Shown here piece by piece: positions 1-64,000 of a DNA stretch of 64,000 nt. How positions within the stretch are numbered: the stretch's first letter is position 1; every line of letters starts with the position of its first letter. The position numbers and the translations under genes were made by a program. The notes beneath the pieces were generated by a model. That model saw nothing but the letters and a program-made list of their open reading frames with translations, was not told where the DNA came from and ran no database searches. Source of the stretch: Terriglobia bacterium (lineage in GTDB: Bacteria > Acidobacteriota > Terriglobia > Bryobacterales > Bryobacteraceae). The stretch spans positions 43,714 to 107,713 of the forward strand of contig JAIQFK010000024.1 of NCBI GenBank assembly GCA_020073305.1, in the 5' to 3' direction.

Positions 1-44
1 CGGCCGCCGCCTCCGATGGCCGCCTCGATACCGCCCTGCTTTGA
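1..44 (+). CDS. 3' end of an upstream gene (partial, product unknown)
   Basis: A reading frame open from the window edge ends at TGA 42-44 and encodes the tail AAASDGRLDTALL. It runs up to the start of the heptosyltransferase gene on the same strand, so it is probably the last codons of an upstream gene in the same LPS operon. Thirteen residues are too few to name a family. A lipid A or Kdo-related enzyme would fit the context, but that is only inference. Confidence 0.35.
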   Translation, partial: AAASDGRLDTALL

Positions 45-52
45 ACCGTTCG

Positions 53-1090
53 ATGGCGTTTTCCAAAATTCTCATTCGCGCGACCAACTGGGTAGGCGAT
101 GCCGTGATGTCGTTACCCGCCATTCGCACGGTGCACGCACGCTTTCCCGGCGCTCAGATCACGGTGCTTGCGCGCCCCTGGGTCGCGGATCTGTACGCGC
201 GCGAGACCGCCATCCATCGCGTGATCCCCTATGCCGCGGCCACTGGGTTTCGTGATTTTCCGACCAAGCTGCGCGCGGCTCTGGCCCTGCGTGCGGAAGA
301 ATTCGACTGCGCCATCCTGTTGCAGAATGCGTTCGAAGCAGCGGCGATCTCGTGGCTGGCCCGCATTCCGCGGCGCATCGGCTATGCTCGCGATGGCCGC
401 TCCGCGCTGCTCACCGATCCGGTTCCCGTACCCAAGCCCGGCGAGATTGCGCGTCACCAGCGCTTTTACTATCTGGAGCTGCTGCGCCGCGCCGGCCTGA
501 TCGACGAACTCCCCAAGGTGGACGCCATCCGGCTGGAAGGCGCGGAAGCTGCCGCCCGTGAGGGAGAGTGCCGTCTCGTCGAGCGCGGTCTGGCGTTGCC
601 CGTGATCGGTGTAAGTCCGGGAGCCGCCTACGGAGCCGCCAAACGCTGGCTGCCGGAACGCTTTGCTCAGGCTGCCATCGAGGTGGCGCGCTCCTCGAAC
701 GCATCGGTCGCCGTTTTCGGCTCGTCGGCGGAACGAGGCTTATGCGAGACCGTCGCGGACATGATCCAGCGAGGAGGCGTTCGGGCGTCGAATTTCGCCG
801 GCGAGACCGCTCTCAAGGTATTCGTCGAGATGGCCGCCGCCTGCCGTGTGTTTCTCACCAATGATTCGGGCGCAATGCACATCGCCTCCGCCGCAGGCGT
901 GCCCACGGTCGCGGTCTTCGGCGCCACCGATGATTCAGCCACTGGGCCGACGGGGCCGCTCGCGCGCGTGGTCCGCGAACCGGTCGAATGCAGCCCCTGC
1001 CTGCTGCGTGAGTGCCCCATTGACCACCGCTGCATGACGCGCGTCACGGCTGGGCAGGTGGCGGGTGTGGCGCTGGAACTGCTGCGCTGA
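53..1090 (+). CDS. waaF: ADP-heptose:LPS heptosyltransferase II
   Basis: GT9-family enzyme (345 aa) that adds the second L-glycero-D-manno-heptose to the LPS inner core at the cytoplasmic face of the inner membrane. The N-terminus has the GT9 signature RATNWVGDAVMSLPA. The C-terminal half carries the ADP-heptose-binding motif NDSGAMHIASAAG followed by AVFGATDDSATGP. A Cys-rich tail (CSPCLLRECPIDHRC) is typical of WaaF rather than WaaC. I chose ATG 53; an in-frame TTG at 41 would add four residues and overlap the preceding stop. The HldE-like gene follows 6 nt downstream and waaC comes next, so this is an LPS-core operon. Confidence 0.9.
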   Translation: MAFSKILIRATNWVGDAVMSLPAIRTVHARFPGAQITVLARPWVADLYARETAIHRVIPYAAATGFRDFPTKLRAALALRAEEFDCAILLQNAFEAAAISWLARIPRRIGYARDGRSALLTDPVPVPKPGEIARHQRFYYLELLRRAGLIDELPKVDAIRLEGAEAAAREGECRLVERGLALPVIGVSPGAAYGAAKRWLPERFAQAAIEVARSSNASVAVFGSSAERGLCETVADMIQRGGVRASNFAGETALKVFVEMAAACRVFLTNDSGAMHIASAAGVPTVAVFGATDDSATGPTGPLARVVREPVECSPCLLRECPIDHRCMTRVTAGQVAGVALELLR

Positions 1091-1096
1091 TCGCCC

Positions 1097-1480
1097 ATGG
1101 ATACGCGACACAAAATCATCGAGCCCGAGCGCGCCATTGCACTTTCCAAAGACCTGCGCGCCAAAGGCGTGAGAATCGTCACCGGGTATTTTGACGTAAT
1201 CGTCGCCGAGCACGTGCGCCGCCTCCTGGAGATCAAGAACGGTTCGGGCGCGCTCGTGGTGGTCGTTCTCGACCCTCCCGATCCCGTGCTTTCCCTGCGT
1301 GCACGCGCCGAACTCGTGGCTGCGCTGCGCATGGTAGACTACGTGGTGCCCGCCGGGGAGCCGGCAGCCCGAGAGTTGCTGAGCCATTTCAACCCCGGTG
1401 AAATCGTGCGCGAGGAATCGGCCGATCTTCTCCGCGCCCGCCGCTTAAGCGAACATGTCCAACGCCGCCACCAGCCCTAG
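1097..1480 (+). CDS. Degenerate HldE/RfaE C-terminal-domain-like protein
   Basis: A 127-residue protein resembling the nucleotidyltransferase domain of HldE/RfaE, which makes ADP-heptose. The fold-level pattern is recognisable: strand, FDVI, helix, VVVVLDPPDP, then an RAELVAALRMVDYVV stretch aligning with the usual 'RAEvLaAL..VD.VV'. The catalytic HxGH motif is absent: the place of 'FD.LH.GHV' is taken by FDVIVAEHV. It is therefore unlikely to transfer AMP. It lies between waaF and waaC and overlaps waaC by 26 nt, which suggests a structural or regulatory role in heptose metabolism. Family assignment is fair; function is unknown. Confidence 0.6.
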   Translation: MDTRHKIIEPERAIALSKDLRAKGVRIVTGYFDVIVAEHVRRLLEIKNGSGALVVVVLDPPDPVLSLRARAELVAALRMVDYVVPAGEPAARELLSHFNPGEIVREESADLLRARRLSEHVQRRHQP

Positions 1481-2462
1481 TTCCGGTCCCCGCATCCTGG
1501 TTGTTCGCCTGGGCGCCATGGGCGATGTGATCCACGCGCTTCCCGCCGTGGCCTCGCTCAAACACAGCTTTCCCGGCTCGCATCTCACCTGGCTCATTGA
1601 AGCGCCTTGGGCCACCCTTCTCGAGCAGAATCCTTACGTGGACCGCATCGCCATCTTCGAGCGCGGCAATCCGGGCGCATGGATGCGCAACTGGAGCAAG
1701 CTGCGCGCCGAGCGGTTCGATTTCGCCGTGGATTTTCAAGGCCTGGTGAAGTCGGCGCTGGCCGCCTCGATGGCCTGGCCCGACCGCATTTTCGGCTTCC
1801 ATCAATCGCACGTGCGCGAACGGGCGGCGGCACTATTCTATTCAAACAAGACGAAGCCGCAGTCGGCCCACCAAGTGGACCGGAATCTGGAACTGGCGGC
1901 GGCCGCCGGCGCCGCCAGCATTCTCCGCACGTTTCCGCTGCCTCCGGGCGAGCCAGAAGGCGAATTGCCCGCGGGCGGATTCGTCCTGGCCAGCCCGATG
2001 GCTGGCTGGCGCGCCAAACAATGGCCGCTGGCCTTTTACTCGCGCCTGGCCACCCGTCTGGAGCGCGAGCTGGAGCTGCCCCTGGTTCTCAACGGCCCCG
2101 CGGATATGGGCGAGCTGGCCAACGTTCCTTCCGCCCTGGTCCATCACTCTTCGGTCGCGGGCCTGATCCACGCGACGCGCCGGGCGACCGCCGTCGTCGG
2201 TGTGGATAGCGGGCCGCTACACCTCGCCGCCGCCCTCGCCAAAATCGGGGTGGGGATCTTCGGCCCCACGAATCCCGCCATGAACGGTCCCTACGGCAAC
2301 ACGCTCAGCGTCTTGCGCAGCGAGCGCGCGGTGACCAGTTATAAGCGCCGTTCGGTAATCGACGCCGGCATGCGGGAGATCGATCCCGATCGCGTCTTTG
2401 AAGCGCTCAAAGCACAGCTCATTCGCCATTCCGCCAGTTGTGCAACCCAGCCGATTTCCTAA
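1455..2462 (+). CDS. waaC: ADP-heptose:LPS heptosyltransferase I-like GT9 enzyme
   Basis: GT9 glycosyltransferase of 335 aa. The N-terminal domain opens with ILVVRLGAMGDVIHALPAVASL and the C-terminal domain has VGVDSGPLHLAAALAKIGVGIFGPTNP, the nucleotide-sugar-binding loop. It lacks the Cys-rich tail of WaaF, which points to WaaC (first heptose onto Kdo). It starts 26 nt inside the preceding HldE-like gene and its 3' end overlaps the next gene, so translation is probably coupled. The WaaC/WaaF split rests on these features, not on a search; another inner-core heptosyltransferase is possible. Confidence 0.82.
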   Translation: MSNAATSPSSGPRILVVRLGAMGDVIHALPAVASLKHSFPGSHLTWLIEAPWATLLEQNPYVDRIAIFERGNPGAWMRNWSKLRAERFDFAVDFQGLVKSALAASMAWPDRIFGFHQSHVRERAAALFYSNKTKPQSAHQVDRNLELAAAAGAASILRTFPLPPGEPEGELPAGGFVLASPMAGWRAKQWPLAFYSRLATRLERELELPLVLNGPADMGELANVPSALVHHSSVAGLIHATRRATAVVGVDSGPLHLAAALAKIGVGIFGPTNPAMNGPYGNTLSVLRSERAVTSYKRRSVIDAGMREIDPDRVFEALKAQLIRHSASCATQPIS

Positions 2463-2994
2463 ACCCTACGCCGACTTCGTCGCCCGCCTCCGGGTGCCTA
2501 GCGGATTTCTGCTAGTGGCCGCCTTCGCCTGGTTCGCAAATCCTTCCGCCCAATCGCTCGGGTTCGGACTCCCCGTTTCCTTGGCCGGGCTGGCGCTCCG
2601 GGCGTGGGCGGCGGGCCATCTGGCCAAGAACCAGCAGTTGGCTACTGGCGGGCCCTACGCCTACGTCCGCAACCCTCTCTATCTAGGCACTTTGCTGGTC
2701 TCGATCGGCTTGGCCGTCGCCTGCCGGAGCGCTGGCCTCGCCATTCTGTTCGCTTGTGTCTTTGTTTTCATCTATTTGCCGGTCATCATGCTCGAAGAGC
2801 AGCACCTCCGCCAGCTATTTCCCGAGTTCGAGCAGTATGCCGCCACCGTTCCTCCTTTGTTTCCATATAGAAAGCCCCGGAACTCGGATGGCCGGTTCAG
2901 CTTGGCCGTTTACCAGAAAAACCAGGAATACCAGGCATTGCTTGGGTTTCTAGCGGGAGTGGCGTGGCTAGTGTTTCGATTCATCTCGACTTGA
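2440..2994 (+). CDS. Isoprenylcysteine carboxyl methyltransferase-like membrane protein
   Basis: About 184 aa, mostly hydrophobic, with the signature of the ICMT/PEMT superfamily: TGGPYAYVRNPLYLGTLL followed by LEEQHLRQLFPEFEQYAATVPPLFPY. Family members are SAM-dependent methyltransferases embedded in the membrane; the bacterial substrate is generally unknown. I chose GTG 2440, which leaves a 23-nt overlap with waaC. The frame is also open from TTG 2398, which would lengthen the overlap. The 3' end overlaps the convergent thioredoxin-like gene by 14 nt. Its place at the end of the LPS operon hints at an envelope substrate, by inference only. Confidence 0.72.
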   Translation: MQPSRFPKPYADFVARLRVPSGFLLVAAFAWFANPSAQSLGFGLPVSLAGLALRAWAAGHLAKNQQLATGGPYAYVRNPLYLGTLLVSIGLAVACRSAGLAILFACVFVFIYLPVIMLEEQHLRQLFPEFEQYAATVPPLFPYRKPRNSDGRFSLAVYQKNQEYQALLGFLAGVAWLVFRFIST

Positions 2995-3493
2995 GCATGC
3001 GGTCGAGTTCAGCGAAGAGGTCGCGGCCCTCGAAGATGCCGCGGTTGAACGGGCTGTAGCCGTAGTCACTCTGAATCATTCCCTGGGCATCGACGATGAA
3101 GAGATGGGGCACGTCGAAACTGGGAGCCTTCATGTAAGACGCCGCGACTTGGCCACAATCAAACAAGAGCGGGTAAGTGAGCTTGTGCTGAGCCACGTAC
3201 TGCTTCACTGTAGCGGTGGTGTCCGGCGGATTCACGATCGAGAGAACCGCGACTTTACTGCCGTACTTGGCGACGACTTCCTGGAGGATATTTGAGAGCT
3301 CACCGCAGTGCGGGCAACTGGTCTGGATGAAGTCGACCAACACGACTTTGCCGCGATAATCCTGCAGATCGTGCTGGGTGAAATTCACGTCGACCAGGGA
3401 AAAACCGGGAGCGCGGCGGCCCGAGAGGTCGCCCGCAGCCATCAGGGTGGCGGCACACGCCACCAGACAGAAGAATAAGCGCATAGATTTCAC
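2981..3493 (-). CDS. Exported thioredoxin-like (TlpA/ResA-type) protein
   Basis: A 170-aa protein with an N-terminal signal peptide (residues 1-19, hydrophobic core LFFCLVACAATLMAA). The thioredoxin fold follows: KVVLVDFIQTSCPHC puts the CPHC redox motif at residues 60-63, and the cis-Pro region is FDVPHLFIVD. It resembles TlpA/ResA or AhpC-TSA family thiol oxidoreductases acting outside the cytoplasm. Substrate is unknown; cytochrome maturation or general thiol reduction are typical roles. It is read from the minus strand 17 nt downstream of the ADOP permease gene and may be cotranscribed with it. Confidence 0.82.
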   Translation of the reverse strand: MKSMRLFFCLVACAATLMAAGDLSGRRAPGFSLVDVNFTQHDLQDYRGKVVLVDFIQTSCPHCGELSNILQEVVAKYGSKVAVLSIVNPPDTTATVKQYVAQHKLTYPLLFDCGQVAASYMKAPSFDVPHLFIVDAQGMIQSDYGYSPFNRGIFEGRDLFAELDRMLKSR

Positions 3494-3510
3494 CTTAGCA
3501 GAGGCTTCAT

Positions 3511-5940
3511 CTACTCGTACCGCAAGGCGGACATGGGATCGACGCGTGTGGCGCGCACGGCGGGCACGGCGCAGGCGAATGCCGCGACGGCCGCGAGGGT
3601 GACCGTCACCGTGGTGATGGTCAGTGGATCGGCCGGGCTCACTTCAAAGAGCAAGCTGCTGAGCAAGCGGCCGAGCGCCAGCGCGCCGGCCACTCCGGCG
3701 ATCAAACCGAAGGCCACGGGCGCGAGTCCCTGCCGCAGAACCATTCGATAAACGTCGGCAGCGCGGGCGCCGAGAGCTACACGCACCCCGATTTCGTTGG
3801 TTCGCTGGGCTACCGTGTAGGAAACGACGCCATAGATTCCCAGGCTGGCGAGCAGGAGCGCCGTTGCGGCAAACAGCAAGACCAGCAGCATCTGAAAGCG
3901 CCTGGGCGCGGCGCCGATCGAGATCAGTTCATCCATGGTCTTCATCGGCACGGGTATCTCAGGATCCACTTTCCAGATCTCGCTGCGCAACGCGGCGGCA
4001 ATGGAGCGCGGATCCATAGCCGTCCGCACCAGGACTTGGGTGCTATAGAGCGGCTGCTCCCAGTACGGGAAATAGACGGTGACGACGGGCCCTTGTTGCA
4101 AGGAAGTACGCACGTCGCCGACGACGCCGATGACCTCGCGCTGTTTCTCATCTCCGCGGTAGAGGCGTTTGCCGAGCGGGTTCTGCCCGGGCCACAACTG
4201 GTCCGCCGTGCGCTGGGCGACGATGACGAGATCCTTCTTGCGATCGCCTTCCTCGAAGGGACGGCCGGCGCGCAGCGGGATTCCGGCGGTCTTGAAGTAA
4301 TCGGGGCTCACAAAGCGCGAGTTAGCTGCTAGGCGTTCAAACATGGGACGCGTATCGCCGGGAAGCCAGATGATATCGACCCAGGTTTCGCCCTGCAAAG
4401 GCAGGCCGTTGGTCACCGCCGCGGAGCGCACACCGGGCAGAGCGTGGACGCCGGTCAGGACGCGGCGGACGAAATCAACGCGCGATGCGTCCTCCTTGTA
4501 GCGCGTGGCCGGGATGCGTAAGTCGGCAGTCAGGAGTCGCTCCACGGGGAATCCTTTATCGACGTTCATAAGGCGCACGAAGCTGCTGATGAGCAAACCG
4601 GCCACAATCAGCAGCACCGCGCTTAGGGCGACCTCCGTGCTCACCAGCAAGCTGCGCAGCCGTGTACCCTGAAGGCCTTCCGTTGCGGAACGGCCGCCGG
4701 TCTTCAGCACTTCCTGCGGGATGACCCGCGTCATGCGCAAGGCGGGCAGCACGCCGAACAGGAGAGCGGTGATGGTCGAAATCGCCAGCGCAAATGCCAG
4801 GGCGTAGCCGTCAAGACGCACCTCCTCGATGCGCGGCAGATCGACGGGCGCGCTCTTGATGAGCACGTTCAATCCCCAACTGGCCAGAATCACACCCAAC
4901 GCGCCGCCGAGGACGGCCAGCAGCAGGCTCTCGATGAGCGGCTGACGCAACAGTTGAGCGCGGCCCGCGCCCAACGCCGTGCGAATGGCCGATTCGCGGC
5001 TCCGTGCGGCGCCACGCACCAGCGACAGATTCGCCAGGTTCACGCAGACAATCAGCAGCACCGATGCGACGGCGCCCAACAGAACCAGCAGCCCGCGCCG
5101 CACGGGCCCGACCATCTGATCCTGGAGGGCAGAGAGGGCGGCTTTCAACTCCGTCTTGTCCTTGAACGTTTTGGCGATGTCCGCCTGGACGACGTTCATC
5201 TCCGCCAGAGCCCGCTCGCGAGTGACGCCGTCTCTCAGCCTTCCGACGACGAAGTAGTTGAAATTTCCCTCGTTTTCGGCATCCTTGAGATCGAGCGCCA
5301 GGGGCTTGAAGACCTCGGCCTTCTCGGGAAGGGACATGAGCATGTCCAGTTGCTTGCCTTTTGGGAAATGGAAAGACGCGGGCAGGACACCCACTACGAT
5401 GTGAGGACTGCCGCCAAGCGTGATTTTCTTGCCGACGATCGAGGGATCGGCTCCAAAGCGGCGCTGCCAGAGGGAATTCGACATGATGACGACATCGCCG
5501 TGTCCGGGGCGGTCTTCTTCTACTACGAAACCGCGGCCCAGTTGCGGCTGGACACCCATCATGGAAAAGAAATTGGCGGAGACGCGAGCGCCGTCGAGCT
5601 GCTCGGGTTGACCTACACCCGTCAGGTTCGGCGAAAAGGATCCGAGCTCGGCGATCTGCTCAAAGGAGGCGCAGCGCTTGCGCCATTCCAGGAAGTGGAG
5701 AGGGTTGACGGGCAGCTCGGGGTAAAGATTGCTGACCTTGGGGATCACCTCATGAATGGAGATCAGACGATCGGGCGCCCGGTAGGTGAGGGGCCGGAGG
5801 ATAACGCGGTTGACGATGGAGAAAATGGCGGTGTTTGCGCCGATCCCGAGCGCCAGAGTCAGTAGGGCGACAATGGCGAAGCCGCGGTCGCGGCCCAAAT
5901 TGCGCAGGGAGTAACGCAGATCGTTCCAGAGGGTTTCCAC
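3511..5940 (-). CDS. ADOP-type ABC transporter permease (MacB/FtsX family)
   Basis: An 809-aa permease built as two tandem MacB-like halves. Each half has a periplasmic MacB_PCD-like domain and an FtsX-type membrane module; the second half ends in VALGARAADVYRMVLRQG and VRATRVDPMSALRYE, the family's C-terminal signature. The N-terminus (LRNLGRDRGFAIVALLTLALGIGANTAIFS) is typical of acidobacterial duplicated orphan permeases. No ATPase gene is adjacent, which is the 'orphan' condition. Substrate cannot be inferred; related proteins export macrolides, peptides or lipoproteins. A TPR gene precedes it by about 50 nt on the same strand. Confidence 0.9.
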   Translation of the reverse strand: METLWNDLRYSLRNLGRDRGFAIVALLTLALGIGANTAIFSIVNRVILRPLTYRAPDRLISIHEVIPKVSNLYPELPVNPLHFLEWRKRCASFEQIAELGSFSPNLTGVGQPEQLDGARVSANFFSMMGVQPQLGRGFVVEEDRPGHGDVVIMSNSLWQRRFGADPSIVGKKITLGGSPHIVVGVLPASFHFPKGKQLDMLMSLPEKAEVFKPLALDLKDAENEGNFNYFVVGRLRDGVTRERALAEMNVVQADIAKTFKDKTELKAALSALQDQMVGPVRRGLLVLLGAVASVLLIVCVNLANLSLVRGAARSRESAIRTALGAGRAQLLRQPLIESLLLAVLGGALGVILASWGLNVLIKSAPVDLPRIEEVRLDGYALAFALAISTITALLFGVLPALRMTRVIPQEVLKTGGRSATEGLQGTRLRSLLVSTEVALSAVLLIVAGLLISSFVRLMNVDKGFPVERLLTADLRIPATRYKEDASRVDFVRRVLTGVHALPGVRSAAVTNGLPLQGETWVDIIWLPGDTRPMFERLAANSRFVSPDYFKTAGIPLRAGRPFEEGDRKKDLVIVAQRTADQLWPGQNPLGKRLYRGDEKQREVIGVVGDVRTSLQQGPVVTVYFPYWEQPLYSTQVLVRTAMDPRSIAAALRSEIWKVDPEIPVPMKTMDELISIGAAPRRFQMLLVLLFAATALLLASLGIYGVVSYTVAQRTNEIGVRVALGARAADVYRMVLRQGLAPVAFGLIAGVAGALALGRLLSSLLFEVSPADPLTITTVTVTLAAVAAFACAVPAVRATRVDPMSALRYE

Positions 5941-5989
5941 AGTTCACCTCAGGTAGGTGATACGAAAGCCGCCGGGTGCGAGTTCCGTT

Positions 5990-6304
5990 CTATCCCAACA
6001 AATCGAGGACGGCTTCCAGCTCGCTCCGGGTGTGCTGGTCACCGATTTCCGCGCTGACCTGAATGCCGCGGCGGTAGAATTCGCGGGCTTCGTCGAGCTT
6101 GCCGAGTTTTTCGAGAGCCTGCCCACCGTGAAAGTAGGCCGCTACATACTTGGGATTGATTTCGAGCAGCTTCTGATAATGCTCCACGGCTTGCGCGTGG
6201 TCGCCGGCGCCGGCGCAAGCCATCGCCAGCCCGTAGCGCGCAAAACTATCGCCCGGATTCTGCGCCACCAGGTTCTTCAGAATTTCCAGCCGGCTCTCCG
6301 CCAT
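5990..6304 (-). CDS. Small TPR-repeat protein
   Basis: A 104-aa protein made of about two and a half tetratricopeptide repeats. Repeat-like helices include SFARYGLAMACAGAGDHAQAVEHYQKLLEINP and YVAAYFHGGQALEKLGKLDEAREFYRRGIQ (each quoted in part as family pattern: small residues at positions 8, 20 and 27). It has no signal peptide, so it is probably a cytoplasmic protein-interaction module. The start codon lies only 20 nt from the divergent start at 6325, with a -10-like hexamer about 9 nt upstream. It precedes the permease gene on the same strand. Function is unknown beyond scaffolding. Confidence 0.72.
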   Translation of the reverse strand: MAESRLEILKNLVAQNPGDSFARYGLAMACAGAGDHAQAVEHYQKLLEINPKYVAAYFHGGQALEKLGKLDEAREFYRRGIQVSAEIGDQHTRSELEAVLDLLG

Positions 6305-6312
6305 CCCTGTGC

Positions 6313-6319
6313 TACTATA
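6313..6319. promoter_or_regulatory. Overlapping divergent -10-like hexamers
   Basis: In the 20 bp between two divergent start codons, the + strand reads TACTAT (6313-6318) and the - strand reads TATAGT (6319-6314). Each hexamer ends 6-9 nt before its own start codon, so transcription would begin at or just before the start codon in both directions. There is no room for a Shine-Dalgarno sequence. No experiment supports this; it rests on hexamer match and spacing. Confidence 0.4.
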
Positions 6320-6324
6320 CCTCG

Positions 6325-6732
6325 GTGGCGTGCCCGCTTTTCGAGCCCATCAGGCACCGCGCAGAAGCAGGAACGCTCCTGCCGCTGCGCGATTTCTGGT
6401 TTGGCGTGTGCCGCGCAGACAAAACAGCTTTTGAGCCGGACGAGCACGTCTTGAGCGAGTGCTGCAACATGGGCTATGCGCGCGGGAAGTGTGCGCGATT
6501 TCCGCAATCCGCCGGCCCTGACGCAGTCCGTTTCACCATCGCGCGCGATTCGGATCAGAAAATTCTCGTAAGCTTCGCGGTAGAGCGAAACCACGGCCCT
6601 CATGCACAGGGTTCGATCGAATATTCGCGAGCGGCCGGCAAATTCGCGGCTCCGGAGTCCGATTCACTGATTGAGAAACAAGCCGGCGCGTACGTGGCAA
6701 GCTATTTGCGCCGCAGGCCGACATCCGCTTGA
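6325..6732 (+). CDS. Small Cys-motif protein, unknown function
   Basis: A 135-aa protein starting at GTG 6325. It has five cysteines in a striking pattern: C3 in MACPLFEP, C29, C46-C47 and C56 in CCNMGYARGKCARFP. The remainder looks like a small alpha/beta domain with no membrane segment. I recall similar acidobacterial proteins opening with a C-P-x-F-E-P motif and keeping the CN-x-GYARG-x-C segment, but I cannot name a function. The cysteines could bind a metal or a cluster. It overlaps or abuts the thioesterase gene downstream, so the two are probably cotranscribed. Confidence 0.62.
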   Translation: MACPLFEPIRHRAEAGTLLPLRDFWFGVCRADKTAFEPDEHVLSECCNMGYARGKCARFPQSAGPDAVRFTIARDSDQKILVSFAVERNHGPHAQGSIEYSRAAGKFAAPESDSLIEKQAGAYVASYLRRRPTSA

Positions 6733-6746
6733 ACATCAATCCGCAC

Positions 6747-7220
6747 ATGGAAGGCAAACCGGTCCGCGAATCGCAATCTGAGTATTCGGAATTTGCTCTG
6801 CCCAACGACGCCAACGTGCTGGGACACGTTCTGGGCGGCAAGGTGATGCACCTGGTGGATCTGGCAGGCGCACTGGCGGCCTTGCGGCACGCGCGATGTC
6901 CGGTGGTGACGGCGTCGGTGGACTATATGAATTTTCTGCACCCGGTGCACATCGGGCAGCTCATTCTCTTGCGGTCCTCGGTAAACCGCGTGTTCCACAC
7001 GTCCATGGAAGTGGGCGTGAAGGTTTGGGTGGAGGATGTGAGGACCGGCGACCGGCAGCACACGTCCTCGGCCTACCTCACATTCGTGGCGATTGATGCG
7101 AACGGCAAGTGTCTGGGCGTCCCGCCCGTGATTCCCGAAACCGCAGAGGAAAAGAGACGCTACGAAGAGGCGCTGAGGCGCAGGGAATACCGGCTGGAAC
7201 TACGGAAGAGATCGAAATAA
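6747..7220 (+). CDS. Acyl-CoA thioesterase, hotdog fold
   Basis: About 157 aa with the hotdog thioesterase pattern of the YciA/BACH group: an N-terminal LPNDANVLGHVLGGKVMHLVDLAGALAA (the Asp is the usual catalytic residue), then VTASVDYMNFLHPVHIGQLILL, and an acidic tail EEKRRYEEALRRRE typical of this subfamily. It hydrolyses acyl-CoA thioesters in the cytoplasm; chain specificity cannot be read from sequence. ATG 6747 fits the family N-terminus; a TTG at 6729 would overlap the upstream gene by 4 nt. The CADD-like gene begins 14 nt downstream. Confidence 0.85.
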   Translation: MEGKPVRESQSEYSEFALPNDANVLGHVLGGKVMHLVDLAGALAALRHARCPVVTASVDYMNFLHPVHIGQLILLRSSVNRVFHTSMEVGVKVWVEDVRTGDRQHTSSAYLTFVAIDANGKCLGVPPVIPETAEEKRRYEEALRRREYRLELRKRSK

Positions 7221-7234
7221 AAAAGAGGCACACA

Positions 7235-7906
7235 ATGAACGCTGCGATTTCTGCAATGGATGAACAAATAGCGGGGCGAAAGCTGCTGCTGCACCCGTTC
7301 TATCAGCGCTGGAGCGCGGGAACTCTGACCCGCGAAGCGCTGTGCGATTACGCCAGGCAGTATTACCATCACGTCGCCACGTTTCCGCGTTATCTTTCCG
7401 CGGTGCACAGCAACACAACGGACATAGAGACGCGCCGCCAGATTCTGGCCAACCTGATGGATGAAGAGGCGGGGAATCCGAATCATCCCGAGCTATGGCT
7501 CCGCTTCGCGGAAGGCGTCGGCGCGAATCGTGACGACGCGCAGCGCGCCGAGCCTTGGGAAGAGACCAGCGACCTGGTGCGGACCTTCCACTCCATTTGC
7601 CGGGATGGCAGCACGGCCGAAGGCCTGGCGACGCTATACGCCTACGAGAGCCAGATTCCGGAGGTGGCGGAAGCGAAGATCGCCGGCCTGAAGAAGTTTT
7701 ACCAGGCCGACGACCCGCGCACGCTGGCCTATTTTGAAGTTCACAAGGAGGCGGATCAGGAACATTCGGCGGTAGAGCGCGCGCTGCTGGAGCGCTACGT
7801 GGACTCGACGAACGCGCCCGCGGTCCGGCATGCCGTGGCCAGGGTTCTCGACGTTCTTTGGGAGATGCTGTCCGCCGTGGAACGCCGTCATCCTCTGGCG
7901 GTTTGA
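7235..7906 (+). CDS. CADD-family p-aminobenzoate synthase (self-sacrificing)
   Basis: A 223-aa TenA/PqqC-fold protein closely resembling Chlamydia CADD, a non-haem dimetal oxygenase that makes p-aminobenzoate for folate from one of its own tyrosines. The ligand set is intact: E77, H84, E138, H170, D174 and H177, matching CADD E81, H88, E142, H174, D178 and H181 with a constant offset of 4. The sacrificed tyrosine (Y27 in CADD) is Y23 in HPFYQRW, and the amino-donor lysine (K152 in CADD) is K148 in AEAKIAGL. ATG 7235 has an AGAGG ribosome site about 7 nt upstream. The gene overlaps convergent panC by 19 nt. Assignment rests on recalled CADD residues. Confidence 0.85.
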   Translation: MNAAISAMDEQIAGRKLLLHPFYQRWSAGTLTREALCDYARQYYHHVATFPRYLSAVHSNTTDIETRRQILANLMDEEAGNPNHPELWLRFAEGVGANRDDAQRAEPWEETSDLVRTFHSICRDGSTAEGLATLYAYESQIPEVAEAKIAGLKKFYQADDPRTLAYFEVHKEADQEHSAVERALLERYVDSTNAPAVRHAVARVLDVLWEMLSAVERRHPLAV

Positions 7907-8772
7907 GTGGGGTGAGCGCCGCCCGGTGCGCACAACACATTGTCGATGAGGCGGGTCTTGCCGATCCAGATGGCGCCCGCCACGCGCACGGGACCGGTGA
8001 TCTCACCCGTGGGCTGCATATCCTCCGCACCCACAATTTCCAGATATTCGACGCGAACTTCGGAATACTCCTCGAGAATGCGGAGCGCTTCCCGCTTGAT
8101 GGCCGCGGGGCGCGTTTCGCCTCCCGAAATCAAATCCCGCGCCGTCTTGAGCGCAAGGCTGAGCATGGGAGCGATCCGGCGCTCCTCCGGACTCAGGTGC
8201 TGGTTGCGCGAGCTCAGCGCCAGCCCGTCCGCGTCACGGACCGTGGGCACTTCGACGATGGCTACGGGAACGTTCAGATCGGAGACCATGCGGCGGATCA
8301 CGGCAAGCTGCTGGGCATCCTTCTCGCCGAAATACGCACGATCGGGTTGAACGATATTCAGCAGCTTGAGAACAACGGTTGCGACTCCACGAAAGTGGCC
8401 GGGCCGGAACTGCCCGCACAGGTGTTCGCTGACTCCGGCTACTTCAACGAACGCGCGCTCGGTATCCGGGTACATTTCCTTGGCCGAAGGCGCGAAGACG
8501 AAGTCGACGCCCCGGGCGGAGCAGAATTCCACGTCGATGGAAAGCGGGCGCGGGTAGCGTTCATAATCATCGCTGCGATCGAATTGAATGGGGTTGACGA
8601 AAATGCTCACGACCACGCAACCGGTTTCGCGGCGCGCGGTTTCGATCAAACGTCCGTGCCCGGCATGGAGAGCGCCCATGGTGGGCACCAACCCGATGGT
8701 CCGGCCGGCAGACCTGATGGACGCCAGTGCGCCGCGGAGTTCCTGGATGGTTGGAATGACCTGGGCCGTCAC
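7888..8772 (-). CDS. panC: Pantothenate synthetase
   Basis: A 294-aa enzyme joining pantoate and beta-alanine with ATP. It contains the HAGH nucleotide-binding motif at residues 36-39 (PTMGALHAGHGRL), the pantoate-binding FVNPIQF, and the KMSKS-like LSSRNQHLS. The length matches the family (about 280-290 aa). It is the second gene of a panB-panC operon with a 4-nt overlap and runs convergently into the CADD gene. Confidence 0.95.
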   Translation of the reverse strand: MTAQVIPTIQELRGALASIRSAGRTIGLVPTMGALHAGHGRLIETARRETGCVVVSIFVNPIQFDRSDDYERYPRPLSIDVEFCSARGVDFVFAPSAKEMYPDTERAFVEVAGVSEHLCGQFRPGHFRGVATVVLKLLNIVQPDRAYFGEKDAQQLAVIRRMVSDLNVPVAIVEVPTVRDADGLALSSRNQHLSPEERRIAPMLSLALKTARDLISGGETRPAAIKREALRILEEYSEVRVEYLEIVGAEDMQPTGEITGPVRVAGAIWIGKTRLIDNVLCAPGGAHPTQTARG

Positions 8773-9608
8773 TTGTGCCGGTCGATAACAGCCGAAACCG
8801 AGAGAGTGCGTTTGAGCGCTGGAAACCGGCCTTCGCGGACCTCCGCGGCGTATTCCTTGGCGGCCTCCACCATCTGCTCTCCCAGTTGGGCGTACTGCTT
8901 GACAAATGGGGGAAGCGATTCCACCGTGAGGCCGAAAGCGTCATAGCTGACCAGGACCTGGCCGTCGCAATGCGGGCCGGCGCCGATGCCGATGGTGGGA
9001 ATACTGAGCTCCGCGGTGACGCGTTCGGCGACGTCGTCGGGGATGGACTCCAGCACGATGGCGAAAGCTCCCGCCTGCTCGAGCATGCGGGCCTCCTCGA
9101 GCAACCGGCCGGCGTCGCGCGGATCCTTCGCCTGCATGCGAAAGCCGCTCAATTCGTGAACGTGCTGGGGCATGAGTCCCAGGTGGCCCATTACCGGAAT
9201 GCCGGCGTCGACCAGGCGCTCGACGACTTCGAGCACAGCCCGTCCGCCTTCCAGCTTTACGGCAGCGGCGCCGCCTTCCTGAATCAACCGTCCGGCGTTG
9301 TGGACGGCCTCGACCACCGTCACCTGGTAGCTAAGAAAGGGCATGTCCGCGACGACGAACGCCCGCTTCGTTCCACGCGTCACGGCCTGGGTGTGATGGA
9401 GGACGGCATCAAGCGTTACGGGTAAGGTGGTCGCGTGCCCCTCGATGACCATGCCCAGGGAATCGCCCACCAGGAAGACATCGATGCCGGCGCGATCAAG
9501 CAGGCGCGCCATGGTCGCGTCGTACACGGTGAGCATGACGATGCGCTCGCCGCGCCGTTTCTTTTCCAGAAGGTCGCGAACGCGGATTGGCCTTACCCCG
9601 TCAGACAT
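8769..9608 (-). CDS. panB: 3-methyl-2-oxobutanoate hydroxymethyltransferase
   Basis: A 279-aa TIM-barrel enzyme that makes ketopantoate from alpha-ketoisovalerate and methylene-tetrahydrofolate, the first step to pantothenate. Family motifs are clear: MLTVYDATMARLLDRAGIDVFLVGDSLGM at the N-terminus with metal-binding Asp, PVMGHLGLMPQ in the middle, and IGIGAGPHCDGQVLV near the C-terminus. It overlaps panC by 4 nt, so the two are translationally coupled. Its folate cofactor links it to the pABA-producing gene next door, a functional inference. Confidence 0.95.
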   Translation of the reverse strand: MSDGVRPIRVRDLLEKKRRGERIVMLTVYDATMARLLDRAGIDVFLVGDSLGMVIEGHATTLPVTLDAVLHHTQAVTRGTKRAFVVADMPFLSYQVTVVEAVHNAGRLIQEGGAAAVKLEGGRAVLEVVERLVDAGIPVMGHLGLMPQHVHELSGFRMQAKDPRDAGRLLEEARMLEQAGAFAIVLESIPDDVAERVTAELSIPTIGIGAGPHCDGQVLVSYDAFGLTVESLPPFVKQYAQLGEQMVEAAKEYAAEVREGRFPALKRTLSVSAVIDRHK

Positions 9609-9654
9609 CTCACTCCTATGTTCTCAAATCGCAGGTGAAAACGCCTGCTCCAGA

Positions 9655-9963
9655 CTAGGAATGTTCGTCCTTGTACATGTACTTGATGTTGGGCTTGTAG
9701 AGCAGCAGGTTGGGTTCGCCATCGCGATTGACCTTGAGGCACGACTTGTCGTACCACTCGATGACGCCGTGCAGCTCCTCGCCGTCGCGCAACACGAAAA
9801 CCATGCGCGTCTTGGCCTGCATCTGCTTGACGTAATAGAAGTTTTCGGCGTTGGTCTGGTCGGGAGGGACGGGCCTCTTCTGGGGAGCGCGGCGGGGTGA
9901 GCTCATTTGCTCCTTGATCTCATTGAAGGACGGACGTATGAGTTTTCGATTAGCAGACTCCAC
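9655..9963 (-). CDS. hfq: Hfq-like Sm-fold RNA chaperone (atypical)
   Basis: A 102-aa protein with an Sm-like core after a basic, proline-rich N-terminal extension. The core runs from TNAENFYYVKQMQAKTRMVF through DGEELHGVIEWYDKSCLKV to LLLYKPNIKYMYKDE. This matches the acidobacterial Hfq-like family, expected to form a ring that binds small RNAs. The classical YKHA motif is YKPN here, so the proximal-site histidine is missing. GTG 9963 has an AAGGAAGG ribosome site 6 nt upstream, which supports the long N-terminus. It is read from the same strand as panB, 46 nt away. Confidence 0.75.
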   Translation of the reverse strand: MESANRKLIRPSFNEIKEQMSSPRRAPQKRPVPPDQTNAENFYYVKQMQAKTRMVFVLRDGEELHGVIEWYDKSCLKVNRDGEPNLLLYKPNIKYMYKDEHS

Positions 9964-9994
9964 AGCTTACCTTCCTTTGATTCAAGAGTAATCA

Positions 9995-10013
9995 GGATCG
10001 TTGAACTCGATCC
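9995..10013. repeat. Inverted repeat upstream of hfq
   Basis: GGATCG and CGATCC form a 6-bp perfect inverted repeat with a 7-nt spacer, 32 nt upstream of the hfq start. It could be an operator or a small hairpin in the hfq leader. A related CGATCC/GGATCG arrangement recurs about 20 nt further out. The rest of 9964-10252 shows no coding sequence; a TTGACA at 10049-10054 lacks a convincing -10 partner. Confidence 0.25.
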
Positions 10014-10252
10014 GAGAGCAGAGCGTTCCATGGATCGAGGTGTACGACTTGACAATATTCATAACACAACGAAAAAGCAGCCGCAACGCCGCGGTAATGC
10101 CGCAGTACTAGCCGTCACATGTGAGTTTGAAGACGTGGACGGAGGGAGGCTGGTTACCGTTTTTGCCTGGCCTGGCCCCTCGGCGCAAGTCGCAATACCC
10201 GCCATAGAAACTTTTGATTGGACCCTTTCCCGCCCCTCACACTACGCTCAAA

Positions 10253-10990
10253 ATGGTGACATCGCTACTCGAAATCCTGCACCAGATCAGCAAGATTGTC
10301 AGTTCTGAGTTGAATCTGGACGACATGTTGCGTGAACTGGTCCGGCTAACCGTCGACGTGACCGGCTGCGATGCGTGCCTGATCTATCTGGCAGATCCGG
10401 GCGGTGAAGTCGTGCTGCGGGCATCCCAACTCCCGCACACGGCGGAGATTGGGAATATCCGCATCAAGCTGGGAGAAGGCGTGACTGGATGGGTGGCTGA
10501 GCACCGGGCGGTGGTGGCGCTTGCGTCGAAGGCCGCCTCGGACAGGCGGTTCAAAAACTTCCCTACCCTGGTTGAGGATACGTACGAAGCCCTACTTTCG
10601 GTGCCCCTGGTGAGCAGCGGTGATGTGATCGGCGTCATTAACGTGCATCACCGGGACGCACACGCCCATACGCCCGATGAGGTGGGGCTGCTGACCTTCC
10701 TGGGCGAGCAGATGGGCGGCGCGATTTCCAAATCGCGCTTGACCGATGAGAACGCGCGGCTGCAGGAAGAGACGCTGGAGATGAAGCGCCAGCTCGAGAC
10801 CCGCAAGCTGGTGGAACGCGCCAAAGGCATTCTCCAATCCAAGTACAAACTCTCGGAAGAATCGGCGTACCTGCGATTGCGCAACGAGAGCCGGCGGCTG
10901 CGACGGCCCATGCGCGAACTGGCCGAAGCGATCATCCTGGCCGAGGATGTGGTTTCGAGCGCGGAGAGCAAGGCGGGGGAACGAAGCTGA
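10253..10990 (+). CDS. GAF-ANTAR transcription antitermination regulator
   Basis: A 245-aa protein with an N-terminal GAF domain (residues about 20-150, with KLGEGVTGWVAEHRAVVAL) and a C-terminal ANTAR domain preceded by a short coiled coil. The ANTAR segment reads LVERAKGILQSKYKLSEESAYLRLRNESRR, a typical RNA-binding three-helix bundle. ANTAR proteins bind paired hairpins in nascent leader RNA and prevent termination; the GAF part presumably senses a ligand or redox state. ATG 10253 is preceded by TACGCT at 10243-10248 and no Shine-Dalgarno, so the message may be leaderless. It faces a receiver-like gene on the opposite strand. Confidence 0.85.
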   Translation: MVTSLLEILHQISKIVSSELNLDDMLRELVRLTVDVTGCDACLIYLADPGGEVVLRASQLPHTAEIGNIRIKLGEGVTGWVAEHRAVVALASKAASDRRFKNFPTLVEDTYEALLSVPLVSSGDVIGVINVHHRDAHAHTPDEVGLLTFLGEQMGGAISKSRLTDENARLQEETLEMKRQLETRKLVERAKGILQSKYKLSEESAYLRLRNESRRLRRPMRELAEAIILAEDVVSSAESKAGERS

Positions 10991-11004
10991 GGTTCGTCGA
11001 GCGG

Positions 11005-11388
11005 TTAAACGGATGCGTGCTGCGAAGCCAGCAAGGCTGATTCTATGAGCCAGGCCAGATGCTGGTGCTCGAAGGGCGCGGCGCAGTAGTCCGCGGCGCC
11101 GGCGTCGAGGGCGTCCAGCCACTCCGATACTTCTGGAATACGGCTCACCACCACAACCGGCAGGCGCAGGCCTCGCCGCTTCACTTCGCTGAGGAGGGCC
11201 TGGTACTCGCGAGGGTCCGAATTGCAGAAGACGACGCCGGCGTGCAAGCGCTTAGCCAGCGACAGGCACTCGGAAGTGGACTGAGCGGCGTGGAATGCGT
11301 GGCCCGGTTCGAAGGCTGCATGGCGAAGCTGCGTCGCCAAGGACTCGTCCAGCTCGTGCAAAATGAAGTTCCTGGTGGGCATCGGCAT
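11005..11388 (-). CDS. Pseudo-receiver (response-regulator-like) protein
   Basis: A 127-aa single domain with the layout of a response-regulator receiver (five strands; RLPVVVVSRIPEVSEWLDALDAGAADYCAAPFE matches the strand 4 to strand 5 region). The key residues are gone: the phosphoacceptor segment reads GVVFCNSDPREY instead of a hydrophobic-D pattern, and the invariant Lys before Pro-Phe is Ala (AAPFE). It is therefore unlikely to be phosphorylated. AGGAGGA lies just upstream of ATG 11388, with a second in-frame ATG at 11382. It is convergent with the ANTAR regulator, and many ANTAR proteins carry receivers, so a partnership is possible but unproven. Confidence 0.65.
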   Translation of the reverse strand: MPMPTRNFILHELDESLATQLRHAAFEPGHAFHAAQSTSECLSLAKRLHAGVVFCNSDPREYQALLSEVKRRGLRLPVVVVSRIPEVSEWLDALDAGAADYCAAPFEHQHLAWLIESALLASQHASV

Positions 11389-11811
11389 GATTCCTCCTGA
11401 GAGGGTGCGTTTTACAAGCTTCTCGTCGGAGAGAATGGGTGGGTCAGCAGGGGCCCGCTGAGTTAGATGGCTTAAACCGCCTGTTACGACAGTAAAGCCA
11501 GAAGAGCAAGAAGTCCAATTCAAGTTGCTGATGCCCACGATAACGGGGACTGATGGGGCGATCGTGGAAACGGCGTGTTTTCGGAGCACCGTGACACGGT
11601 TGCAACCGGAGGAAACGCTTGTTACAGATCTGAAACACATGGTTGCTTCGCGGGCACTGAAGGATGTATGCTCTTGCTCAATCATTCACTTTCTTGCAGA
11701 CTGGACAGCAACGTGATTTTACGCCGCTGGCCGGAGAGTGCAAGGGGCACGGATTGTTAACAATTTCTCGAGGGTCCAAAGTGATCCTTGGCCAACTAGA
11801 GGAATCTCATC
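11389..11811. other. Intergenic region with palindromes, between two divergent genes
   Basis: No convincing gene is seen here; open frames on either strand lack start signals and family features. The region must hold the promoters of the receiver-like gene (minus) and the TonB receptor gene (plus). Two touching palindromes stand out: CCGTGACACGG (11589-11599) and GGTTGCAACC (11598-11607). A third, CAGATCTG, lies at 11625-11632. They could be operator sites. Confidence 0.35.
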
Positions 11812-14800
11812 ATGTACGAACAGACCAAAATCGGTAGAACAACAAATCTCTTACGGGTTTTGTTTCTTATCGCGGCAGTCGTGCTGTTCGCGGGCACGAG
11901 CTTCGCGCAAATTGGCACGGGCAGCATCACCGGAATTGTCTTCGACTCGACCGGCGCTGTCGTTCCCGACGCCGAAGTGACCATTACGAACGTCGACCGC
12001 AATACCCCACACGTGACGCGCACTACCGGCACCGGGGATTACACGGTCGTGGCGCTTGAGCCCGGTCACTATACCGTAACGGTGAAACATAGCAGTTTCC
12101 GGACAGCGAGCGTTCCTTCTTTTGAGTTGCAGGTGGACCAGAAGGCGCGCGTGGACGTGACCCTGGAGGTCGGGCAAGTGTCCGAGACCGTGACCGCCAC
12201 CGCCGCGGCCCCGCAACTGGAAACCGAGTCGAGCACCGTGGGTCAGGTGGTCGACAGCCAGCGCATCGCGGATCTGCCGCTGAACGGCCGGAATTTTCTG
12301 GATCTGGCCACGGTGGCGCCAGGCGTGACCTTCACCAAAGACGGCAATACCGGCTTTCAGGAGGTCCGCGATGTCGGCCGCCGGGCGAGCGAGCAGTACT
12401 CCGTCGGCGGCGCGCGCGCTCAAGACACCAACTATCTGCTCAACGGAGCCACCAATACTTCACCCGCCTTCAACGTTGTTGTTGCCATCCCTTCCATCGA
12501 CGAGATCCAGGAGTTTAAGGTACAAACGAACTCCTACACCGCCGAGTTCGGCCGTGGCGCCGCTCAAATCAACGCCGTGACCAAAGGAGGAGGGAACGCG
12601 TTCCATGGTACGGCCTACGACTTTCTGCGGAACGACGCGCTCGATGCCAAGGATTTTTTCAACGATATCAAGAGCTTTCCCGGTGCGCCCAAACCGCCTT
12701 TTCGGCGGAATCAATTCGGGGCCACCGCAGGCGGCAAAATCAAGAAGGACAAATTGTTCTATTTCGGCAGCTACGAAGGACTGCGGGACCGCACCAACAG
12801 CGCCGACAGCCTCACCGTGCCCGTGCCCAACGTCAAGAATGGCGACTTCTCCGATTACGGCGTCCCCATTTTCATGCCGCACACCACCGACCCGAACGGC
12901 AACGCCCTCTTCCGGCCTGGCAATACCCTGCCGTCAGGATGCTACAATCCCGATCCCAACACGGACGTACCTTGGTCTAACATGCAGATCCCGCAGCAGT
13001 GCTGGAACCATGCCACTTCGACATTTCTGGCGTCTCAGTACGTGCCTGCGCCGAATCGCCCCGGCCTGCGCAATAACTTCGTCGGGGTCGTGGGTCAGCC
13101 CACGAACAATGACCAGGCCGCGGGCCGCATCGACTACGTGCTGAACCCCAATATGAATCTCTGGGGTCGATATGCCTGGAGCCGCGAAGACGTAGGCAAC
13201 AATCAATTGATGCCGTTTACCAACCTTACCGAGTCCGTGAAGACAGAGATGGTGACGTTGCACCACTCCTGGACCATCGGCGCGCGTATGGTGAACGAGT
13301 TGAAAGCTAACTTCATCCGCGCTGACGGCAGCCGCCAGGGCCAGCTTGCCGGTAAGACCGATGTGGTTGGGAGCCTGGGCATCCCAGGCGTCTCCGCCAA
13401 CCCCGTGGACTTCGGCCTGCCGGATTTTGAAGGACAGGGAGACAGCTTCATGGGGCGTCTGGGAGAGGACACTTTCGGGCATCCGCTGAGGAATGTCCAG
13501 AACACCTGGGAGTACGGGGACGACTGGTCCATGACCAAGGGGCGGCACGTGATCAAGGCCGGCGTCGATTTTCGCCGCGAGCAACTGAATATGCTCTCCC
13601 ACAACATCGCCCGCGGTGAGTTCACATTTTCCACCATCTCCACCTCCGCCCTGGACGGCAGTGGGGGGCTTTCGCTCGCGTCATACCTGCTTGGCGTCAG
13701 TAACGCCGCTGGTGTGGCAACTGGAGACTCTCACATACACGTCTTCCGCTGGACCCAGGCCTACTTTGTCCAGGACGATTTCAAGCTCTCGCGGAACCTG
13801 ACCCTGAACTTCGGGCTGCGCTATGAACTCGCGCCCTATTACCACGACAATCGAGATGCGATCGTAAACGTGGACTTGAGCGGTGCCATCCCGGTGGTGG
13901 TGCGGCCGGGACACGGAGATCCGTATGCGGGGTTCCCGCAGGCGTTTCTGGACTCGGACCCGAACTCACCGACGTATCTTCCGTACGTGCGCGACAACCG
14001 CCTGGGACCCAATCTCGTATTCACAGACCATACCAACTGGGCGCCACGGCTCGGCTTTGCCTGGTCACCCGGCTTCGGGCACAACAAAACCGTAATTCGC
14101 GGCGGTGCGGGCATTTTTTATTCTCCGGTCAACGCATACCCTTGGTTTGACTTCGCGCGCAACGCTCCCCGTTCGGCCAAGTTGCAGCGGTCGGGGCAGT
14201 TCACCGTCGTGGATCAGGTTTTCAACAATACTTCGCAATCGATTGTGCAACCTTCCATGTTCGTCATGGATGCCCACCTGAAAACGCCGCGGGTCCAGCA
14301 GTGGAGCTTAGGCATTCAGCAGGAGCTGGCGCAAAACCTGGTGGTGGAGCTCGCTTATGTGGGATCGGCCTCAACCCATCTGCCTCACCTCACGGACATA
14401 AACCAGACCTTCCCGGCCATGCAAGGTGGCCAGGTGGTGCAGCCGGTCACGTACCTGCCGCCGAAATATCAGTCCATGGCCTCCTTCTTCAACCTTTACC
14501 AGAGCGTCACGTCTGCCAACTACAACTCGATGCAGGCCAAGCTCGAAAAGCGCTTCTCACAAGGAGTCAGTTTCTTGAGTTCATTTACCTGGTCCAAGAC
14601 CCTGGATACATCCTCCTCTACGCGCGACGGTGGCTTTGGCCAGTCGACTCCTCACATCTACGATTACAAGCTCGATTACGGTCCGTCCGTATTCGACGCC
14701 AAGCTCAACTGGGTGAATAGCGCGCTCTACGAACTCCCGTTCGGCAAGGGCAAGCACTGGGGTGCGAACTGGGCCGGGCCGGTCGACAAGGTCCTCGGGG

Positions 14801-15303
14801 GATGGCAGATCGGCGGGATCACGGTCGTGCGCACGGGCTTCCCAGTATCCTGCCTGGTTGGGGCCGACGCGGCCGTGAACAACGTCGGTTTCGAGAATGA
14901 CGACTGCGACATCGTGGGTAAGGCGAATAGCGGCCCACACCAGTTGTTGAATTGGTGGAATCTTTCTGCCTTTGCCATACCGACCAACCAGGAGGTTTTC
15001 GGCAACGCGGGCCGCAGTGTCTTACGGGGCCCGAAATTCGTCAGCATGGATTTCACTGCCCAGAAAATTGCCAACATTACGGAGCGGCTGAAACTCCAGT
15101 TTCGCTTTGAGGCTTTCAATCTGCTGAATCACCCGATTTTCTCGATGCCCAACCCGTATGTCGACCAGTATGTCAATTACGACCCGACGGGCAGATATCC
15201 GACCGGCAGCGCCGGCATCGACGCCATCGGCGCCTTCAACACCATCAGCAGCACCGCTGCCAGCAACCGCCAGATCCAGTTCGCACTGAAGTTCCTCTGG
15301 TAG
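11812..15303 (+). CDS. Oar-like TonB-dependent receptor with carboxypeptidase-regulatory domain
   Basis: A 1163-aa outer-membrane protein. It has a signal peptide ([21 protein letters not shown]), then a carboxypeptidase-regulatory-like Ig domain (about 35-115: [24 protein letters not shown]). A plug domain follows (about 130-260, with [16 protein letters not shown] and [22 protein letters not shown]), then a large beta-barrel ending in [11 protein letters not shown] with the terminal aromatic residue. This architecture is greatly expanded in Acidobacteriota and probably imports oligosaccharides or other large substrates by TonB energy. No SusD partner is adjacent and the ligand is unknown. 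Confidence 0.93.
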
Positions 15304-15313
15304 TTCCTTTTGC

Positions 15314-15337
15314 GGGGCCGCTAGCTCAAGCGACCCC
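15314..15337 (+). terminator. Hairpin after the TonB receptor gene
   Basis: GGGGCCGCT and AGCGACCCC form a 9-bp stem with one mismatch and a 6-nt loop, starting 10 nt after the receptor stop codon. There is no T-tract behind it, so it would be an imperfect intrinsic terminator or an RNA-stabilising stem. Confidence 0.35.
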
Positions 15338-15354
15338 TGCGTTACCATAGCGGG

Positions 15355-16395
15355 TTGTCCAAACCCGACACATTCCGCGTCGGACTCTCGCCCGACTTCT
15401 ACACGGACGCCAAGGGTTATTTCGAAGAGCCCGTCCAGGAAGTCTTCGGCAGCGTGCCGTGGATTGATTGCGGTCCGATGCCGCCGCAGCCGGGCAATAT
15501 CGCCACACCGGAAGCGCTCAATCAGTTTGATGCAATTATCAATCTGGCGCTGCGCATGGGCGCTGACAGCCTTCGCGGCGTCGACCGCCTGGCCATCGTG
15601 GCGCGATGGGGCGTGGGCTACGACCGGATCGATGTCGCTGCGCTGACTGAAGCCGATGTAATACTCTCCATTACGCCTGAAGGCGTGCGCGCGCCGGTTG
15701 CCGAAGCCATCCTGGCCTTTGTTTTCGCGCTTTCGAAGAACATGTTTCGCATGGACCGCATGACACGCGCGGGCCAGTGGCGCGACCAACTCGGCGAATT
15801 GAACGGCGACATCCGGGGCAGCGTCCTGGGCTCGGTGGGATGCGGCAACATCGCGCGCAAGCTGTTCCGCCTTGCCCGGCCGCTCGGCTTCCGGCGGCTT
15901 CTGGCTTGCGATCCGCTGGTAACACCGCGGGAGGTAAAACACCTCGGCGTGGAACTGGTGGAGATGGACACAGTGTTCCGCGATAGTGATTTCGTCACCG
16001 TCAACACCTTCCTCAACGACACGACGCGCGGACTCGTAGGCCAAGGCCACTTCCGGCTCATGAAACCTACCGCGTATTTCATCAACACCGCGCGCGGGCC
16101 GATCGTGCAGCACGAAGCACTGGTGAAAGCACTCAAGGAAAAATGGATTGCCGGAGCGGGCATAGACGTGTTTCCCACGGAGCCGCCGCCCAGGAACGAT
16201 CCGCTGTTCGAGCTGGACAACGTCATCCTGGCACCGCACGCGCTGGCCTGGACCAAAAACATCATGCACGATAACGGCGTCGAAGCTTGCGGGCACGTGC
16301 TGAAAGTCGCGCTGGGAGAGGTCCCCGAAAGGGTGGTGAACCCCGAGGTATTGAACCGCCCCGGATTTCGCCGGAAACTGGAGCGGTACCGATGA
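15355..16395 (+). CDS. D-isomer-specific 2-hydroxyacid dehydrogenase
   Basis: A 346-aa NAD-dependent oxidoreductase. The coenzyme-binding Rossmann motif reads GSVGCGNIARKLF. The catalytic trio is present: Arg in INTARGPIV, Glu in DVFPTEPPP and His in LAPHALAW. The fold is that of phosphoglycerate dehydrogenase/glyoxylate reductase, but there is no ACT domain, so it is not a classical SerA. Substrate is unknown. The start is TTG 15355, with TACCAT at 15343-15348 and no ribosome site, so initiation may be leaderless. It converges with the nucleoside hydrolase gene. Confidence 0.85.
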   Translation: MSKPDTFRVGLSPDFYTDAKGYFEEPVQEVFGSVPWIDCGPMPPQPGNIATPEALNQFDAIINLALRMGADSLRGVDRLAIVARWGVGYDRIDVAALTEADVILSITPEGVRAPVAEAILAFVFALSKNMFRMDRMTRAGQWRDQLGELNGDIRGSVLGSVGCGNIARKLFRLARPLGFRRLLACDPLVTPREVKHLGVELVEMDTVFRDSDFVTVNTFLNDTTRGLVGQGHFRLMKPTAYFINTARGPIVQHEALVKALKEKWIAGAGIDVFPTEPPPRNDPLFELDNVILAPHALAWTKNIMHDNGVEACGHVLKVALGEVPERVVNPEVLNRPGFRRKLERYR

Positions 16396-16424
16396 AGCCC
16401 AGCCGGCTCCCGCCAAGTAATGAA

Positions 16425-17426
16425 CTACGGCCGATTCGAACCCAACCGGTCGGGCGGCCGGCTGGCAAGCTCGATGATGGCGCGTAAAGCGGCAGCATTC
16501 TGTTCCGCCGTCGCGATGAAATACCGGTGTCTGCCGTTTGCATCGGCCGTGAAGCGGGTTCGGCCCTTGTCATCCACGGTAATGACGCCCGGCGCTGAAA
16601 GTGAAAATGAATCTGGACGAACGGCGTACAGAGTCGCCGTGGGGTCCCACATCGGGCGGTCATAAGGCATTTTCATGTAATCGCGATACGCTTCCGCCAG
16701 CGGATGGTCTTCCACGTAGCTGTAGTCTTCCAGGATGCTTGCGGCCGGGTACAGGATTTTGTTCCCGATCTCGTACCCGCTGGCCACGATGGGAGTGGGC
16801 CACTGCGCGAAAAGCTTCCGGGCGGCAGGGACGTCGGTCTCGATGTTGTACTCCGGCTTCCCCTCCGGGAACGCTCCACCCATGATCGAGAGCAAGCGGA
16901 GCTTGCGCTTTACCAGATCGCGGCCGGAGAGCGGGCTTGCGCCGTCGGGCTTCGAATCGAGTAAACGCGCGAGGTTCGTGCTGAAACCGACTTGCACGAT
17001 GACAACCTGGCCATCCGCTTCCCGCGCGAGGATGCGGCGCAGCAGACCGACCGCTTCGGGAGCTTCGCGTCCATCGGTGAGATGGCGCGGATAAACCAAA
17101 GCGCCATCCGGACGCCTGCGCTCCGCCGGCAGCCGGATCATGTTGCCGTCCTCGGGTGTCTTGCCGTTATGGACCACGCCGATGGGAATCTCGGCGCGGC
17201 CGTAAAAGGTGTTCATCGCGTCAATGAACGGCGCGGCCCACCGGTTGTCTTTGGTGACCGTGACCGCCAAAAGTTTGGCTTCGCCGCGGCTCTCGAGCGC
17301 GTGAATCATGGCCAGCGCAACGGCATCATCCACGTCGTTGCCCATGTCGGTATCGAAGATCAGGCGCACGGGCGCGGCCGTCAAGGTGCAGCAGAGGAAG
17401 AACGCGGATATTTTCGACAAATGCAT
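16425..17426 (-). CDS. Exported inosine/uridine-preferring nucleoside hydrolase family protein
   Basis: A 333-aa protein with an N-terminal signal peptide (KISAFFLCCTLTAAP). It then shows the Ca-binding signature of nucleoside hydrolases, DTDMGNDVDD, at residues 25-34. Family members cleave the N-glycosidic bond of ribonucleosides. Export suggests scavenging of extracellular nucleosides, or action on another glycosidic substrate in the periplasm. Later parts (IMGGAFPEGKPEYNIETDVPAA) match the second metal/substrate region GGA...G...EfN...DP. It diverges from cysS. Confidence 0.85.
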   Translation of the reverse strand: MHLSKISAFFLCCTLTAAPVRLIFDTDMGNDVDDAVALAMIHALESRGEAKLLAVTVTKDNRWAAPFIDAMNTFYGRAEIPIGVVHNGKTPEDGNMIRLPAERRRPDGALVYPRHLTDGREAPEAVGLLRRILAREADGQVVIVQVGFSTNLARLLDSKPDGASPLSGRDLVKRKLRLLSIMGGAFPEGKPEYNIETDVPAARKLFAQWPTPIVASGYEIGNKILYPAASILEDYSYVEDHPLAEAYRDYMKMPYDRPMWDPTATLYAVRPDSFSLSAPGVITVDDKGRTRFTADANGRHRYFIATAEQNAAALRAIIELASRPPDRLGSNRP

Positions 17427-17516
17427 CGCTCTACGAACCTACTGCGCCAGACTCGAGGATCTCACCGCAGGGCCGTCTCCAGCGGCGCCGGATGCTACGA
17501 TAAATAAATCCCGGAT

Positions 17517-18917
17517 ATGCCATTGCGCTTCTATAATACGCTCTCGCAGCAAGTGGAGGAGTTCCGACCGCAGGAAGACAACATCGTGCGCATGTACACC
17601 TGCGGCCCGACGGTTTACGACTATGCGCACATCGGCAACTTCCGTACGTTCACATTTTTCGACCTGCTGCGGCGATGGCTGCGCGAACGAGGCTACCGGC
17701 TCGACCACGTAATGAACATCACCGACGTGGAAGACAAGATCATCCGCAACGCGTTGGCGCAGCACAAATCGCTCACCGACTACACCGCGACGTTTGAGAA
17801 AGCGTTTCTCGAAGACTGCAAAGCGCTGCGCCTCGAGCCGCCGGAGCGGTGGGTGCGCGCCACCGAACACATTAACGAAATGGCCGCAGCCATCCAGAAG
17901 CTCAGTGAGCAGGGCCATACGTACAGCAGTGAAGGCTCCCTGTATTTCCGGATCGCGACGTTTCCGGACTACGGCAAGCTGTCGCACAACGACTTCAGCG
18001 GCATCCGCGCGGGCGCACGCGTGGACGTGGACACCTACGACAAAGCGGATGCACGTGATTTCGCGCTGTGGAAAGCGCCGAAAGACGGCGAGCCGTTCTG
18101 GGATACGCCCATCGGTCCGGGGCGGCCGGGATGGCATATTGAGTGCTCCGTGATGGCCATCCGCTACCTGGGCGAGACGCTCGACATCCATGCCGGCGGC
18201 GTGGATCTGATCTTTCCGCACCATGAGAATGAAATCGCCCAGTCGGTGTCGCTGACGGGAAAGCCGTTCGCGCGTTACTGGATCCACAGCGAGTTCCTGC
18301 TGGTGGACGGCCAGAAGATGTCCAAGTCGCTGGGCAACTATTACACGCTGCGCGACGTGCTGGCGCGCGGCTTCGCTCCGGAGGCGGTGCGCTACCTGCT
18401 GGCGTCGGTTCCTCATCGCAAACAGTTGAATTTCACGTTTGAGGGCCTGAAATCGGCGGAGACCTCGGTCGACAGGCTGCGCAATTTCAAGCTGCGTCTG
18501 GAAAAGGAAAAGTTCCCGCCGGGCAACAATCCAAAACTGGCCATTCGAACGGCGGAGGCGGAAACCAAATTCAGCGAGAGCCTGGACGACGATCTGAATG
18601 TCGCCGAAGCGCTGGCGGCGGTGTTCGAATACATTCGCGATGCCAATGTGGCTATGGATGCCGGCGATTTTCAGGAAGAAAACGGCGCCGTTGCGCGCGC
18701 TTTTCTCAACCGCTTTGACCGGATTTTTGACGTATTGCGGCCCAGCACGCAGCGTGAGTCGCTTTCGGACGCGGATGTGGAAGCAAAGATCGCCGCGCGC
18801 GCGCAGGCCAAGAAAGCCCGCAATTTCGCCGAAGCCGACCGCGTTCGCGACGAACTGCTCCAGCAGGGCATCATTCTCGAAGACACCAAGGACGGAGTCC
18901 GATGGAAAAGAAAGTAA
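17517..18917 (+). CDS. cysS: Cysteinyl-tRNA synthetase
   Basis: A 466-aa class I aminoacyl-tRNA synthetase that charges tRNA-Cys. It has the zinc Cys and HIGH-type motif ([20 protein letters not shown] at 38-41), the second zinc cluster region [10 protein letters not shown] and [19 protein letters not shown], and the KMSKS loop ([11 protein letters not shown]). The C-terminal DALR-type helices are complete and length is normal. The 3' end overlaps the next gene by 16 nt, a PLP enzyme of sulfur amino acid metabolism, which makes a cysteine-themed operon. Confidence 0.97.
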
Positions 18918-20128
18918 AACCGCACACCAAGGCCGTGCATGCCGGAGACCGCAAGCGATCCGGAAGCCACGTCCCCGTCACAACCCCCATCAACAACGCG
19001 GTGAGCTACTTCTACGAGAGCATGGAGCAACTCGATCGCGTGTTTGGGCGCGAGGAGCCGGGCTTCAGCTATTCACGCTACGACAACCCCACCAACCAGG
19101 CGCTCGAAGAGCTGTGCGCGGCGCTCGAAAGCGGGCACGGCGCGCTGGCTTGCAGTTCGGGTATGGCGGCGATTCACGTGGCTTTGCTCACGGCGCTCAC
19201 TGACCGCCCGAAGTCGATTGTCGCCGCCAACGCCATTTACGGCGCAACCGTGAGTCTGCTTATGACGGTGCTCGAGCCGATGGGCGTGGCGGTGCGCTTC
19301 GTGGATATCTGCGATCTGGCTGAAGTCGAACGGGCCATTGCCGAAGTCAAGCCCGGGTGCCTGCTGATGGAGACGGTGTCCAATCCTTTGCTGCGGGTGG
19401 GCCAGATCGACCGCGTGGCCGCACTGGCGAAAGGCGCTGGCGCCGCACTGATTGTGGACAACACGTTTGCCACGCCCCTATTAGTGCGGCCCATCGAGCT
19501 GGGCGCCAATATGGTGGTGCACAGCCTGACGAAATTTCTGGCCGGCCACGGCGATGTGTTGGGCGGCGTGGTGGTCTCCGACGCCGCGCATTACGATACG
19601 CTCCGCTCGCTCTCTCGCATCTTCGGACCGGTGCTGGGACCCTTCGAGAGTTATCTGGCGATGCGCGGCATCAAAACGTTCGCCGTGCGCGTGGAGCGGC
19701 AATGCGCCAATGCATGCCGCGTGGCGTCGTGGCTGGCGGCGCGCCCGGAAATTGCCCGTGTATACTTCCCGGCGGACCCGGCCCATCCCGATGCCGCGGC
19801 CATTCGCCGGCTGCTGCCAGACAGCCTCTACGGCGCCGTGGTCAGTTTCGAACTAAAGGACGCCGCGCGCACCGAGGTCTTCCGCTTCATGAATGCGCTG
19901 CGGCTGGTGGTTCCCGCTACGTCTCTGGGAGACGTGCACAGCATGATGCTCTATCCCGCCATGAGTTCGCATCGTGAGATTTCTCCTAAACATCGCGAGC
20001 GCATGGGCATCCGCGACAGCTTGGTACGGCTCTCGCTGGGCATCGAGGCGGTGGAGGACATCCTTGCCGATCTCGAGCAGGCGCTCAGCGCGGTGTCTGA
20101 AAAAAGCTCGGCCACCACGGTTGTGTAA
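18902..20128 (+). CDS. Cys/Met metabolism PLP-dependent enzyme (cystathionine gamma-synthase-like)
   Basis: A 408-aa fold-type I PLP enzyme of the trans-sulfuration family. Motifs: N-terminal TKAVHAG, SRYDNPTNQALEE, substrate/PLP contacts ACSSGMAAIH and VDNTFATP, and the Schiff-base lysine in VVHSLTKFLAGHGDVLGG. The C-terminus has the LGDVHSMMLYPAMSSH segment. Members include cystathionine gamma-synthase, gamma- and beta-lyases, O-acetylhomoserine sulfhydrylase and methionine gamma-lyase; sequence alone does not settle which. The 16-nt overlap with cysS implies coupled expression and a role in cysteine/methionine supply. Confidence 0.88.
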   Translation: MEKKVKPHTKAVHAGDRKRSGSHVPVTTPINNAVSYFYESMEQLDRVFGREEPGFSYSRYDNPTNQALEELCAALESGHGALACSSGMAAIHVALLTALTDRPKSIVAANAIYGATVSLLMTVLEPMGVAVRFVDICDLAEVERAIAEVKPGCLLMETVSNPLLRVGQIDRVAALAKGAGAALIVDNTFATPLLVRPIELGANMVVHSLTKFLAGHGDVLGGVVVSDAAHYDTLRSLSRIFGPVLGPFESYLAMRGIKTFAVRVERQCANACRVASWLAARPEIARVYFPADPAHPDAAAIRRLLPDSLYGAVVSFELKDAARTEVFRFMNALRLVVPATSLGDVHSMMLYPAMSSHREISPKHRERMGIRDSLVRLSLGIEAVEDILADLEQALSAVSEKSSATTVV

Positions 20129-20246
20129 GTTATGCCCGCGTGTGATTCCGCGCCACAGGCCTGAAAAGCGTCATCCAGTTGATAACAGAAGATATTCATT
20201 TTGGAACGCAGATTGCTCGATCTACGTCGTGCGCGTGTTACGGCAA

Positions 20247-20468
20247 ATGCCCGTGATGAAAATCTCCCGCCAGGGACTGTGTTCCATCGCCGTGCTGACG
20301 GGAATACTCTGGGGCTGCCTTTTCGCCGAAAGGTTGGCCGTAACACGCGCGCGGGTTGATGCCTACCGCGCCATCGATGAGATTCGCGCGCTGCAACTCA
20401 AGAAAAGCATGATTCCCGCCGCAACGCCGGCGTTACCACGGCGCCCGGCAACCACGGCGGTCGGGTAA
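20247..20468 (+). CDS. Small membrane-anchored protein, unknown
   Basis: An open frame of 73 aa (or 70 aa from ATG 20256). The N-terminus is a likely membrane anchor or uncleaved signal (SIAVLTGILWGCLFAERLAV). A short helix follows (TRARVDAYRAIDEIRALQLKK) and then a Pro/Ala-rich tail. The hydrophobic-then-charged pattern is more gene-like than the overlapping frames. It sits between the PLP enzyme and a convergent GT2 gene. No family is recognised. Confidence 0.5.
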   Translation: MPVMKISRQGLCSIAVLTGILWGCLFAERLAVTRARVDAYRAIDEIRALQLKKSMIPAATPALPRRPATTAVG

Positions 20469-20476
20469 AGCTGCCA

Positions 20477-21178
20477 TCACCGAGCTGCCATCAATCGAAC
20501 TGCCGTCCAAAGAATCTTCACACCGGCCGCGATGCTCGCGCGCCAGTTGCCGGAGATCTTGCTTCTGCCCACACGCCGCCGGTAGGAAACCGGAACCTCC
20601 ACCACGCGGAGATTGTGGCGCAGCGCTTTGATCTGCATTTCGATCGTCCAGCCGTAATTGCGGTCGCGCATTCCGAGCCTGCGTAGCGCATCGGCGCGAA
20701 TGGCGCGAAACGGCCCGAGATCGGTATAGCGGTGGCCATAGAACACGCGAATGATCCAGGTGGCGATCCGGTTTCCCATCACCTGGTGGGGTTCGAGCGC
20801 GCCTTCTTCGGCCCGGCCCGACGTTCGGGAACCGATCACCAGGTCCGCGCGTCCGTCGTATATAGGTTCCAAGAGCAACGCGGCTTCGGCGGGATCGTCG
20901 CTGGCGTCGGCATCCATGAACACTACGGCTTCGACATCTTGAGGCAAGGCGGCGATCGCCCGCAAACATGCCGCGCCGTATCCGCGCTCCGGCTCGGAAA
21001 CGACGGTGGCGCCGCGCGCCCGGGCGATATCGGCGGTGCGGTCGCGGGAGCCGTTGTCGGCGACGATGATTTCTCGATACAAATCTCGCGGAACCCGGTC
21101 GAGGGTCTGGCCGATAGCCGGCTCTTCATCCAGGGCCGGCATGATCAGGGCACAGTTAGCCTTGGTTAACGCCGCCAT
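20477..21178 (-). CDS. Family 2 glycosyltransferase (polyprenyl-phosphate sugar transferase-like)
   Basis: A 233-aa GT-A fold enzyme. It has the nucleotide-sugar-binding start CALIMPALDEEPAIGQTL, the DNGSRDRT loop and the metal-binding DADASDDP. The acceptor region reads GSRTSGRAEEGALEPHQVMGNRIATW, then a YRRRVGRSKISG motif as in dolichyl/undecaprenyl-phosphate glycosyltransferases (DPM1-like). It lacks the C-terminal membrane helices of ArnC/GtrB, so it would be peripheral. The donor is not predictable. It is divergent from lepB. Confidence 0.82.
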   Translation of the reverse strand: MAALTKANCALIMPALDEEPAIGQTLDRVPRDLYREIIVADNGSRDRTADIARARGATVVSEPERGYGAACLRAIAALPQDVEAVVFMDADASDDPAEAALLLEPIYDGRADLVIGSRTSGRAEEGALEPHQVMGNRIATWIIRVFYGHRYTDLGPFRAIRADALRRLGMRDRNYGWTIEMQIKALRHNLRVVEVPVSYRRRVGRSKISGNWRASIAAGVKILWTAVRLMAAR

Positions 21179-21189
21179 TGCTTTATAAT
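21162..21189 (+). promoter_or_regulatory. Promoter of lepB
   Basis: TTGGTT (21162-21167) and a perfect TATAAT (21184-21189) are separated by 16 nt, ending 35 nt upstream of the lepB ATG. Part of it overlaps the 5' end of the divergent GT2 gene. Confidence 0.6.
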
Positions 21190-21224
21190 GCGTAGCTGAG
21201 GACTTTTTTCAAAACCACGAAGTC

Positions 21225-21779
21225 ATGGAAGAACAACCTCAGGGACATCCAGCGCGCTCCGGGATATTCGCTGCTCTCTCCTGGGTCCGTGATCTCGCCT
21301 TTTCCGTGCTGCTGGCCGTCATCCTCATTGTCTTCATCTATCAACCCGTCAAAGTGGAAGGCACCAGCATGATGCCGGCGCTCACCGACCAGGAACGCAT
21401 CTTCATCAACAAGTTTACTTATCGCTTCGGCACGGGCAACATCGAGCGCGGCGATCTGGTGGTGTTCTGGTTCCCCCTCGACCGTAGTAAATCGTACATC
21501 AAGCGCGTGATCGCGCTGCCTGGAGATACCGTGCAGATCGATAACGGCACCGTGTTCGTGAACGGGGGGCAGCTCGACGAGTCGTATGTTCCGAGCGAGT
21601 ACCGCGACCGGCAGTCGCTCGCGGCGCAAACGGTGCCGCCGGATAACTACTTCGTGCTTGGGGACCACCGCAGCTCGTCGAACGACAGCCGCGCCTGGGG
21701 CACGGTCGAGCGCAAGTACATCTACGGAAAAGCGGTCTTTGTTTACTGGCCGCTCGACAAGATGGGCCGGCTGAAGTGA
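21225..21779 (+). CDS. lepB: Signal peptidase I
   Basis: A 184-aa serine protease that removes signal peptides from exported proteins. There is one N-terminal membrane segment (DLAFSVLLAVILIVFIYQ). The catalytic Ser48 is in VEGTSMMPAL, the catalytic Lys93 is in YIKRVIALPGD, and the C-terminal GDHRSSSNDSRAWG box is intact. The short size is of the Bacillus SipS type rather than the long E. coli type. It has its own promoter (see 21162-21189). Confidence 0.96.
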   Translation: MEEQPQGHPARSGIFAALSWVRDLAFSVLLAVILIVFIYQPVKVEGTSMMPALTDQERIFINKFTYRFGTGNIERGDLVVFWFPLDRSKSYIKRVIALPGDTVQIDNGTVFVNGGQLDESYVPSEYRDRQSLAAQTVPPDNYFVLGDHRSSSNDSRAWGTVERKYIYGKAVFVYWPLDKMGRLK

Positions 21780-21989
21780 CTACCGCCGGTTGAAAATCCA
21801 CATCACCAGCGTCAGCACCGCACTCACTAAAATGCAGGTGACGATCGGGAAATAGAACGTGGTGTTCTTCCCGTGGATGTAGATATCGCCCGGCAGACGG
21901 CCGATGCGAAACGGCAGGCGCGGTCCAAGCTCGACGGCGAGACCAACCAGGACCAGCACAATGCCGAGGGCGATTAAGGTCCGTCCCAC
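21780..21989 (-). CDS. DUF2905 small membrane protein
   Basis: A 69-aa protein with two membrane helices (LIALGIVLVLVGLAVEL and FPIVTCILVSAVLTLVMWIF). They are linked by the LPGDIYIHGKNTTFYFPIVT loop that characterises the DUF2905 family. Function is unknown. Its stop codon directly abuts that of convergent lepB. Confidence 0.85.
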   Translation of the reverse strand: MGRTLIALGIVLVLVGLAVELGPRLPFRIGRLPGDIYIHGKNTTFYFPIVTCILVSAVLTLVMWIFNRR

Positions 21990-22062
21990 GATTTCAGGGT
22001 AGCGCGAACCGCTCCTTTCAGTCGCGGCTCAGAATGGTTTTGACTGAGAGTGGTATCGGCTC

Positions 22063-22193
22063 TCAGCTCTGCACTGGTTTCATGCAAGAGCCGCACAGCT
22101 TTGCCTGTGGAGTTCGCAGCGGCGTTCGCGAAGGTCCCCCTCACCTGTTCCGCGAAGCGAGGTAGCACGCTCGAATTCCTCGTCATCAAGCAT
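22063..22193 (-). pseudogene. Internally deleted small Cys-rich protein gene
   Basis: ATG at 22193 opens MLDDEEFERATSLRGTGEG followed by DLRERR, matching the N-terminus of a small acidobacterial protein family I recall. In the next frame, ending at TGA 22065-22063, the codons give LRTPQAKLCGSCMKPVQS, the family's usual C-terminus with its last CxxC. The middle of the protein, which normally supplies the first CxxC, is missing and the two parts are out of frame. The simplest reading is an internal deletion that killed the gene. Read straight through, the first frame ends after 37 residues. Confidence 0.55.
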
Positions 22194-22231
22194 CGGGACA
22201 CCGCGTTTGCATCGCCAGCACCAGATCACCT

Positions 22232-24229
22232 TCATCGAATCATGTCTTGCGAGGATTCGACCTTCGTTCCCGCCTCCAGCGCCTTCTCAATCGTCTCCGC
22301 ATCAAACACGCACCCGCCCCACGTGCCGCCGCTGGCGTTCTGCAACGCCGCCCAGAGCCGGGAATCGGCAGGCAATTGAGGATCAGGCGCCAGGTCGGAC
22401 CGCAAGGGGCGCGAGGCCAGCTCGCGCGTGCCTTCTTCGGCGCCGAACATGCGGCTGCCCGCGCCAACCAGATTGACCGAGCCCTCCAGCCGCACACGGT
22501 CGATCGTGATCTCGATGATGTCGCCGTCCACCAGCTTTCCGATCGGCCCGCCGGCCAGCGCTTCCGGCGTCACGTGGCCGATGCACGCGCCGGTCGATAC
22601 GCCGCTGAAGCGCGCATCCGTCAGTAGTGCGATGTGCTTGCCGAAATCGAGATACCGCAGCGCCGAGGTGATCTGGAAGATCTCCTCCATGCCCGAACCC
22701 ATCGGACCGCGGCACATCAGGACGATGATGTCGCCGGGTTTGATGCCATCTGGGCCGGGGTCCTTGATAGCGGCGATGGCGGCCAACTCGGTCCGGAAAA
22801 TGCGCGCCGGTCCGGTTTTGCGATAGACGCCGTCAGCGTCCACCACGCTCGGATCAATCGACGTGCTCTTGATTACCGAACCGCCGGGCGCAAGATTGCC
22901 GTGCGGAAAGGTGACGGTCGAAGTGAGCCCGCGCCGGCTCGCACTCGCGGGATCCATGATCACGTCGTCGGGATCTACGCCATCGCGGTCGCGCAGCACC
23001 TCGCGCAGCCGCGCGCGCCGCTCCGATTTCTCCCACCAGTCGAGCATGCGGCCCAGCGTTTCCCCGCTTGCCGTCAGCACCTCTAGTTCCAGCAAGCCCG
23101 CCCGCCGCAAGTGCAGCATCACCTCCGGCACGCCGCCCGCGAGGAACACTTGCACCGTCGGATGCGATCGCGGGCCGTTGGGCAGAACATCCACCAGCCG
23201 CGGGATCTTGCGATTCACAGTAACCCAATCGTCCACGGTCGGACGCCTCAAGCCCGCGGCATGCGCAACAGCTGGCACGTGCAGAATCAGATTCGTCGAG
23301 CCGCCGAACGCCGCATGCACGGTCATGGCGTTGCGCAACGAGGCATCCGTCAAAATGTGCCGCATGGTAATGCCACGCGATTCGAGCGCCAGCACCGCGC
23401 GCGCCGAGCGCCGAGCCATGTCGAGCCAGATGGGGTGTCCCGATGGAGCCAGCGCCGCATGCGTAAGCGTCAGGCCCAGCGCCTCGCCTACGACTTGAGA
23501 AGTCGCGGCCGTTCCCAGAAACTGGCAGCCGCCGCCAGGCGTGGCGCACGCGCGGCACAGGTTCTCCGCGGCGTCGGTGAGCGTGATCTGGCTATGCGCA
23601 AAACGCGCCCCCACGGATTGCACGCGCCCGGCATCTTCGCCCTCTTCCGCCAGCAGCGTGACACCGCCCGGCACCAGCACGCACGGAAGATCGTGCATCG
23701 CGGCCAGCGCCATCATCATCGCGGGCAGGCCCTTGTCACACGTAGCGATACCGATCACGCCGCGGCGCGTGGGAATGGAACGAATGAGCCGCCGGAACAC
23801 GCTGGCAGCATCGTTGCGATACGGCAGGCTGTCGAACATCCCCGTAGTGCCCTGCGTGCGGCCGTCGCACGGATCGGTGCAGAAACCGGCGAAAGGCACG
23901 GCGCCCTGCGCTTTCAACTCTTCCGCCGCCGCCTGCATCAAAAGCCCCACTTCCCAATGGCCTGTGTGGTAGCCAAGCGCCACCGGCGTGCCGTCAGGAT
24001 TGCGAATGCCGCCATGCGTGCTGAGCAGCAGAATCTCTTTGCCGCCCAGCGCGCGCGGGTCCCAGCCCATGCCGGCGTTCTGCGCCCAGCCGAACAGATC
24101 GCCGGAAGGACGCGAGAGCAACATCTCCGGAGTCACAGGCAGAGTCCCCGCCGGCCCGGGCGCTTTCGAGCGAACGTCGTAGAGTGAGGCGTCGCCGGAA
24201 TCAATGATATTCTCGAAGGCTATGGGCAT
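22232..24229 (-). CDS. YjhG/YagF-type sugar-acid dehydratase (IlvD/Edd family)
   Basis: A 665-aa Fe-S dehydratase closely following E. coli YjhG/YagF, the D-xylonate dehydratases. Shared blocks include [22 protein letters not shown], the cluster and substrate regions [54 protein letters not shown] and [17 protein letters not shown]. It should convert an aldonic acid such as D-xylonate to a 2-keto-3-deoxy acid. ATG 24229 matches the YjhG N-terminus and overlaps the start codon of the divergent oxidoreductase. Exact substrate is inferred from family only. Confidence 0.88.
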
Positions 24230-25580
24230 AGGAGAATCTGATCCTACCACCCGCCGGACTTTCCTCACAGCGCTCAGCGCGGCCTCTTACACACGCATCG
24301 CGGGCGCGAATGATCGCGTGCAAGTGGGCTTCATCGGCTACGGCCTGATTGGCAGCGAGCACGTTCGCGATTTCAAAAACCAGCATGACACCGACCTTGC
24401 CGCTCTCTCCGACGTCTACCAGCCGCGCCTGGAACAGGGCGTTGCAGCGTGCGGAGGCCGCGCCAAGCCGTACGGCGATTTTCGAAAGCTGCTCGATGAC
24501 AAAGACATCCAGGCGGTGGTGATCTCGACGCCCGATCACTGGCACGCGCTCATGACCATCATGGCCTGCGCCGCGGGCAAGGATGTGTACGTCGAGAAAC
24601 CTCTGAACCTCTTCATCCGGGAAGGGCAGTGGATGGTTGAAGCGGCGCGACGATACAAGCGCGTCGTGCAAGTCGGCACGCAGCAGCGCTCCGGCCGGCA
24701 CTATCAGAAGGCCTCTGAAATGCTGCGCGCGGGCTACATCGGCAAAGTGACCAGCGCGCGCATGGGATCGTTCCGCAACGTGATGCCGGGCTTTGGCGCG
24801 CCCGCCGACTCCGCGCCGCCGAATGATCTCGATTACGACATGTGGCTCGGCCCGGCGCCCAAGCGGCCTTATAACCCGCACCACTCGCTTTATCATTTCC
24901 GCTGGTTTTGGGATTACTCCGGGGGCCAGATGACCAATCTCGGTGCCCACGAGATCGACATCGTGCAGTGGGCCATGCAGGTGAAGGGTCCGGCGGCGGT
25001 GTCGTCGAGCGGCGGCCGCTTTGCCCTCAAAGACGATGGCGAGACGCCCGACACGCAGGATGCCCTGTTCGAATACCCCGGATTCACCGCTTTGTTTTCC
25101 CTGCGCGAAGCCGCCGCCGGCCACCGCGGCGAAGGGCGGCTGGACTTTTTCGGCACGAAAGGTTCGCTCGGCATCGATCGCATTGGTTTCGAAGTCTATC
25201 CGGATATGAAAATCGATCCGTCCAACGCCATCCCCGAATTCATTGGCCACCCCGCGGGCGGTCCAAAGCATTCCAGCATGCAACCCGAACCGTGGATCCA
25301 GCCGTACAAGATGGCCGGCTCTTCCCAGGAGCAACTCGATCTGCACGCGCGCAATTTTCTCGATTGCGTGAAATCGCGGGAGCGGCCCATCGCCGATGTC
25401 GAGCAGGGTCACCAGGTCACTACAGCCTGCCATCTCGCGAATATCTCCTTGCGCACGGGGCGGAAAATCCGGTGGAATCCGGAAACCGAAGAAATCGTCG
25501 GCGATCCTCAAGCCGCGCCATGGCTCGAGCGGCCGTATCGCAAACCTTGGGACGAAGTGGTGCGGAGTTTCCATCTATGA
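24222..25580 (+). CDS. Gfo/Idh/MocA-family oxidoreductase with Tat signal
   Basis: A 452-aa protein. The N-terminus carries a twin-arginine motif ([15 protein letters not shown]). A Rossmann domain follows with [15 protein letters not shown], then the family [12 protein letters not shown] motif in which EKP binds the nicotinamide ring. The C-terminal half is the GFO_IDH_MocA dimerisation/catalytic domain. Such proteins oxidise or isomerise sugars or cyclitols; a Tat signal implies export folded with cofactor bound. ATG 24222 keeps the RR motif near the N-terminus; its start overlaps the divergent dehydratase start. The next gene overlaps by 4 nt. Confidence 0.87.
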
Positions 25581-26584
25581 CTCGAAGACAACTGTTGCTT
25601 GGCGCTGCCGCCGCGGCTACTCCGGCATTCGGGTCCCCGTCCACGGGCATGGGCATCGCGACCACTTCACTGATGACTGCGCGGCGCCCGCACGATACCT
25701 ACGACTTTCTGGAGTACTGCCACTCGCTAGGTGCAGGCGGCATCCAAGCGTCGTTCGCCTCGCTCGATCCGGAATATTTGAAGAAACTGCGCGCGCGCGC
25801 CGAGCAACTCGGCATGTACATCGAAGTGATGGCGGAACTACCGAAGCGGGACGACGCCGGCGCGTTCGAGGACACGATACGCGCGGCCAAAGCCACCGGC
25901 GCCCTATGCGTTCGCTGCGCGGCGCTGGGCGGACGCCGGTACGAAAACTTCTCCGAATGGCCCGCCTGGCAGGCGTTCGTCACGCAAAGCAAAGCCGCCA
26001 TCGACCGCGCTCTCGCCATTGCCACACGCGAGCAATTGCCGCTCGCTATCGAGAATCACAAAGACTGGACCGCCGGGGAACTGGCCGCGATCATGAAAGA
26101 TAAGTCGAGCGAATATCTCGGCGTGTGCCTCGATACCGGCAATAACATTTCGCTGCTTGATAATCCCATGGACGCGATCGAAACGCTGCTGCCCTACGCG
26201 TTATCCACGCACTTCAAGGACATGGCGGTCGAGCCCTACACGGATGGCTTTCTGCTTTCCGAGGTGCCGCTGGGTGAGGGCATCATCGATCTGAAACGCG
26301 CCGTCTCCGCCGTTCGCCGCGCTCGCCCCAAGACTCGCTTCACGCTCGAGATGATCACACGCAATCCGCTTCAGGTGCCCTGCCTCACGGACAAGTATTG
26401 GGTGACGTTTCCCGAGCGCAACGGCAGGTACCTGGCCGATGCTCTGCGCCTGGTCCGCAACGCAACCACTCGCCTGCAACATTTGCCCACAGTGGACCAC
26501 GAAAGCCGCGCGGGCTTGCTGCAACTGGAAGAAGAAAACATCAAGCAATGCCTGCACTACGCGCGCACGGAACTAGGTCTGTAA
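25577..26584 (+). CDS. Sugar phosphate isomerase/epimerase-like TIM barrel with Tat signal
   Basis: A 335-aa AP-endonuclease-2/xylose-isomerase-like TIM barrel. It starts [19 protein letters not shown], a likely Tat or Sec signal. Metal-binding barrel residues appear in LAIENHKDWTAGEL (Glu, His), CLDTGNN (Asp) and STHFKDM (His), ending with FTLEMITRN (Glu). The ATGA overlap with the upstream oxidoreductase indicates an operon of two exported sugar-modifying enzymes. Likely role: epimerisation or isomerisation of a carbohydrate substrate of the Gfo/Idh partner. Confidence 0.82.
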   Translation: MTRRQLLLGAAAAATPAFGSPSTGMGIATTSLMTARRPHDTYDFLEYCHSLGAGGIQASFASLDPEYLKKLRARAEQLGMYIEVMAELPKRDDAGAFEDTIRAAKATGALCVRCAALGGRRYENFSEWPAWQAFVTQSKAAIDRALAIATREQLPLAIENHKDWTAGELAAIMKDKSSEYLGVCLDTGNNISLLDNPMDAIETLLPYALSTHFKDMAVEPYTDGFLLSEVPLGEGIIDLKRAVSAVRRARPKTRFTLEMITRNPLQVPCLTDKYWVTFPERNGRYLADALRLVRNATTRLQHLPTVDHESRAGLLQLEEENIKQCLHYARTELGL

Positions 26585-26611
26585 CGATTTTTCGCGACGA
26601 ATTGAAATTTG

Positions 26612-26639
26612 GTAGTGGCCGGGCATGCCCGGTCACTAC
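26612..26639. repeat. REP palindrome, copy 1
   Basis: A 28-bp palindrome, GTAGTGGCCGGGCATGCCCGG continuing to TCACTAC, with one mismatch between arms. Nearly identical copies lie at 35793-35820 and 35999-36026, beside and inside a RAYT transposase remnant. It is extragenic here, between the TIM-barrel gene and the phosphatase gene. Confidence 0.75.
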
Positions 26640-26761
26640 GGCGAACCGCGAATCTTGTTTTGCGCGGAGAGCTGTTACGTGCGTGTACATTTCCGGCCTC
26701 AGGTAAAAAACGCCGTAGGCCTGCGCTACATCATCCGTCGACTCGCCTGATATCCTGGAGC

Positions 26762-28705
26762 GTGTCGCCGCCTCTGAACAAGCTGCTCGCAAGGCTCGGC
26801 CGTCTGGGAACCGCGTTCCTCCTGCTGCTGGTTCTCTACGTGGCTTTGTCGTTTTTCGCGCCGGGCCACGGCCTCACGCTCCTCGTCGCTCTGGCGATGT
26901 ATGTGACGGGCTTTCTTTTCGGGCTTCAGCTCATGCGGCGCAATGTCAAGCGCATCATCTGGCGGCTCCGCAATCGCTTGATCGTCGCGTACCTCTTCAT
27001 CGCCTTTGTACCCATAGTCCTGATTGCGATTCTGGTAGCCATCGGCGGGTACATCCTGGTCGGCCAGGTGGCTGTTTACCTGGTTACTTCTGCACTCGAC
27101 CGCCGCACTTCCGCGCTGAATGACGTGGCGCACTTGTTAGCGGCCACGCCGGCTGACAAACGGCAAAACACCATGCACGACGTGGTTCCGTATCTGCAGA
27201 GCCTCTTCCCCAATGTTGAACTGCTGATTCGTGACGATGGAACCTACCACCATCCGGAAGGCTCCAGCCTGACATCACCGCCAGTGCAATGGAAAAATGA
27301 CAGCGGGCTGATCATCAAAGACGCACACCTGCATAGCTGGGCTCACGTGACGCACGAGGCCACCGAAGTCACCATCATCGCGCCCATCACAGGCGATCTG
27401 CTGGCGGAACTGGCGCCCGGCATTGGCGAAGTCTCCCTGGTCTCCTTCGACCCCTCGTCAGCCGCCCCGCGCTCGCAAAGAACCAGGAAAACCCCACGTC
27501 TCCCCGGTCCGGCCAGTAGTTTCGACATCAACGTGAACGGGACCATGCCGCTGTACTTCCGTTACTGGGAGGCGCCGGAACGGCAAAACCCGTGGCTCCT
27601 TCTTGTTCGCACGCGTCCCTCCCTGGTGCTAGGAATGGTGTTCACTCAAGTGAACTGGGCGCAAGGCGTGCTGGCGATCTTTCTGCTGGTCGCCGGCCTG
27701 CTGCTGCTGGTTTGGGTCGTCTCTTTCATCATGGGCGTCTCGCTCACACGCACCATCACGCGCGCCGTTCACAACCTGTATGAGGGCACACAGCGGGTGA
27801 AGGGCGGCGATTTTTCTCACCGCATCGCCGTCGAGGGCAACGATCAACTGGCGGAATTGGGGCGCTCGTTTAACGGCATGACGGAAAATCTCGAGCGGCT
27901 GATCGTGGTCGAGAAGGAGCAGGAGCGCCTGAAATCCGAAATCGAGATCGCGCGCGAGGTGCAGAGTCAGCTCTTCCCACGCGCCGCTCCCGCCATGAAG
28001 ACACTCGAGCTGACGGGTGTTTGTCACCCCGCCCGAATGGTGTCTGGCGACTACTACGACTTCATGCGCCTTGGGGAAGCCAACCTCGCGCTGGCGGTCG
28101 GCGACGTCGCAGGCAAGGGGATTTCCGCGGCCCTGCTGATGGCCACCATCCAGTCGGCTATGCGGGCGCAATTGACCGCGGGGATGCCGGTGCACGCAGT
28201 GGCTGCATCCGGAAGTGCGGATGGCAAGGCCAATGCCGCGTTCTCCGCCGCGGACCTCGTTTCTCAACTAAACAAGCAGGTGTATGCCAACACCTCACCG
28301 GAAAAGTACGCCACGTTTTACTTCGGTCTGTACGATGACGACAGCCGCATGCTTACGTACACCAACGCCGGGCACCTTCCACCCATTCTGATGCGCGACG
28401 GGCAGGCGGAGCGCCTGGAAGTCACTGGTACCGTAGTGGGAGCGTTTCCGTTCGCGGTGTATGAGGAAAAAAAGGTCGAGTTGCGGCGAGGCGATCTCTT
28501 GGTAGCGTTCACCGACGGCATTGTGGAACCGGAGAACGAGTATGGCGAGGCTTACGGCGAAGATCGCCTGATCGACCTGCTGGCCCGTTACGGGCATCGT
28601 GAATCCAAGGAGATCATCGCGCGCGTCATGGAGACCGTCGAGCAGTGGACCGGCACCTCGGAGCTGTTCGACGACATGACGATCGTGGTGGCGCGCAGCG
28701 TGTAA
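26762..28705 (+). CDS. SpoIIE-type PP2C phosphatase with HAMP and membrane sensor
   Basis: A 647-aa regulator. The N-terminus has several membrane helices (about 15-100) and an extracytoplasmic region follows. Another helix (VLAIFLLVAGLLLLVWVVSFIMG) leads into a HAMP domain (TRTITRAVHNLYEGTQRVKGGDFSHRI). The C-terminal half is a RsbU/SpoIIE PP2C domain: REVQSQLFPRAAPAM, VSGDYYDFMRL, AVGDVAGKGISAALLMA and a final FDDMTIVVAR with metal-binding Asp residues. It should dephosphorylate an anti-sigma-factor antagonist. GTG 26762 is preceded by TATCCT at 26751-26756. No anti-sigma gene is adjacent. Confidence 0.9.
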   Translation: MSPPLNKLLARLGRLGTAFLLLLVLYVALSFFAPGHGLTLLVALAMYVTGFLFGLQLMRRNVKRIIWRLRNRLIVAYLFIAFVPIVLIAILVAIGGYILVGQVAVYLVTSALDRRTSALNDVAHLLAATPADKRQNTMHDVVPYLQSLFPNVELLIRDDGTYHHPEGSSLTSPPVQWKNDSGLIIKDAHLHSWAHVTHEATEVTIIAPITGDLLAELAPGIGEVSLVSFDPSSAAPRSQRTRKTPRLPGPASSFDINVNGTMPLYFRYWEAPERQNPWLLLVRTRPSLVLGMVFTQVNWAQGVLAIFLLVAGLLLLVWVVSFIMGVSLTRTITRAVHNLYEGTQRVKGGDFSHRIAVEGNDQLAELGRSFNGMTENLERLIVVEKEQERLKSEIEIAREVQSQLFPRAAPAMKTLELTGVCHPARMVSGDYYDFMRLGEANLALAVGDVAGKGISAALLMATIQSAMRAQLTAGMPVHAVAASGSADGKANAAFSAADLVSQLNKQVYANTSPEKYATFYFGLYDDDSRMLTYTNAGHLPPILMRDGQAERLEVTGTVVGAFPFAVYEEKKVELRRGDLLVAFTDGIVEPENEYGEAYGEDRLIDLLARYGHRESKEIIARVMETVEQWTGTSELFDDMTIVVARSV

Positions 28706-28709
28706 TCAA

Positions 28710-30266
28710 ATGAAGGTCCTGACAGCGGAGCAGATGCGCGAGGTCGACCGGCGCACCATCCAGATGGGCGTACCGGGCGCGGTCCTGATGGAGAACGCCG
28801 GAACGCGAGTGGTTGAATTTCTCGACGAGAAGTTCCCGCCGCTCGGCGAGCAGCGGATCCTGGTGTTCTGCGGCAAAGGGAACAACGGCGGTGACGGGAT
28901 GGTGGTCGCGCGGCAGTTATTCACGCGCTACAGGCCAAAGTCACTTCAGGTCGTCTTGGTGGGATCACCGGATCAGTTGAAGGGTGAAGCCGCGGAGAAC
29001 TACCGCATGCTCGTCGCTTGCGGCTGCCCGGTCCTCGGTGAACGGCCGGCGGAGCCCGGCCCCGTAACTCTCATCGTCGACGCGCTGCTGGGCACAGGCC
29101 TGAAAGGGCCGACCGCCGGCGCAATGCTCGAAGCCATCCGGCGGATCAACACGGGCTTTCCCGGCGCCAAAGTGGTGGCGGTGGATATCCCTTCCGGATT
29201 GGCCAGCGACACGGCAACTCCGTTGGGCGAATCCGTGCGCGCGGATTACACGGTCACCTTCACCGCGCCGAAAGTCGGCCAGATGCTGCCGCCGAACTGC
29301 GAACGCGTGGGCGAGTTGCTGATTTGCCCGATCGGCAGCCCGCCCGATCTGTTCGAGGATGACGACAGCATCTTCCTGTCGCTGGTGGAGCCCACGCAGT
29401 TCCGGCATCTGTTCGATCCGCGGCCGCGCGCCGCTCACAAAGGCAGCTTTGGGCACGTGCTGGTTGTGGCCGGCTCTCGCGGGAAAACCGGCGCGGCAGC
29501 GATGGCTGGGATGGCCGCGCTGCGCGCCGGAGCCGGTCTGGTGACCGTCGCCTCCACCGAGCGCGCCTTGCCCGTGATCGCATCGCACGCACCGGAGTTG
29601 ATGACGGAGCCGCTCCCTGAAACCTCGGGCGGCTCCATCTCCATGCGCGCATTTGAATCCGGGGTGCTGCCGGCGATCGCCAGAGACAAAACCGTGCTGG
29701 CAATCGGGCCGGGGCTGACCACCGATCCTGAGACCGTTTCCGTAGTGCTGCGTGCGCTGGTCGACTTCTCCCAGCCTGCCGTGATTGACGCCGACGGGCT
29801 CAACGCGCTCGCCTCTGCTCAATGGAGGGGCGATGAGCGGATACGGGTCCTGACACCTCATCCTGGCGAAATGGGGCGGCTTGTGAGACTATCCGTCCGG
29901 GAGATTGAACAGGATCGCGTGGCGATTGCAAGAGACTTCGCCTGCCAGCGTCAAGTGCACCTGGTACTGAAGGGCTATCGTACGCTGCTGGCTTTTCCGG
30001 ACGGACAGGTGTGGATCAACCCGACAGGCTCGCCGGCCATGGCGACCGGCGGCACGGGCGACATTCTCACTGGGATGATCGCCGGGTTCCTCGCGCAGTT
30101 CCCCCAGGAACCGGAACAGGCGATTGCGGCGGCGGTCTATCTCCACGGCCTTTCCGGCGAGATTGGAGCGCGGGAGATGGGAGAGAAGTGCCTGATGGCA
30201 ACCGATCTGCTGCGATACCTGCCTGCGGCTATGGAGCAGTGTGCCCACATTCAGGACCACATCTGA
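28710..30266 (+). CDS. nnr: Bifunctional NAD(P)H-hydrate epimerase/dehydratase
   Basis: A 518-aa metabolite-repair enzyme. The N-terminal domain (about 1-215) is the YjeF_N epimerase with FCGKGNNGGDGMVVARQL. The C-terminal domain (about 225-515) is the ADP-dependent dehydratase with GSFGHVLVVAGSRGKTGAAAMA, AIGPGLTTDPE, DADGLNALA, TPHPGEMGRL and GGTGDILTGMIAGFLAQ. Together they restore damaged NAD(P)HX to NAD(P)H. It overlaps tsaE by 26 nt, the same nnr-tsaE pairing seen in many bacteria. Confidence 0.96.
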   Translation: MKVLTAEQMREVDRRTIQMGVPGAVLMENAGTRVVEFLDEKFPPLGEQRILVFCGKGNNGGDGMVVARQLFTRYRPKSLQVVLVGSPDQLKGEAAENYRMLVACGCPVLGERPAEPGPVTLIVDALLGTGLKGPTAGAMLEAIRRINTGFPGAKVVAVDIPSGLASDTATPLGESVRADYTVTFTAPKVGQMLPPNCERVGELLICPIGSPPDLFEDDDSIFLSLVEPTQFRHLFDPRPRAAHKGSFGHVLVVAGSRGKTGAAAMAGMAALRAGAGLVTVASTERALPVIASHAPELMTEPLPETSGGSISMRAFESGVLPAIARDKTVLAIGPGLTTDPETVSVVLRALVDFSQPAVIDADGLNALASAQWRGDERIRVLTPHPGEMGRLVRLSVREIEQDRVAIARDFACQRQVHLVLKGYRTLLAFPDGQVWINPTGSPAMATGGTGDILTGMIAGFLAQFPQEPEQAIAAAVYLHGLSGEIGAREMGEKCLMATDLLRYLPAAMEQCAHIQDHI

Positions 30267-30669
30267 AGAGGAAACCATCGCGCTCGGGGAAAAACTGGCG
30301 CACGATCTGCCGCGACGCGCGGCCGTTTTGCTCATCGGGAATCTGGGCGCGGGCAAGACGACGCTGGCGAAGGGTATTGTGAAGGGGCTGGGTGCGGCCG
30401 ATCCCGACTACGTTTCGAGCCCTACGTTCACGCTCATTCATGAATACGGCCAGCAGCAAAAGGTCTACCACGTCGATCTCTACCGTCTGGATCGGGCCGC
30501 TGAGGCCGCTGCACTGGGGCTCGAAGAGCTATTCGAGAAAGAGGCTGTCGTACTTGTCGAGTGGGGAGAACGGTTCCCGCGAATCATGCCCGCCGAGCGG
30601 ATTGAGATCCGCATCGAAGCAGGCATCGGGGACCAGAGGGAGATTTCCGTAACACCAATCACGACATGA
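30241..30669 (+). CDS. tsaE: tRNA threonylcarbamoyladenosine biosynthesis ATPase
   Basis: A 142-aa P-loop protein with GNLGAGKTTLAKG (Walker A) and SSPTFTLIHEY, both diagnostic of TsaE/YjeE, then YHVDLYRL and VEWGERFP. It powers the TsaB-TsaD-TsaE complex that installs t6A on ANN-decoding tRNAs. The start is GTG 30241 inside the nnr gene; its stop overlaps the next start by 4 nt. tsaB and tsaD are not in the window. Confidence 0.95.
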   Translation: MPTFRTTSEEETIALGEKLAHDLPRRAAVLLIGNLGAGKTTLAKGIVKGLGAADPDYVSSPTFTLIHEYGQQQKVYHVDLYRLDRAAEAAALGLEELFEKEAVVLVEWGERFPRIMPAERIEIRIEAGIGDQREISVTPITT

Positions 30670-31451
30670 ATGAACAACACTGGGCGTTGATATTGGGCGC
30701 AAGCAGCGGCTTTGGCGAGGCCACGGCGCTCGAACTGGCCGCGCACGGCATGAATATCTTCGGCGTGCACCTCGATCGCCGCGAGACGTTGGCTCATGCT
30801 CACGAGGTACAGAAGGCGATTCGCGCGCGCGGACGCGAGGCCGTCTTCTTCAATATGAACGCAGGTGATGAGGAGAAGCGCCGCGCCGCCATCACCCAAA
30901 TCCGCGGCGTATTCGAAAAGACGCCCGGTACGGTCCGCGTGCTCCTGCACTCCTTGGCTTTCGGTGCGCTCCGCGCACTGGTCGGAGCCGAAGAGGTCGC
31001 CACCCAACGGCAAATCGAGATGACCAGCGATGTGATGGGGCACAGCCTGGTCTATTGGGTGCAGGACCTGGTCGCCCATCACATGATGGGCTCCGGAGGG
31101 CGCATCTACGCCATGACCAGCGAGGGCGGCGGAAAAGCCATCCCCCAGTACGGGCCTGTTTGCGCGGCCAAAGCGATTCTCGAAGCCCACATCCGCCAGC
31201 TCGCTCTGGAACTGGCTCCGCACGGCATCACCGCCAACGCCATCATGGCCGGCGTGACCAAGACGCCCGCCTTGCTCAAAATTCCGGGCCATGAAAAGCT
31301 CCTCAGCTTCGCCAAGGCTAGAAATCCTCATGGGCGCCTCACGACACCGGAAGACGTGGCGAAATGCATCGGCGTGTTGTGCCACCAAAACACGTATTGG
31401 ATGACCGGCAACACGATCCGCGTGGATGGCGGGGAAGGATCGGTGGGGTGA
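30666..31451 (+). CDS. Enoyl-ACP-reductase-like SDR
   Basis: A 261-aa short-chain dehydrogenase. The cofactor motif is GASSGFGEA. The active site shows LLHSLAFGALR, as in FabI/FabL enoyl reductases, and a Tyr-x6-Lys spacing (YGPVCAAK) typical of enoyl-ACP reductases rather than the Tyr-x3-Lys of classical SDRs. The end, YWMTGNTIRVDGG, is standard. This favours FabL/FabI-type trans-2-enoyl-ACP reduction, but another reductase is possible. It is translationally coupled (4-nt overlap) to tsaE. Confidence 0.75.
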   Translation: MNEQHWALILGASSGFGEATALELAAHGMNIFGVHLDRRETLAHAHEVQKAIRARGREAVFFNMNAGDEEKRRAAITQIRGVFEKTPGTVRVLLHSLAFGALRALVGAEEVATQRQIEMTSDVMGHSLVYWVQDLVAHHMMGSGGRIYAMTSEGGGKAIPQYGPVCAAKAILEAHIRQLALELAPHGITANAIMAGVTKTPALLKIPGHEKLLSFAKARNPHGRLTTPEDVAKCIGVLCHQNTYWMTGNTIRVDGGEGSVG

Positions 31452-32928
<1,477 letters not shown>

Positions 32929-32938
32929 CGGCCGCGCG

Positions 32939-33946
32939 TCAGCGCAGGTTAGCGATCACGGCGTCGGTGAACTCGGAGGTGGAAGCCTGGCCGCCGACGT
33001 CAGCCGTCAGGAGTTCCCCTTCGGCGTAGACCTTTTCAATGGCGTGCTGCAGGCGCTGACCCGCCTCGCGTTCGCCGAGATGCGTTAACATCAGCGCGGC
33101 GGATTGCATCAGAGCCGTGGGGTTGGCTTTCCCCTGCCCCGCGATATCGGGCGCGGTGCCGTGCACTGCCTCAAACACGGCGTCCTTTTCGCCGAGATTC
33201 GCGCCGGGCACGATTCCCAAACCTCCCACCAGGCCCGCGGCCAGATCGGAGACGATATCGCCGTAGAGGTTCGGCAGGAGCAGAACATCGAAAGTCTCCG
33301 GCCGCATCACCAGCTGCATGCAAGCGTTGTCCACGATCAGTTCCTGGTACGAGATCTCGGAACATTCAGCCGCCACTTCCCGGCAGCACCTCAGGAACAG
33401 GCCGTCGCTCAATTTCATGATGTTGGCCTTGTGGACCGCGGTGACTTTCTTGCGGCCCTCGCGGCGCGCAAACTGAAACGTAGCGCGGGCTATGCGGATG
33501 GAGGCTGTTCGCGTGATGATCTTCAGGCTTTCCACCACATCCTTCACAACCTCATGCTCTAGACCGGAGTACAAATCCTCGGTGTTCTCGCGGAAAATCA
33601 CCATGTCAATGGGCACGTCCTGGAATCGCGTCTTCAGGCCGGGCAGGGTGCGCACGGGGCGGAAGTTAATGTAAAGCTCGAGTCTCTTTCTCAGCGTGAC
33701 GTTAATGCTTTTGTGCCCGCCCGCGACGGGCGTTGCGGTGGGTCCCTTGAGGCCTACATGCGTGCGCTGAAGCGACTGGAACACGGCCTTCGGCAGCAAC
33801 TCACCGGTTTCCGCCAGTGCCTTGGCCCCTGCGTCCATGCGCTCCCATTCCACGGCGGCTCCGGTGGCCTCCACGGCGCGCACGGTGGCGTCGGCTACTT
33901 CAGGCCCAATGCCATCGCCAGGGATGAGAGTGATAGGGTGAGTCAT
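32939..33946 (-). CDS. NAD-dependent isocitrate dehydrogenase-type enzyme
   Basis: A 335-aa beta-decarboxylating dehydrogenase. It has the motif ITLIPGDGIGPEV and the substrate-binding segment GPTATPVAGGHKSINVTLRK, whose Ser-x-Asn form is typical of isocitrate rather than isopropylmalate enzymes. FRENTEDLYSGLEH and NLYGDIVSDLAAGLVGGLG follow. It should oxidise isocitrate to 2-oxoglutarate with NAD. I chose ATG 33946, directly at the conserved N-terminus; the frame is open further but has no family match. A TATACT lies 6 nt upstream of this ATG. Confidence 0.87.
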   Translation of the reverse strand: MTHPITLIPGDGIGPEVADATVRAVEATGAAVEWERMDAGAKALAETGELLPKAVFQSLQRTHVGLKGPTATPVAGGHKSINVTLRKRLELYINFRPVRTLPGLKTRFQDVPIDMVIFRENTEDLYSGLEHEVVKDVVESLKIITRTASIRIARATFQFARREGRKKVTAVHKANIMKLSDGLFLRCCREVAAECSEISYQELIVDNACMQLVMRPETFDVLLLPNLYGDIVSDLAAGLVGGLGIVPGANLGEKDAVFEAVHGTAPDIAGQGKANPTALMQSAALMLTHLGEREAGQRLQHAIEKVYAEGELLTADVGGQASTSEFTDAVIANLR

Positions 33947-33952
33947 TTTTTT

Positions 33953-33958
33953 AGTATA
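33953..33958 (-). promoter_or_regulatory. -10-like TATACT before the isocitrate dehydrogenase gene
   Basis: TATACT on the minus strand ends 6 nt before ATG 33946, with only a short A-run between and no Shine-Dalgarno sequence. It fits leaderless transcription from within the ubiE-idh gap. Confidence 0.4.
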
Positions 33959-33971
33959 CGGGCGAGTGCGT

Positions 33972-34703
33972 TTACTTCGTCCCCAGGTGCAACGCGACCG
34001 CGCCGCCCGTGAGGCGGATGAACTCGACAGCCTGGAATCCACCGTTTCGCATCTGATCTGCCAGCCCGCCGGCTGAGGGAAATTTGCCGATGGATTCCGG
34101 CAGGTAAGTATACGCATCGCGCGAGCCGGAGAGTGCACCGCCGATTACGGGCAGTATGTTCCTCGAGTAGAATCCGTACAGCTTGCCGAACAGCGTGTCG
34201 CCGGGTTGCGAGAACTCGAGAATCGCCACCATCCCGGACGGTTTCAGCACGCGGTACATCTCGGCGAGCCCCGCTTGATAATCCACCAGGTTTCGCAAAC
34301 CGAACGCGATGGTAATGAGGTCGAAAGAGCCGTCGGACAGAGGCAGGACAAGCGCGTCGGCCTCAAACAAGGGACACATGAATCCCCGCCTCGCGGTTTT
34401 TTCACTTGCCGCTATGAGCATGGGATGAGAGAAGTCGCTACCCATGACGGAAGCAGCCGATTTCGACCGCAGCCCGATTAACAGGTCGCCGGTGCCGCAG
34501 CAAAGATCGAGTACGCGCGCACCCGGCTGGCGCAGGATGTGCTGCACGCGTTTGACCGTGGCGCTGCGCCAGCGCCGGTCGAGGTTGAGGGAGAGGACGT
34601 GATTGGCAAGGTCGTAGCGCGGCGCAATGCGCCCGAACATCTCGCGCACCCAGTGCGAAGCTTCCTGCTGAGTGGAAGTGCCGGCGGGGGTTGTGCCTTT
34701 CAT
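33972..34703 (-). CDS. ubiE: Demethylmenaquinone methyltransferase (UbiE/MenG family)
   Basis: A 243-aa SAM-dependent methyltransferase with the SAM loop VLDLCCGTGDLL. Family signatures are MFGRIAPRYDLANHVLSLNLDRRWR at the N-terminus and ITIAFGLRNLVDYQAGLAEMYRVLKPSG in the middle, then YTYLPESIGKFP. It methylates demethylmenaquinone (or the ubiquinone precursor). It overlaps aroB by 4 nt; chorismate from the shikimate pathway feeds menaquinone synthesis, so the pair is functionally sensible. Confidence 0.94.
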   Translation of the reverse strand: MKGTTPAGTSTQQEASHWVREMFGRIAPRYDLANHVLSLNLDRRWRSATVKRVQHILRQPGARVLDLCCGTGDLLIGLRSKSAASVMGSDFSHPMLIAASEKTARRGFMCPLFEADALVLPLSDGSFDLITIAFGLRNLVDYQAGLAEMYRVLKPSGMVAILEFSQPGDTLFGKLYGFYSRNILPVIGGALSGSRDAYTYLPESIGKFPSAGGLADQMRNGGFQAVEFIRLTGGAVALHLGTK

Positions 34704-35773
34704 GCCAGCGCGGACCGGATCGCCCGAAGCACCGCTCCATCATCGACGCCGGATACAACCGCAACTTCGCCGATCTTCCGCGGCAGCACGAAATGGATTT
34801 TCCCCTGAATGGTCTTCTTGTCTTTGACCAAGCGGGCCGCGATTCGGTCGGCGGGAATCTCGTGCAAGCCAGGGATGGGGCCATAGCGGTCCACCGCATC
34901 GAGAATGCCGGCCGCATTCAGCGCGTCAACGTGCCCGAGAGATCTCGCCAGGTGCACCGCGGCGCACATCCCGAACCCGACGGCTTCGCCATGCAAGTAG
35001 CGCTCATACGCCGTCTCGGCCTCCAGCGCGTGGCCGAAGGTGTGGCCGAAGTTCAGAATGCGCCGGATGTCCGATTCGCGCTCATCCGCCGATACCACCT
35101 CGGCCTTGATGCGCACCGATTCCTCAATCATGCGGTTCACCACCGCGGGATCCTTTGCCAGCACCGCGTCACGCCGTTCGACCAGCAACTGGAACAGGGG
35201 CGCGCTGCGAATCACGCCGTACTTGATCACCTCGAACAGCCCGGCGCGGTACTCCCGATCCGGCAGCGTGGAGAGCACGTCGGGATCGATGAGCACCGTG
35301 AGCGGCTGATGAAAGCTCCCCATCAGGTTCTTACCCTCGACCAGGTTGACGCCCGTTTTGCCGCCGATGGCGGCGTCCACCTGAGCCAGCAGCGTGGTGG
35401 GAACTTGCACCACGGGGATGCCGCGCATGAAGATCGCGGCGAGAAAGCCGGCCATGTCCGTTACAATTCCCCCGCCGAAGGCGATCACGAGGCCGGTGCG
35501 GTCTGCCCCCCTGCGAACCATCTCCTCCGCGGCGGCCTCTACGTTCACCAGCCGCTTGCGCTCTTCGCCCCCGGGAAGGAACAGCACGTCGTGCGCGACG
35601 CCGGAGAGGCCGCGCACAGCCTTGTCGCCGTGGTGCCGCCAGACGTCCTGGTTCGTGACCACGAAAACCTTACCGGACCGCTGCGGAATGTACTGTGCGA
35701 TGCGCGCCAGAATGCCCCGCTCCACGATGGCGCAGTACTCGCGCTGCGGTGTTTTGATCGTGAACGAGGCCAT
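34700..35773 (-). CDS. aroB: 3-dehydroquinate synthase
   Basis: A 357-aa NAD- and metal-dependent enzyme, second step of the shikimate pathway. The NAD-binding segment is AFGGGIVTDMAGFLAAIFMRG, and VPTTLLAQVDAAIGGKTGVNLVEGKNLMG is diagnostic. Zinc ligands include the Glu after the KAEVVSADE motif and the His residues in LNFGHTFGHALE. It is the first gene of the aroB-ubiE operon. A REP palindrome lies 20 nt upstream of its start. Confidence 0.96.
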   Translation of the reverse strand: MASFTIKTPQREYCAIVERGILARIAQYIPQRSGKVFVVTNQDVWRHHGDKAVRGLSGVAHDVLFLPGGEERKRLVNVEAAAEEMVRRGADRTGLVIAFGGGIVTDMAGFLAAIFMRGIPVVQVPTTLLAQVDAAIGGKTGVNLVEGKNLMGSFHQPLTVLIDPDVLSTLPDREYRAGLFEVIKYGVIRSAPLFQLLVERRDAVLAKDPAVVNRMIEESVRIKAEVVSADERESDIRRILNFGHTFGHALEAETAYERYLHGEAVGFGMCAAVHLARSLGHVDALNAAGILDAVDRYGPIPGLHEIPADRIAARLVKDKKTIQGKIHFVLPRKIGEVAVVSGVDDGAVLRAIRSALA

Positions 35774-35792
35774 ATGAGATTTGTACCACGAG

Positions 35793-35820
35793 GGAGTGGC
35801 CGGGCATGCCCGGCCACTAC
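35793..35820. repeat. REP palindrome, copy 2
   Basis: AGTGGCCGGGCATGCCCGGCC followed by ACTAC, a perfect palindrome over 35795-35818. It lies between aroB and the RAYT remnant and its end overlaps the last codons of that remnant. It matches the copies at 26612 and 35999. Confidence 0.8.
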
Positions 35821-36266
35821 GTCAGGTGGGTGGGGTTCTCTTTGTCTGTTGACCACGTCGCGGGATGGTGTGCAATGTATTGGCGGGTCTGGTTCAGCTC
35901 GGCTCCATTGCGGATGATGCGTTCCCAGTAACTGCGTTGCCAGACACAGAAGCCGGCTTGCCGGCTGACTGCGGATTTGAACGATCCGATGATCACCGGT
36001 AGTGGCCGGGCGTGCCCGGCCACTACGTCTAATAAGACGATGCCGTGAAGATGATTTGGCATGATCACGAATTCATCCAGAGCGGCATTCGGGAAATGTT
36101 TCGGGATCTCGAGCCAACACGATGCCACCATCTGCCCGATAGGGCTGTTGCGCATCTGGTCCGACTCGATGCCACCGAATAGACATTTGCGCTCCCGGGC
36201 ACAGACCGTCACAAAGTACGCTCCTGGTCGCGAGTCATCGTAACCGCCAAACGCATGCCCTGACGC
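35817..36266 (-). pseudogene. N-terminally truncated REP-associated tyrosine transposase (RAYT)
   Basis: The family core is clear: GAYFVTVCARERKCLFGG, then FVIMPNHLHGIVLL with the HUH-type His-x-His metal site, then IGSFKSAVSRQ, SYWERIIRN and a late QYIAHHPATW with the catalytic Tyr region. A stop codon (36269-36267) lies only 18 codons upstream of the GTG at 36212, cutting off the usual N-terminal start, and no other start codon exists in between. A REP palindrome forms part of the coding sequence (encoding VVAGHARPLP). The gene is probably dead or N-terminally shortened; the C-terminus looks complete. Confidence 0.72.
35999..36026. repeat. REP palindrome, copy 3, inside the RAYT remnant
   Basis: GTAGTGGCCGGGCGTGCCCGG continuing to CCACTAC; the same 28-bp element as copies 1 and 2 with one centre change. 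It lies in the RAYT reading frame between the HLH motif and the GSFKSA segment. Confidence 0.8.
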
Positions 36267-36331
36267 TTAAGCACCGTGTCCATGCAAAGGGGGCGGCGGC
36301 TGGTCCAATTCTTCTCTCAACGCTATCGGGT

Positions 36332-36337
36332 TAAAAT
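36332..36337 (+). promoter_or_regulatory. -10-like TAAAAT before miaB
   Basis: TAAAAT ends 8 nt before the GTG start of miaB, and the bases between (AGAAAAAC) contain no ribosome-binding site. Transcription would start at or next to the initiation codon. Confidence 0.4.
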
Positions 36338-36345
36338 AGAAAAAC

Positions 36346-37668
36346 GTGACTGCAAAGACCTTCTACATCGAGACCTTCGGCTGCCAGATGAACGCGCATG
36401 ACTCGGAGAAGGTCATCGGCACGCTGGTGTCGCGAGGGTACTCGCAAGTGGAGACGCCTGAGGCCGCCGGGCTGGTCCTTTACAACACGTGCAGCATCCG
36501 CGACAAAGCCGAGCAGAAAGTGTTCAACCGCTTGCAGCAGTTCAAGCGCGATGCCGGTAAGGGCAAAGTTTTCGGCGTGCTTGGATGCGTGGCCCAGCAG
36601 GAGGGCGAGAAGATCTTTGAACGCGCGCCGCACGTGAGCCTGGTGGCGGGTTCAGCGAGCTACACCAAGCTGCCGCAGATGCTGGTTCAGCTGGAGGCCG
36701 GCGAACGCCGCGTAACCGGCCTGAGTCTCGACACGGATGAAACGTTCGAGACGCCGTTTACGCGCCGCGACAACCCGCACCGCGCGTATATCACGATCAT
36801 TGAAGGCTGCGACAAATCCTGCGCATACTGCGTGGTGCCGTTCACGCGCGGCCCGGAGCGCAGCCGCACTGGCGAGAGCGTCATAGCTGAAGCCCGGAGG
36901 CTGGCCGATGCAGGTTACACCGAGATCCAGCTCCTCGGGCAAAACGTGAACAGCTACCGCGATCCCTCCGCGGCAGGCTGGGATTTTGCCACTCTGCTGG
37001 CGCGAGTGGGCGAGGTCCCCGGCATCCGGCGCGTGCGCTTCACCACCTCGCATCCGCGCGACTTCGTCAAAGCGATCGTGGATGCCATCGATTCCAATCC
37101 CGTGCTCTGCGACCACGTGCATCTTCCCGTGCAATCCGGATCCAACCGCGTGCTGAACGCCATGGACCGGCTCTACACACTGGACGAATACATGCGGCGC
37201 ATCGAGTGGTTGAAGAACGCGCGGCGCAACATCGCCATTACCACGGACATCATTGTCGGTTTTCCCGGAGAGACGGAAGCGGATTTCAATGCGACGCTCG
37301 CTCTGCTGGATGAGGTCCAGTACGATTCCCTGTTCAGCTTCAAATACTCGCCGCGTCCCAATACGGCGGCCCTGGCTATGAGCGACCAGATTCCCGAAGA
37401 AGAAAAGACACGCCGGGTGATGATGGTGCAAGAGCGGCAGCGAGCCATTCAAATCCGGCGCAATTCGGAAGCCATCGGGGCCGTGCAGGAAGTGCTGGTG
37501 GAAGGGCGCAACCAGGCAATGGGACAGTGGATCGGACGCACGTCACAGAATCGCACGTTAAATTTCGTGCACGAAAATGGCAACGGGACGGACTTCAGGG
37601 GACAGTATCTGCACGTGCGCGTGACGCGTGCGGGCCCGAACTCGCTGGTGGGCGAGAGTGTGATGTAA
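36346..37668 (+). CDS. miaB: tRNA-2-methylthio-N6-dimethylallyladenosine synthase
   Basis: A 440-aa radical SAM methylthiotransferase. The N-terminal UPF0004 domain carries the auxiliary-cluster cysteines C13, C49 and C81. The radical SAM cysteines are C155, C159 and C162 (GCDKSCAYC), followed by VPFTRGPERSR. A TRAM-like RNA-binding domain ends the protein. It converts i6A37 to ms2i6A37 in tRNAs. It starts at GTG 36346 and is followed 22 nt later by the bifunctional nuclease gene. Confidence 0.95.
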   Translation: MTAKTFYIETFGCQMNAHDSEKVIGTLVSRGYSQVETPEAAGLVLYNTCSIRDKAEQKVFNRLQQFKRDAGKGKVFGVLGCVAQQEGEKIFERAPHVSLVAGSASYTKLPQMLVQLEAGERRVTGLSLDTDETFETPFTRRDNPHRAYITIIEGCDKSCAYCVVPFTRGPERSRTGESVIAEARRLADAGYTEIQLLGQNVNSYRDPSAAGWDFATLLARVGEVPGIRRVRFTTSHPRDFVKAIVDAIDSNPVLCDHVHLPVQSGSNRVLNAMDRLYTLDEYMRRIEWLKNARRNIAITTDIIVGFPGETEADFNATLALLDEVQYDSLFSFKYSPRPNTAALAMSDQIPEEEKTRRVMMVQERQRAIQIRRNSEAIGAVQEVLVEGRNQAMGQWIGRTSQNRTLNFVHENGNGTDFRGQYLHVRVTRAGPNSLVGESVM

Positions 37669-37690
37669 TGGTTGCGGAGGGAGGCGCGGT

Positions 37691-38176
37691 ATGGAAGTTG
37701 AAATGAAAATTCGCGGCCTGATGATGGACCCGGCTACGAACATGCCTATCGTCATTTTGAAGGACGTCAGCAGCAACACCGTGCTTCCCATCTGGGTCGG
37801 CATCTACGAGGCCAATGCCATCGCACTCGAAATCGAAAAGGTCTCGACTCCCCGCCCCATGACCCACGACTTGATGAAAAGCGTGCTGCTCGGCCTGCGT
37901 ACGGGAATCCGCAAGGTTGTAGTGAATGAGCTGAAGGAAGACACGTTTTACGCCGTCATCTGGCTGGAGCACGACGGCGAGCTGATCTCGGTGGATTCAC
38001 GTCCGAGCGATGCTCTCGCGCTAGCCCTGCGGCTGGATTGCCCGATCTTTGTCGAAGACGCGGTGCTCAAGAATTCCAAGCTCGCCTCCACGACGTCGGA
38101 CAAAATCAACAACGAAGAGTTGCGCCGCTGGCTCGAGGGCTTGAACGACGAGGACCTCGGGCGCTACAAAATGTGA
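37691..38176 (+). CDS. Bifunctional nuclease domain (DUF151) protein
   Basis: A 161-aa BFN-domain protein: MKIRGLMMDPATNMPIVILKD, LPIWVGIYEANAIALEIE, RPMTHDLMKSVL and the diagnostic DSRPSDALALALRLDCPIFV. Family members show nuclease activity in vitro and are widespread without a settled role. It is placed right after miaB, a common arrangement in this lineage as far as I recall, and likely shares its transcript. Confidence 0.88.
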   Translation: MEVEMKIRGLMMDPATNMPIVILKDVSSNTVLPIWVGIYEANAIALEIEKVSTPRPMTHDLMKSVLLGLRTGIRKVVVNELKEDTFYAVIWLEHDGELISVDSRPSDALALALRLDCPIFVEDAVLKNSKLASTTSDKINNEELRRWLEGLNDEDLGRYKM

Positions 38177-38215
38177 CTCGCCCGGGGCGGCGGAAACAGC
38201 GCCCGCTTTTCCGCA

Positions 38216-40318
38216 TCAAACTGTCCATTCCAAAGGTTCAGCCGTAGACAACTGGAGCGTGCCGTCGTGCGGGAGCGTGCCTACCGGCAAGCCGCCTTGC
38301 CACAGCGAAATTTGAAAGCGCAGCGGGGCGCCCGCCTGTGCGCGAATCAAGCGCAAAGGAACTTCGATCTCGAGCAGTTCCCGCAGCGCCACTTTGACCT
38401 CGGGTGGGGTTGCGTGCGTGACGCCACGCTCGACGTGAATCACCACCGGCTCCGGCAGGCCCGACGCTTCCAAAAATCGCACGCGCAGTTCAAGCCCGCC
38501 GGTCATCTCCTCGGGGCGGCGGTCGAAATCCACACGCAGAAAGGCTGCGGCGCCGTCGGTGCCATAATGCACTTCGCGCACCAGAAACTGGCGGCCATGC
38601 ATGGCGCCCGAGCGGGAGTCGGCCCGATACAAACCCGCGCCCAGCCACTCGAAGTAGGAGGTCACCTGCCCGTCGATCACCGGGTGGATAAAGCCGGTTG
38701 GATCGGCGTGGAATTCCTGGACAGAGACTTTCAGAATGGGCCGCGAGAGCCTCTCCGGCGGCTGCTGGCCGAGGGCGCGGTAAACGTTCGCCAGATGGCT
38801 TCGATACAGCCGGTCGAAATCCGGCCGGTCGGGCGAGTCGTGTTCGGGGCCGTACCACCAGCACCAGTCGCTGCCTTCGGCAATCATCAATTCTTCAAAT
38901 GCCAGCCGCTTGTTCTCCTCGCTCACGCCTTGCGCGTTGTCATATGCCTGGCGGGCATCCAACAGGCATTCCCACGCTTCATTGTCTTCCTCGGCGCCAA
39001 TCCAAACGTCGAAATTCGCGTTGATCCACGAGCCGGGAAAAATGTGATCCAGCGGCTCAGACGGTATCCGCGCCAGAGCTTCGTGAACGGTCAGCGCGGT
39101 CATATCGGTGGCGTCTGAGATGCGCCGATACAGTTCGCGCAGGAAAGGCCTTCCGTTGCGCTCATAGTATTCCCAGGCGTTTTCCCCATCCAGAATAATG
39201 GGCACCAGCGCGTCGCGGCCGCCCGCCAGAATTCCGCGGCAGTTCTCGCGAATGCGTGCGAGAAAGTCCCCGGCGGCTTCGCGGCTGTCCATACGCGAAT
39301 ACACGAATCCAATCAGGTCACTCAGGAAATGATCGCGGAAGATGACGTGGAGGGTGCGGCTCTGCTGCGTCCAGCGATAGGGCCGGTAGAGTCCGTCGAC
39401 CCCGCTGCCGCGGCCGATGGTACGATCCAGAACGCCGCTGTCGGTAGCGGCCCACTCGAAGCCGGCTTTCGCGGCCAGATCGAAGACTTCATCCGAAACT
39501 GAGCCTTCCGAGGGCCACAGGCCGACCGGAGCACGGCCGAACTCGGAGCTGATGAACTCGCGCGCCAGCCGAAGCTGATGCGCGGCGTCCTCGGGCTGGC
39601 GGAAACGGCGCGGCAAGGGAACACCGGGATGCGAGACCGACGCAATGTTGGAGTCGCACAACAGAGGCAGGATCGGATGATAGTATGGCGTGGTTGAAAT
39701 TTCGACTTGGCCCGATTCCACGGCCCAGTGATAAGCCGGGATCACGAGCCCCAGAATCTCCTTCTGCTTTTCGAGCATCAACCCCTGGTCGGCCAAATCG
39801 AAGTTGCGCCCTTTCTGGATGAGGGCCTGGATCTCACGATCGTTTTCCAGAAACTCTTCATCAAACCACGCGAGCTGCGAGAGAACCTGCAAATCCCTGA
39901 ATTCCTGCGCGGCGAAGGCCATCTTGGCATAGGCCGCATCCTTTTGCGCCCGGCGCGCCTCATGGAGTTCGCCGTAACGGGGAAAGCGCCGGATCATGCG
40001 GTCCGGATTGGCGTGGAAGAAATGGTTGAGAATCAGATCCCGCTCTTCATCCGTCAGCGCCTCAGCCGGCTTGGCGGCAGAGTCCAGAAAGGGATCGCGC
40101 GCTTTTCCTGTCGCATATTCAGCCACCTGCTGCATCATTGATGGCACCAGGTTGAACGTCTGGTGCACCTTCGGGAATTCCTCCAGGATGCGCACCATGC
40201 CGTAGTAGTCTTTGAGCGCATGCAAGCGCGTCCAGGGCAGATTGTATTCTCCGGTGACCAGGTCCTTGTAGAAGGGCTGGTGCATGTGCCAGAGAAAGCA
40301 CAGATAGATCTGGGGCAT
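38216..40318 (-). CDS. Glycoside hydrolase family 57 protein
   Basis: A 700-aa GH57 enzyme acting on alpha-glucans. It starts MPQIYLCFLWHMHQPFYKD, the GH57 N-terminal HMHQP motif. GLWPSEGSVSDEV is in the region of the catalytic Glu, and ILDGENAWEYYERNGRPFLRELY is a conserved late motif. The C-terminal about 200 residues look like a separate beta-rich domain. Relatives include amylopullulanase, 4-alpha-glucanotransferase and branching enzyme; which one is not decidable here. ATG 40318 lies 2 nt past the stop of the upstream gene, so the two are an operon. Confidence 0.87.
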   Translation of the reverse strand: MPQIYLCFLWHMHQPFYKDLVTGEYNLPWTRLHALKDYYGMVRILEEFPKVHQTFNLVPSMMQQVAEYATGKARDPFLDSAAKPAEALTDEERDLILNHFFHANPDRMIRRFPRYGELHEARRAQKDAAYAKMAFAAQEFRDLQVLSQLAWFDEEFLENDREIQALIQKGRNFDLADQGLMLEKQKEILGLVIPAYHWAVESGQVEISTTPYYHPILPLLCDSNIASVSHPGVPLPRRFRQPEDAAHQLRLAREFISSEFGRAPVGLWPSEGSVSDEVFDLAAKAGFEWAATDSGVLDRTIGRGSGVDGLYRPYRWTQQSRTLHVIFRDHFLSDLIGFVYSRMDSREAAGDFLARIRENCRGILAGGRDALVPIILDGENAWEYYERNGRPFLRELYRRISDATDMTALTVHEALARIPSEPLDHIFPGSWINANFDVWIGAEEDNEAWECLLDARQAYDNAQGVSEENKRLAFEELMIAEGSDWCWWYGPEHDSPDRPDFDRLYRSHLANVYRALGQQPPERLSRPILKVSVQEFHADPTGFIHPVIDGQVTSYFEWLGAGLYRADSRSGAMHGRQFLVREVHYGTDGAAAFLRVDFDRRPEEMTGGLELRVRFLEASGLPEPVVIHVERGVTHATPPEVKVALRELLEIEVPLRLIRAQAGAPLRFQISLWQGGLPVGTLPHDGTLQLSTAEPLEWTV

Positions 40319-40320
40319 AT

Positions 40321-42834
40321 TTATCGCGCGAAGTAACTGCGTGTAGGTGCAGGCGGAGCCGGACTGCCGCGAACCGCTAGCCACAGGATATCATTCAGCT
40401 CGTTGTCGTCGATGCGGTCCTCTTCGCTGAAGTCGAGCCGCGATGAACGAGCTGCGGCAGGAGACGCCGCCGGATTCCGTTCATCCAGAGCGATGCGTGG
40501 TTTCTCGGCGGTGTACGGCGCCAGATCGGGTGCGGCCTGGAACGCCGCATGCATGGGCCGGGCTCCGGCGTCGAACTGCGTCATGGGATTGAGGCCCAGA
40601 ATCAGCTCGATGGTTCGCAGCTCGGATGTTGTGTTATACATGCTGCTGTCCACCGCACGCCGCCTGACGTAAGGCGATAGGACGAAAGCCGCCGAGCGGT
40701 GGGAATCGACGTGGTCCGGGCCATTTTGCGCGTCGTCTTCCAGAACAAAGATCGCGGTCTTGGGCCACCAGCGGCTATGCGAGACGCCTTCGACGATCAT
40801 GCCCAGCGCGTAATCATTATCGGCCACCAAAGAGAGCGGGGCGGGCCGTCCGGGCGTGGCGCCGTAGGTGTGGTCGTTCCCCAGCCGCATGAAAATCAGC
40901 CGGGGCATCTGGCCGGTTTTTTCAAACTCCGCCAAGTCGCGCAAAAAGACCTTGGCGCGCTCGACATCCGGATAATTCAGGTCGAAGCCTCGATACTGAG
41001 AGTTCGTTACGGTTCGCAGAACGGGATCGCGCACCGATTCGACCTGGGTCTCGCCGGCAGCAGGGGATTTGCGATTGTTCACGTAGTACCCGTAGTTTCG
41101 CATCGTGATCCCGGCGGCTGCGGCGTTCGTCCACAAGTAGCCGGCAGCGGGTAACGCAGTAGGCTCCTGGCCCTCGTAGTCGTAAAGCTTGCGCCTGCCT
41201 GCATAGCTGTTGGGCCACATCTTCTGCACGTAATCGGAAGCGATGGCTGCGGTAGACCAGTTGTGGCCGTCCGCGCTCACGTCGGAGTTGACGTAGAAAT
41301 TGTCCAGCAAGACGAATTCACGCGCCAGCTTGTGATGGTTCGGAGTGATCTGCTCACCGAAGAGCACCAGCGAGGCGTCCCCATTGCCTTCCTTCATATC
41401 GCCCAACACCTGATCGTAGGTGCGATTCTCTTTCACGATGTAGATGACGTTTTCTATCGGTGCTGCCACGCCCGGGCGGCTGGGAATTGGTCCGGCGTTT
41501 CCCGTCCCCGCGTCATCCAGGCGCGCATCGCGATACGGCGAGTTCGCCAGCACGGTTTTGGAGTACTCGCGCAGTTGAGCGTCCGTAACGGGATCGACGA
41601 ACGAAGCGGTGCCGGTTTGGATCCGGCCCACATATTCGACAGAACTCACCCCCAGATATGCGGATTCGGTGCTGCGCACCGGGCTCGGGCCTTTCGGATT
41701 GGGAAACGAGCGCAGCCCGCGGCCATTCAACACCACGAGTCTGCCGTCGCTCAGGCTACGCGCCGCCGTGGGGTACCATCCAGTGGGAACGAAGCCGAGC
41801 ACATCACTGCGGTCCTGGGAAACATCTACTACCCCCACGGCATTGGCATCGGAACAAACCACGTACAGGCGGCTGTGGTCCGCTGCCAGGGCCAGCGCGC
41901 TCGGCGTCATCCCAAGCGGCTGCCGCGGGGTCATCGCCACATTGATGGACTCGACGACTTGCATTTCGTTCGACGCCGAGACGCCCACGGTGTAAACGCT
42001 GTTGGTATTCGACGCCGAGACGAAGAGCCGCGCCACCCACGACGGTTCGCCTTCAGCGGGTTCGTTTTTGCCACTGCGCCACACCATGTCGGTGGGATGG
42101 GGTCCGATCCGCAGAGAGGCCATAAGGCTGCCGCTTTCCGCCTGGTACTGGGCCAGCGTGCCGTCGGTCCAACTGGTCACAAAGAACGATTTGCCATCCG
42201 GGTGAAACAGAATCCGATAGGGGCGCCGGCCGGTCTTGATCCGTTCGATCACCATTCCGGACTGCGGATTGATGATCACGACCGAGTCATGATAGAGGTC
42301 GGCCGCATAGATAAGCCGCCCGTCGGGCGAGATCGCGATGTCGCCGATGAAATCGCGATTCGTTCTTTTCTCCTCGGGCACCACGACGAAGGTGCGCGCC
42401 GGCTGCAGTACGCCTTGAGCATAACTGAACTCGAACACCGCGGCCCGCGAGCCTCCGCCCACGTAGACGCGATCCCCTTTGGGCGAGAAGGTCAGGCCGA
42501 GCCAGCCATCCGCCACCGGAACCCGTGAGGTCTCGCGCACCGAGGTGGTATCGAGAACGCTGATAGATGGCGGATTGTACCCGCCGTTCAGCACCAGCAG
42601 GTAGCGGCCGTCCGGCGCGAGCGCAGACGACATCGGAAACGTATCGAGCGGCACCTGGGTCCCAGCCGGCGTGAGACGCCAGCCGCTGTTCAGCAGGAAG
42701 CCGCCACCCGGGAGCGGACCCACTCGTTCGGGAGGAACCGGCTGTGACAACACGAGCGCCGCGCCCGCGATCAGAAAGAGCGAGCACGCGCCAGAAAGCC
42801 ACACAGATCGCAACGGCATGGCGTTGATTTTCAT
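40321..42834 (-). CDS. Exported YncE-type beta-propeller / phosphoesterase fusion
   Basis: An 837-aa protein with an N-terminal signal peptide (LSGACSLFLIAGAALVLSQ). Residues about 50-410 form a YVTN-type beta-propeller (repeats such as ISPDGRLIYAADL and HPDGKSFFVTS). The C-terminal part is an alkaline-phosphatase-superfamily phosphoesterase: NVIYIVKENRTYDQVLGDM, SADGHNWSTAAIASDY and FVLEDDAQNGPDHVDSHRS with metal-binding Asp/His. It probably hydrolyses a phosphoester in the periplasm. It overlaps nadE by 4 nt, an odd pairing for an exported protein. Confidence 0.85.
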   Translation of the reverse strand: MKINAMPLRSVWLSGACSLFLIAGAALVLSQPVPPERVGPLPGGGFLLNSGWRLTPAGTQVPLDTFPMSSALAPDGRYLLVLNGGYNPPSISVLDTTSVRETSRVPVADGWLGLTFSPKGDRVYVGGGSRAAVFEFSYAQGVLQPARTFVVVPEEKRTNRDFIGDIAISPDGRLIYAADLYHDSVVIINPQSGMVIERIKTGRRPYRILFHPDGKSFFVTSWTDGTLAQYQAESGSLMASLRIGPHPTDMVWRSGKNEPAEGEPSWVARLFVSASNTNSVYTVGVSASNEMQVVESINVAMTPRQPLGMTPSALALAADHSRLYVVCSDANAVGVVDVSQDRSDVLGFVPTGWYPTAARSLSDGRLVVLNGRGLRSFPNPKGPSPVRSTESAYLGVSSVEYVGRIQTGTASFVDPVTDAQLREYSKTVLANSPYRDARLDDAGTGNAGPIPSRPGVAAPIENVIYIVKENRTYDQVLGDMKEGNGDASLVLFGEQITPNHHKLAREFVLLDNFYVNSDVSADGHNWSTAAIASDYVQKMWPNSYAGRRKLYDYEGQEPTALPAAGYLWTNAAAAGITMRNYGYYVNNRKSPAAGETQVESVRDPVLRTVTNSQYRGFDLNYPDVERAKVFLRDLAEFEKTGQMPRLIFMRLGNDHTYGATPGRPAPLSLVADNDYALGMIVEGVSHSRWWPKTAIFVLEDDAQNGPDHVDSHRSAAFVLSPYVRRRAVDSSMYNTTSELRTIELILGLNPMTQFDAGARPMHAAFQAAPDLAPYTAEKPRIALDERNPAASPAAARSSRLDFSEEDRIDDNELNDILWLAVRGSPAPPAPTRSYFAR

Positions 42835-44480
42835 TCCGTGTATTTTTGTGCAATGGGAAAACGCCGCCCAATGCCGAATGCCTTCGAGGTCACCTTGAGG
42901 CCTGGAGCGGCCTGCTGCCTTTTGTACTCGTTCCGGTCGACCTGATTGATGATTTGCTTCACCAGTTCGAGCGGCACGCCGAGCTGTTCTGATATTTGCC
43001 GTGGAGATGCGTCCTCTTCCACGTACAGGCCCAGGATCGGATCCAGAACGTCATAAGGCGGAAGCGAATCGGTGTCTTTTTGATTCGGCCGCAGTTCGGC
43101 CGAGGGCGCCTTCTCAAAGACCGCTTCCGGTATCGCGCCCGGATGGCGCTTGTTCGCCACCCGCGCCAGCAAGTAGACCAGCGTCTTCGGCACATCGCTG
43201 ATCACCGCGAGGCCGCCGCACATATCGCCGTACAGGGTGCAGTACCCGACGGCCAGCTCGCTCTTGTTTCCAGTGGTCAGCACCATCGCGCCCCACTTGT
43301 TCGACAGAGCCATCAGCGTTACGCCGCGCAGACGGGCCTGCAGATTCTCTTCGGTCACATCACGCGGCGCGTCGGCGAAGAGCGGATCCAGTGTCTTGAG
43401 ATACTCCTCGTACACCGGCTTGATGGAAGCCAGCTCGAAGCGGATGCCCAGGTTCGCCGCCAGCGAGCGCGCGTCCTCGACGCTTCCCGCGGACGAAAAA
43501 GGACCGGGCATGCCGACACCCACGACGTTTTCCACGCCCACGGCATCCGCCGCAATCACCGCTGTTAGCGATGAGTCGATGCCGCCGCTTAACCCCAGAA
43601 GCACGCCCCGGAACCCGCATTTTCGAATGTAGTCGCGCGTGCCCAGCACCAAGGCTTCATACGCCGCCTCGCATTCATCCGCCAGGTTTTGATGTTGGTC
43701 TCCTTGGTTCGTGGCGAGATCGACGAAAACCAGGTCCTCTTGGAAGGAAGCCGCGGACGCGATTACCTGGCCCTCCCGGTTCACGGCAAAACTGGTGCCG
43801 TCGAAGATCAGCGAATCATTGCCGCCGACCTGATTCACGTAGACCAGGGGCACACCGTGATGCCGTGCTGCGGTGGTGAAAATCTTGCGGCGCAGGGCGC
43901 GTTTGCCCATATGGTACGGCGAGGCGTTGATGCTGATCAGAACCTGGCCGCCGGCCGCAATCAGCTCGTCAACCGGATCGCGCCGGTAGAGTTGGCGCTC
44001 CCAGAATTGTTTGTCGTTCCAGGCGTCCTCGCAAATTGTGAGGGCTACGCGAGTATCGCCGGATACCCAGAGCTTTTGATGTTCGGCGGGCATGAAGTAG
44101 CGCGCTTCATCAAAGACGTCGTAGGTCGGCAGCAGCATTTTGGTTTGCCGGAACACCACGTCACCCTTCTGCAAGATCGCGGCGCTATTGGTTGCTCGTT
44201 TGCCGGCGGAGGATGGCGCCCGGCCCACGTATCCGCAGATAATGCGCAACGGCAGGCCGGCGGTCGCGGAGGCGAGGCAAGCCACCTGCTGCTCCGAGCG
44301 CTCGACGAATGTCGGCTTCTCGACCAAGTCGCGCGGCGGATAGCCGGTGATGGACAGTTCCGGGAAGACGAGCAGGTCTGCTCCTTTGGCGGCAGCCTCT
44401 CGCGCCGTCGACGCCATGTGATCGACGTTGCCGGCAAGATCGCCAACCGTTGTATTGATCTGTCCCAGCGCGATTTTCAT
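42831..44480 (-). CDS. nadE: Glutamine-dependent NAD+ synthetase
   Basis: A 549-aa two-domain enzyme for the last step of NAD synthesis. The N-terminal nitrilase-like glutaminase has Glu in VFPELSITGYPPRD, Lys in RQTKMLLP and Cys in ALTICEDAWND. The C-terminal synthetase has the ATP loop LLGLSGGIDSSLTAVIAADA and later GNKSELAVGYCTLYGDMCGG. The start ATG 44480 is preceded by TAGAAT (44491-44486, minus strand). It heads the nadE-phosphoesterase-GH57 operon; nadA lies 2.6 kb away on the same strand. Confidence 0.96.
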   Translation of the reverse strand: MKIALGQINTTVGDLAGNVDHMASTAREAAAKGADLLVFPELSITGYPPRDLVEKPTFVERSEQQVACLASATAGLPLRIICGYVGRAPSSAGKRATNSAAILQKGDVVFRQTKMLLPTYDVFDEARYFMPAEHQKLWVSGDTRVALTICEDAWNDKQFWERQLYRRDPVDELIAAGGQVLISINASPYHMGKRALRRKIFTTAARHHGVPLVYVNQVGGNDSLIFDGTSFAVNREGQVIASAASFQEDLVFVDLATNQGDQHQNLADECEAAYEALVLGTRDYIRKCGFRGVLLGLSGGIDSSLTAVIAADAVGVENVVGVGMPGPFSSAGSVEDARSLAANLGIRFELASIKPVYEEYLKTLDPLFADAPRDVTEENLQARLRGVTLMALSNKWGAMVLTTGNKSELAVGYCTLYGDMCGGLAVISDVPKTLVYLLARVANKRHPGAIPEAVFEKAPSAELRPNQKDTDSLPPYDVLDPILGLYVEEDASPRQISEQLGVPLELVKQIINQVDRNEYKRQQAAPGLKVTSKAFGIGRRFPIAQKYTE

Positions 44481-44485
44481 CGAGA

Positions 44486-44491
44486 ATTCTA
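44486..44491 (-). promoter_or_regulatory. -10-like TAGAAT before nadE
   Basis: TAGAAT on the minus strand lies 5 nt upstream of the nadE ATG, without a ribosome-binding site in between; another candidate leaderless start. Confidence 0.35.
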
Positions 44492-44539
44492 TAGTGGCAC
44501 AGCCATCCGCCTTGCGTGTGGGCCGCGGGACGGCTGCAG

Positions 44540-44568
44540 GTTTAAGGTCGCAAATTGCGACCTTAAAC
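44540..44568. repeat. Palindrome across the ORF6N stop codon
   Basis: A 29-bp near-perfect palindrome whose core TAAGGTCGCAAATTGCGACC (plus TTA) occupies 44543-44565. It contains the stop codon of the ORF6N gene. Its 23-bp core is the exact reverse complement of the core at 44872-44894. No T-run follows, so it is not a standard terminator. Confidence 0.75.
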
Positions 44569-45120
44569 GCGCTGGCTGTGATCGGCGTTAAACCCGATGT
44601 GGCGCCCTCGAACGGGCTCGGGTGGCGGCTCCATCAATTGATAGATGGCCTGAAACACCTTCCTGAATTGAGAGTCGTATTTCTTCTCCATCTGCTTCAG
44701 CTTCCGCGCAAGCTCCTTGTTTCGCGCCGAAATCTCACGTAGCTTCACAAAGGCGCGCACGATCGCAATGTTCACCGCGATGGAGCGGTCACTGTTCAGC
44801 ACACTCGAAAGCATCGCCACACCCTGTTCGGTGAAGACGTACGGCAAATACTTGCGGTGATGGCCGCGCTTTAAGGTCGCAATTTGCGACCTTACTTCCA
44901 TCACCGCCCTGGCCTCGGCCGTTCTGAGCCGGAACATGAAATCCTCGGGAAATCGCTTCCGGTTGCGTTTCACCTGTTCATTGAGCCGCTTGGTCGGGAC
45001 ACCGTATAGCTCGGCGAGATCCACATCGAGCATCACTTTGTGCCCCCGAATCACGTAAATGCGCCGTTCAACGGATGACGCCAGAGCGGGCACATGGACC
45101 AGCGCAGTGCTGTTCGGCAC
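44563..45120 (-). CDS. ORF6N-domain DNA-binding protein
   Basis: A 185-aa protein with the ORF6N domain in its N-terminal half: RIYVIRGHKVMLDVDLAELYGVPTKRLNEQVKRN, then RFPEDFMFRL and LPYVFTEQGVAML. A basic coiled-coil tail follows (about 130-165, KLREISARNKELARKLKQMEKK). ORF6N proteins are predicted DNA-binding factors of phage, toxin-antitoxin or accessory origin; function is uncertain. GTG 45120 has GGAGG 8 nt upstream; the frame also opens earlier at 45159. Part of its coding sequence (RSQIATLK) is a 23-bp palindrome mirrored at its stop codon. It is probably a mobile or accessory insertion. Confidence 0.82.
   Translation of the reverse strand: MPNSTALVHVPALASSVERRIYVIRGHKVMLDVDLAELYGVPTKRLNEQVKRNRKRFPEDFMFRLRTAEARAVMEVRSQIATLKRGHHRKYLPYVFTEQGVAMLSSVLNSDRSIAVNIAIVRAFVKLREISARNKELARKLKQMEKKYDSQFRKVFQAIYQLMEPPPEPVRGRHIGFNADHSQRV
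44872..44894. repeat. Palindrome inside the ORF6N gene
   Basis: TAAGGTCGCAATTTGCGACC plus TTA, perfect except for the central base; it encodes the RSQIATL stretch on the minus strand. It is the exact reverse complement of the 23-bp core at 44543-44565, about 310 bp away. Confidence 0.75.
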
Positions 45121-45198
45121 GTTGTGTACCTCCGGTCTTTCGTGGAAAGCACATCTCACGGCTGGAGATGTGGATCGCCGGGTCAGCCCGCCGGCTTG

Positions 45199-46197
45199 TC
45201 AGCCTCCGATCGCGTACATCGGCCGCGGTGGCGGCACAAATCGAGTGCTGTTGATTTCGTGGCCGATCCATTTCGCCTGCACGTTGGAGCGGATCAGCCG
45301 GGCGATCTCGTCATCCGATGCACCCGAGCGAAGCAGGGACTTCACATCGGCTTCCTCAATGGCGAACAGGCAGTAGCGCAGCTTGCCGTCGGAAGTCAGG
45401 CGGAGGCGATTGCAGTTGAGGCAGAAAGGCCGCGTCACCGACGCGATGAAGCCGACCCGCCCGCCACCATCCGCATAACGATACTCCGTAGCGGGGGCGC
45501 GCGGATCACGATCCGGAATATCCACCAGGGGCGAGACCTCGCGCGACAACACCTGGATGATCTCGTCCGCGCTCAGCACCCGGGTCCGATCCCATATCTT
45601 CTGCGCATCGAGCGGCATGAACTCGATGAATCGCGGCTCGATGCCGCGGTCCCTGCAGAAATGCGCCAGCGGAACGATGTCGGGCTCGGTGAGCCCTTTC
45701 ACCGCCACGGCATTCAACTTGACCGGGCCGTAACCGAGCTGGAGGCAGGCCTCAATTCCCGCGAGAACTCTGCCGAGATCGTCGCGCCGGGTAATCTTCA
45801 GGAAGCGCTCGCGATCGAGCGTATCGAGATGAATGTTGATGCGGCGCAGGCCCGCCTGGTAGAGGGGCTTTGCCATCTCCGCGAGCAGCACGGCGTTGGT
45901 TGTGAGCGCGAGATCCTGGATACCCGGAATCGCCGACAGGTTGCGGATGAGAACCGCCAGATCCCGGCGCACCAGCGGCTCGCCACCGGTGACCCGCAGC
46001 TTGGTGATTCCCAACTGCACCGCCACGCGCACGAAACGCTCGATCTCTTCAAACGACAGGATCTCGCCGCGCTCCATGAACTGGACGCCACTCTCCGGCA
46101 TGCAGTAAAAGCACCGGATATTGCACCGGTCGGTTACGCTGATCCGGAGATTGTCATGAGCTCGTCCGAACGAATCGACGAGCCGGGTGGTGTCCAT
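45199..46197 (-). CDS. moaA: GTP 3',8-cyclase (molybdenum cofactor synthesis)
   Basis: A 332-aa radical SAM enzyme making the first intermediate of molybdopterin. The radical SAM cluster cysteines are C25, C29 and C32 (DRCNIRCFYC). The C-terminal cluster is in FCLNCNRLRLTSDGKLRYC. The C-terminus IYAIGG carries the Gly-Gly tail that inserts in the active site of MoaA. Its start is 6 nt after the nadA stop. No other moa/moe gene is in the window. Confidence 0.95.
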   Translation of the reverse strand: MDTTRLVDSFGRAHDNLRISVTDRCNIRCFYCMPESGVQFMERGEILSFEEIERFVRVAVQLGITKLRVTGGEPLVRRDLAVLIRNLSAIPGIQDLALTTNAVLLAEMAKPLYQAGLRRINIHLDTLDRERFLKITRRDDLGRVLAGIEACLQLGYGPVKLNAVAVKGLTEPDIVPLAHFCRDRGIEPRFIEFMPLDAQKIWDRTRVLSADEIIQVLSREVSPLVDIPDRDPRAPATEYRYADGGGRVGFIASVTRPFCLNCNRLRLTSDGKLRYCLFAIEEADVKSLLRSGASDDEIARLIRSNVQAKWIGHEINSTRFVPPPRPMYAIGG

Positions 46198-46203
46198 ACA
46201 GGC

Positions 46204-47133
46204 TCACTTTAGGGCGAGCATACGGTCGAGCGGCACCCGGGCCCTGCGCATCAGGTCGCCGGTCAAGTCCACGCGCGGCTCCAGGTAGAGTAACGCATCC
46301 CGCAGCTTTTCGAGCGTGTTCATGCGCATGTACGGGCACTCACTGCAATTGCAGTTTTCGTTGGCTACGAAGTAGAACTTTTTCTCCGGCGCCAGTTTGT
46401 GCAGCGAATGGCCCACGCCGCTCTCGGTCATGACAATGAATTCCCGGGCGGGGCTATGCACGCACCAGTTGATGATGGCTGACGTCGATCCGACGAAATC
46501 GGCCATATCCAGCACCGCTTTCGGGCATTCGGGGTGGGCAACGATCTTCGCACCCGGATGCGCCTCGCTCGCGGCGATCAGCCGCCGCACCGGGAACGTC
46601 GCGTGCACGATACAGGTCCCCTGCCAGATCTTCATGTTCTGGCGGCCCGTCTGCTGTTGAACGTAGTTGCCGAGATTCTGGTCCGGCAGGAATAGAATGG
46701 TCTTGTCGAGGGGAATTGAGTTGACCACCTGCACCGCATTGCGCGATGTGCACAGGATGTCGCTCTCCGCCTTCACCTCGATCGACGTGTTGATGTAGCT
46801 GACGATGACGTGATCCGGATGCAGCCGCCGGTAGGCGCGTACGGGCTCAGCCGGGCAACTGTCCACCAGGCTGCAACTGGCGTTGCGATCGGGAACCACC
46901 ACAATCCGGTTGGGGTTCAGAACCTTGGCCGTCTCTGCCATGAACCACACCCCGCAAAACGCGATCACATCGCCATCGAAGTCGCGCGCTTTGCGAGCCA
47001 GCTCCAAGCTATCCCCCACCCAGTCGGCCAACTCCTGAATCTCCGCCTCCTGATAGTGGTGGGCGAGCAGGACGGCGCGGCGTTCTACCTTAAGGTCGCA
47101 GATCTCCTCGGTCAGGGTCTTGGTAGCCAGCAT
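46204..47133 (-). CDS. nadA: Quinolinate synthase
   Basis: A 309-aa [4Fe-4S] enzyme joining iminoaspartate and DHAP to quinolinate in NAD synthesis. Features are LLAHHYQEAEIQELADWVGDS, FCGVWFMAETAKVLNP, cluster Cys in NASCSLVDSCPAE, VAHPECPKAVLD and NCNCSECPYM. ATG 47133 was preferred over the upstream TTG at 47145. It is followed by moaA. nadB and nadC are not nearby; nadE is the only other NAD gene in the window. Confidence 0.94.
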   Translation of the reverse strand: MLATKTLTEEICDLKVERRAVLLAHHYQEAEIQELADWVGDSLELARKARDFDGDVIAFCGVWFMAETAKVLNPNRIVVVPDRNASCSLVDSCPAEPVRAYRRLHPDHVIVSYINTSIEVKAESDILCTSRNAVQVVNSIPLDKTILFLPDQNLGNYVQQQTGRQNMKIWQGTCIVHATFPVRRLIAASEAHPGAKIVAHPECPKAVLDMADFVGSTSAIINWCVHSPAREFIVMTESGVGHSLHKLAPEKKFYFVANENCNCSECPYMRMNTLEKLRDALLYLEPRVDLTGDLMRRARVPLDRMLALK

Positions 47134-47200
47134 GGGTAAAGTCAACCCTATTGTAACAACTCATTTATATAGAGTGCCGGAGCGATAATAAGGGTGCAAC

Positions 47201-48568
47201 TTGTTGAAAATCGTCCTCATCTCGACGTACGAAATGGGCCGGCAGCCTTTTGGCTTGGCCTCCCCCGCCGCCTGGCTGCGTGCGGACGGGCACGAGGTGA
47301 CGTGTGTCGACCTGGCTTGCAGTCCGCTGCCGCGGGCGTCGGTGGCTGAAGCGGACCTGGTGGCGTTTTACCTTCCCATGCACACCGCCACCCGTCTGGC
47401 TGTGAACGTAATCGAGAAGGTGCGGGCCCTGAATCCGCGGGTGCAGCTTTGTTGTTTTGGGCTCTATGCGCCCATGAACGAGCCCTACTTGCGGGAACTT
47501 GGCATTCACGCGATTTTGGGCGGGGAGTTCGAACAGGGCCTGCTGGACCTTGCGGGCAGGTTGGGGCGAGGGAGCAACGGGCAGCCGCCCTTGATTTCGC
47601 TCGACCGTCAGCAGTTTCTGACGCCGGATCGGGCCGGCCTGCCTTCGTTGACGCGGTACGCGAAACTCTTGGTGAACGGCGAGGAGCGGATTGCCGGTTA
47701 CACCGAGGCCAGCCGCGGCTGCAAGCACCTGTGCCGGCACTGTCCGGTGGTTCCGGTTTATAACGGAGTGTTTCGCGTGGTCGAGCGCAAGGTGGTGCTG
47801 GAGGATATCCGGCAGCAAGTGGCGGCCGGGGCCCAGCACATCACCTTCGGCGATCCGGATTTCTTCAACGGGCCGGGGCACGCGGCGGCGATTGTCGAAT
47901 CCCTGCATGCGGAGCATCCGTCGATCACGTACGACGTCACGATAAAGATCGAGCACCTGCTGCGTCACCGGGAGTTGCTGCCGGTGCTGAAGCGGACTGG
48001 CTGCCTGTTTGTGACCAGCGCGGCGGAATCCATTGAGGACGCGGTGCTCGAGAAGCTCGCCAAGGGTCACACGCGCGCGGATTTTGTCGAGGCTGTGAGG
48101 ATCGTGCGCGAGAGCGGGCTGACGCTCGCGCCGACGTTGGTGACGTTCACCCCGTGGACCACGTGGGATGGATACCGCGAGCTGCTACAGCTCCTGGTCG
48201 ATCTGGATCTGGTCGAGAATGTCGGTCCCATCCAGCTCGCTATGCGCCTGTTGATTCCGGCCGGATCACGGCTTCTGGAATTGCCCGAAATCCGAGAACT
48301 GGCGGGACCCTTCGACCCAGCCGCACTCTCGCACCAATGGCGGCACCGCGATCCGAAGCTCGACCAGCTCTGCGCCGACATTCAGAAACTGATTCAGCAC
48401 GAAGAGCGCCGCAAGGCCACGCGGTCCGAGATTTTCGGCAGGATCTGGGAGTTGGCCAACGGCCGGCCGCCCGATTTCCAACTGGCCTCGCGCGCCACGA
48501 TTCCGTATCTCAATGAGCCCTGGTACTGTTGAGCGGAACCTACGGAAGAGCAGGTTGCTCTTCTATAA
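47201..48568 (+). CDS. CUAEP-tail radical SAM selenoprotein (in-frame TGA = Sec)
   Basis: A 455-aa radical SAM protein if the in-frame TGA at 48530-48532 is read as selenocysteine (residue 444). Residues about 1-125 resemble a B12-binding-like domain (VLISTYEMGRQPFGLASPAAWLR). The radical SAM cluster is C174, C178 and C181 in SRGCKHLCRHC. The C-terminus reads PYLNEPWYC, then TGA, then AEPTEEQVALL and TAA, so the tail is C-U-A-E-P. I recall an annotated family with exactly this CUAEP or CCAEP ending; function is unknown. TTG 47201 has AAGGG upstream. A SECIS-like hairpin follows the TGA. Taken as a stop, TGA would leave 443 aa. selA/B/C/D are not in the window. Confidence 0.82.
48544..48563 (+). 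promoter_or_regulatory. Bacterial SECIS-like hairpin
   Basis: GAAGAGCA (48545-48552) and TGCTCTTC (48556-48563) form a perfect 8-bp stem with a GGU apex, or a 7-bp stem with an AGGUU loop. The apical GGU begins 21 nt after the TGA. Apex sequence and distance resemble the E. coli fdhF SECIS (GC-AGGUC-UGC), which SelB recognises. The stem is within the coding sequence for the last residues of the selenoprotein. Confidence 0.7.
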
Positions 48569-48576
48569 CCTAAGTT

Positions 48577-48621
48577 AGCCACTCATCTTATACAGGTCAG
48601 TAAGTGTGCCTGCAAGTGGCT
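48577..48621 (+). repeat. Interrupted inverted repeat after the selenoprotein gene
   Basis: AGCCACT (48577-48583) and AGTGGCT (48615-48621) pair, with an inner CAGG/CCTG pair. This makes a long imperfect hairpin between the selenoprotein stop and the GT87-like gene. It may separate or modulate the two transcription units. Confidence 0.25.
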
Positions 48622-48650
48622 GAAAGCTGTTATGTTGAGACAGGACGAAC

Positions 48651-49793
48651 TTGGCTAGCACAGATACACCGGCACCAGACATCGATGCGGCCAGAAGGCG
48701 CCGGATCGTGCGCAATTTGACTCTCGCTCTTATCATTGTCAGCGGGATCTTACTGCGGGCTTATATCTTCGATCACCTATCGTATGACCTGAGAGTTTGT
48801 GCGACGGACTTCTCTGCCTTCTATGCCGGTGGCGCGCTTGCCGGGAAGCCCCAACTCTACTCGCCCGAGGCCGCATTCGACGTCGAAAGGCGAGCCATGG
48901 GCTGTGTCATGGAAAACCTGATCTTCATCAGGCCGCCTTTCTACGCGCTCTTGATGTGGCCCTTGGCGCAATTGCCGTTCCTGACCGCGCTGATACTGTG
49001 GCGCATTTTGGGCCTGGTTGCTGTCGGTGTTTTCATCTGGATGTGGCCCGATGATAAGTGGATCGCTGCCGCTGCCTGCGCGTGGTATTTGCCCTTGGCA
49101 ACCAATTTTACGGTGGGTCAGGACCTGGCTTTCTTACTGGTCATATTGCTCGGAGCCTACCGCTGCCTGAAAGCCGGCAGACAGTTCTGGGCGGGCGTCC
49201 TGTTCGGTTTGTGCCTCATCAAGTTTCACCTGTTCTTGTTACTGCCGTTAATGATCTTCCATAAGAGACTCTGGCGAACATTACCGGGAATCACCTGTGT
49301 CGCCTTGATTGCGCTGGCTGCCTCTTACATCGCCGGAGGTTCGCATTGGATCGAGCACTACCGCCTGGCTCTTCAGGACTTGCGGATGGATCCATACCCT
49401 TGGAACATGGTCAATTTGAAGGGGCTCTTCTACAATCATCCGGCATGGCTGATTGCATCCATCGCAGTCATCGTGCTCCTGAGTTGGTACGTCATCTACA
49501 AAGGGTCATTGGAGATCGCTCTCGCAGCGGTTCTTATTGGCGGTGTGCTGATCAACCCGCACACCACAATTGCCGACGGCACATTGATCCTGCCGGTATT
49601 CTTGATGGCTCGCAGAGCGCCCCTCGCAATCCTGCGAACCCTGGCCATATTTGCATTGACGCCGTTCTATAAGTTCCTGCCATCGGGAACGTTTCAAATC
49701 ATTCTGATCGGCACTCTGATCCTGGGAGCCTGGATGCTACGCGAGCGCCGCTTGTCCAGCGAAGTGCCTGCTCGAGCCGAAGCCGGAGCGTAA
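48651..49793 (+). CDS. GT87/DUF2029-like polytopic glycosyltransferase
   Basis: A 380-aa membrane protein with about nine hydrophobic helices; the first is IVRNLTLALIIVSGILLRAYIF. DFSAFYAGGALAGKPQLYSPEA with the loop Asp, RPPFYALLMWPLAQLPFLTAL and a late NPHTTIADGTLI segment fit the DUF2029 (GT87, polyprenyl-phosphate-mannose-dependent) family. It probably transfers a sugar from a lipid carrier. The start is TTG 48651. It lies between the selenoprotein and the ATP-grasp genes and ends 6 nt before the latter, so they look cotranscribed. Its base composition seems less GC-rich than its neighbours'. Confidence 0.72.
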   Translation: MASTDTPAPDIDAARRRRIVRNLTLALIIVSGILLRAYIFDHLSYDLRVCATDFSAFYAGGALAGKPQLYSPEAAFDVERRAMGCVMENLIFIRPPFYALLMWPLAQLPFLTALILWRILGLVAVGVFIWMWPDDKWIAAAACAWYLPLATNFTVGQDLAFLLVILLGAYRCLKAGRQFWAGVLFGLCLIKFHLFLLLPLMIFHKRLWRTLPGITCVALIALAASYIAGGSHWIEHYRLALQDLRMDPYPWNMVNLKGLFYNHPAWLIASIAVIVLLSWYVIYKGSLEIALAAVLIGGVLINPHTTIADGTLILPVFLMARRAPLAILRTLAIFALTPFYKFLPSGTFQIILIGTLILGAWMLRERRLSSEVPARAEAGA

Positions 49794-49799
49794 CATGGG

Positions 49800-51050
49800 A
49801 TGGTGCCTCGCGTATTGCTGGTAGCCGCCACCACCGGGTATCAGACTCGTGCCTTCGCTGACGCGGCGCGCCAACTCGGGTTCGACCTGGTGCTCGCGAC
49901 CGACCGTTGCCACGTGCTGAAAGATCCCTGGGGCGATCACGCCATTCCCGTGCGCTTCGAGGATCCCGTCAGTTCACGCGATACGCTCGCGGCCGAGGGC
50001 CGGTTTGACGGTGTTGTCGCCGTTGCCGACCGGCCTACGCTGATCGCAGCGCTAGCGGCAGAAGCCCTCGGAATTCCATACAATTCGCCGGCGGCGGTCG
50101 CTCGATGCCGTGACAAGTACCTTGCACGCCAGCGATTCCAGGCAGCCGGCCTTCCCGTTCCAGAGTTTTTCCGCGTGGCGATCACCGAGAATCCTGCCGA
50201 CGTGGCTGATCATGCCCCGTTTCCTTGCGTGCTGAAGCCGCTTGGACTCTCAGCCAGCCGCGGAGTGATCCGGGCCAACAACGCAGAAGAATTCGTCGAG
50301 GCCTTCGAGCGCATCCGAACCATCCTCGAGACGAGCGACGTGCTCATCCTGCGCGAAGAACAGAACCGGTTTATCCAGATAGAGAGTTTCATCGAAGGCC
50401 GCGAGTTCTCGATCGAAGGGCTCGTCACCGCCGGCGAATTGCAGGTCCTGGCTATCTTTGACAAGCCCGATCCCCTGGATGGTCCGGTATTCGAAGAAAC
50501 GATTTATGTGACGCCCTCACGAGAGAGTGCCGAAACGCAAACGCTGCTCGTCGAAGCCGTCAACCGCGCGGTTCACGCTCTGGGCCTCGCGCACGGGCCG
50601 ATTCACGCCGAGCTTCGGTTGAACCGCCAGGGCGCATGGGTGCTCGAAGTGGCCGCCAGACCCATCGGCGGGCTGTGCGCACGCGCGCTGCGGTTTGATG
50701 CGGGCATGTCACTCGAGGAACTGATCCTGCGGCACGCCGTGGGCGAGGACGTCTCGGCCGCACAGCTCAGCGATCCCGCCAGCGGCGTGATGATGATTCC
50801 CATCCCGAAGGGCGGCCTTTACGAGGGCGTGGAGGGCGTCGAGCAGGCGTCCGCGGTGGCTGGCGTGGAAGAGGTCGTGATCACGGCGAAGGAAGGGCAA
50901 AAGATCCTGCCCCTGCCAGAGGGCGCCAGTTATCTGGGTTTCATCTTTGCTCGCGGCGATTCTCCCGCCGGCGTCGAAGCCGCACTGCGCCAGGCGCACG
51001 GCTGTCTGAAATTTGAAATCGCTACCGCGCTTCCGGTGATACGGCGCTAA
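49800..51050 (+). CDS. ATP-grasp domain enzyme
   Basis: A 416-aa ATP-grasp protein of the carbamoyl-phosphate-synthase/PurK-like type. The N-terminal pre-ATP domain is VLLVAATTGYQTRAFADAARQLG. The ATP-grasp domain includes PFPCVLKPLGLSASRGVIRANN, FIEGREFSIEGLV and the metal-binding HAELRLNRQGAWVLEVAARPIGG. Such enzymes ligate a carboxylate to an amine or thiol through an acyl phosphate. The substrate is unknown; presence downstream of a radical SAM selenoprotein suggests a small-molecule or peptide pathway. It overlaps the convergent gene by 4 nt. Confidence 0.85.
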   Translation: MVPRVLLVAATTGYQTRAFADAARQLGFDLVLATDRCHVLKDPWGDHAIPVRFEDPVSSRDTLAAEGRFDGVVAVADRPTLIAALAAEALGIPYNSPAAVARCRDKYLARQRFQAAGLPVPEFFRVAITENPADVADHAPFPCVLKPLGLSASRGVIRANNAEEFVEAFERIRTILETSDVLILREEQNRFIQIESFIEGREFSIEGLVTAGELQVLAIFDKPDPLDGPVFEETIYVTPSRESAETQTLLVEAVNRAVHALGLAHGPIHAELRLNRQGAWVLEVAARPIGGLCARALRFDAGMSLEELILRHAVGEDVSAAQLSDPASGVMMIPIPKGGLYEGVEGVEQASAVAGVEEVVITAKEGQKILPLPEGASYLGFIFARGDSPAGVEAALRQAHGCLKFEIATALPVIRR

Positions 51051-51364
51051 AAACCAGCGGGCAGAGTCACTCCGGCGGCGCGCAGCGCGATCTTCGCCAG
51101 CGAAATGATGGTTCCAATCATTTGGACGCGATTTTTTTCCGTGGCGATTGCCTCGTCGACCTGCGGCATCAGAAGGCGAAGTTGCTCAACCTGCACAGGA
51201 GCCACCGAGTCCAGGGCAGCGAGCGGGTCGAAACCTTCCGCGATCATCTGCTTGTTGAGTTGCAGAATCAGTATCCGCAGGCTGGCCGTAGCCTCATCAT
51301 CCGGAGCCGATTCCAGCTTGGCGGACAGGTCATTTAGCTGCGTAAAGAGTTCATCGATCGTCAT
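51047..51364 (-). CDS. Small helical protein, unknown
   Basis: A 105-aa acidic, helical protein with no cysteine (MTIDELFTQLNDLSAKLESA start). The C-terminal helix may be partly hydrophobic (MIGTIISLAKIALRAAGVTL). No family is recognised. The start overlaps the stop of the upstream lipoprotein gene by 4 nt, so the two are expressed together and may interact. Confidence 0.5.
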   Translation of the reverse strand: MTIDELFTQLNDLSAKLESAPDDEATASLRILILQLNKQMIAEGFDPLAALDSVAPVQVEQLRLLMPQVDEAIATEKNRVQMIGTIISLAKIALRAAGVTLPAGF

Positions 51365-51960
51365 GGTTGTGCCTTTGGTACCGTTTGGGTGAGGTCTTGG
51401 GTGAGTGCTGTAATCGCGTCCACGATGGCGAGGATTTTTTGGTTGCTCCCGCCAACGGCCTGTATCAGCGGCCCGAGCGCTGTTTCATCGGCCTTCTTCA
51501 GCCGGATATATTCATCGAGTTTCTCCGACGCGGTGACGATCACCTGGTAAGCCCCTTCCAGTTCCTGATCCTGTTTCTTCAGACTGGCCACCGCGTCAGT
51601 AATTTTGCGCTTGAGGGGAAGGTCGGCGCCGGTGTTGGTTGAGACCTCTCGCATGAGTTCGTCGAGGACTTTCTGGCGCGCCTCCGGCGTGAGCGTCCCT
51701 CCAAGGGTCGCGTTGGCACGCGTTCCGTATTCCCGGTCGATTTGGGCGGTGAGTTCATCGATCCGGGCGGTAGCGATCTTTGCCTGTGCGTCGGCAAATT
51801 TCTCGACGGCGACAAAGTAGCTGTGCAAAGAGATCACATACGCGCGCTGGGTGACGACGAGCTGTGACGACAAGCCGCGCACCGCTACGGGCGTCGCGCA
51901 GCCTGTCAGAAAACTAACGGCAGTGGCGAACAGGAGAAAGCAAATACGGTACATGGACAC
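51361..51960 (-). CDS. Predicted lipoprotein, helical, unknown
   Basis: A 199-aa protein with a lipoprotein signal (YRICFLLFATAVSFLTGC; Cys21 would be acylated). The rest is predicted to be long helices (for example VEKFADAQAKIATARIDELTAQIDREYG and KKQDQELEGAYQVIVTASEKLDEYI), probably a periplasmic coiled coil or helical bundle. No family is recognised. It precedes and overlaps the 105-aa protein gene. Confidence 0.6.
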   Translation of the reverse strand: MSMYRICFLLFATAVSFLTGCATPVAVRGLSSQLVVTQRAYVISLHSYFVAVEKFADAQAKIATARIDELTAQIDREYGTRANATLGGTLTPEARQKVLDELMREVSTNTGADLPLKRKITDAVASLKKQDQELEGAYQVIVTASEKLDEYIRLKKADETALGPLIQAVGGSNQKILAIVDAITALTQDLTQTVPKAQP

Positions 51961-52028
51961 ACCTGTATTCAGGCCCCTTTCGGGGCTCGGAAAAAATCTC
52001 GACTAGCGGGATTCAGTAGGCGAAGGAG

Positions 52029-52355
52029 CTAATTTTTTTGCCGCGGCGGCACGAAGTCCGGCGGAAGGGCAGCGCCTTCGCCGAAGAAGTAGTCATCCAT
52101 CTGCTTGAGGAGAAATTCCTGCGCTTCAGCGGTTCCCAAGTTCAGACGGTATTCATTCATGAGCATTTTCATGTGCTCAACCCACATTTTCCAGGCTTCT
52201 TTGGAGACATTTTCGTAGATTTTCTGGCCCAGCGGGTGGCCTTCGAACGGAACCTCATCCAGACCCTCCATTTCGCGCTGGAATTTGACACAGAAGACCT
52301 TCCGCGCGCCGGCTCGGATCTCGGTCGAAATCGGAGGTACACTGCCGCAGCCCAT
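52029..52355 (-). CDS. YggX/Fe(II)-trafficking-type protein
   Basis: A 108-aa protein matching the YggX family: KVFCVKFQREMEGLDEVPFEGHPLGQKIYENVSKEAW, where Cys near the start and the Trp/Glu pattern are typical, then MLMNEYRLNLGTAEAQEFLLKQMDDYFF. YggX protects Fe-S clusters and is linked to iron trafficking. It has an N-terminal extension of about 17 aa relative to E. coli; ATG 52355 has AAGGAGA 5 nt upstream, which supports the extension. It is read from the minus strand next to the gcv operon. Confidence 0.85.
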   Translation of the reverse strand: MGCGSVPPISTEIRAGARKVFCVKFQREMEGLDEVPFEGHPLGQKIYENVSKEAWKMWVEHMKMLMNEYRLNLGTAEAQEFLLKQMDDYFFGEGAALPPDFVPPRQKN

Positions 52356-52398
52356 TCGGGTCTCCTTAATTCCAGCATACTACGCCCTGCAAGGGGTT

Positions 52399-53901
52399 TT
52401 AGTCCGCTGCCTTGCTCGCGGTCTCGCCGGGTTTCCATCGCAGGATGGGGCGCCGGGCCGCTGTGACCTCGTCAACCCGGCTGGTCCGGGTGCTATGGGG
52501 AGCGGTGCGAACCAGTTCGGGGTCGGTGTCGATTTCACCGGCTATGGAGGTCATGGCCTCCACAAACAGGTCCAGTTCGAGCTTGCTCTCGGTTTCGGTC
52601 GGCTCGATCATCAGCGCGCCATGTACGATCAACGGAAAGCTCACGGTATAGGGATGGAAGCCGTAGTCGATCAGGCGCTTGGCTATGTCACCGGTGCGCA
52701 CGCCGCGCTTGGCCTGGCGTTCGTCGCTGAACACCACTTCGTGCATGTTGGGGGCTTTGTAGGGCAGATCGTAATGCGGTTCGAGCTTCTTACGCAGGTA
52801 ATTGGCGTTCAGAACCGCGTCCACGGTCGCGTTGCGCAAGCCGTTTCCGCCGTGCGCCAGGATATAGGCCAGGGCGCGGACCATGACGCCGAAGTTGCCA
52901 TAGAACGCGCGCACCCGTCCGATGGAGCGGGGCCGCTTATAGTCAAAGCTCCACTTGTTCCGCGCGTGCTTCAACCGCGGCAGGGGCAAAAACGGTTCAA
53001 AGATCTTTTTCACCGCGACGGGACCGCCGCCGGGCCCGCCGCCTCCGTGAGGCGTGGAGAACGTCTTGTGCAGATTGAGATGCATGACGTCGACGCCGAA
53101 ATCCCCGGGCTTTGCAATTCCCACGAGCGCGTTCATATTGGCGCCGTCCATGTAGAGCAGCGCGCCTTTTTTGTGCAGGATCTCCGCTATGCTCTTGATA
53201 TTCTCTTCGAAGACGCCGAGCGTATTCGGATTCGTGACCATGAGCGCCGCGACGTCTTTGTCGACGATGCGTTCCAGGCCCGCCACGTCGACCATGCCGC
53301 GCTCGTTCGAGGGGATGTTTTCGACTGCGTAACCGGCGGTGGCGGCGGTAGCCGGATTGGTGCCGTGCGCCGAATCGGGAACCAGAATCTTGCGGCGCGG
53401 GTTGCCGCGTTTTTCGAGCAAGGCGCGAATCAGCAGGATACCCGTCAGCTCGCCGTGGGCGCCCGCCGCGGGCTGTAGCGTGACCGCATCCATGCCCGTG
53501 ATCTCGGCCAGCGCGGCCTCCAGCCGGGCCATGATCTCCATCGCCCCCTGCGCGAGGGTCTCCGGCTGATACGGATGCGCCCAGGCCAGGCCATCGAGCC
53601 GGGCCACCAGTTCGTTCACCCGCGGGTTGTACTTCATGGTGCAGGAACCGAGCGGATACATCCCCAGGTCGATGGCGTAGTTCCAGGTAGAAAGCCGCGT
53701 AAAGTGGCGGATGACCTCCACTTCGCTGACTTCCGGGAAGCCATCAATCTCCGGGCGCACATTCGCCGCGCCCAGCGCCGCAACGGCATCTACAGGCGGC
53801 ACGTCGAGTACGGGTAGTTGATACCCCTTCTTCCCGGGCGAACTGCGCTCAAAAAGCGGCGGTTCATTTTGCGTGATATGGGAGCGGACCTTGGTGATCA
53901 T
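52399..53901 (-). CDS. gcvPB: Glycine dehydrogenase (decarboxylating) subunit 2
   Basis: A 500-aa PLP subunit of the glycine cleavage P-protein (split form). It contains [52 protein letters not shown] and the PLP-binding [20 protein letters not shown]. It decarboxylates glycine and passes the aminomethyl group to the lipoyl arm of GcvH. It overlaps gcvPA by 4 nt. A C-terminal extension ends beyond the usual subunit. Confidence 0.95.
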
Positions 53902-55229
53902 GCAACACGCTCGACGGCCTGAAACGCCCGGCCCACTTCATCCATCTGCTCGCGCCTGGTCATTTCCGTGGCGCACAGGAGCATGCCGTTCTCCAGCTCC
54001 GGATACCATTGCTTCAGCGGCAGCCCGCCGATGATCTTCTTCTTCAGCAGAGCGTGGTTGATCTCGACCGGCGAGCGGCCATTTGATGACGCGACGAATT
54101 CGTTAAAGAACGGGCCGGTAAAGCGCGGCGTGACCTGGCTGCTCAGGTAGTGCGCCTTGGCGAGATTCTGCTCGGCGAGCTCTCGCAGCCCCTGCTTCCC
54201 GTACACGCTCATGAACACCGTCGCCATGAGGGCGATCAGCGCCTGGTTGGTGCAGATGTTGGAGGTCGCTTTCTCGCGCCGGATATGCTGCTCGCGTGTG
54301 GCGAGCGTCAGGCAAAAGGCGCGATGGCCGCGCGAATCGCGCGTCTCCCCCACCAGACGTCCCGGAATCTGGCGAATGAACCGTTCCTTGGTCGCGATGA
54401 TTCCGGCAAACGGGCCGCCGTAACTGGGCGGGATGGCAAACGACTGCAGTTCGCCGGCCACGATGTCGGCTTCGGCCGGAGGCCTCAGCAGTCCAAGCGA
54501 CACCGCCTCGGTGAACAGCACCACGAGCAGTGCGCCTCGGCGATGCGCCAATTCGGCGGCGGCTTCCACCTGCTCGACGATGCCGAAAAAGTTGGGCGAT
54601 TGAATGACCACCGCCGCCGTCTGATCGTCCAGCGTGCTCTCGATCTGTTCGAGATTCACCCCACCCGATTCCGGCACGTAGGCGAGTTCCTCAATCGGCA
54701 TGTGTTCGTAACGGGCGTAGGTTCGGAGCACCTCGCGGTATTCCGGATGAACCGTACGTGCCACCAGGATGCGCCGCCGCCCCGTCACGCGCGCCGCCAT
54801 GAGCGCCGCTTCGGGCAATGCCGTCGAGCCGTCGTACATGGACGCATTGGCCACGTCCATGCCCGTCAACTGGCAGATCATCGTCTGAAACTCGAAGATG
54901 GTGGCGAGGGTGCCTTGAGAAATTTCGGCCTGATACGGCGTATAGGATGTAAGGAACTCGCCGCGGGAAACCACCGCATCGACCAGGACCGGCCGGTAAT
55001 GCGCATACACCCCGGCGCCCAGGAATGACGCGTAACCGTTGGCATTCTCAGCCGCGCGCGCGCGAAAGTAATCGACGATTTCGTATTCGGAGATGCCCGG
55101 AGCGAGCGCCAGCGGCTGCTTCAGCCGCACATCATCGGGAAGGTGCGAGAAAAGATCCTCGGCGGAAGCCAGGCCGCACGCCGCCAGCATCTCCTGGCGT
55201 TCGGAGTCGGACTTCGGAAGGTATCGCAA
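53898..55229 (-). CDS. gcvPA: Glycine dehydrogenase (decarboxylating) subunit 1
   Basis: A 443-aa partner of gcvPB. Family blocks: [19 protein letters not shown] at the start, [56 protein letters not shown] region (here [19 protein letters not shown]) and [12 protein letters not shown]. It starts with TTG 55229 directly after the gcvH stop (TAGTTG). The split P-protein is usual outside Proteobacteria. Confidence 0.95.
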
Positions 55230-55616
55230 CTAGCTTTCTGCCCCCACGTAGGTTTGATAATCAGCGGCGGAAAGCAGTTGCTTCAGCTCATCGGGGACGC
55301 TCATGCGGACCTTAACCAGCCAGGCGGAGCCGTGTGGGTCCTGATTCAATTTTTCGGGCGCCTGTCCCAGGCTCTCGTTCACTTCGACGATCTCGCCAGA
55401 AACCGGCGAGTAGATGTCGGAAACGGCTTTCACCGACTCGACCGAGCCCAGCGACTTGCCCTGTTCAATCCGCGCGCCGACCTTCGGCAGATCGACGTAA
55501 ACGATGTCGCCCAGCTCCTTTTGCGCGTGATCGGTGATGCCAATGGTTCCGACATCGCCCTCGGCCCGCACCCATTCGTGTTCCTTGGTGTAACGCAGAT
55601 TTTCCGGATAGCTCAT
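55230..55616 (-). CDS. gcvH: Glycine cleavage system H protein
   Basis: A 128-aa lipoyl carrier. The lipoylation site is K63 in GSVESVKAVSDIYSP. The N-terminus YTKEHEWVRAEGDVGTIGITDHAQKELGD and the downstream SGEIVEVNESL follow the family. It shuttles the aminomethyl intermediate between the P, T and L proteins. It overlaps gcvT by 4 nt. Confidence 0.97.
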   Translation of the reverse strand: MSYPENLRYTKEHEWVRAEGDVGTIGITDHAQKELGDIVYVDLPKVGARIEQGKSLGSVESVKAVSDIYSPVSGEIVEVNESLGQAPEKLNQDPHGSAWLVKVRMSVPDELKQLLSAADYQTYVGAES

Positions 55617-56722
55617 GCTGTTTTTGCGCGCTTGTAGAAAGGTGTGTTCACGGTCTCCGCATCCACCGCCTGGTTCCGCACCATCACCTGGATGGCGCGG
55701 CCGGGACGCGCTTCGCCGGCAGGCAAATAGCAGAGGCCGATATTCCTGTTGAGGCTGGGCGCCGGCGAGCCGCTGGTCACCCAGCCGGCGGCCAGGCCGT
55801 CCAACCGCACCTCGTAGCCATCACGCCCAATCCCACGACCGCGCATTTCGAACCCCACCAGCTTGCGGCTCACGCCGTGCTCCTTCTGTTTGGCCAGAGC
55901 AGAGCGCCCGATGAACTCGCCCTTGTCCAGCTTCACCATCCAGCCCAGATCGGCCTCGTACGGCGTAATGGAAGCGTGGATCTCGTGGCCGTAAAGCGCC
56001 ATCTTGGCCTCGAGGCGCAGCGTGTTGCGCGCGCCCAGGCCACACGGCTTGATGCCGAAGTCGCGGCCGGCTTCGAGAAGCTCGTTCCAGATACGCGGCG
56101 CTTCCGCGGGCGCCACATAAATCTCAAAACCGTCTTCGCCGGTGTAGCCGGTGCGGGCAATCCTCGCCTGCACACCCGAGACCGTTCCGTCCTTGAACCA
56201 GTAATAGCCGATCGAGCCGAGTTCCACGGGCGTGAGCCTTTCGACTGTGCGCAGCGCCAGCGGACCCTGGACGGCGATCTGTGCGTAACGGCCGCTCGAG
56301 AATTCCACCTGGGCGTCGAATTTGTTGGCCGCGCGGATGTGCTCGAAATCCTTTTCCTGGTTGGCGGCATTGACGCAAAGGAAGAAGTGATCGTCGGCCA
56401 CCTTGTGCACCAGGATGTCGTCCACGAAGCCGCCATGCTCGTAGAGCAATCCCGAGTATTGCGCCTGGCCGATATGAAGCCGTGAAGCCGCGTTGGTGGT
56501 GACGTAATCGACAAGGCGAACCGCCTCCGGCCCGCAGACCTCGATCTCTCCCATGTGGCTCACATCGAACAAGCCCACCGCTTTGCGTACGGCATGGTGC
56601 TCTTCGACGAGGCTTGAATACTGCACCGGCATGTCCCAGCCGCCGAAATCCACCATTTTGGCGCCCATGGACACGTGTACCGCATGCAGCGGCGTGCGCT
56701 TTAAAGCCACAGATTGCGCCAT
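55613..56722 (-). CDS. gcvT: Aminomethyltransferase (glycine cleavage T protein)
   Basis: A 369-aa enzyme that transfers methylene to tetrahydrofolate and releases ammonia. Motifs: VDFGGWDMPVQYSSLVEEHHAVR, the aminomethyltransferase DVSHMGEIEV, and the folate-binding RTGYTGEDGFEIYV (Asp at the usual catalytic position). It starts the gcvT-H-PA-PB operon. ATG 56722 was preferred over TTG 56734. The 166 nt upstream to infC are too short for the tandem glycine riboswitch, and I saw no such motif. Confidence 0.96.
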   Translation of the reverse strand: MAQSVALKRTPLHAVHVSMGAKMVDFGGWDMPVQYSSLVEEHHAVRKAVGLFDVSHMGEIEVCGPEAVRLVDYVTTNAASRLHIGQAQYSGLLYEHGGFVDDILVHKVADDHFFLCVNAANQEKDFEHIRAANKFDAQVEFSSGRYAQIAVQGPLALRTVERLTPVELGSIGYYWFKDGTVSGVQARIARTGYTGEDGFEIYVAPAEAPRIWNELLEAGRDFGIKPCGLGARNTLRLEAKMALYGHEIHASITPYEADLGWMVKLDKGEFIGRSALAKQKEHGVSRKLVGFEMRGRGIGRDGYEVRLDGLAAGWVTSGSPAPSLNRNIGLCYLPAGEARPGRAIQVMVRNQAVDAETVNTPFYKRAKTA

Positions 56723-56888
56723 GGAAACAACCAACGTAACAGGGGGTGGGAAGGGGTGTCAAACCAAACGGTACGGAGGACAACGCAGTGATTGTGGCCG
56801 ACCCGAATAGGGCCTAACCAAATGAATAATTGCCAAACCCGTCGAATCCAAGTACACTTAGCTGAAAAGGTCTCGACGCTTATAGCGC

Positions 56889-57443
56889 ATGTATCCTAGC
56901 AGAAACTTCCCGCCACGCAGGCAAAACCGCAGAGAAAACGTCAATGAATCTATCCGGGTGCGCGAAGTGCGCGCGGTCTTTCCGGATGGCACCGCGGAGG
57001 TCATGCCGACTGCGCAGGCCCTGCGTAAAGCCCAGGAAATGGGCCTGGATCTGGTGCTGGTCTCGCCGACAGCCGTCCCGCCGGTCGCCAAGGCCGTCGA
57101 CTACGGTCATTACCAATACGAGCAAAAAAAGAAGCAGCACGAAGCCAAGAAAAAACAGCACGTGGTCCAGGTGAAGGAACTGAAATTCCGTCCCAATACC
57201 GATGACCACGACTACGAATTCAAAAAGAACCACGCCATCCGCTTCCTGAAAGAGGGCAATCGCGTGAAAGCGGTGGTTCAATTCCGCGGACGCGAGATTG
57301 CCCACACGGATTTAGGCCGGAAACTGCTCACCCGCTTCGCCGAAGACCTGGTTGCGTTTGGCAGCGTGGAAGGCACCGCGCGTCTCGAAGGCCGCAACGC
57401 TCACATCCTCATCAGCCCGACCAAAAGCGTAAAGACTTCCTGA
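56889..57443 (+). CDS. infC: Translation initiation factor IF-3
   Basis: A 184-aa IF-3. The N-domain has NRRENVNESIRVREVRAVFPDG, MPTAQALRKAQEMGLDLVLVSPTAVPPVAKAVDYG, then the linker YQYEQKKKQHEAKKKQ. The C-domain starts KELKFRPNTDDHDYEFKKNHAIRFL and includes VKAVVQFRGREIAHTDLG. It ends 37 nt before the HEAT gene. The usual downstream partners rpmI and rplT are absent. ATG 56889 is preceded by an in-frame stop (TAG), so the start is fixed near here; no Shine-Dalgarno sequence is seen. Confidence 0.93.
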   Translation: MYPSRNFPPRRQNRRENVNESIRVREVRAVFPDGTAEVMPTAQALRKAQEMGLDLVLVSPTAVPPVAKAVDYGHYQYEQKKKQHEAKKKQHVVQVKELKFRPNTDDHDYEFKKNHAIRFLKEGNRVKAVVQFRGREIAHTDLGRKLLTRFAEDLVAFGSVEGTARLEGRNAHILISPTKSVKTS

Positions 57444-57480
57444 TCGGAAACTGCCACACGCGGGTGTAGCATTAGACCCT

Positions 57481-58323
57481 ATGCGTGTTCCTTTTCTCCT
57501 CTGCATGATCCCCGCCCTGCTGTGCGCCGCGGAAGCGGAGCGGAGCGCCTGGGATGTATTGAACCACGCGCTCGCAGACGGGAATCCTGTCAAGCGCGGC
57601 CAGGCTCTCACCGCGTTGGGCCTGATCGGATCCACCGCTCCTCACGTCGTCGATCTGCTCGAAGTGGGCCTTACGGACAAAGACGCAACGGTCAGGCAGA
57701 CGGCTGCGGTCGTGCTGGGTGACATACGGGCGCGGCAGTCGCTCCCCATGCTCAAGAGGGCGTTGGATGACGACTCGGCGGAGGTCAGCTTCGCCGCCGC
57801 CAAGGCGCTTTGGGAAATGGGCGACCCAAGCGGGCGCGAAATCTTCTGGGAGGTGATGGCCGGAGACCGGAAAACCGGGCCCGGCATGCTCCAGGGCGAA
57901 ATTCGCGATGCCAAGACCAAGATGCGCAGCCCGGCGGCACTCGCAAAAATTGGCATCAACGAAGCCGCTGGCTTCCTGGGCCCGTTCTCGATGGGCGTGG
58001 TTTTCATGGAAGAACTCGTCAAGGATAAAGGGGCTACCGCACGCGCGCTGTCGGCGAAAATTCTGGGCTCCGATCCCGATCCCAAGACAACGCGTGAACT
58101 CGAACAGGCGCTGGAGGATAAGAATTCAGGGGTCCGGGCCGCCGCCGCACGCGCGCTGAGCCAGATGGCGGGCCCCGAAGAAGTGGGGAAGGTTCAACCC
58201 CTTCTCGCGGATAGCAATGACGGCGTGCGCGCGGTGGCGGCCGCGGCCATCATCCGGCTGAGCCAGCCGCGGCCAAATCGCCCGCGCGCCGGAAGTCGGA
58301 AAACGGGCGCGCCACGTAAATAA
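57481..58323 (+). CDS. Exported HEAT-repeat protein
   Basis: A 280-aa protein with a signal peptide (FLLCMIPALLCAAEA). It then shows HEAT/armadillo-like repeats, for example GLTDKDATVRQTAAVVLGDIR, ALDDDSAEVSFAAAKALWEMG, ALEDKNSGVRAAAARALSQMA and LLADSNDGVRAVAAAAIIRLS. It is probably a periplasmic scaffold; no catalytic signature is seen. The tail is basic (RPNRPRAGSRKTGAPRK). TAGCAT lies at 57467-57472, 8 nt upstream of ATG. Confidence 0.78.
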   Translation: MRVPFLLCMIPALLCAAEAERSAWDVLNHALADGNPVKRGQALTALGLIGSTAPHVVDLLEVGLTDKDATVRQTAAVVLGDIRARQSLPMLKRALDDDSAEVSFAAAKALWEMGDPSGREIFWEVMAGDRKTGPGMLQGEIRDAKTKMRSPAALAKIGINEAAGFLGPFSMGVVFMEELVKDKGATARALSAKILGSDPDPKTTRELEQALEDKNSGVRAAAARALSQMAGPEEVGKVQPLLADSNDGVRAVAAAAIIRLSQPRPNRPRAGSRKTGAPRK

Positions 58324-58337
58324 CGGCACCAACGGAT

Positions 58338-58367
58338 TTGACAAGCGCGCTGCCGGTCCGGTAACCT
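58338..58367 (+). promoter_or_regulatory. Promoter of the rplM-rpsI operon
   Basis: A consensus TTGACA (58338-58343) is followed by 18 nt and TAACCT (58362-58367), 31 nt before the rplM start. The -35 box is perfect; the -10 box is weaker. Confidence 0.45.
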
Positions 58368-58397
58368 AAACGTTTTGAACTGCATAAGTGGAGACGT

Positions 58398-58835
58398 GTG
58401 TCGATGAGTACCGAGTTCCCATCTAAGAACGGGATCCAGCGTGAGTGGCACGTGCTGGACGCCGATGACGTGGTGCTGGGCAAGCTGGCGAGCCGCGCGG
58501 CTATGTTATTGATGGGCAAGCACAAACCAACATATACGCCATTTTTGGATACGGGCGATCATGTGATCGTCATCAATGCCGCCAAGGTGAAGTTGACGGG
58601 AAAGAAGGACGACCAGAAGGTGTATCACCGCTTTACGGGTTACCCAGGCGGACTGGTTTCGGTCGGCGCCCGGAAGCTGCGAGCCACGCGGCCGACTCGC
58701 ATGGTGGAAGACGCGATTTTTGGCATGCTTCCGAAAACCAAGCTTGGCAAGCAAATGATCCGCAAGCTGCGCGTGTATGCCGGCGACAAGCATCCGCACT
58801 CCGCGCAGAAGCCCCACGCATCACAGGTTGCATAG
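58398..58835 (+). CDS. rplM: Ribosomal protein L13
   Basis: A 145-aa L13: [62 protein letters not shown] and the [21 protein letters not shown] motif. It starts at GTG 58398 (or ATG 58404), with GTGGAG upstream. rpsI follows after 12 nt, the conserved L13-S9 pair. Confidence 0.96.
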
Positions 58836-58847
58836 AGAGGTTATCGA

Positions 58848-59246
58848 GTGCCCGCAACGATGGTTCAATATTTGGCGACCGGCCGGCGGAAGACGTCGGT
58901 GGCGCGAGTTTTTCTGCGGCCGGGAAAGGGCGAGATCCAGGTGAATGGGCGGCCCTTCGATTCGTATTTTCCGACCGAATCGCTCCGCGTGCCGGTGCGG
59001 CAGCCGCTGCTGGCCACCGAAACCGCTGACAAGTTCGATGTCCTGATTTTGGCGAACGGCGGCGGCGTCGCCGGCCAGGCGGGCGCAGCTCGTCTGGGGA
59101 TCGCAAGGGCGCTGGTGGAATTCAACGTGGAACTGCGCCAGCGGCTCAAGAAGCTCGGGTTTCTCACGCGCGACCCGCGCAAACACGAACGCAAGAAGTA
59201 CGGTCAAAAGGGGGCGCGCAAGCGCTTCCAGTTCTCCAAACGGTAG
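58848..59246 (+). CDS. rpsI: Ribosomal protein S9
   Basis: A 132-aa S9: [28 protein letters not shown], the [12 protein letters not shown] motif and the conserved C-terminal tail [24 protein letters not shown], which contacts P-site tRNA. GTG 58848 has GAGAGG upstream; ATG 58860 is an alternative. The next gene, rpsB, starts 164 nt later. Confidence 0.96.
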
Positions 59247-59410
59247 TCATGCATACGGAGTGCTGTGGTTTTCTCATGTTGAGGTCCCGGCGCTCCGAGT
59301 TCCGAACTTCGGTCTCACCCGTGCACGCAAATTTCGCTTTGGGACGCGTGCGCGCCAGTGTGGCCGGCGAGGCAGGTTTCGTGCCTGCTCGAAATTCTTA
59401 AGGAGGTAGT

Positions 59411-60310
59411 TTGCCAGCAATATCGATGAAGGAATTGCTTGAAGCGGGCGTTCACTTCGGGCACCAGACCAAGCGCTGGAATCCGAAGATGAAGGAATAC
59501 ATCTTCGGCGAACGCAACGGAATCTACATTATCGATCTGCAAAAAACGCTCAAGATGTTCAAAGACGCGGCCCGGTTTGTGGGCGAGATGGCGTCGCAGG
59601 GCAAGAACGTACTGTTTGTCGGCACCAAGCGGCAGGCGCAGGAAGCCATCTCCGAGGAAGCCGCGCGCTGCCAGATGTTCTACGTGAACCAGCGGTGGCT
59701 GGGTGGCCTGCTCACCAACATGGCCACCGTGCAGAAATCGATCAAGCGGCTGAAGGAACTGGAGGCCATGGCCACCGACGGTGGCTATGCCGCGCGGCCC
59801 AAGAAGGAAGTCATCCGGCTGGAGCGCGAGCGCAAGCATTTGGATCAGAACCTGGCGGGCATCAAGGACATGCCGGGGCTGCCGGATGTGGTATTTATCA
59901 TCGACTCCAACAAGGAAGCCATCGCCGTGAAAGAGGCGCGGCGTCTGGGGATCCCGGTGGTTGCGATCGTGGACACCAACTGCGATCCGGACGAAGTGGA
60001 TTGGGTCATTCCGGGCAACGATGACGCCTTGCGCGCCATCCGCCTGTTCACGAGCAAGATTGCCGATTCGGTCATTGAGGGCCGCGCTCTGGCCACCGAA
60101 CAGGACTTCGCTGTAGAGAAGATTGTCACCGACGAAACACCGGTTGAAGAGACCATCGAGTATACGCAGTACGTGGATCCCAAATACGCCGAAGAGATCA
60201 TGGCGGAAACCTTCGTAGAAGAGGAGCCGTCGGCGTCGCAGCGCAAGGGACCAGCCTCCGAGACCGCACCAGCGGTTCCCGAGCCGGCCGTCACCGAAAG
60301 CGGGCATTAA
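59411..60310 (+). CDS. rpsB: Ribosomal protein S2
   Basis: A 299-aa S2: [54 protein letters not shown] and [30 protein letters not shown]. It has an unusual C-terminal extension of about 60 residues beyond the family core, acidic then Pro/Ala-rich ([20 protein letters not shown] and a Glu/Pro tail). TTG 59411 has AGGAGG 4 nt upstream. A small GCAGG/CCTGC stem lies in the leader. It heads rpsB-tsf-pyrH-frr. Confidence 0.95.
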
Positions 60311-60319
60311 CAATTCATC

Positions 60320-60380
60320 CACCGCAGAGGCGCAGAGCCGCAACGGAGAGAAGTTTCTTCGCCTCAGCGTCTCTGCGGTG
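60320..60380. repeat. Dispersed-type inverted repeat between rpsB and tsf
   Basis: CACCGCAGAG (60320-60329) and CTCTGCGGTG (60371-60380) pair perfectly, and the inner sequence GGCGCAGAG/CTCAGCGTC extends the arms imperfectly. The CACCGCAGAGGCGCAGAG wording is one I recognise as a widespread dispersed repeat of several bacterial groups. Only one copy is in the window. Confidence 0.55.
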
Positions 60381-60402
60381 ATTCTGTATTCCAGGGAAAT
60401 TT

Positions 60403-61056
60403 ATGGCGGAGATTACCGCACTACTAGTCAAGCAACTACGCGAGCGCACCGGCGCCGGAATGATGGAATGCAAGAGCGCGCTGATGGAGGCCAAGGGCGA
60501 TCTGCCGGAAGCCGAGGTGGTCCTGCGCAAACGGGGTATCACTTCGGCGGCCAAGAAGGCGTCGCGCTCCACCAAACAGGGGCTCATCGGCACCTACATC
60601 CATCACGGCGGCCAGCTCGGCGTGCTGGTGGAAGTCGACTGCGAGTCGGATTTCGTGGCACGCACCGATGATTTCCAGGAGCTGGTGCACGACGTCGCCA
60701 TGCATATCGCCGCGGCGGATCCGCAGTTCATCCGCAAAGAGGACGTGACGCCCGAGGCGCTGGAGAAAGAAAAGGACATCCAGCGCGCCCGCGCGCTCGC
60801 CGAGGGCAAGCCCGAGAAGATTGTCGACAAGATCATCGAAGGGCGCTTGGGGAAGTTCTACGAAGAAATCTGCCTCTACGAACAGCCGTTCGTCAAAGAC
60901 AACACGCTCACTATCGATCAACTGATCAAGACCAAGATCGCCAAGCTGAAGGAGAATATCGTGGTCTCCCGTTTCGTGCGATTCAAGGTAGGCGATGCGC
61001 CGGCAACCGGCTCCGGCGGAGGCGAAACCGCCGTTCCAGAGCCCGTGCAGGCCTGA
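60403..61056 (+). CDS. tsf: Elongation factor Ts
   Basis: A 217-aa nucleotide-exchange factor for EF-Tu. The N-terminal UBA-like domain reads VKQLRERTGAGMMECKSALMEAKGDLPEAEVVLRKRG, then the core VEVDCESDFVARTDDFQELVHDVAMHIAA. It is the short form (Thermus-like) rather than the 283-aa E. coli type. It ends 3 nt before pyrH. Confidence 0.95.
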   Translation: MAEITALLVKQLRERTGAGMMECKSALMEAKGDLPEAEVVLRKRGITSAAKKASRSTKQGLIGTYIHHGGQLGVLVEVDCESDFVARTDDFQELVHDVAMHIAAADPQFIRKEDVTPEALEKEKDIQRARALAEGKPEKIVDKIIEGRLGKFYEEICLYEQPFVKDNTLTIDQLIKTKIAKLKENIVVSRFVRFKVGDAPATGSGGGETAVPEPVQA

Positions 61057-61059
61057 TTT

Positions 61060-61767
61060 GTGTCGAAATACGACCGAATTCTGCTGAAGCTCAGCGGCGA
61101 GGTGATGGCGGGCGCCGCGTCCTTCGGTATTGATGCCGAACGGGTCCGCCAACTGGCCGCGGAGGTCGCCGAGGTAGCGCGCGCCGGCATTCAGCTCGGC
61201 ATTGTCGTGGGCGGCGGAAACATTTTTCGTGGCGTGGCCACAGGCGCGCGGGACATGGACCGTGTCACCGCGGATCACATGGGCATGCTCGCCACCGTGA
61301 TCAATTCGCTGGCGCTGCAAGATGCCCTCGAGCACATGGGTGTGGCGACCCGCGTCATGAGCGCCATTCAGATGAACCAGGTGGCCGAGCCGTACATCCG
61401 GCGGCGCGCCATCCGCCATCTGGAAAAAGGCCGCATCGTGATCTTCGCCGGCGGCACCTCCAACCCTTATTTTTCGACGGACACGGCTGCCACCTTGCGC
61501 GCGCTCGAGATCAAAGCCCGGGTGATCGCCAAAGCCACGCGCGTCGATGGCGTTTACGACAAAGATCCGCTCAAGTTTCCTGCGGCGGTCATGTACCCTC
61601 AGATTTCCTACTTGGAGGTGCTGTCCCAGGGTCTGGGCGTCATGGATGCCTCGGCTGTCGCCATGTGCCGGGACAACCAGCTCCCCATCATCGTTTTCAA
61701 TCTGAACACGACTGGCAATATAATGCGAATGTCGATGGGGGAAGCCATCGGCACGTTGATCCACTAG
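61060..61767 (+). CDS. pyrH: UMP kinase
   Basis: A 235-aa hexameric UMP kinase: [79 protein letters not shown] and VDGVYDKDP. It phosphorylates UMP to UDP. It starts at GTG 61060 and is followed 5 nt later by frr. Confidence 0.97.
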
Positions 61768-61772
61768 CGCCT

Positions 61773-62375
61773 ATGAAACCTGAGAACACCGCCCCGGTGG
61801 GGCCCGCCTTCAAGTCCGTCAAAGAGGTTGAAGCCAGCATCAAGAGCCGCATGGAGAAAGCCGTCACTGATCTGCAGCACGCCATGGCCACCATCCGCAC
61901 GGGCCGGGCTTCGGTCAGCCTGCTCGACCACATCCGCGTGGACTACTACGGCACGCCCACGCCCGTCAATCAGCTCGCCAACCTGCACGTGCCCGAGCCG
62001 ACGCTGATCACGGTGCAGCCGTGGGATGTTTCGCAGATCGGCGCCATTGAAAAGGCCATCCGCGCCTCCGACCTGGGCCTGAATCCGGCCAACGACGGGA
62101 AACTCGTGCGCATCCCCATTCCCCCGCTTAACGAAGAGCGCCGCAAGGAACTGGTGAAGCACCTGCATACCGTGGCGGAGGACCACCGCGTCGCCATCCG
62201 GAATGTCCGGCGGGACGGCAACGAGGCAGTGAAAAAGCTGCTGAAGGACAAAAAAGTCACCGAGGATGAAGACCGGCGCGGCCACGACGAAATCCAGAAG
62301 ATGACCGACCTCTACATGCAGAAACTGGATCAGGCGGCGAAAAACAAGGAAAAAGAGATTCTGGAGATCAAGTAG
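61773..62375 (+). CDS. frr: Ribosome recycling factor
   Basis: A 200-aa RRF. The family core is RMEKAVTDLQHAMATIRTGRASVSLLDHIRVDYYGTPTPVNQLA, TVQPWDVSQIGAIEKAIRASDLGLNPANDGKLVRIPIPPLNEERRKELVKHL, then DRRGHDEIQKMTDLYMQKLDQ. It splits the post-termination ribosome with EF-G. ATG 61773 was chosen; it has a short N-terminal extension (about 17 residues) relative to E. coli. The 3' end overlaps the convergent CYTH gene. Confidence 0.96.
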   Translation: MKPENTAPVGPAFKSVKEVEASIKSRMEKAVTDLQHAMATIRTGRASVSLLDHIRVDYYGTPTPVNQLANLHVPEPTLITVQPWDVSQIGAIEKAIRASDLGLNPANDGKLVRIPIPPLNEERRKELVKHLHTVAEDHRVAIRNVRRDGNEAVKKLLKDKKVTEDEDRRGHDEIQKMTDLYMQKLDQAAKNKEKEILEIK

Positions 62376-63027
62376 CCGAGCGTGGAAACACCATATCTCC
62401 CGGCTTGATCCCTCGTTCCGCGCAGAACTGAAAATACAGCACCCCGTAGCTCACCCGGATGTAATCGGATTCGCGGAATCCCAGCTTGCGCGCCGTGCGA
62501 TCGATCCACCGCGGCGCGCCTTCAATCTCGAGAAAGCATCCGACCGGCGTTTCGTCCAGCGTCACAACACCGCGCGCGCTGGCCTCGGAGTACTCGGTGC
62601 GATATTTCTGATAGCGAAAGACGCGATGGAAGCCGAGATTCTCGAAGATCGAAAAAGCCATCCCTGGCGCGGAGATCGCGATTTCTAATTCCTGGCGAGA
62701 CTTGTAGCGGCCGGCCGAGGACGGGCCTTTGTAAGTGAGGGTCGCCGCCGCCCCGGCCGTCCGCACGCGCAGCAGGCAGCCCCGGCTGCGCAGCGCCAGA
62801 TCCGGCGTGTCCAGAATCGCGTTGTCTTCGAACACTCTGCGCCGCCGCACGTGAAAGCCGGCGGTTCGCAGCAAGCTGCGGGCCGCACGGGCGCCGGCCA
62901 CGCGCAGTTTGATTTCGATCTCACGATTCGGGCGCACAGTGGGCAGACCACCAAAGACGCGTGGTGCGGGTAATGAAAGATTAGCACCTTGTTCGGGCTT
63001 GATAGGCGGCTTGCGCCGCGACCCCAT
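62368..63027 (-). CDS. CYTH-domain (CyaB/ThTPase-like) protein
   Basis: Up to 219 aa. The CYTH signature is the ExExK motif in NREIEIKLRV, followed by alternating charged strands: LRSRGCLLRVRTAG, TYKGPSSAGRYKSRQELEIAI, RTEYSEASARGVVTLDETPVGCFLEIEG. CYTH enzymes act on triphosphates (adenylate cyclase IV, thiamine triphosphatase, tripolyphosphatase). The start is uncertain: ATG 63027 adds about 35 residues before the motif, and a GTG at 62937 is closer to the family N-terminus. Confidence 0.82.
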   Translation of the reverse strand: MGSRRKPPIKPEQGANLSLPAPRVFGGLPTVRPNREIEIKLRVAGARAARSLLRTAGFHVRRRRVFEDNAILDTPDLALRSRGCLLRVRTAGAAATLTYKGPSSAGRYKSRQELEIAISAPGMAFSIFENLGFHRVFRYQKYRTEYSEASARGVVTLDETPVGCFLEIEGAPRWIDRTARKLGFRESDYIRVSYGVLYFQFCAERGIKPGDMVFPRSAT

Positions 63028-63041
63028 ATGGGTCAGGGAGG

Positions 63042-63263
63042 TTACAGGTCTGTGCCGGCCCGTTGGGGGTTGGGGCGGGCAGTGTCTTCCATGCTCTCCA
63101 GCGCGGCCATGGCCCTCTCCAGATCTACCAGTTCGGCCTCGATGATCCGCTTCTCCATGCCCGCGCCCAGATTCGGATCGCCGGATTGGGCGCGCCGCAG
63201 GGTAAGCATTTCGAGGATGGCATTCACCGAGACAAGTCTTTTTCGAAGACGTTCAGACGCCAT
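63042..63263 (-). CDS. Small helical protein, unknown
   Basis: A 73-aa, highly charged protein (MASERLRKRLVSVNAILEML start; KRIIEAELVDLERAMAALESME later) predicted to be a helical hairpin or coiled coil. No family is recognised. It lies 14 nt before the CYTH gene on the same strand and may be its partner. Confidence 0.5.
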   Translation of the reverse strand: MASERLRKRLVSVNAILEMLTLRRAQSGDPNLGAGMEKRIIEAELVDLERAMAALESMEDTARPNPQRAGTDL

Positions 63264-63462
63264 TGGCAGCTCCGGTGGTTAGGCATTGGAATGAGCATTT
63301 TCGAAACCAAATCGTAAGCTTTCAAAAAACGCTCGGAATCAGGCACCTACGCGCCCGCCGCTATGGGGTGAGCGACAGGGTTTTGGATCTTGAGAAAGGA
63401 TTTGGGAACCGATGCAGTCGATTCTGTTCAGGTGAATTCCGGGAGTTCCGACCCCACAAGCA

Positions 63463-63468
63463 TATAAT
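63463..63468 (+). promoter_or_regulatory. -10 box of the tRNA-Arg promoter
   Basis: A perfect TATAAT lies 9 nt before the first tRNA base. No clear -35 box is seen at the expected spacing. Confidence 0.55.
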
Positions 63469-63477
63469 GGCCCTAGC

Positions 63478-63554
63478 GCGCCCGTAGCTCAGTTGGATAG
63501 AGCGGCTGGCTTCGAACCAGTAGGTCGGGAGTTCGAGTCTCTCCGGGCGCGCCA
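63478..63554 (+). tRNA. tRNA-Arg (anticodon TCG)
   Basis: A full cloverleaf: acceptor GCGCCCG/CGGGCGC, D-arm GCTC...GAGC, anticodon stem GCTGG/CCAGT around the loop CTTCGAA with anticodon TCG, T-arm GGGAG-TTCGAGT-CTCTC, discriminator G and an encoded CCA. TCG reads the arginine codon CGA. It is not tRNA-Sec, which would need TCA and a long variable arm. Confidence 0.96.
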
Positions 63555-63615
63555 GACGCCCCTCCGATTCAGGCGATTGCCCCGGCTCTTGGTGAAACGA
63601 CTGCTTCACTAATAG

Positions 63616-64000
63616 CTAGAAACCTTGGTACAGACTCCGCACATCCGCTGCGCTCAACGCCTGGTTGTATATGACGATGTTGTCCAGAACTCCGTTGAAG
63701 GGCAGGAATGCCGATGTTTCCTTGCCGATCTTTACCGGCACCGCGGCTTGACAGAGCGACGTGGTTGGAGCGGCAATGGAGCTGTCACGAATGCCGTTAA
63801 TGTAGACGGACTCCGTGCTGCCGTCATACGTGAATACAACATGATTCCAGGCGTTCAAGGCAAGCTGCCCGACGCTGTTGGCCGCGAACTTCGTTGTACA
63901 ATCGCCCGCCCACACGGCGTAGCGCACCTGCATCGTGTTCGCCGGGATGACGAGCGCGTAGTTCCTGGCGTTGCCGGTGGAATCTTCCTTGACTACCAGC
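63616..64000 (-). CDS. LamG/concanavalin-like domain protein (3' end, start beyond window)
   Basis: The reading frame is open from the window edge to 63616. The 128 visible residues fit a LamG/laminin-G-like jelly-roll: NAWNHVVFTYDGSTESVYINGIRD and VKIGKETSAFLPFNGVLDNIVIYNQALSAADVRSLY. This is the usual C-terminal part of large exported or surface proteins, probably carbohydrate-binding. The true start and any other domains lie outside. Confidence 0.82.
   Translation of the reverse strand, partial: LVVKEDSTGNARNYALVIPANTMQVRYAVWAGDCTTKFAANSVGQLALNAWNHVVFTYDGSTESVYINGIRDSSIAAPTTSLCQAAVPVKIGKETSAFLPFNGVLDNIVIYNQALSAADVRSLYQGF

Follow-up and report, generated by a model that had tools for sequence, protein, structure and literature searches.

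Analysis of the gene at 47201–48568 of the window (the whole stretch of 64,000 nucleotides that was analysed, from a Terriglobia bacterium) revealed a conserved C-terminal tail, exchange of selenocysteine and cysteine codons within that tail, a downstream hairpin, a set of sel genes in the genome, homology to the radical SAM enzyme ArsL along the whole core, and co-occurrence with one family of ATP-grasp proteins. Together, the likeness to ArsL and the near-constant presence of the ligase-like gene lead to the prediction that the two proteins build a small molecule. The interpretation put forward here, which is given an even chance of being right, is that an ArsL-related enzyme, in which an in-frame TGA very likely encodes selenocysteine, uses a Cys-Sec-Ala-Glu-Pro arm to make an unusual amino acid, which the ATP-grasp protein would then ligate into a peptide-like product. 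The features of the locus are as follows.

47201..48568, plus strand: predicted radical SAM selenoprotein with a CUAEP/CCAEP tail, 455 residues if the TGA is read as Sec (NF040546, Radical_SAM PF04055, AlphaFold2)
47720..47743, plus strand: radical SAM cluster motif C174-x3-C178-x2-C181 (CKHLCRHC), from the sequence; all three Cys present in 106/106 relatives and 4/4 ArsL proteins
48527..48529, plus strand: TGT, Cys-443, final residue of the truncated public gene call; Cys in 106/106 relatives
48530..48532, plus strand: in-frame TGA, predicted selenocysteine 444 (codon alignment, tree, hairpin)
48533..48541, plus strand: Ala-Glu-Pro codons of the CUAEP tail, conserved in the loci read
48544..48564, plus strand: predicted bSECIS hairpin with a 9-bp stem, loop GGU and 20 nt from UGA to loop (folding, family comparison)
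48651..49793, plus strand: GT87-type glycosyltransferase gene separating the radical SAM and ligase genes (domain search)
49800..51050, plus strand: ATP-grasp protein with an L-amino acid ligase C-terminal domain, partner of the radical SAM gene (domains, co-occurrence)

The reading frame has two candidate start codons, TTG 47201 and TTG 47204, and residue numbers (including Sec-444) are counted here from the former. From there the frame runs to IPYLNEPWYC, the last codon being TGT 48527–48529, passes through TGA 48530–48532, continues as AEPTEEQVALL and ends at TAA 48566–48568, exactly as the initial annotation had laid it out. That annotation had also recognised, from the tail, a CUAEP/CCAEP radical SAM family; indeed, the product scores 645 bits against the NF040546 profile (cut-off 500) over residues 4–453, carries the Cys-[Sec/Cys]-Ala-Glu-Pro tail that goes with this family, and also matches Pfam Radical_SAM PF04055. 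The family is thus already known, being named in NCBIfam with no function stated, and the 47201 gene is a new member of it; a Thermomicrobium roseum plasmid gene bears the same name. The public call of the 47201 gene ends at the Cys before the TGA, so the truncation that had been foreseen is real, although the public protein has 442 and not the expected 443 amino acids because its start lies one codon later. The same end point is found in 25 of the 30 public proteins in the alignment behind the first structural model (see below). Since most of these public copies of TGA genes lack tail residues that may be catalytic, activity tests designed from such entries would be run on a shortened protein.

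The second-best family for the 47201 protein is ArsL (NF040542), which matches residues 5–395 with 268 bits, short of the 450-bit cut-off for membership; identity to plasmid-borne ArsL proteins is 27–33%. The two groups share homology over about 390 residues, the radical SAM core motifs, a Cys-Cys pair near the C-terminus and a nearby ATP-grasp gene (in five of six ArsL loci, detailed below), and 46 positions that are at least 97% conserved across 106 CUAEP relatives are identical in all four ArsL proteins compared. They differ in that ArsL has a shorter linker and ends in an RCCLKC tail, which is missing from the 47201 protein and has C-U-A-E-P in its place. The Cys pair is 26 residues from a conserved core Trp in ArsL as against 60–74 in CUAEP proteins, so the tails need not be homologous. 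Moreover, His-61, His-180, His-290 and Cys-268 are conserved in CUAEP proteins and absent from 4/4 ArsL proteins, which suggests that the acceptor may differ; judged from the alignment, the extra conserved histidines may mark an altered acceptor site. According to the arsinothricin paper (PMC8552651), ArsL alone in Escherichia coli yields hydroxyarsinothricin, and is predicted to transfer the 3-amino-3-carboxypropyl group of SAM to arsenite.

The protein encoded at 49800–51050 carries two domains above their cut-offs, ATP-grasp_4 (114.5 versus 27 bits) and LAL_C2 (60.4 versus 29.4 bits), and falls well below those of the NCBIfam ligase equivalogs (best family 145 versus 625 bits; alanine-anticapsin ligase 60 versus 850 bits). 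By sequence, its closest solved relative is the L-amino acid ligase BL00235 (PDB 3vot), which aligns with the family profile at 225 bits over positions 20–409 of 416, and with the single window protein at 146 bits. The partner is predicted from these matches to be a ligase of the L-amino-acid-ligase type that forms peptide bonds. BL00235 is not known to work alongside a radical SAM enzyme.

The two genes are closely tied. Across 297 Acidobacteriota, 261 Chloroflexota and 81 Methylomirabilota genomes (E up to 1e-60), the ligase accompanied the radical SAM gene in 168 of the 173 genomes that have the latter, and was also present in 26 of the 466 that lack it; five genomes had the radical SAM gene alone. 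Both genes occurred together in 49/49, 66/68 and 53/56 of the radical SAM-bearing genomes of the three phyla, respectively (the 49 from Acidobacteriota being 48 above the family cut-off plus G201, in which the gene is split between contigs), while among genomes lacking the radical SAM gene the ligase turned up in 2/248, 20/193 and 4/25. Fisher tests gave p values of 4e-54, 5e-41 and 2e-12 in the same order, with genomes treated as independent and kinship uncorrected. The recurrence in three phyla, with patchy presence within families, makes inheritance alone an unlikely cause. The pairing also survives physical separation. Among 31 further genomes, 28 of which were picked because no ATP-grasp gene lay nearby, 29 contained the ligase (E up to 1e-40), the exceptions being G319 and G325. 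In four locus sets, which include the best 80 of 564 matches and many short flanks, the two genes were no more than 3 kb apart in 37/81, 16/29, 7/12 and 9/12 cases. Querying plasmids with the ligase brought up 245 records (20 listed) belonging to a large superfamily, and was uninformative.

An ATP-grasp gene is also found within 4 kb of ArsL in five of the six plasmid loci viewed (Priestia twice, Alicyclobacillus, Pantoea and Klebsiella), the Pseudomonas plasmid locus having none; the ATP-grasp_4 domain was present in all four of these five genes that were scanned. Three of the encoded proteins scored 78–119 bits against the CUAEP partner, and so are no closer to it than is 3vot (225 bits). 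An ArsL-type enzyme is thus repeatedly accompanied by a ligase-type gene, perhaps through independent events. When 14 ArsL-cluster proteins were used as queries, the ATP-grasp protein matched in 40 of 112 CUAEP sequences and one ArsM matched weakly in two. The ATP-grasp protein of arsinothricin-type clusters possibly makes a peptide form of the product; the word ATP-grasp does not occur in the main text of the arsinothricin paper (PMC8552651). The ArsL clusters with an RCCLKC tail and an ATP-grasp gene, on Bacillota and Enterobacterales plasmids, are L142:741-1964, L143:436-1668, L144:5572-6777, L229:5712-6776 and L230:486-1709.

The initial annotation had suggested a redox or metal-transfer step; taken together, the kinship to ArsL and the ATP-grasp partner, neither of which was visible to it, point to a biosynthetic transfer reaction. 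In the proposed scheme, insertion of selenocysteine at the UGA would create the C-terminal Cys-Sec-Ala-Glu-Pro arm, whose Cys-Sec pair would stand in for the Cys-rich RCCLKC tail of ArsL and keep a thiophilic acceptor in place at the active site. As in ArsL, SAM would then donate its 3-amino-3-carboxypropyl group to this acceptor, and the ATP-grasp protein would ligate the resulting amino acid into a small peptide-like product. A wider version can be offered tentatively, and is on balance unlikely to hold in full: that the CUAEP protein and the ATP-grasp protein, joined in many lineages by an NfuA-like protein and spread over at least five phyla, form an undescribed pathway in which the Cys-Sec arm grips a heteroatom (As, Se, S or another), the SAM aminocarboxypropyl group is placed on it, and the product is then capped as a peptide, making this a second, selenium-dependent branch of the arsinothricin type of enzyme.

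The scheme gives a lead on function for a family that databases name by its tail alone, and suggests a new role for selenocysteine, that of an arm holding the substrate. The almost constant pairing of an ArsL-related selenoprotein with a ligase-like gene also hints at a natural product or cofactor not yet described, in bacteria known mostly from metagenomes. The literature search returned no paper on CUAEP or CCAEP, nothing joining selenoprotein, radical SAM and ArsS, nothing joining arsinothricin and ATP-grasp, and only one apparently unrelated match for 3-amino-3-carboxypropyl with radical SAM and ATP-grasp. Nor did this search find in print an ArsL branch whose ligase partner looks obligate; the selenoprotein surveys of Haft and co-workers (PMC12013261, PMC9879109) may contain an earlier mention. 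Other radical SAM families with Sec exist: ArsS (TIGR04167) and TrsS (NF045646) are given as radical SAM (seleno)proteins in a 2026 review (PMC13188914), whose main text mentions none of NF040546, CUAEP and CCAEP. Neither ArsS nor TrsS is among the 13 families that match the 47201 protein.

A first AlphaFold2 model placed residues 427–447 below a pLDDT of 50, which had invited the reading of a flexible or disordered tail. The alignment behind it consisted mostly of truncated public proteins, and a model built from 47 tail-keeping rows reached a mean pLDDT of 95 (72–82 in the last four blocks), so that reading was dropped. The N-terminal domain matches the fold of the cobalamin radical SAM enzymes OxsB and TsrM and also that of AprD4, which is not known to use cobalamin. 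The description ‘B12-binding-like’ in the initial annotation fits the fold at most: the Pfam B12-binding profile gave 25.7 bits against a cut-off of 32.1, and DxHxxG, the B12-binding motif, was found in the first 140 residues of 0/106 relatives. E. coli makes no B12 de novo, and the activity of ArsL in that host would argue against a need for B12 in the ArsL/CUAEP group. AprD4 and the cobalamin-bound OxsB are 16–17% identical to the 47201 protein, and neither is known to have a Cys-Sec tail.

These fold neighbours leave room for another explanation of the arm, which is rather unlikely but the strongest of the alternatives. The Cys-Sec pair could be an internal redox couple that re-reduces a catalytic disulfide or the cluster following every turnover, while the enzyme carries out an ordinary 5'-deoxyadenosyl-radical reaction on a substrate unrelated to that of ArsL. 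A Cys next to a Sec at the C-terminus, replaceable by Cys-Cys as seen here, is typical of redox couples; OxsB and AprD4 both use 5'-deoxyadenosyl chemistry, and three conserved histidines have no counterpart in ArsL. Against this, the nearest family is ArsL itself, and no thioredoxin- or reductase-type gene was recognised by eye in the 40 + 14 neighbour clusters listed, few of which were searched against families and the weaker of which may be spurious, as they derive from mechanical ORFs.

It is less probable still that the tail binds an auxiliary Fe-S cluster acting as a sulfur or selenium donor, in the manner of MiaB or lipoyl synthase, and that an NfuA-like neighbour restores this cluster. 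NfuA rebuilds such auxiliary clusters, MiaB and RimO are among the fold neighbours, and an NfuA-like protein, which has a NifU domain and in most cases Fe-S_biosyn too, is encoded no more than 3 kb from the radical SAM gene in 7/81, 13/29, 9/12 and 0/12 loci of the four sets, which include the best 80 of 564 matches. This protein may serve in Fe-S supply. Its association is, however, not specific to the radical SAM gene: it is found neither in 12 Chloroflexota loci nor in the window, and in ligase-only genomes it lies within 3 kb of the ligase gene in 16 of the 20 loci fetched (from 26 genomes). Apart from the radical SAM cysteines, conservation is limited to Cys-268 (105/106 relatives), Cys-443 and residue 444. 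Cys-268, considered as a third ligand, starts a predicted strand (268–276) and so may lie far from the active site in the model. The loci in which a ligase and NfuA-like pair stands without a radical SAM gene are L209-L214, L216, L217, L220-L224 and L226-L228.

Thirteen ArsL-cluster proteins other than the ATP-grasp protein were searched by tblastn (E up to 1e-6) against the 112 CUAEP sequences, many with flanks of about 1.5 kb, and gave only two weak ArsM-like matches, at 34212–34559 of the window and in L043. Nor was an ars operon (arsR, arsM, arsQ, arsN1) found around the CUAEP genes in these sequences, many of which have short flanks. Gene context was accordingly rejected as support for an arsenic pathway; arsenic is a possible acceptor to which the neighbouring genes lend no support. 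In 81 loci (including the best 80 of 564), nadA was a neighbour in 7, moaA in 11 and a gene for a YggX-like Fe(2+)-trafficking protein in 14, the last also occurring in 4 of 20 loci around a distant ligase. Of these, nadA and moaA were taken as local synteny. The GT87 gene of the window is not among the 40 neighbour clusters listed for the 81 loci. Upstream in the window, an ORF6N-domain gene (44563–45159, minus strand) is flanked by an NAD-synthetase-like gene, identified by eye, and by moaA.

The assignment of the TGA itself draws on the tail codon in relatives, the hairpin and the sel genes. In total 111 loci were assembled: 80 from a GTDB genome scan (the best 80 of 564 confirmed matches), the window, 29 from an Acidobacteriota search and the T. 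roseum plasmid gene. In the 107 that were read, the codon after Cys and before Ala-Glu-Pro was TGA in 86 and a Cys codon in 21 (19 TGC, one TGT, and TGC in L074). As to the other four, L059 (TGC) and L121 (TGA) were read separately, and in L122 and L132 the match ends before the tail is reached. A further 24 of 24 loci from the phyla Chloroflexota and Methylomirabilota showed the same tail pattern, with 16 TGA and 8 Cys codons, and neither TAA, TAG nor any other codon occurred at the Sec position among the 107 + 24 loci read. The suggestion that an in-frame C-x-A-E-P exceeds chance is therefore well borne out, as 107/107 loci read (the best 80 of 564 matches included) keep Cys-[TGA/TGC/TGT]-Ala-Glu-Pro. 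On a quick tree of 110 rows (106 CUAEP proteins with four ArsL proteins as outgroup), the Sec/Cys state switches at least 13 times, 10 of these switches being forced by well-supported branches. A TGA in frame that lines up with Cys in homologues and is followed by conserved sequence is what is expected of a selenoprotein, and the unrelated sequence after Cys-443 that would have spoken against Sec was not seen. Distant relatives (L111-L120, L140, L173-L196) share the ending E-[PSA]-W-[FY]-C-[U/C]-A-E-P; in many of them the tail runs on further past AEP.

A bSECIS-like hairpin is also present at the right distance 3' of the TGA. Hairpins were scored when the stem had at least 6 bp, the loop lay 16–37 nt from the TGA and a G occupied one of the first two loop bases, the distance range and loop G being general features of bSECIS elements. 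Such a hairpin was found in 75 of 84 TGA genes (two of the 86 having been dropped for short sequence) versus 3 of 20 Cys genes (L074 having been dropped). When synonymous codons were substituted in the 84 genes, a mean of 7.2 and a maximum of 16 genes retained one over 200 trials. Moreover, the pairs 16–32, 19–29 and 20–28 (0 = TGA) vary on both sides. Among plus-strand loci, the mean folding energy z score was −1.06 for 74 TGA genes versus +0.20 for 17 Cys genes. On its own the window's hairpin has a weak folding energy (z −1.2 to −1.5), and it is the comparison across the family alone that decides. A scan of window positions 40000–60000 against Rfam yielded nothing at gathering scores.

Finally, the genome contains selA (508 bits), selB (359 bits), selD (368 bits) and a tRNA-SeC gene (selC) with anticodon tca, that is, all four of the genes whose absence would have undone the reading. 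In Acidobacteriota, selB is present in 192 of 297 genomes (E up to 1e-60). Where the radical SAM gene has the TGA form, SelB was found in 37 of 38 genomes (G100 being the sole exception); the figure is 5 of 8 where a Cys form is full-length, and 147 of 248 where the gene is lacking, with form assigned from inner stops and G001, G168 and G285, whose matches fall short of the tail, placed in no group. Homologue tails and sel genes thus agree with the initial annotation, and the TGA at 48530–48532 is very likely read as selenocysteine, insertion itself being predicted. That the protein instead ends at Cys-443 in this genome, as the public calls would have it (for this gene and for 25 of the 30 aligned public proteins), with AEP as a relic, is hardly credible given that TAA and TAG are never seen, that AEP is kept in 107/107 + 24/24 loci read, that the hairpin exceeds codon constraint and that the sel gene set is full. 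The selD gene (G000:C36:17276-18199, L025) has an in-frame TGA of its own, and so probably encodes a Sec-containing selenophosphate synthetase.
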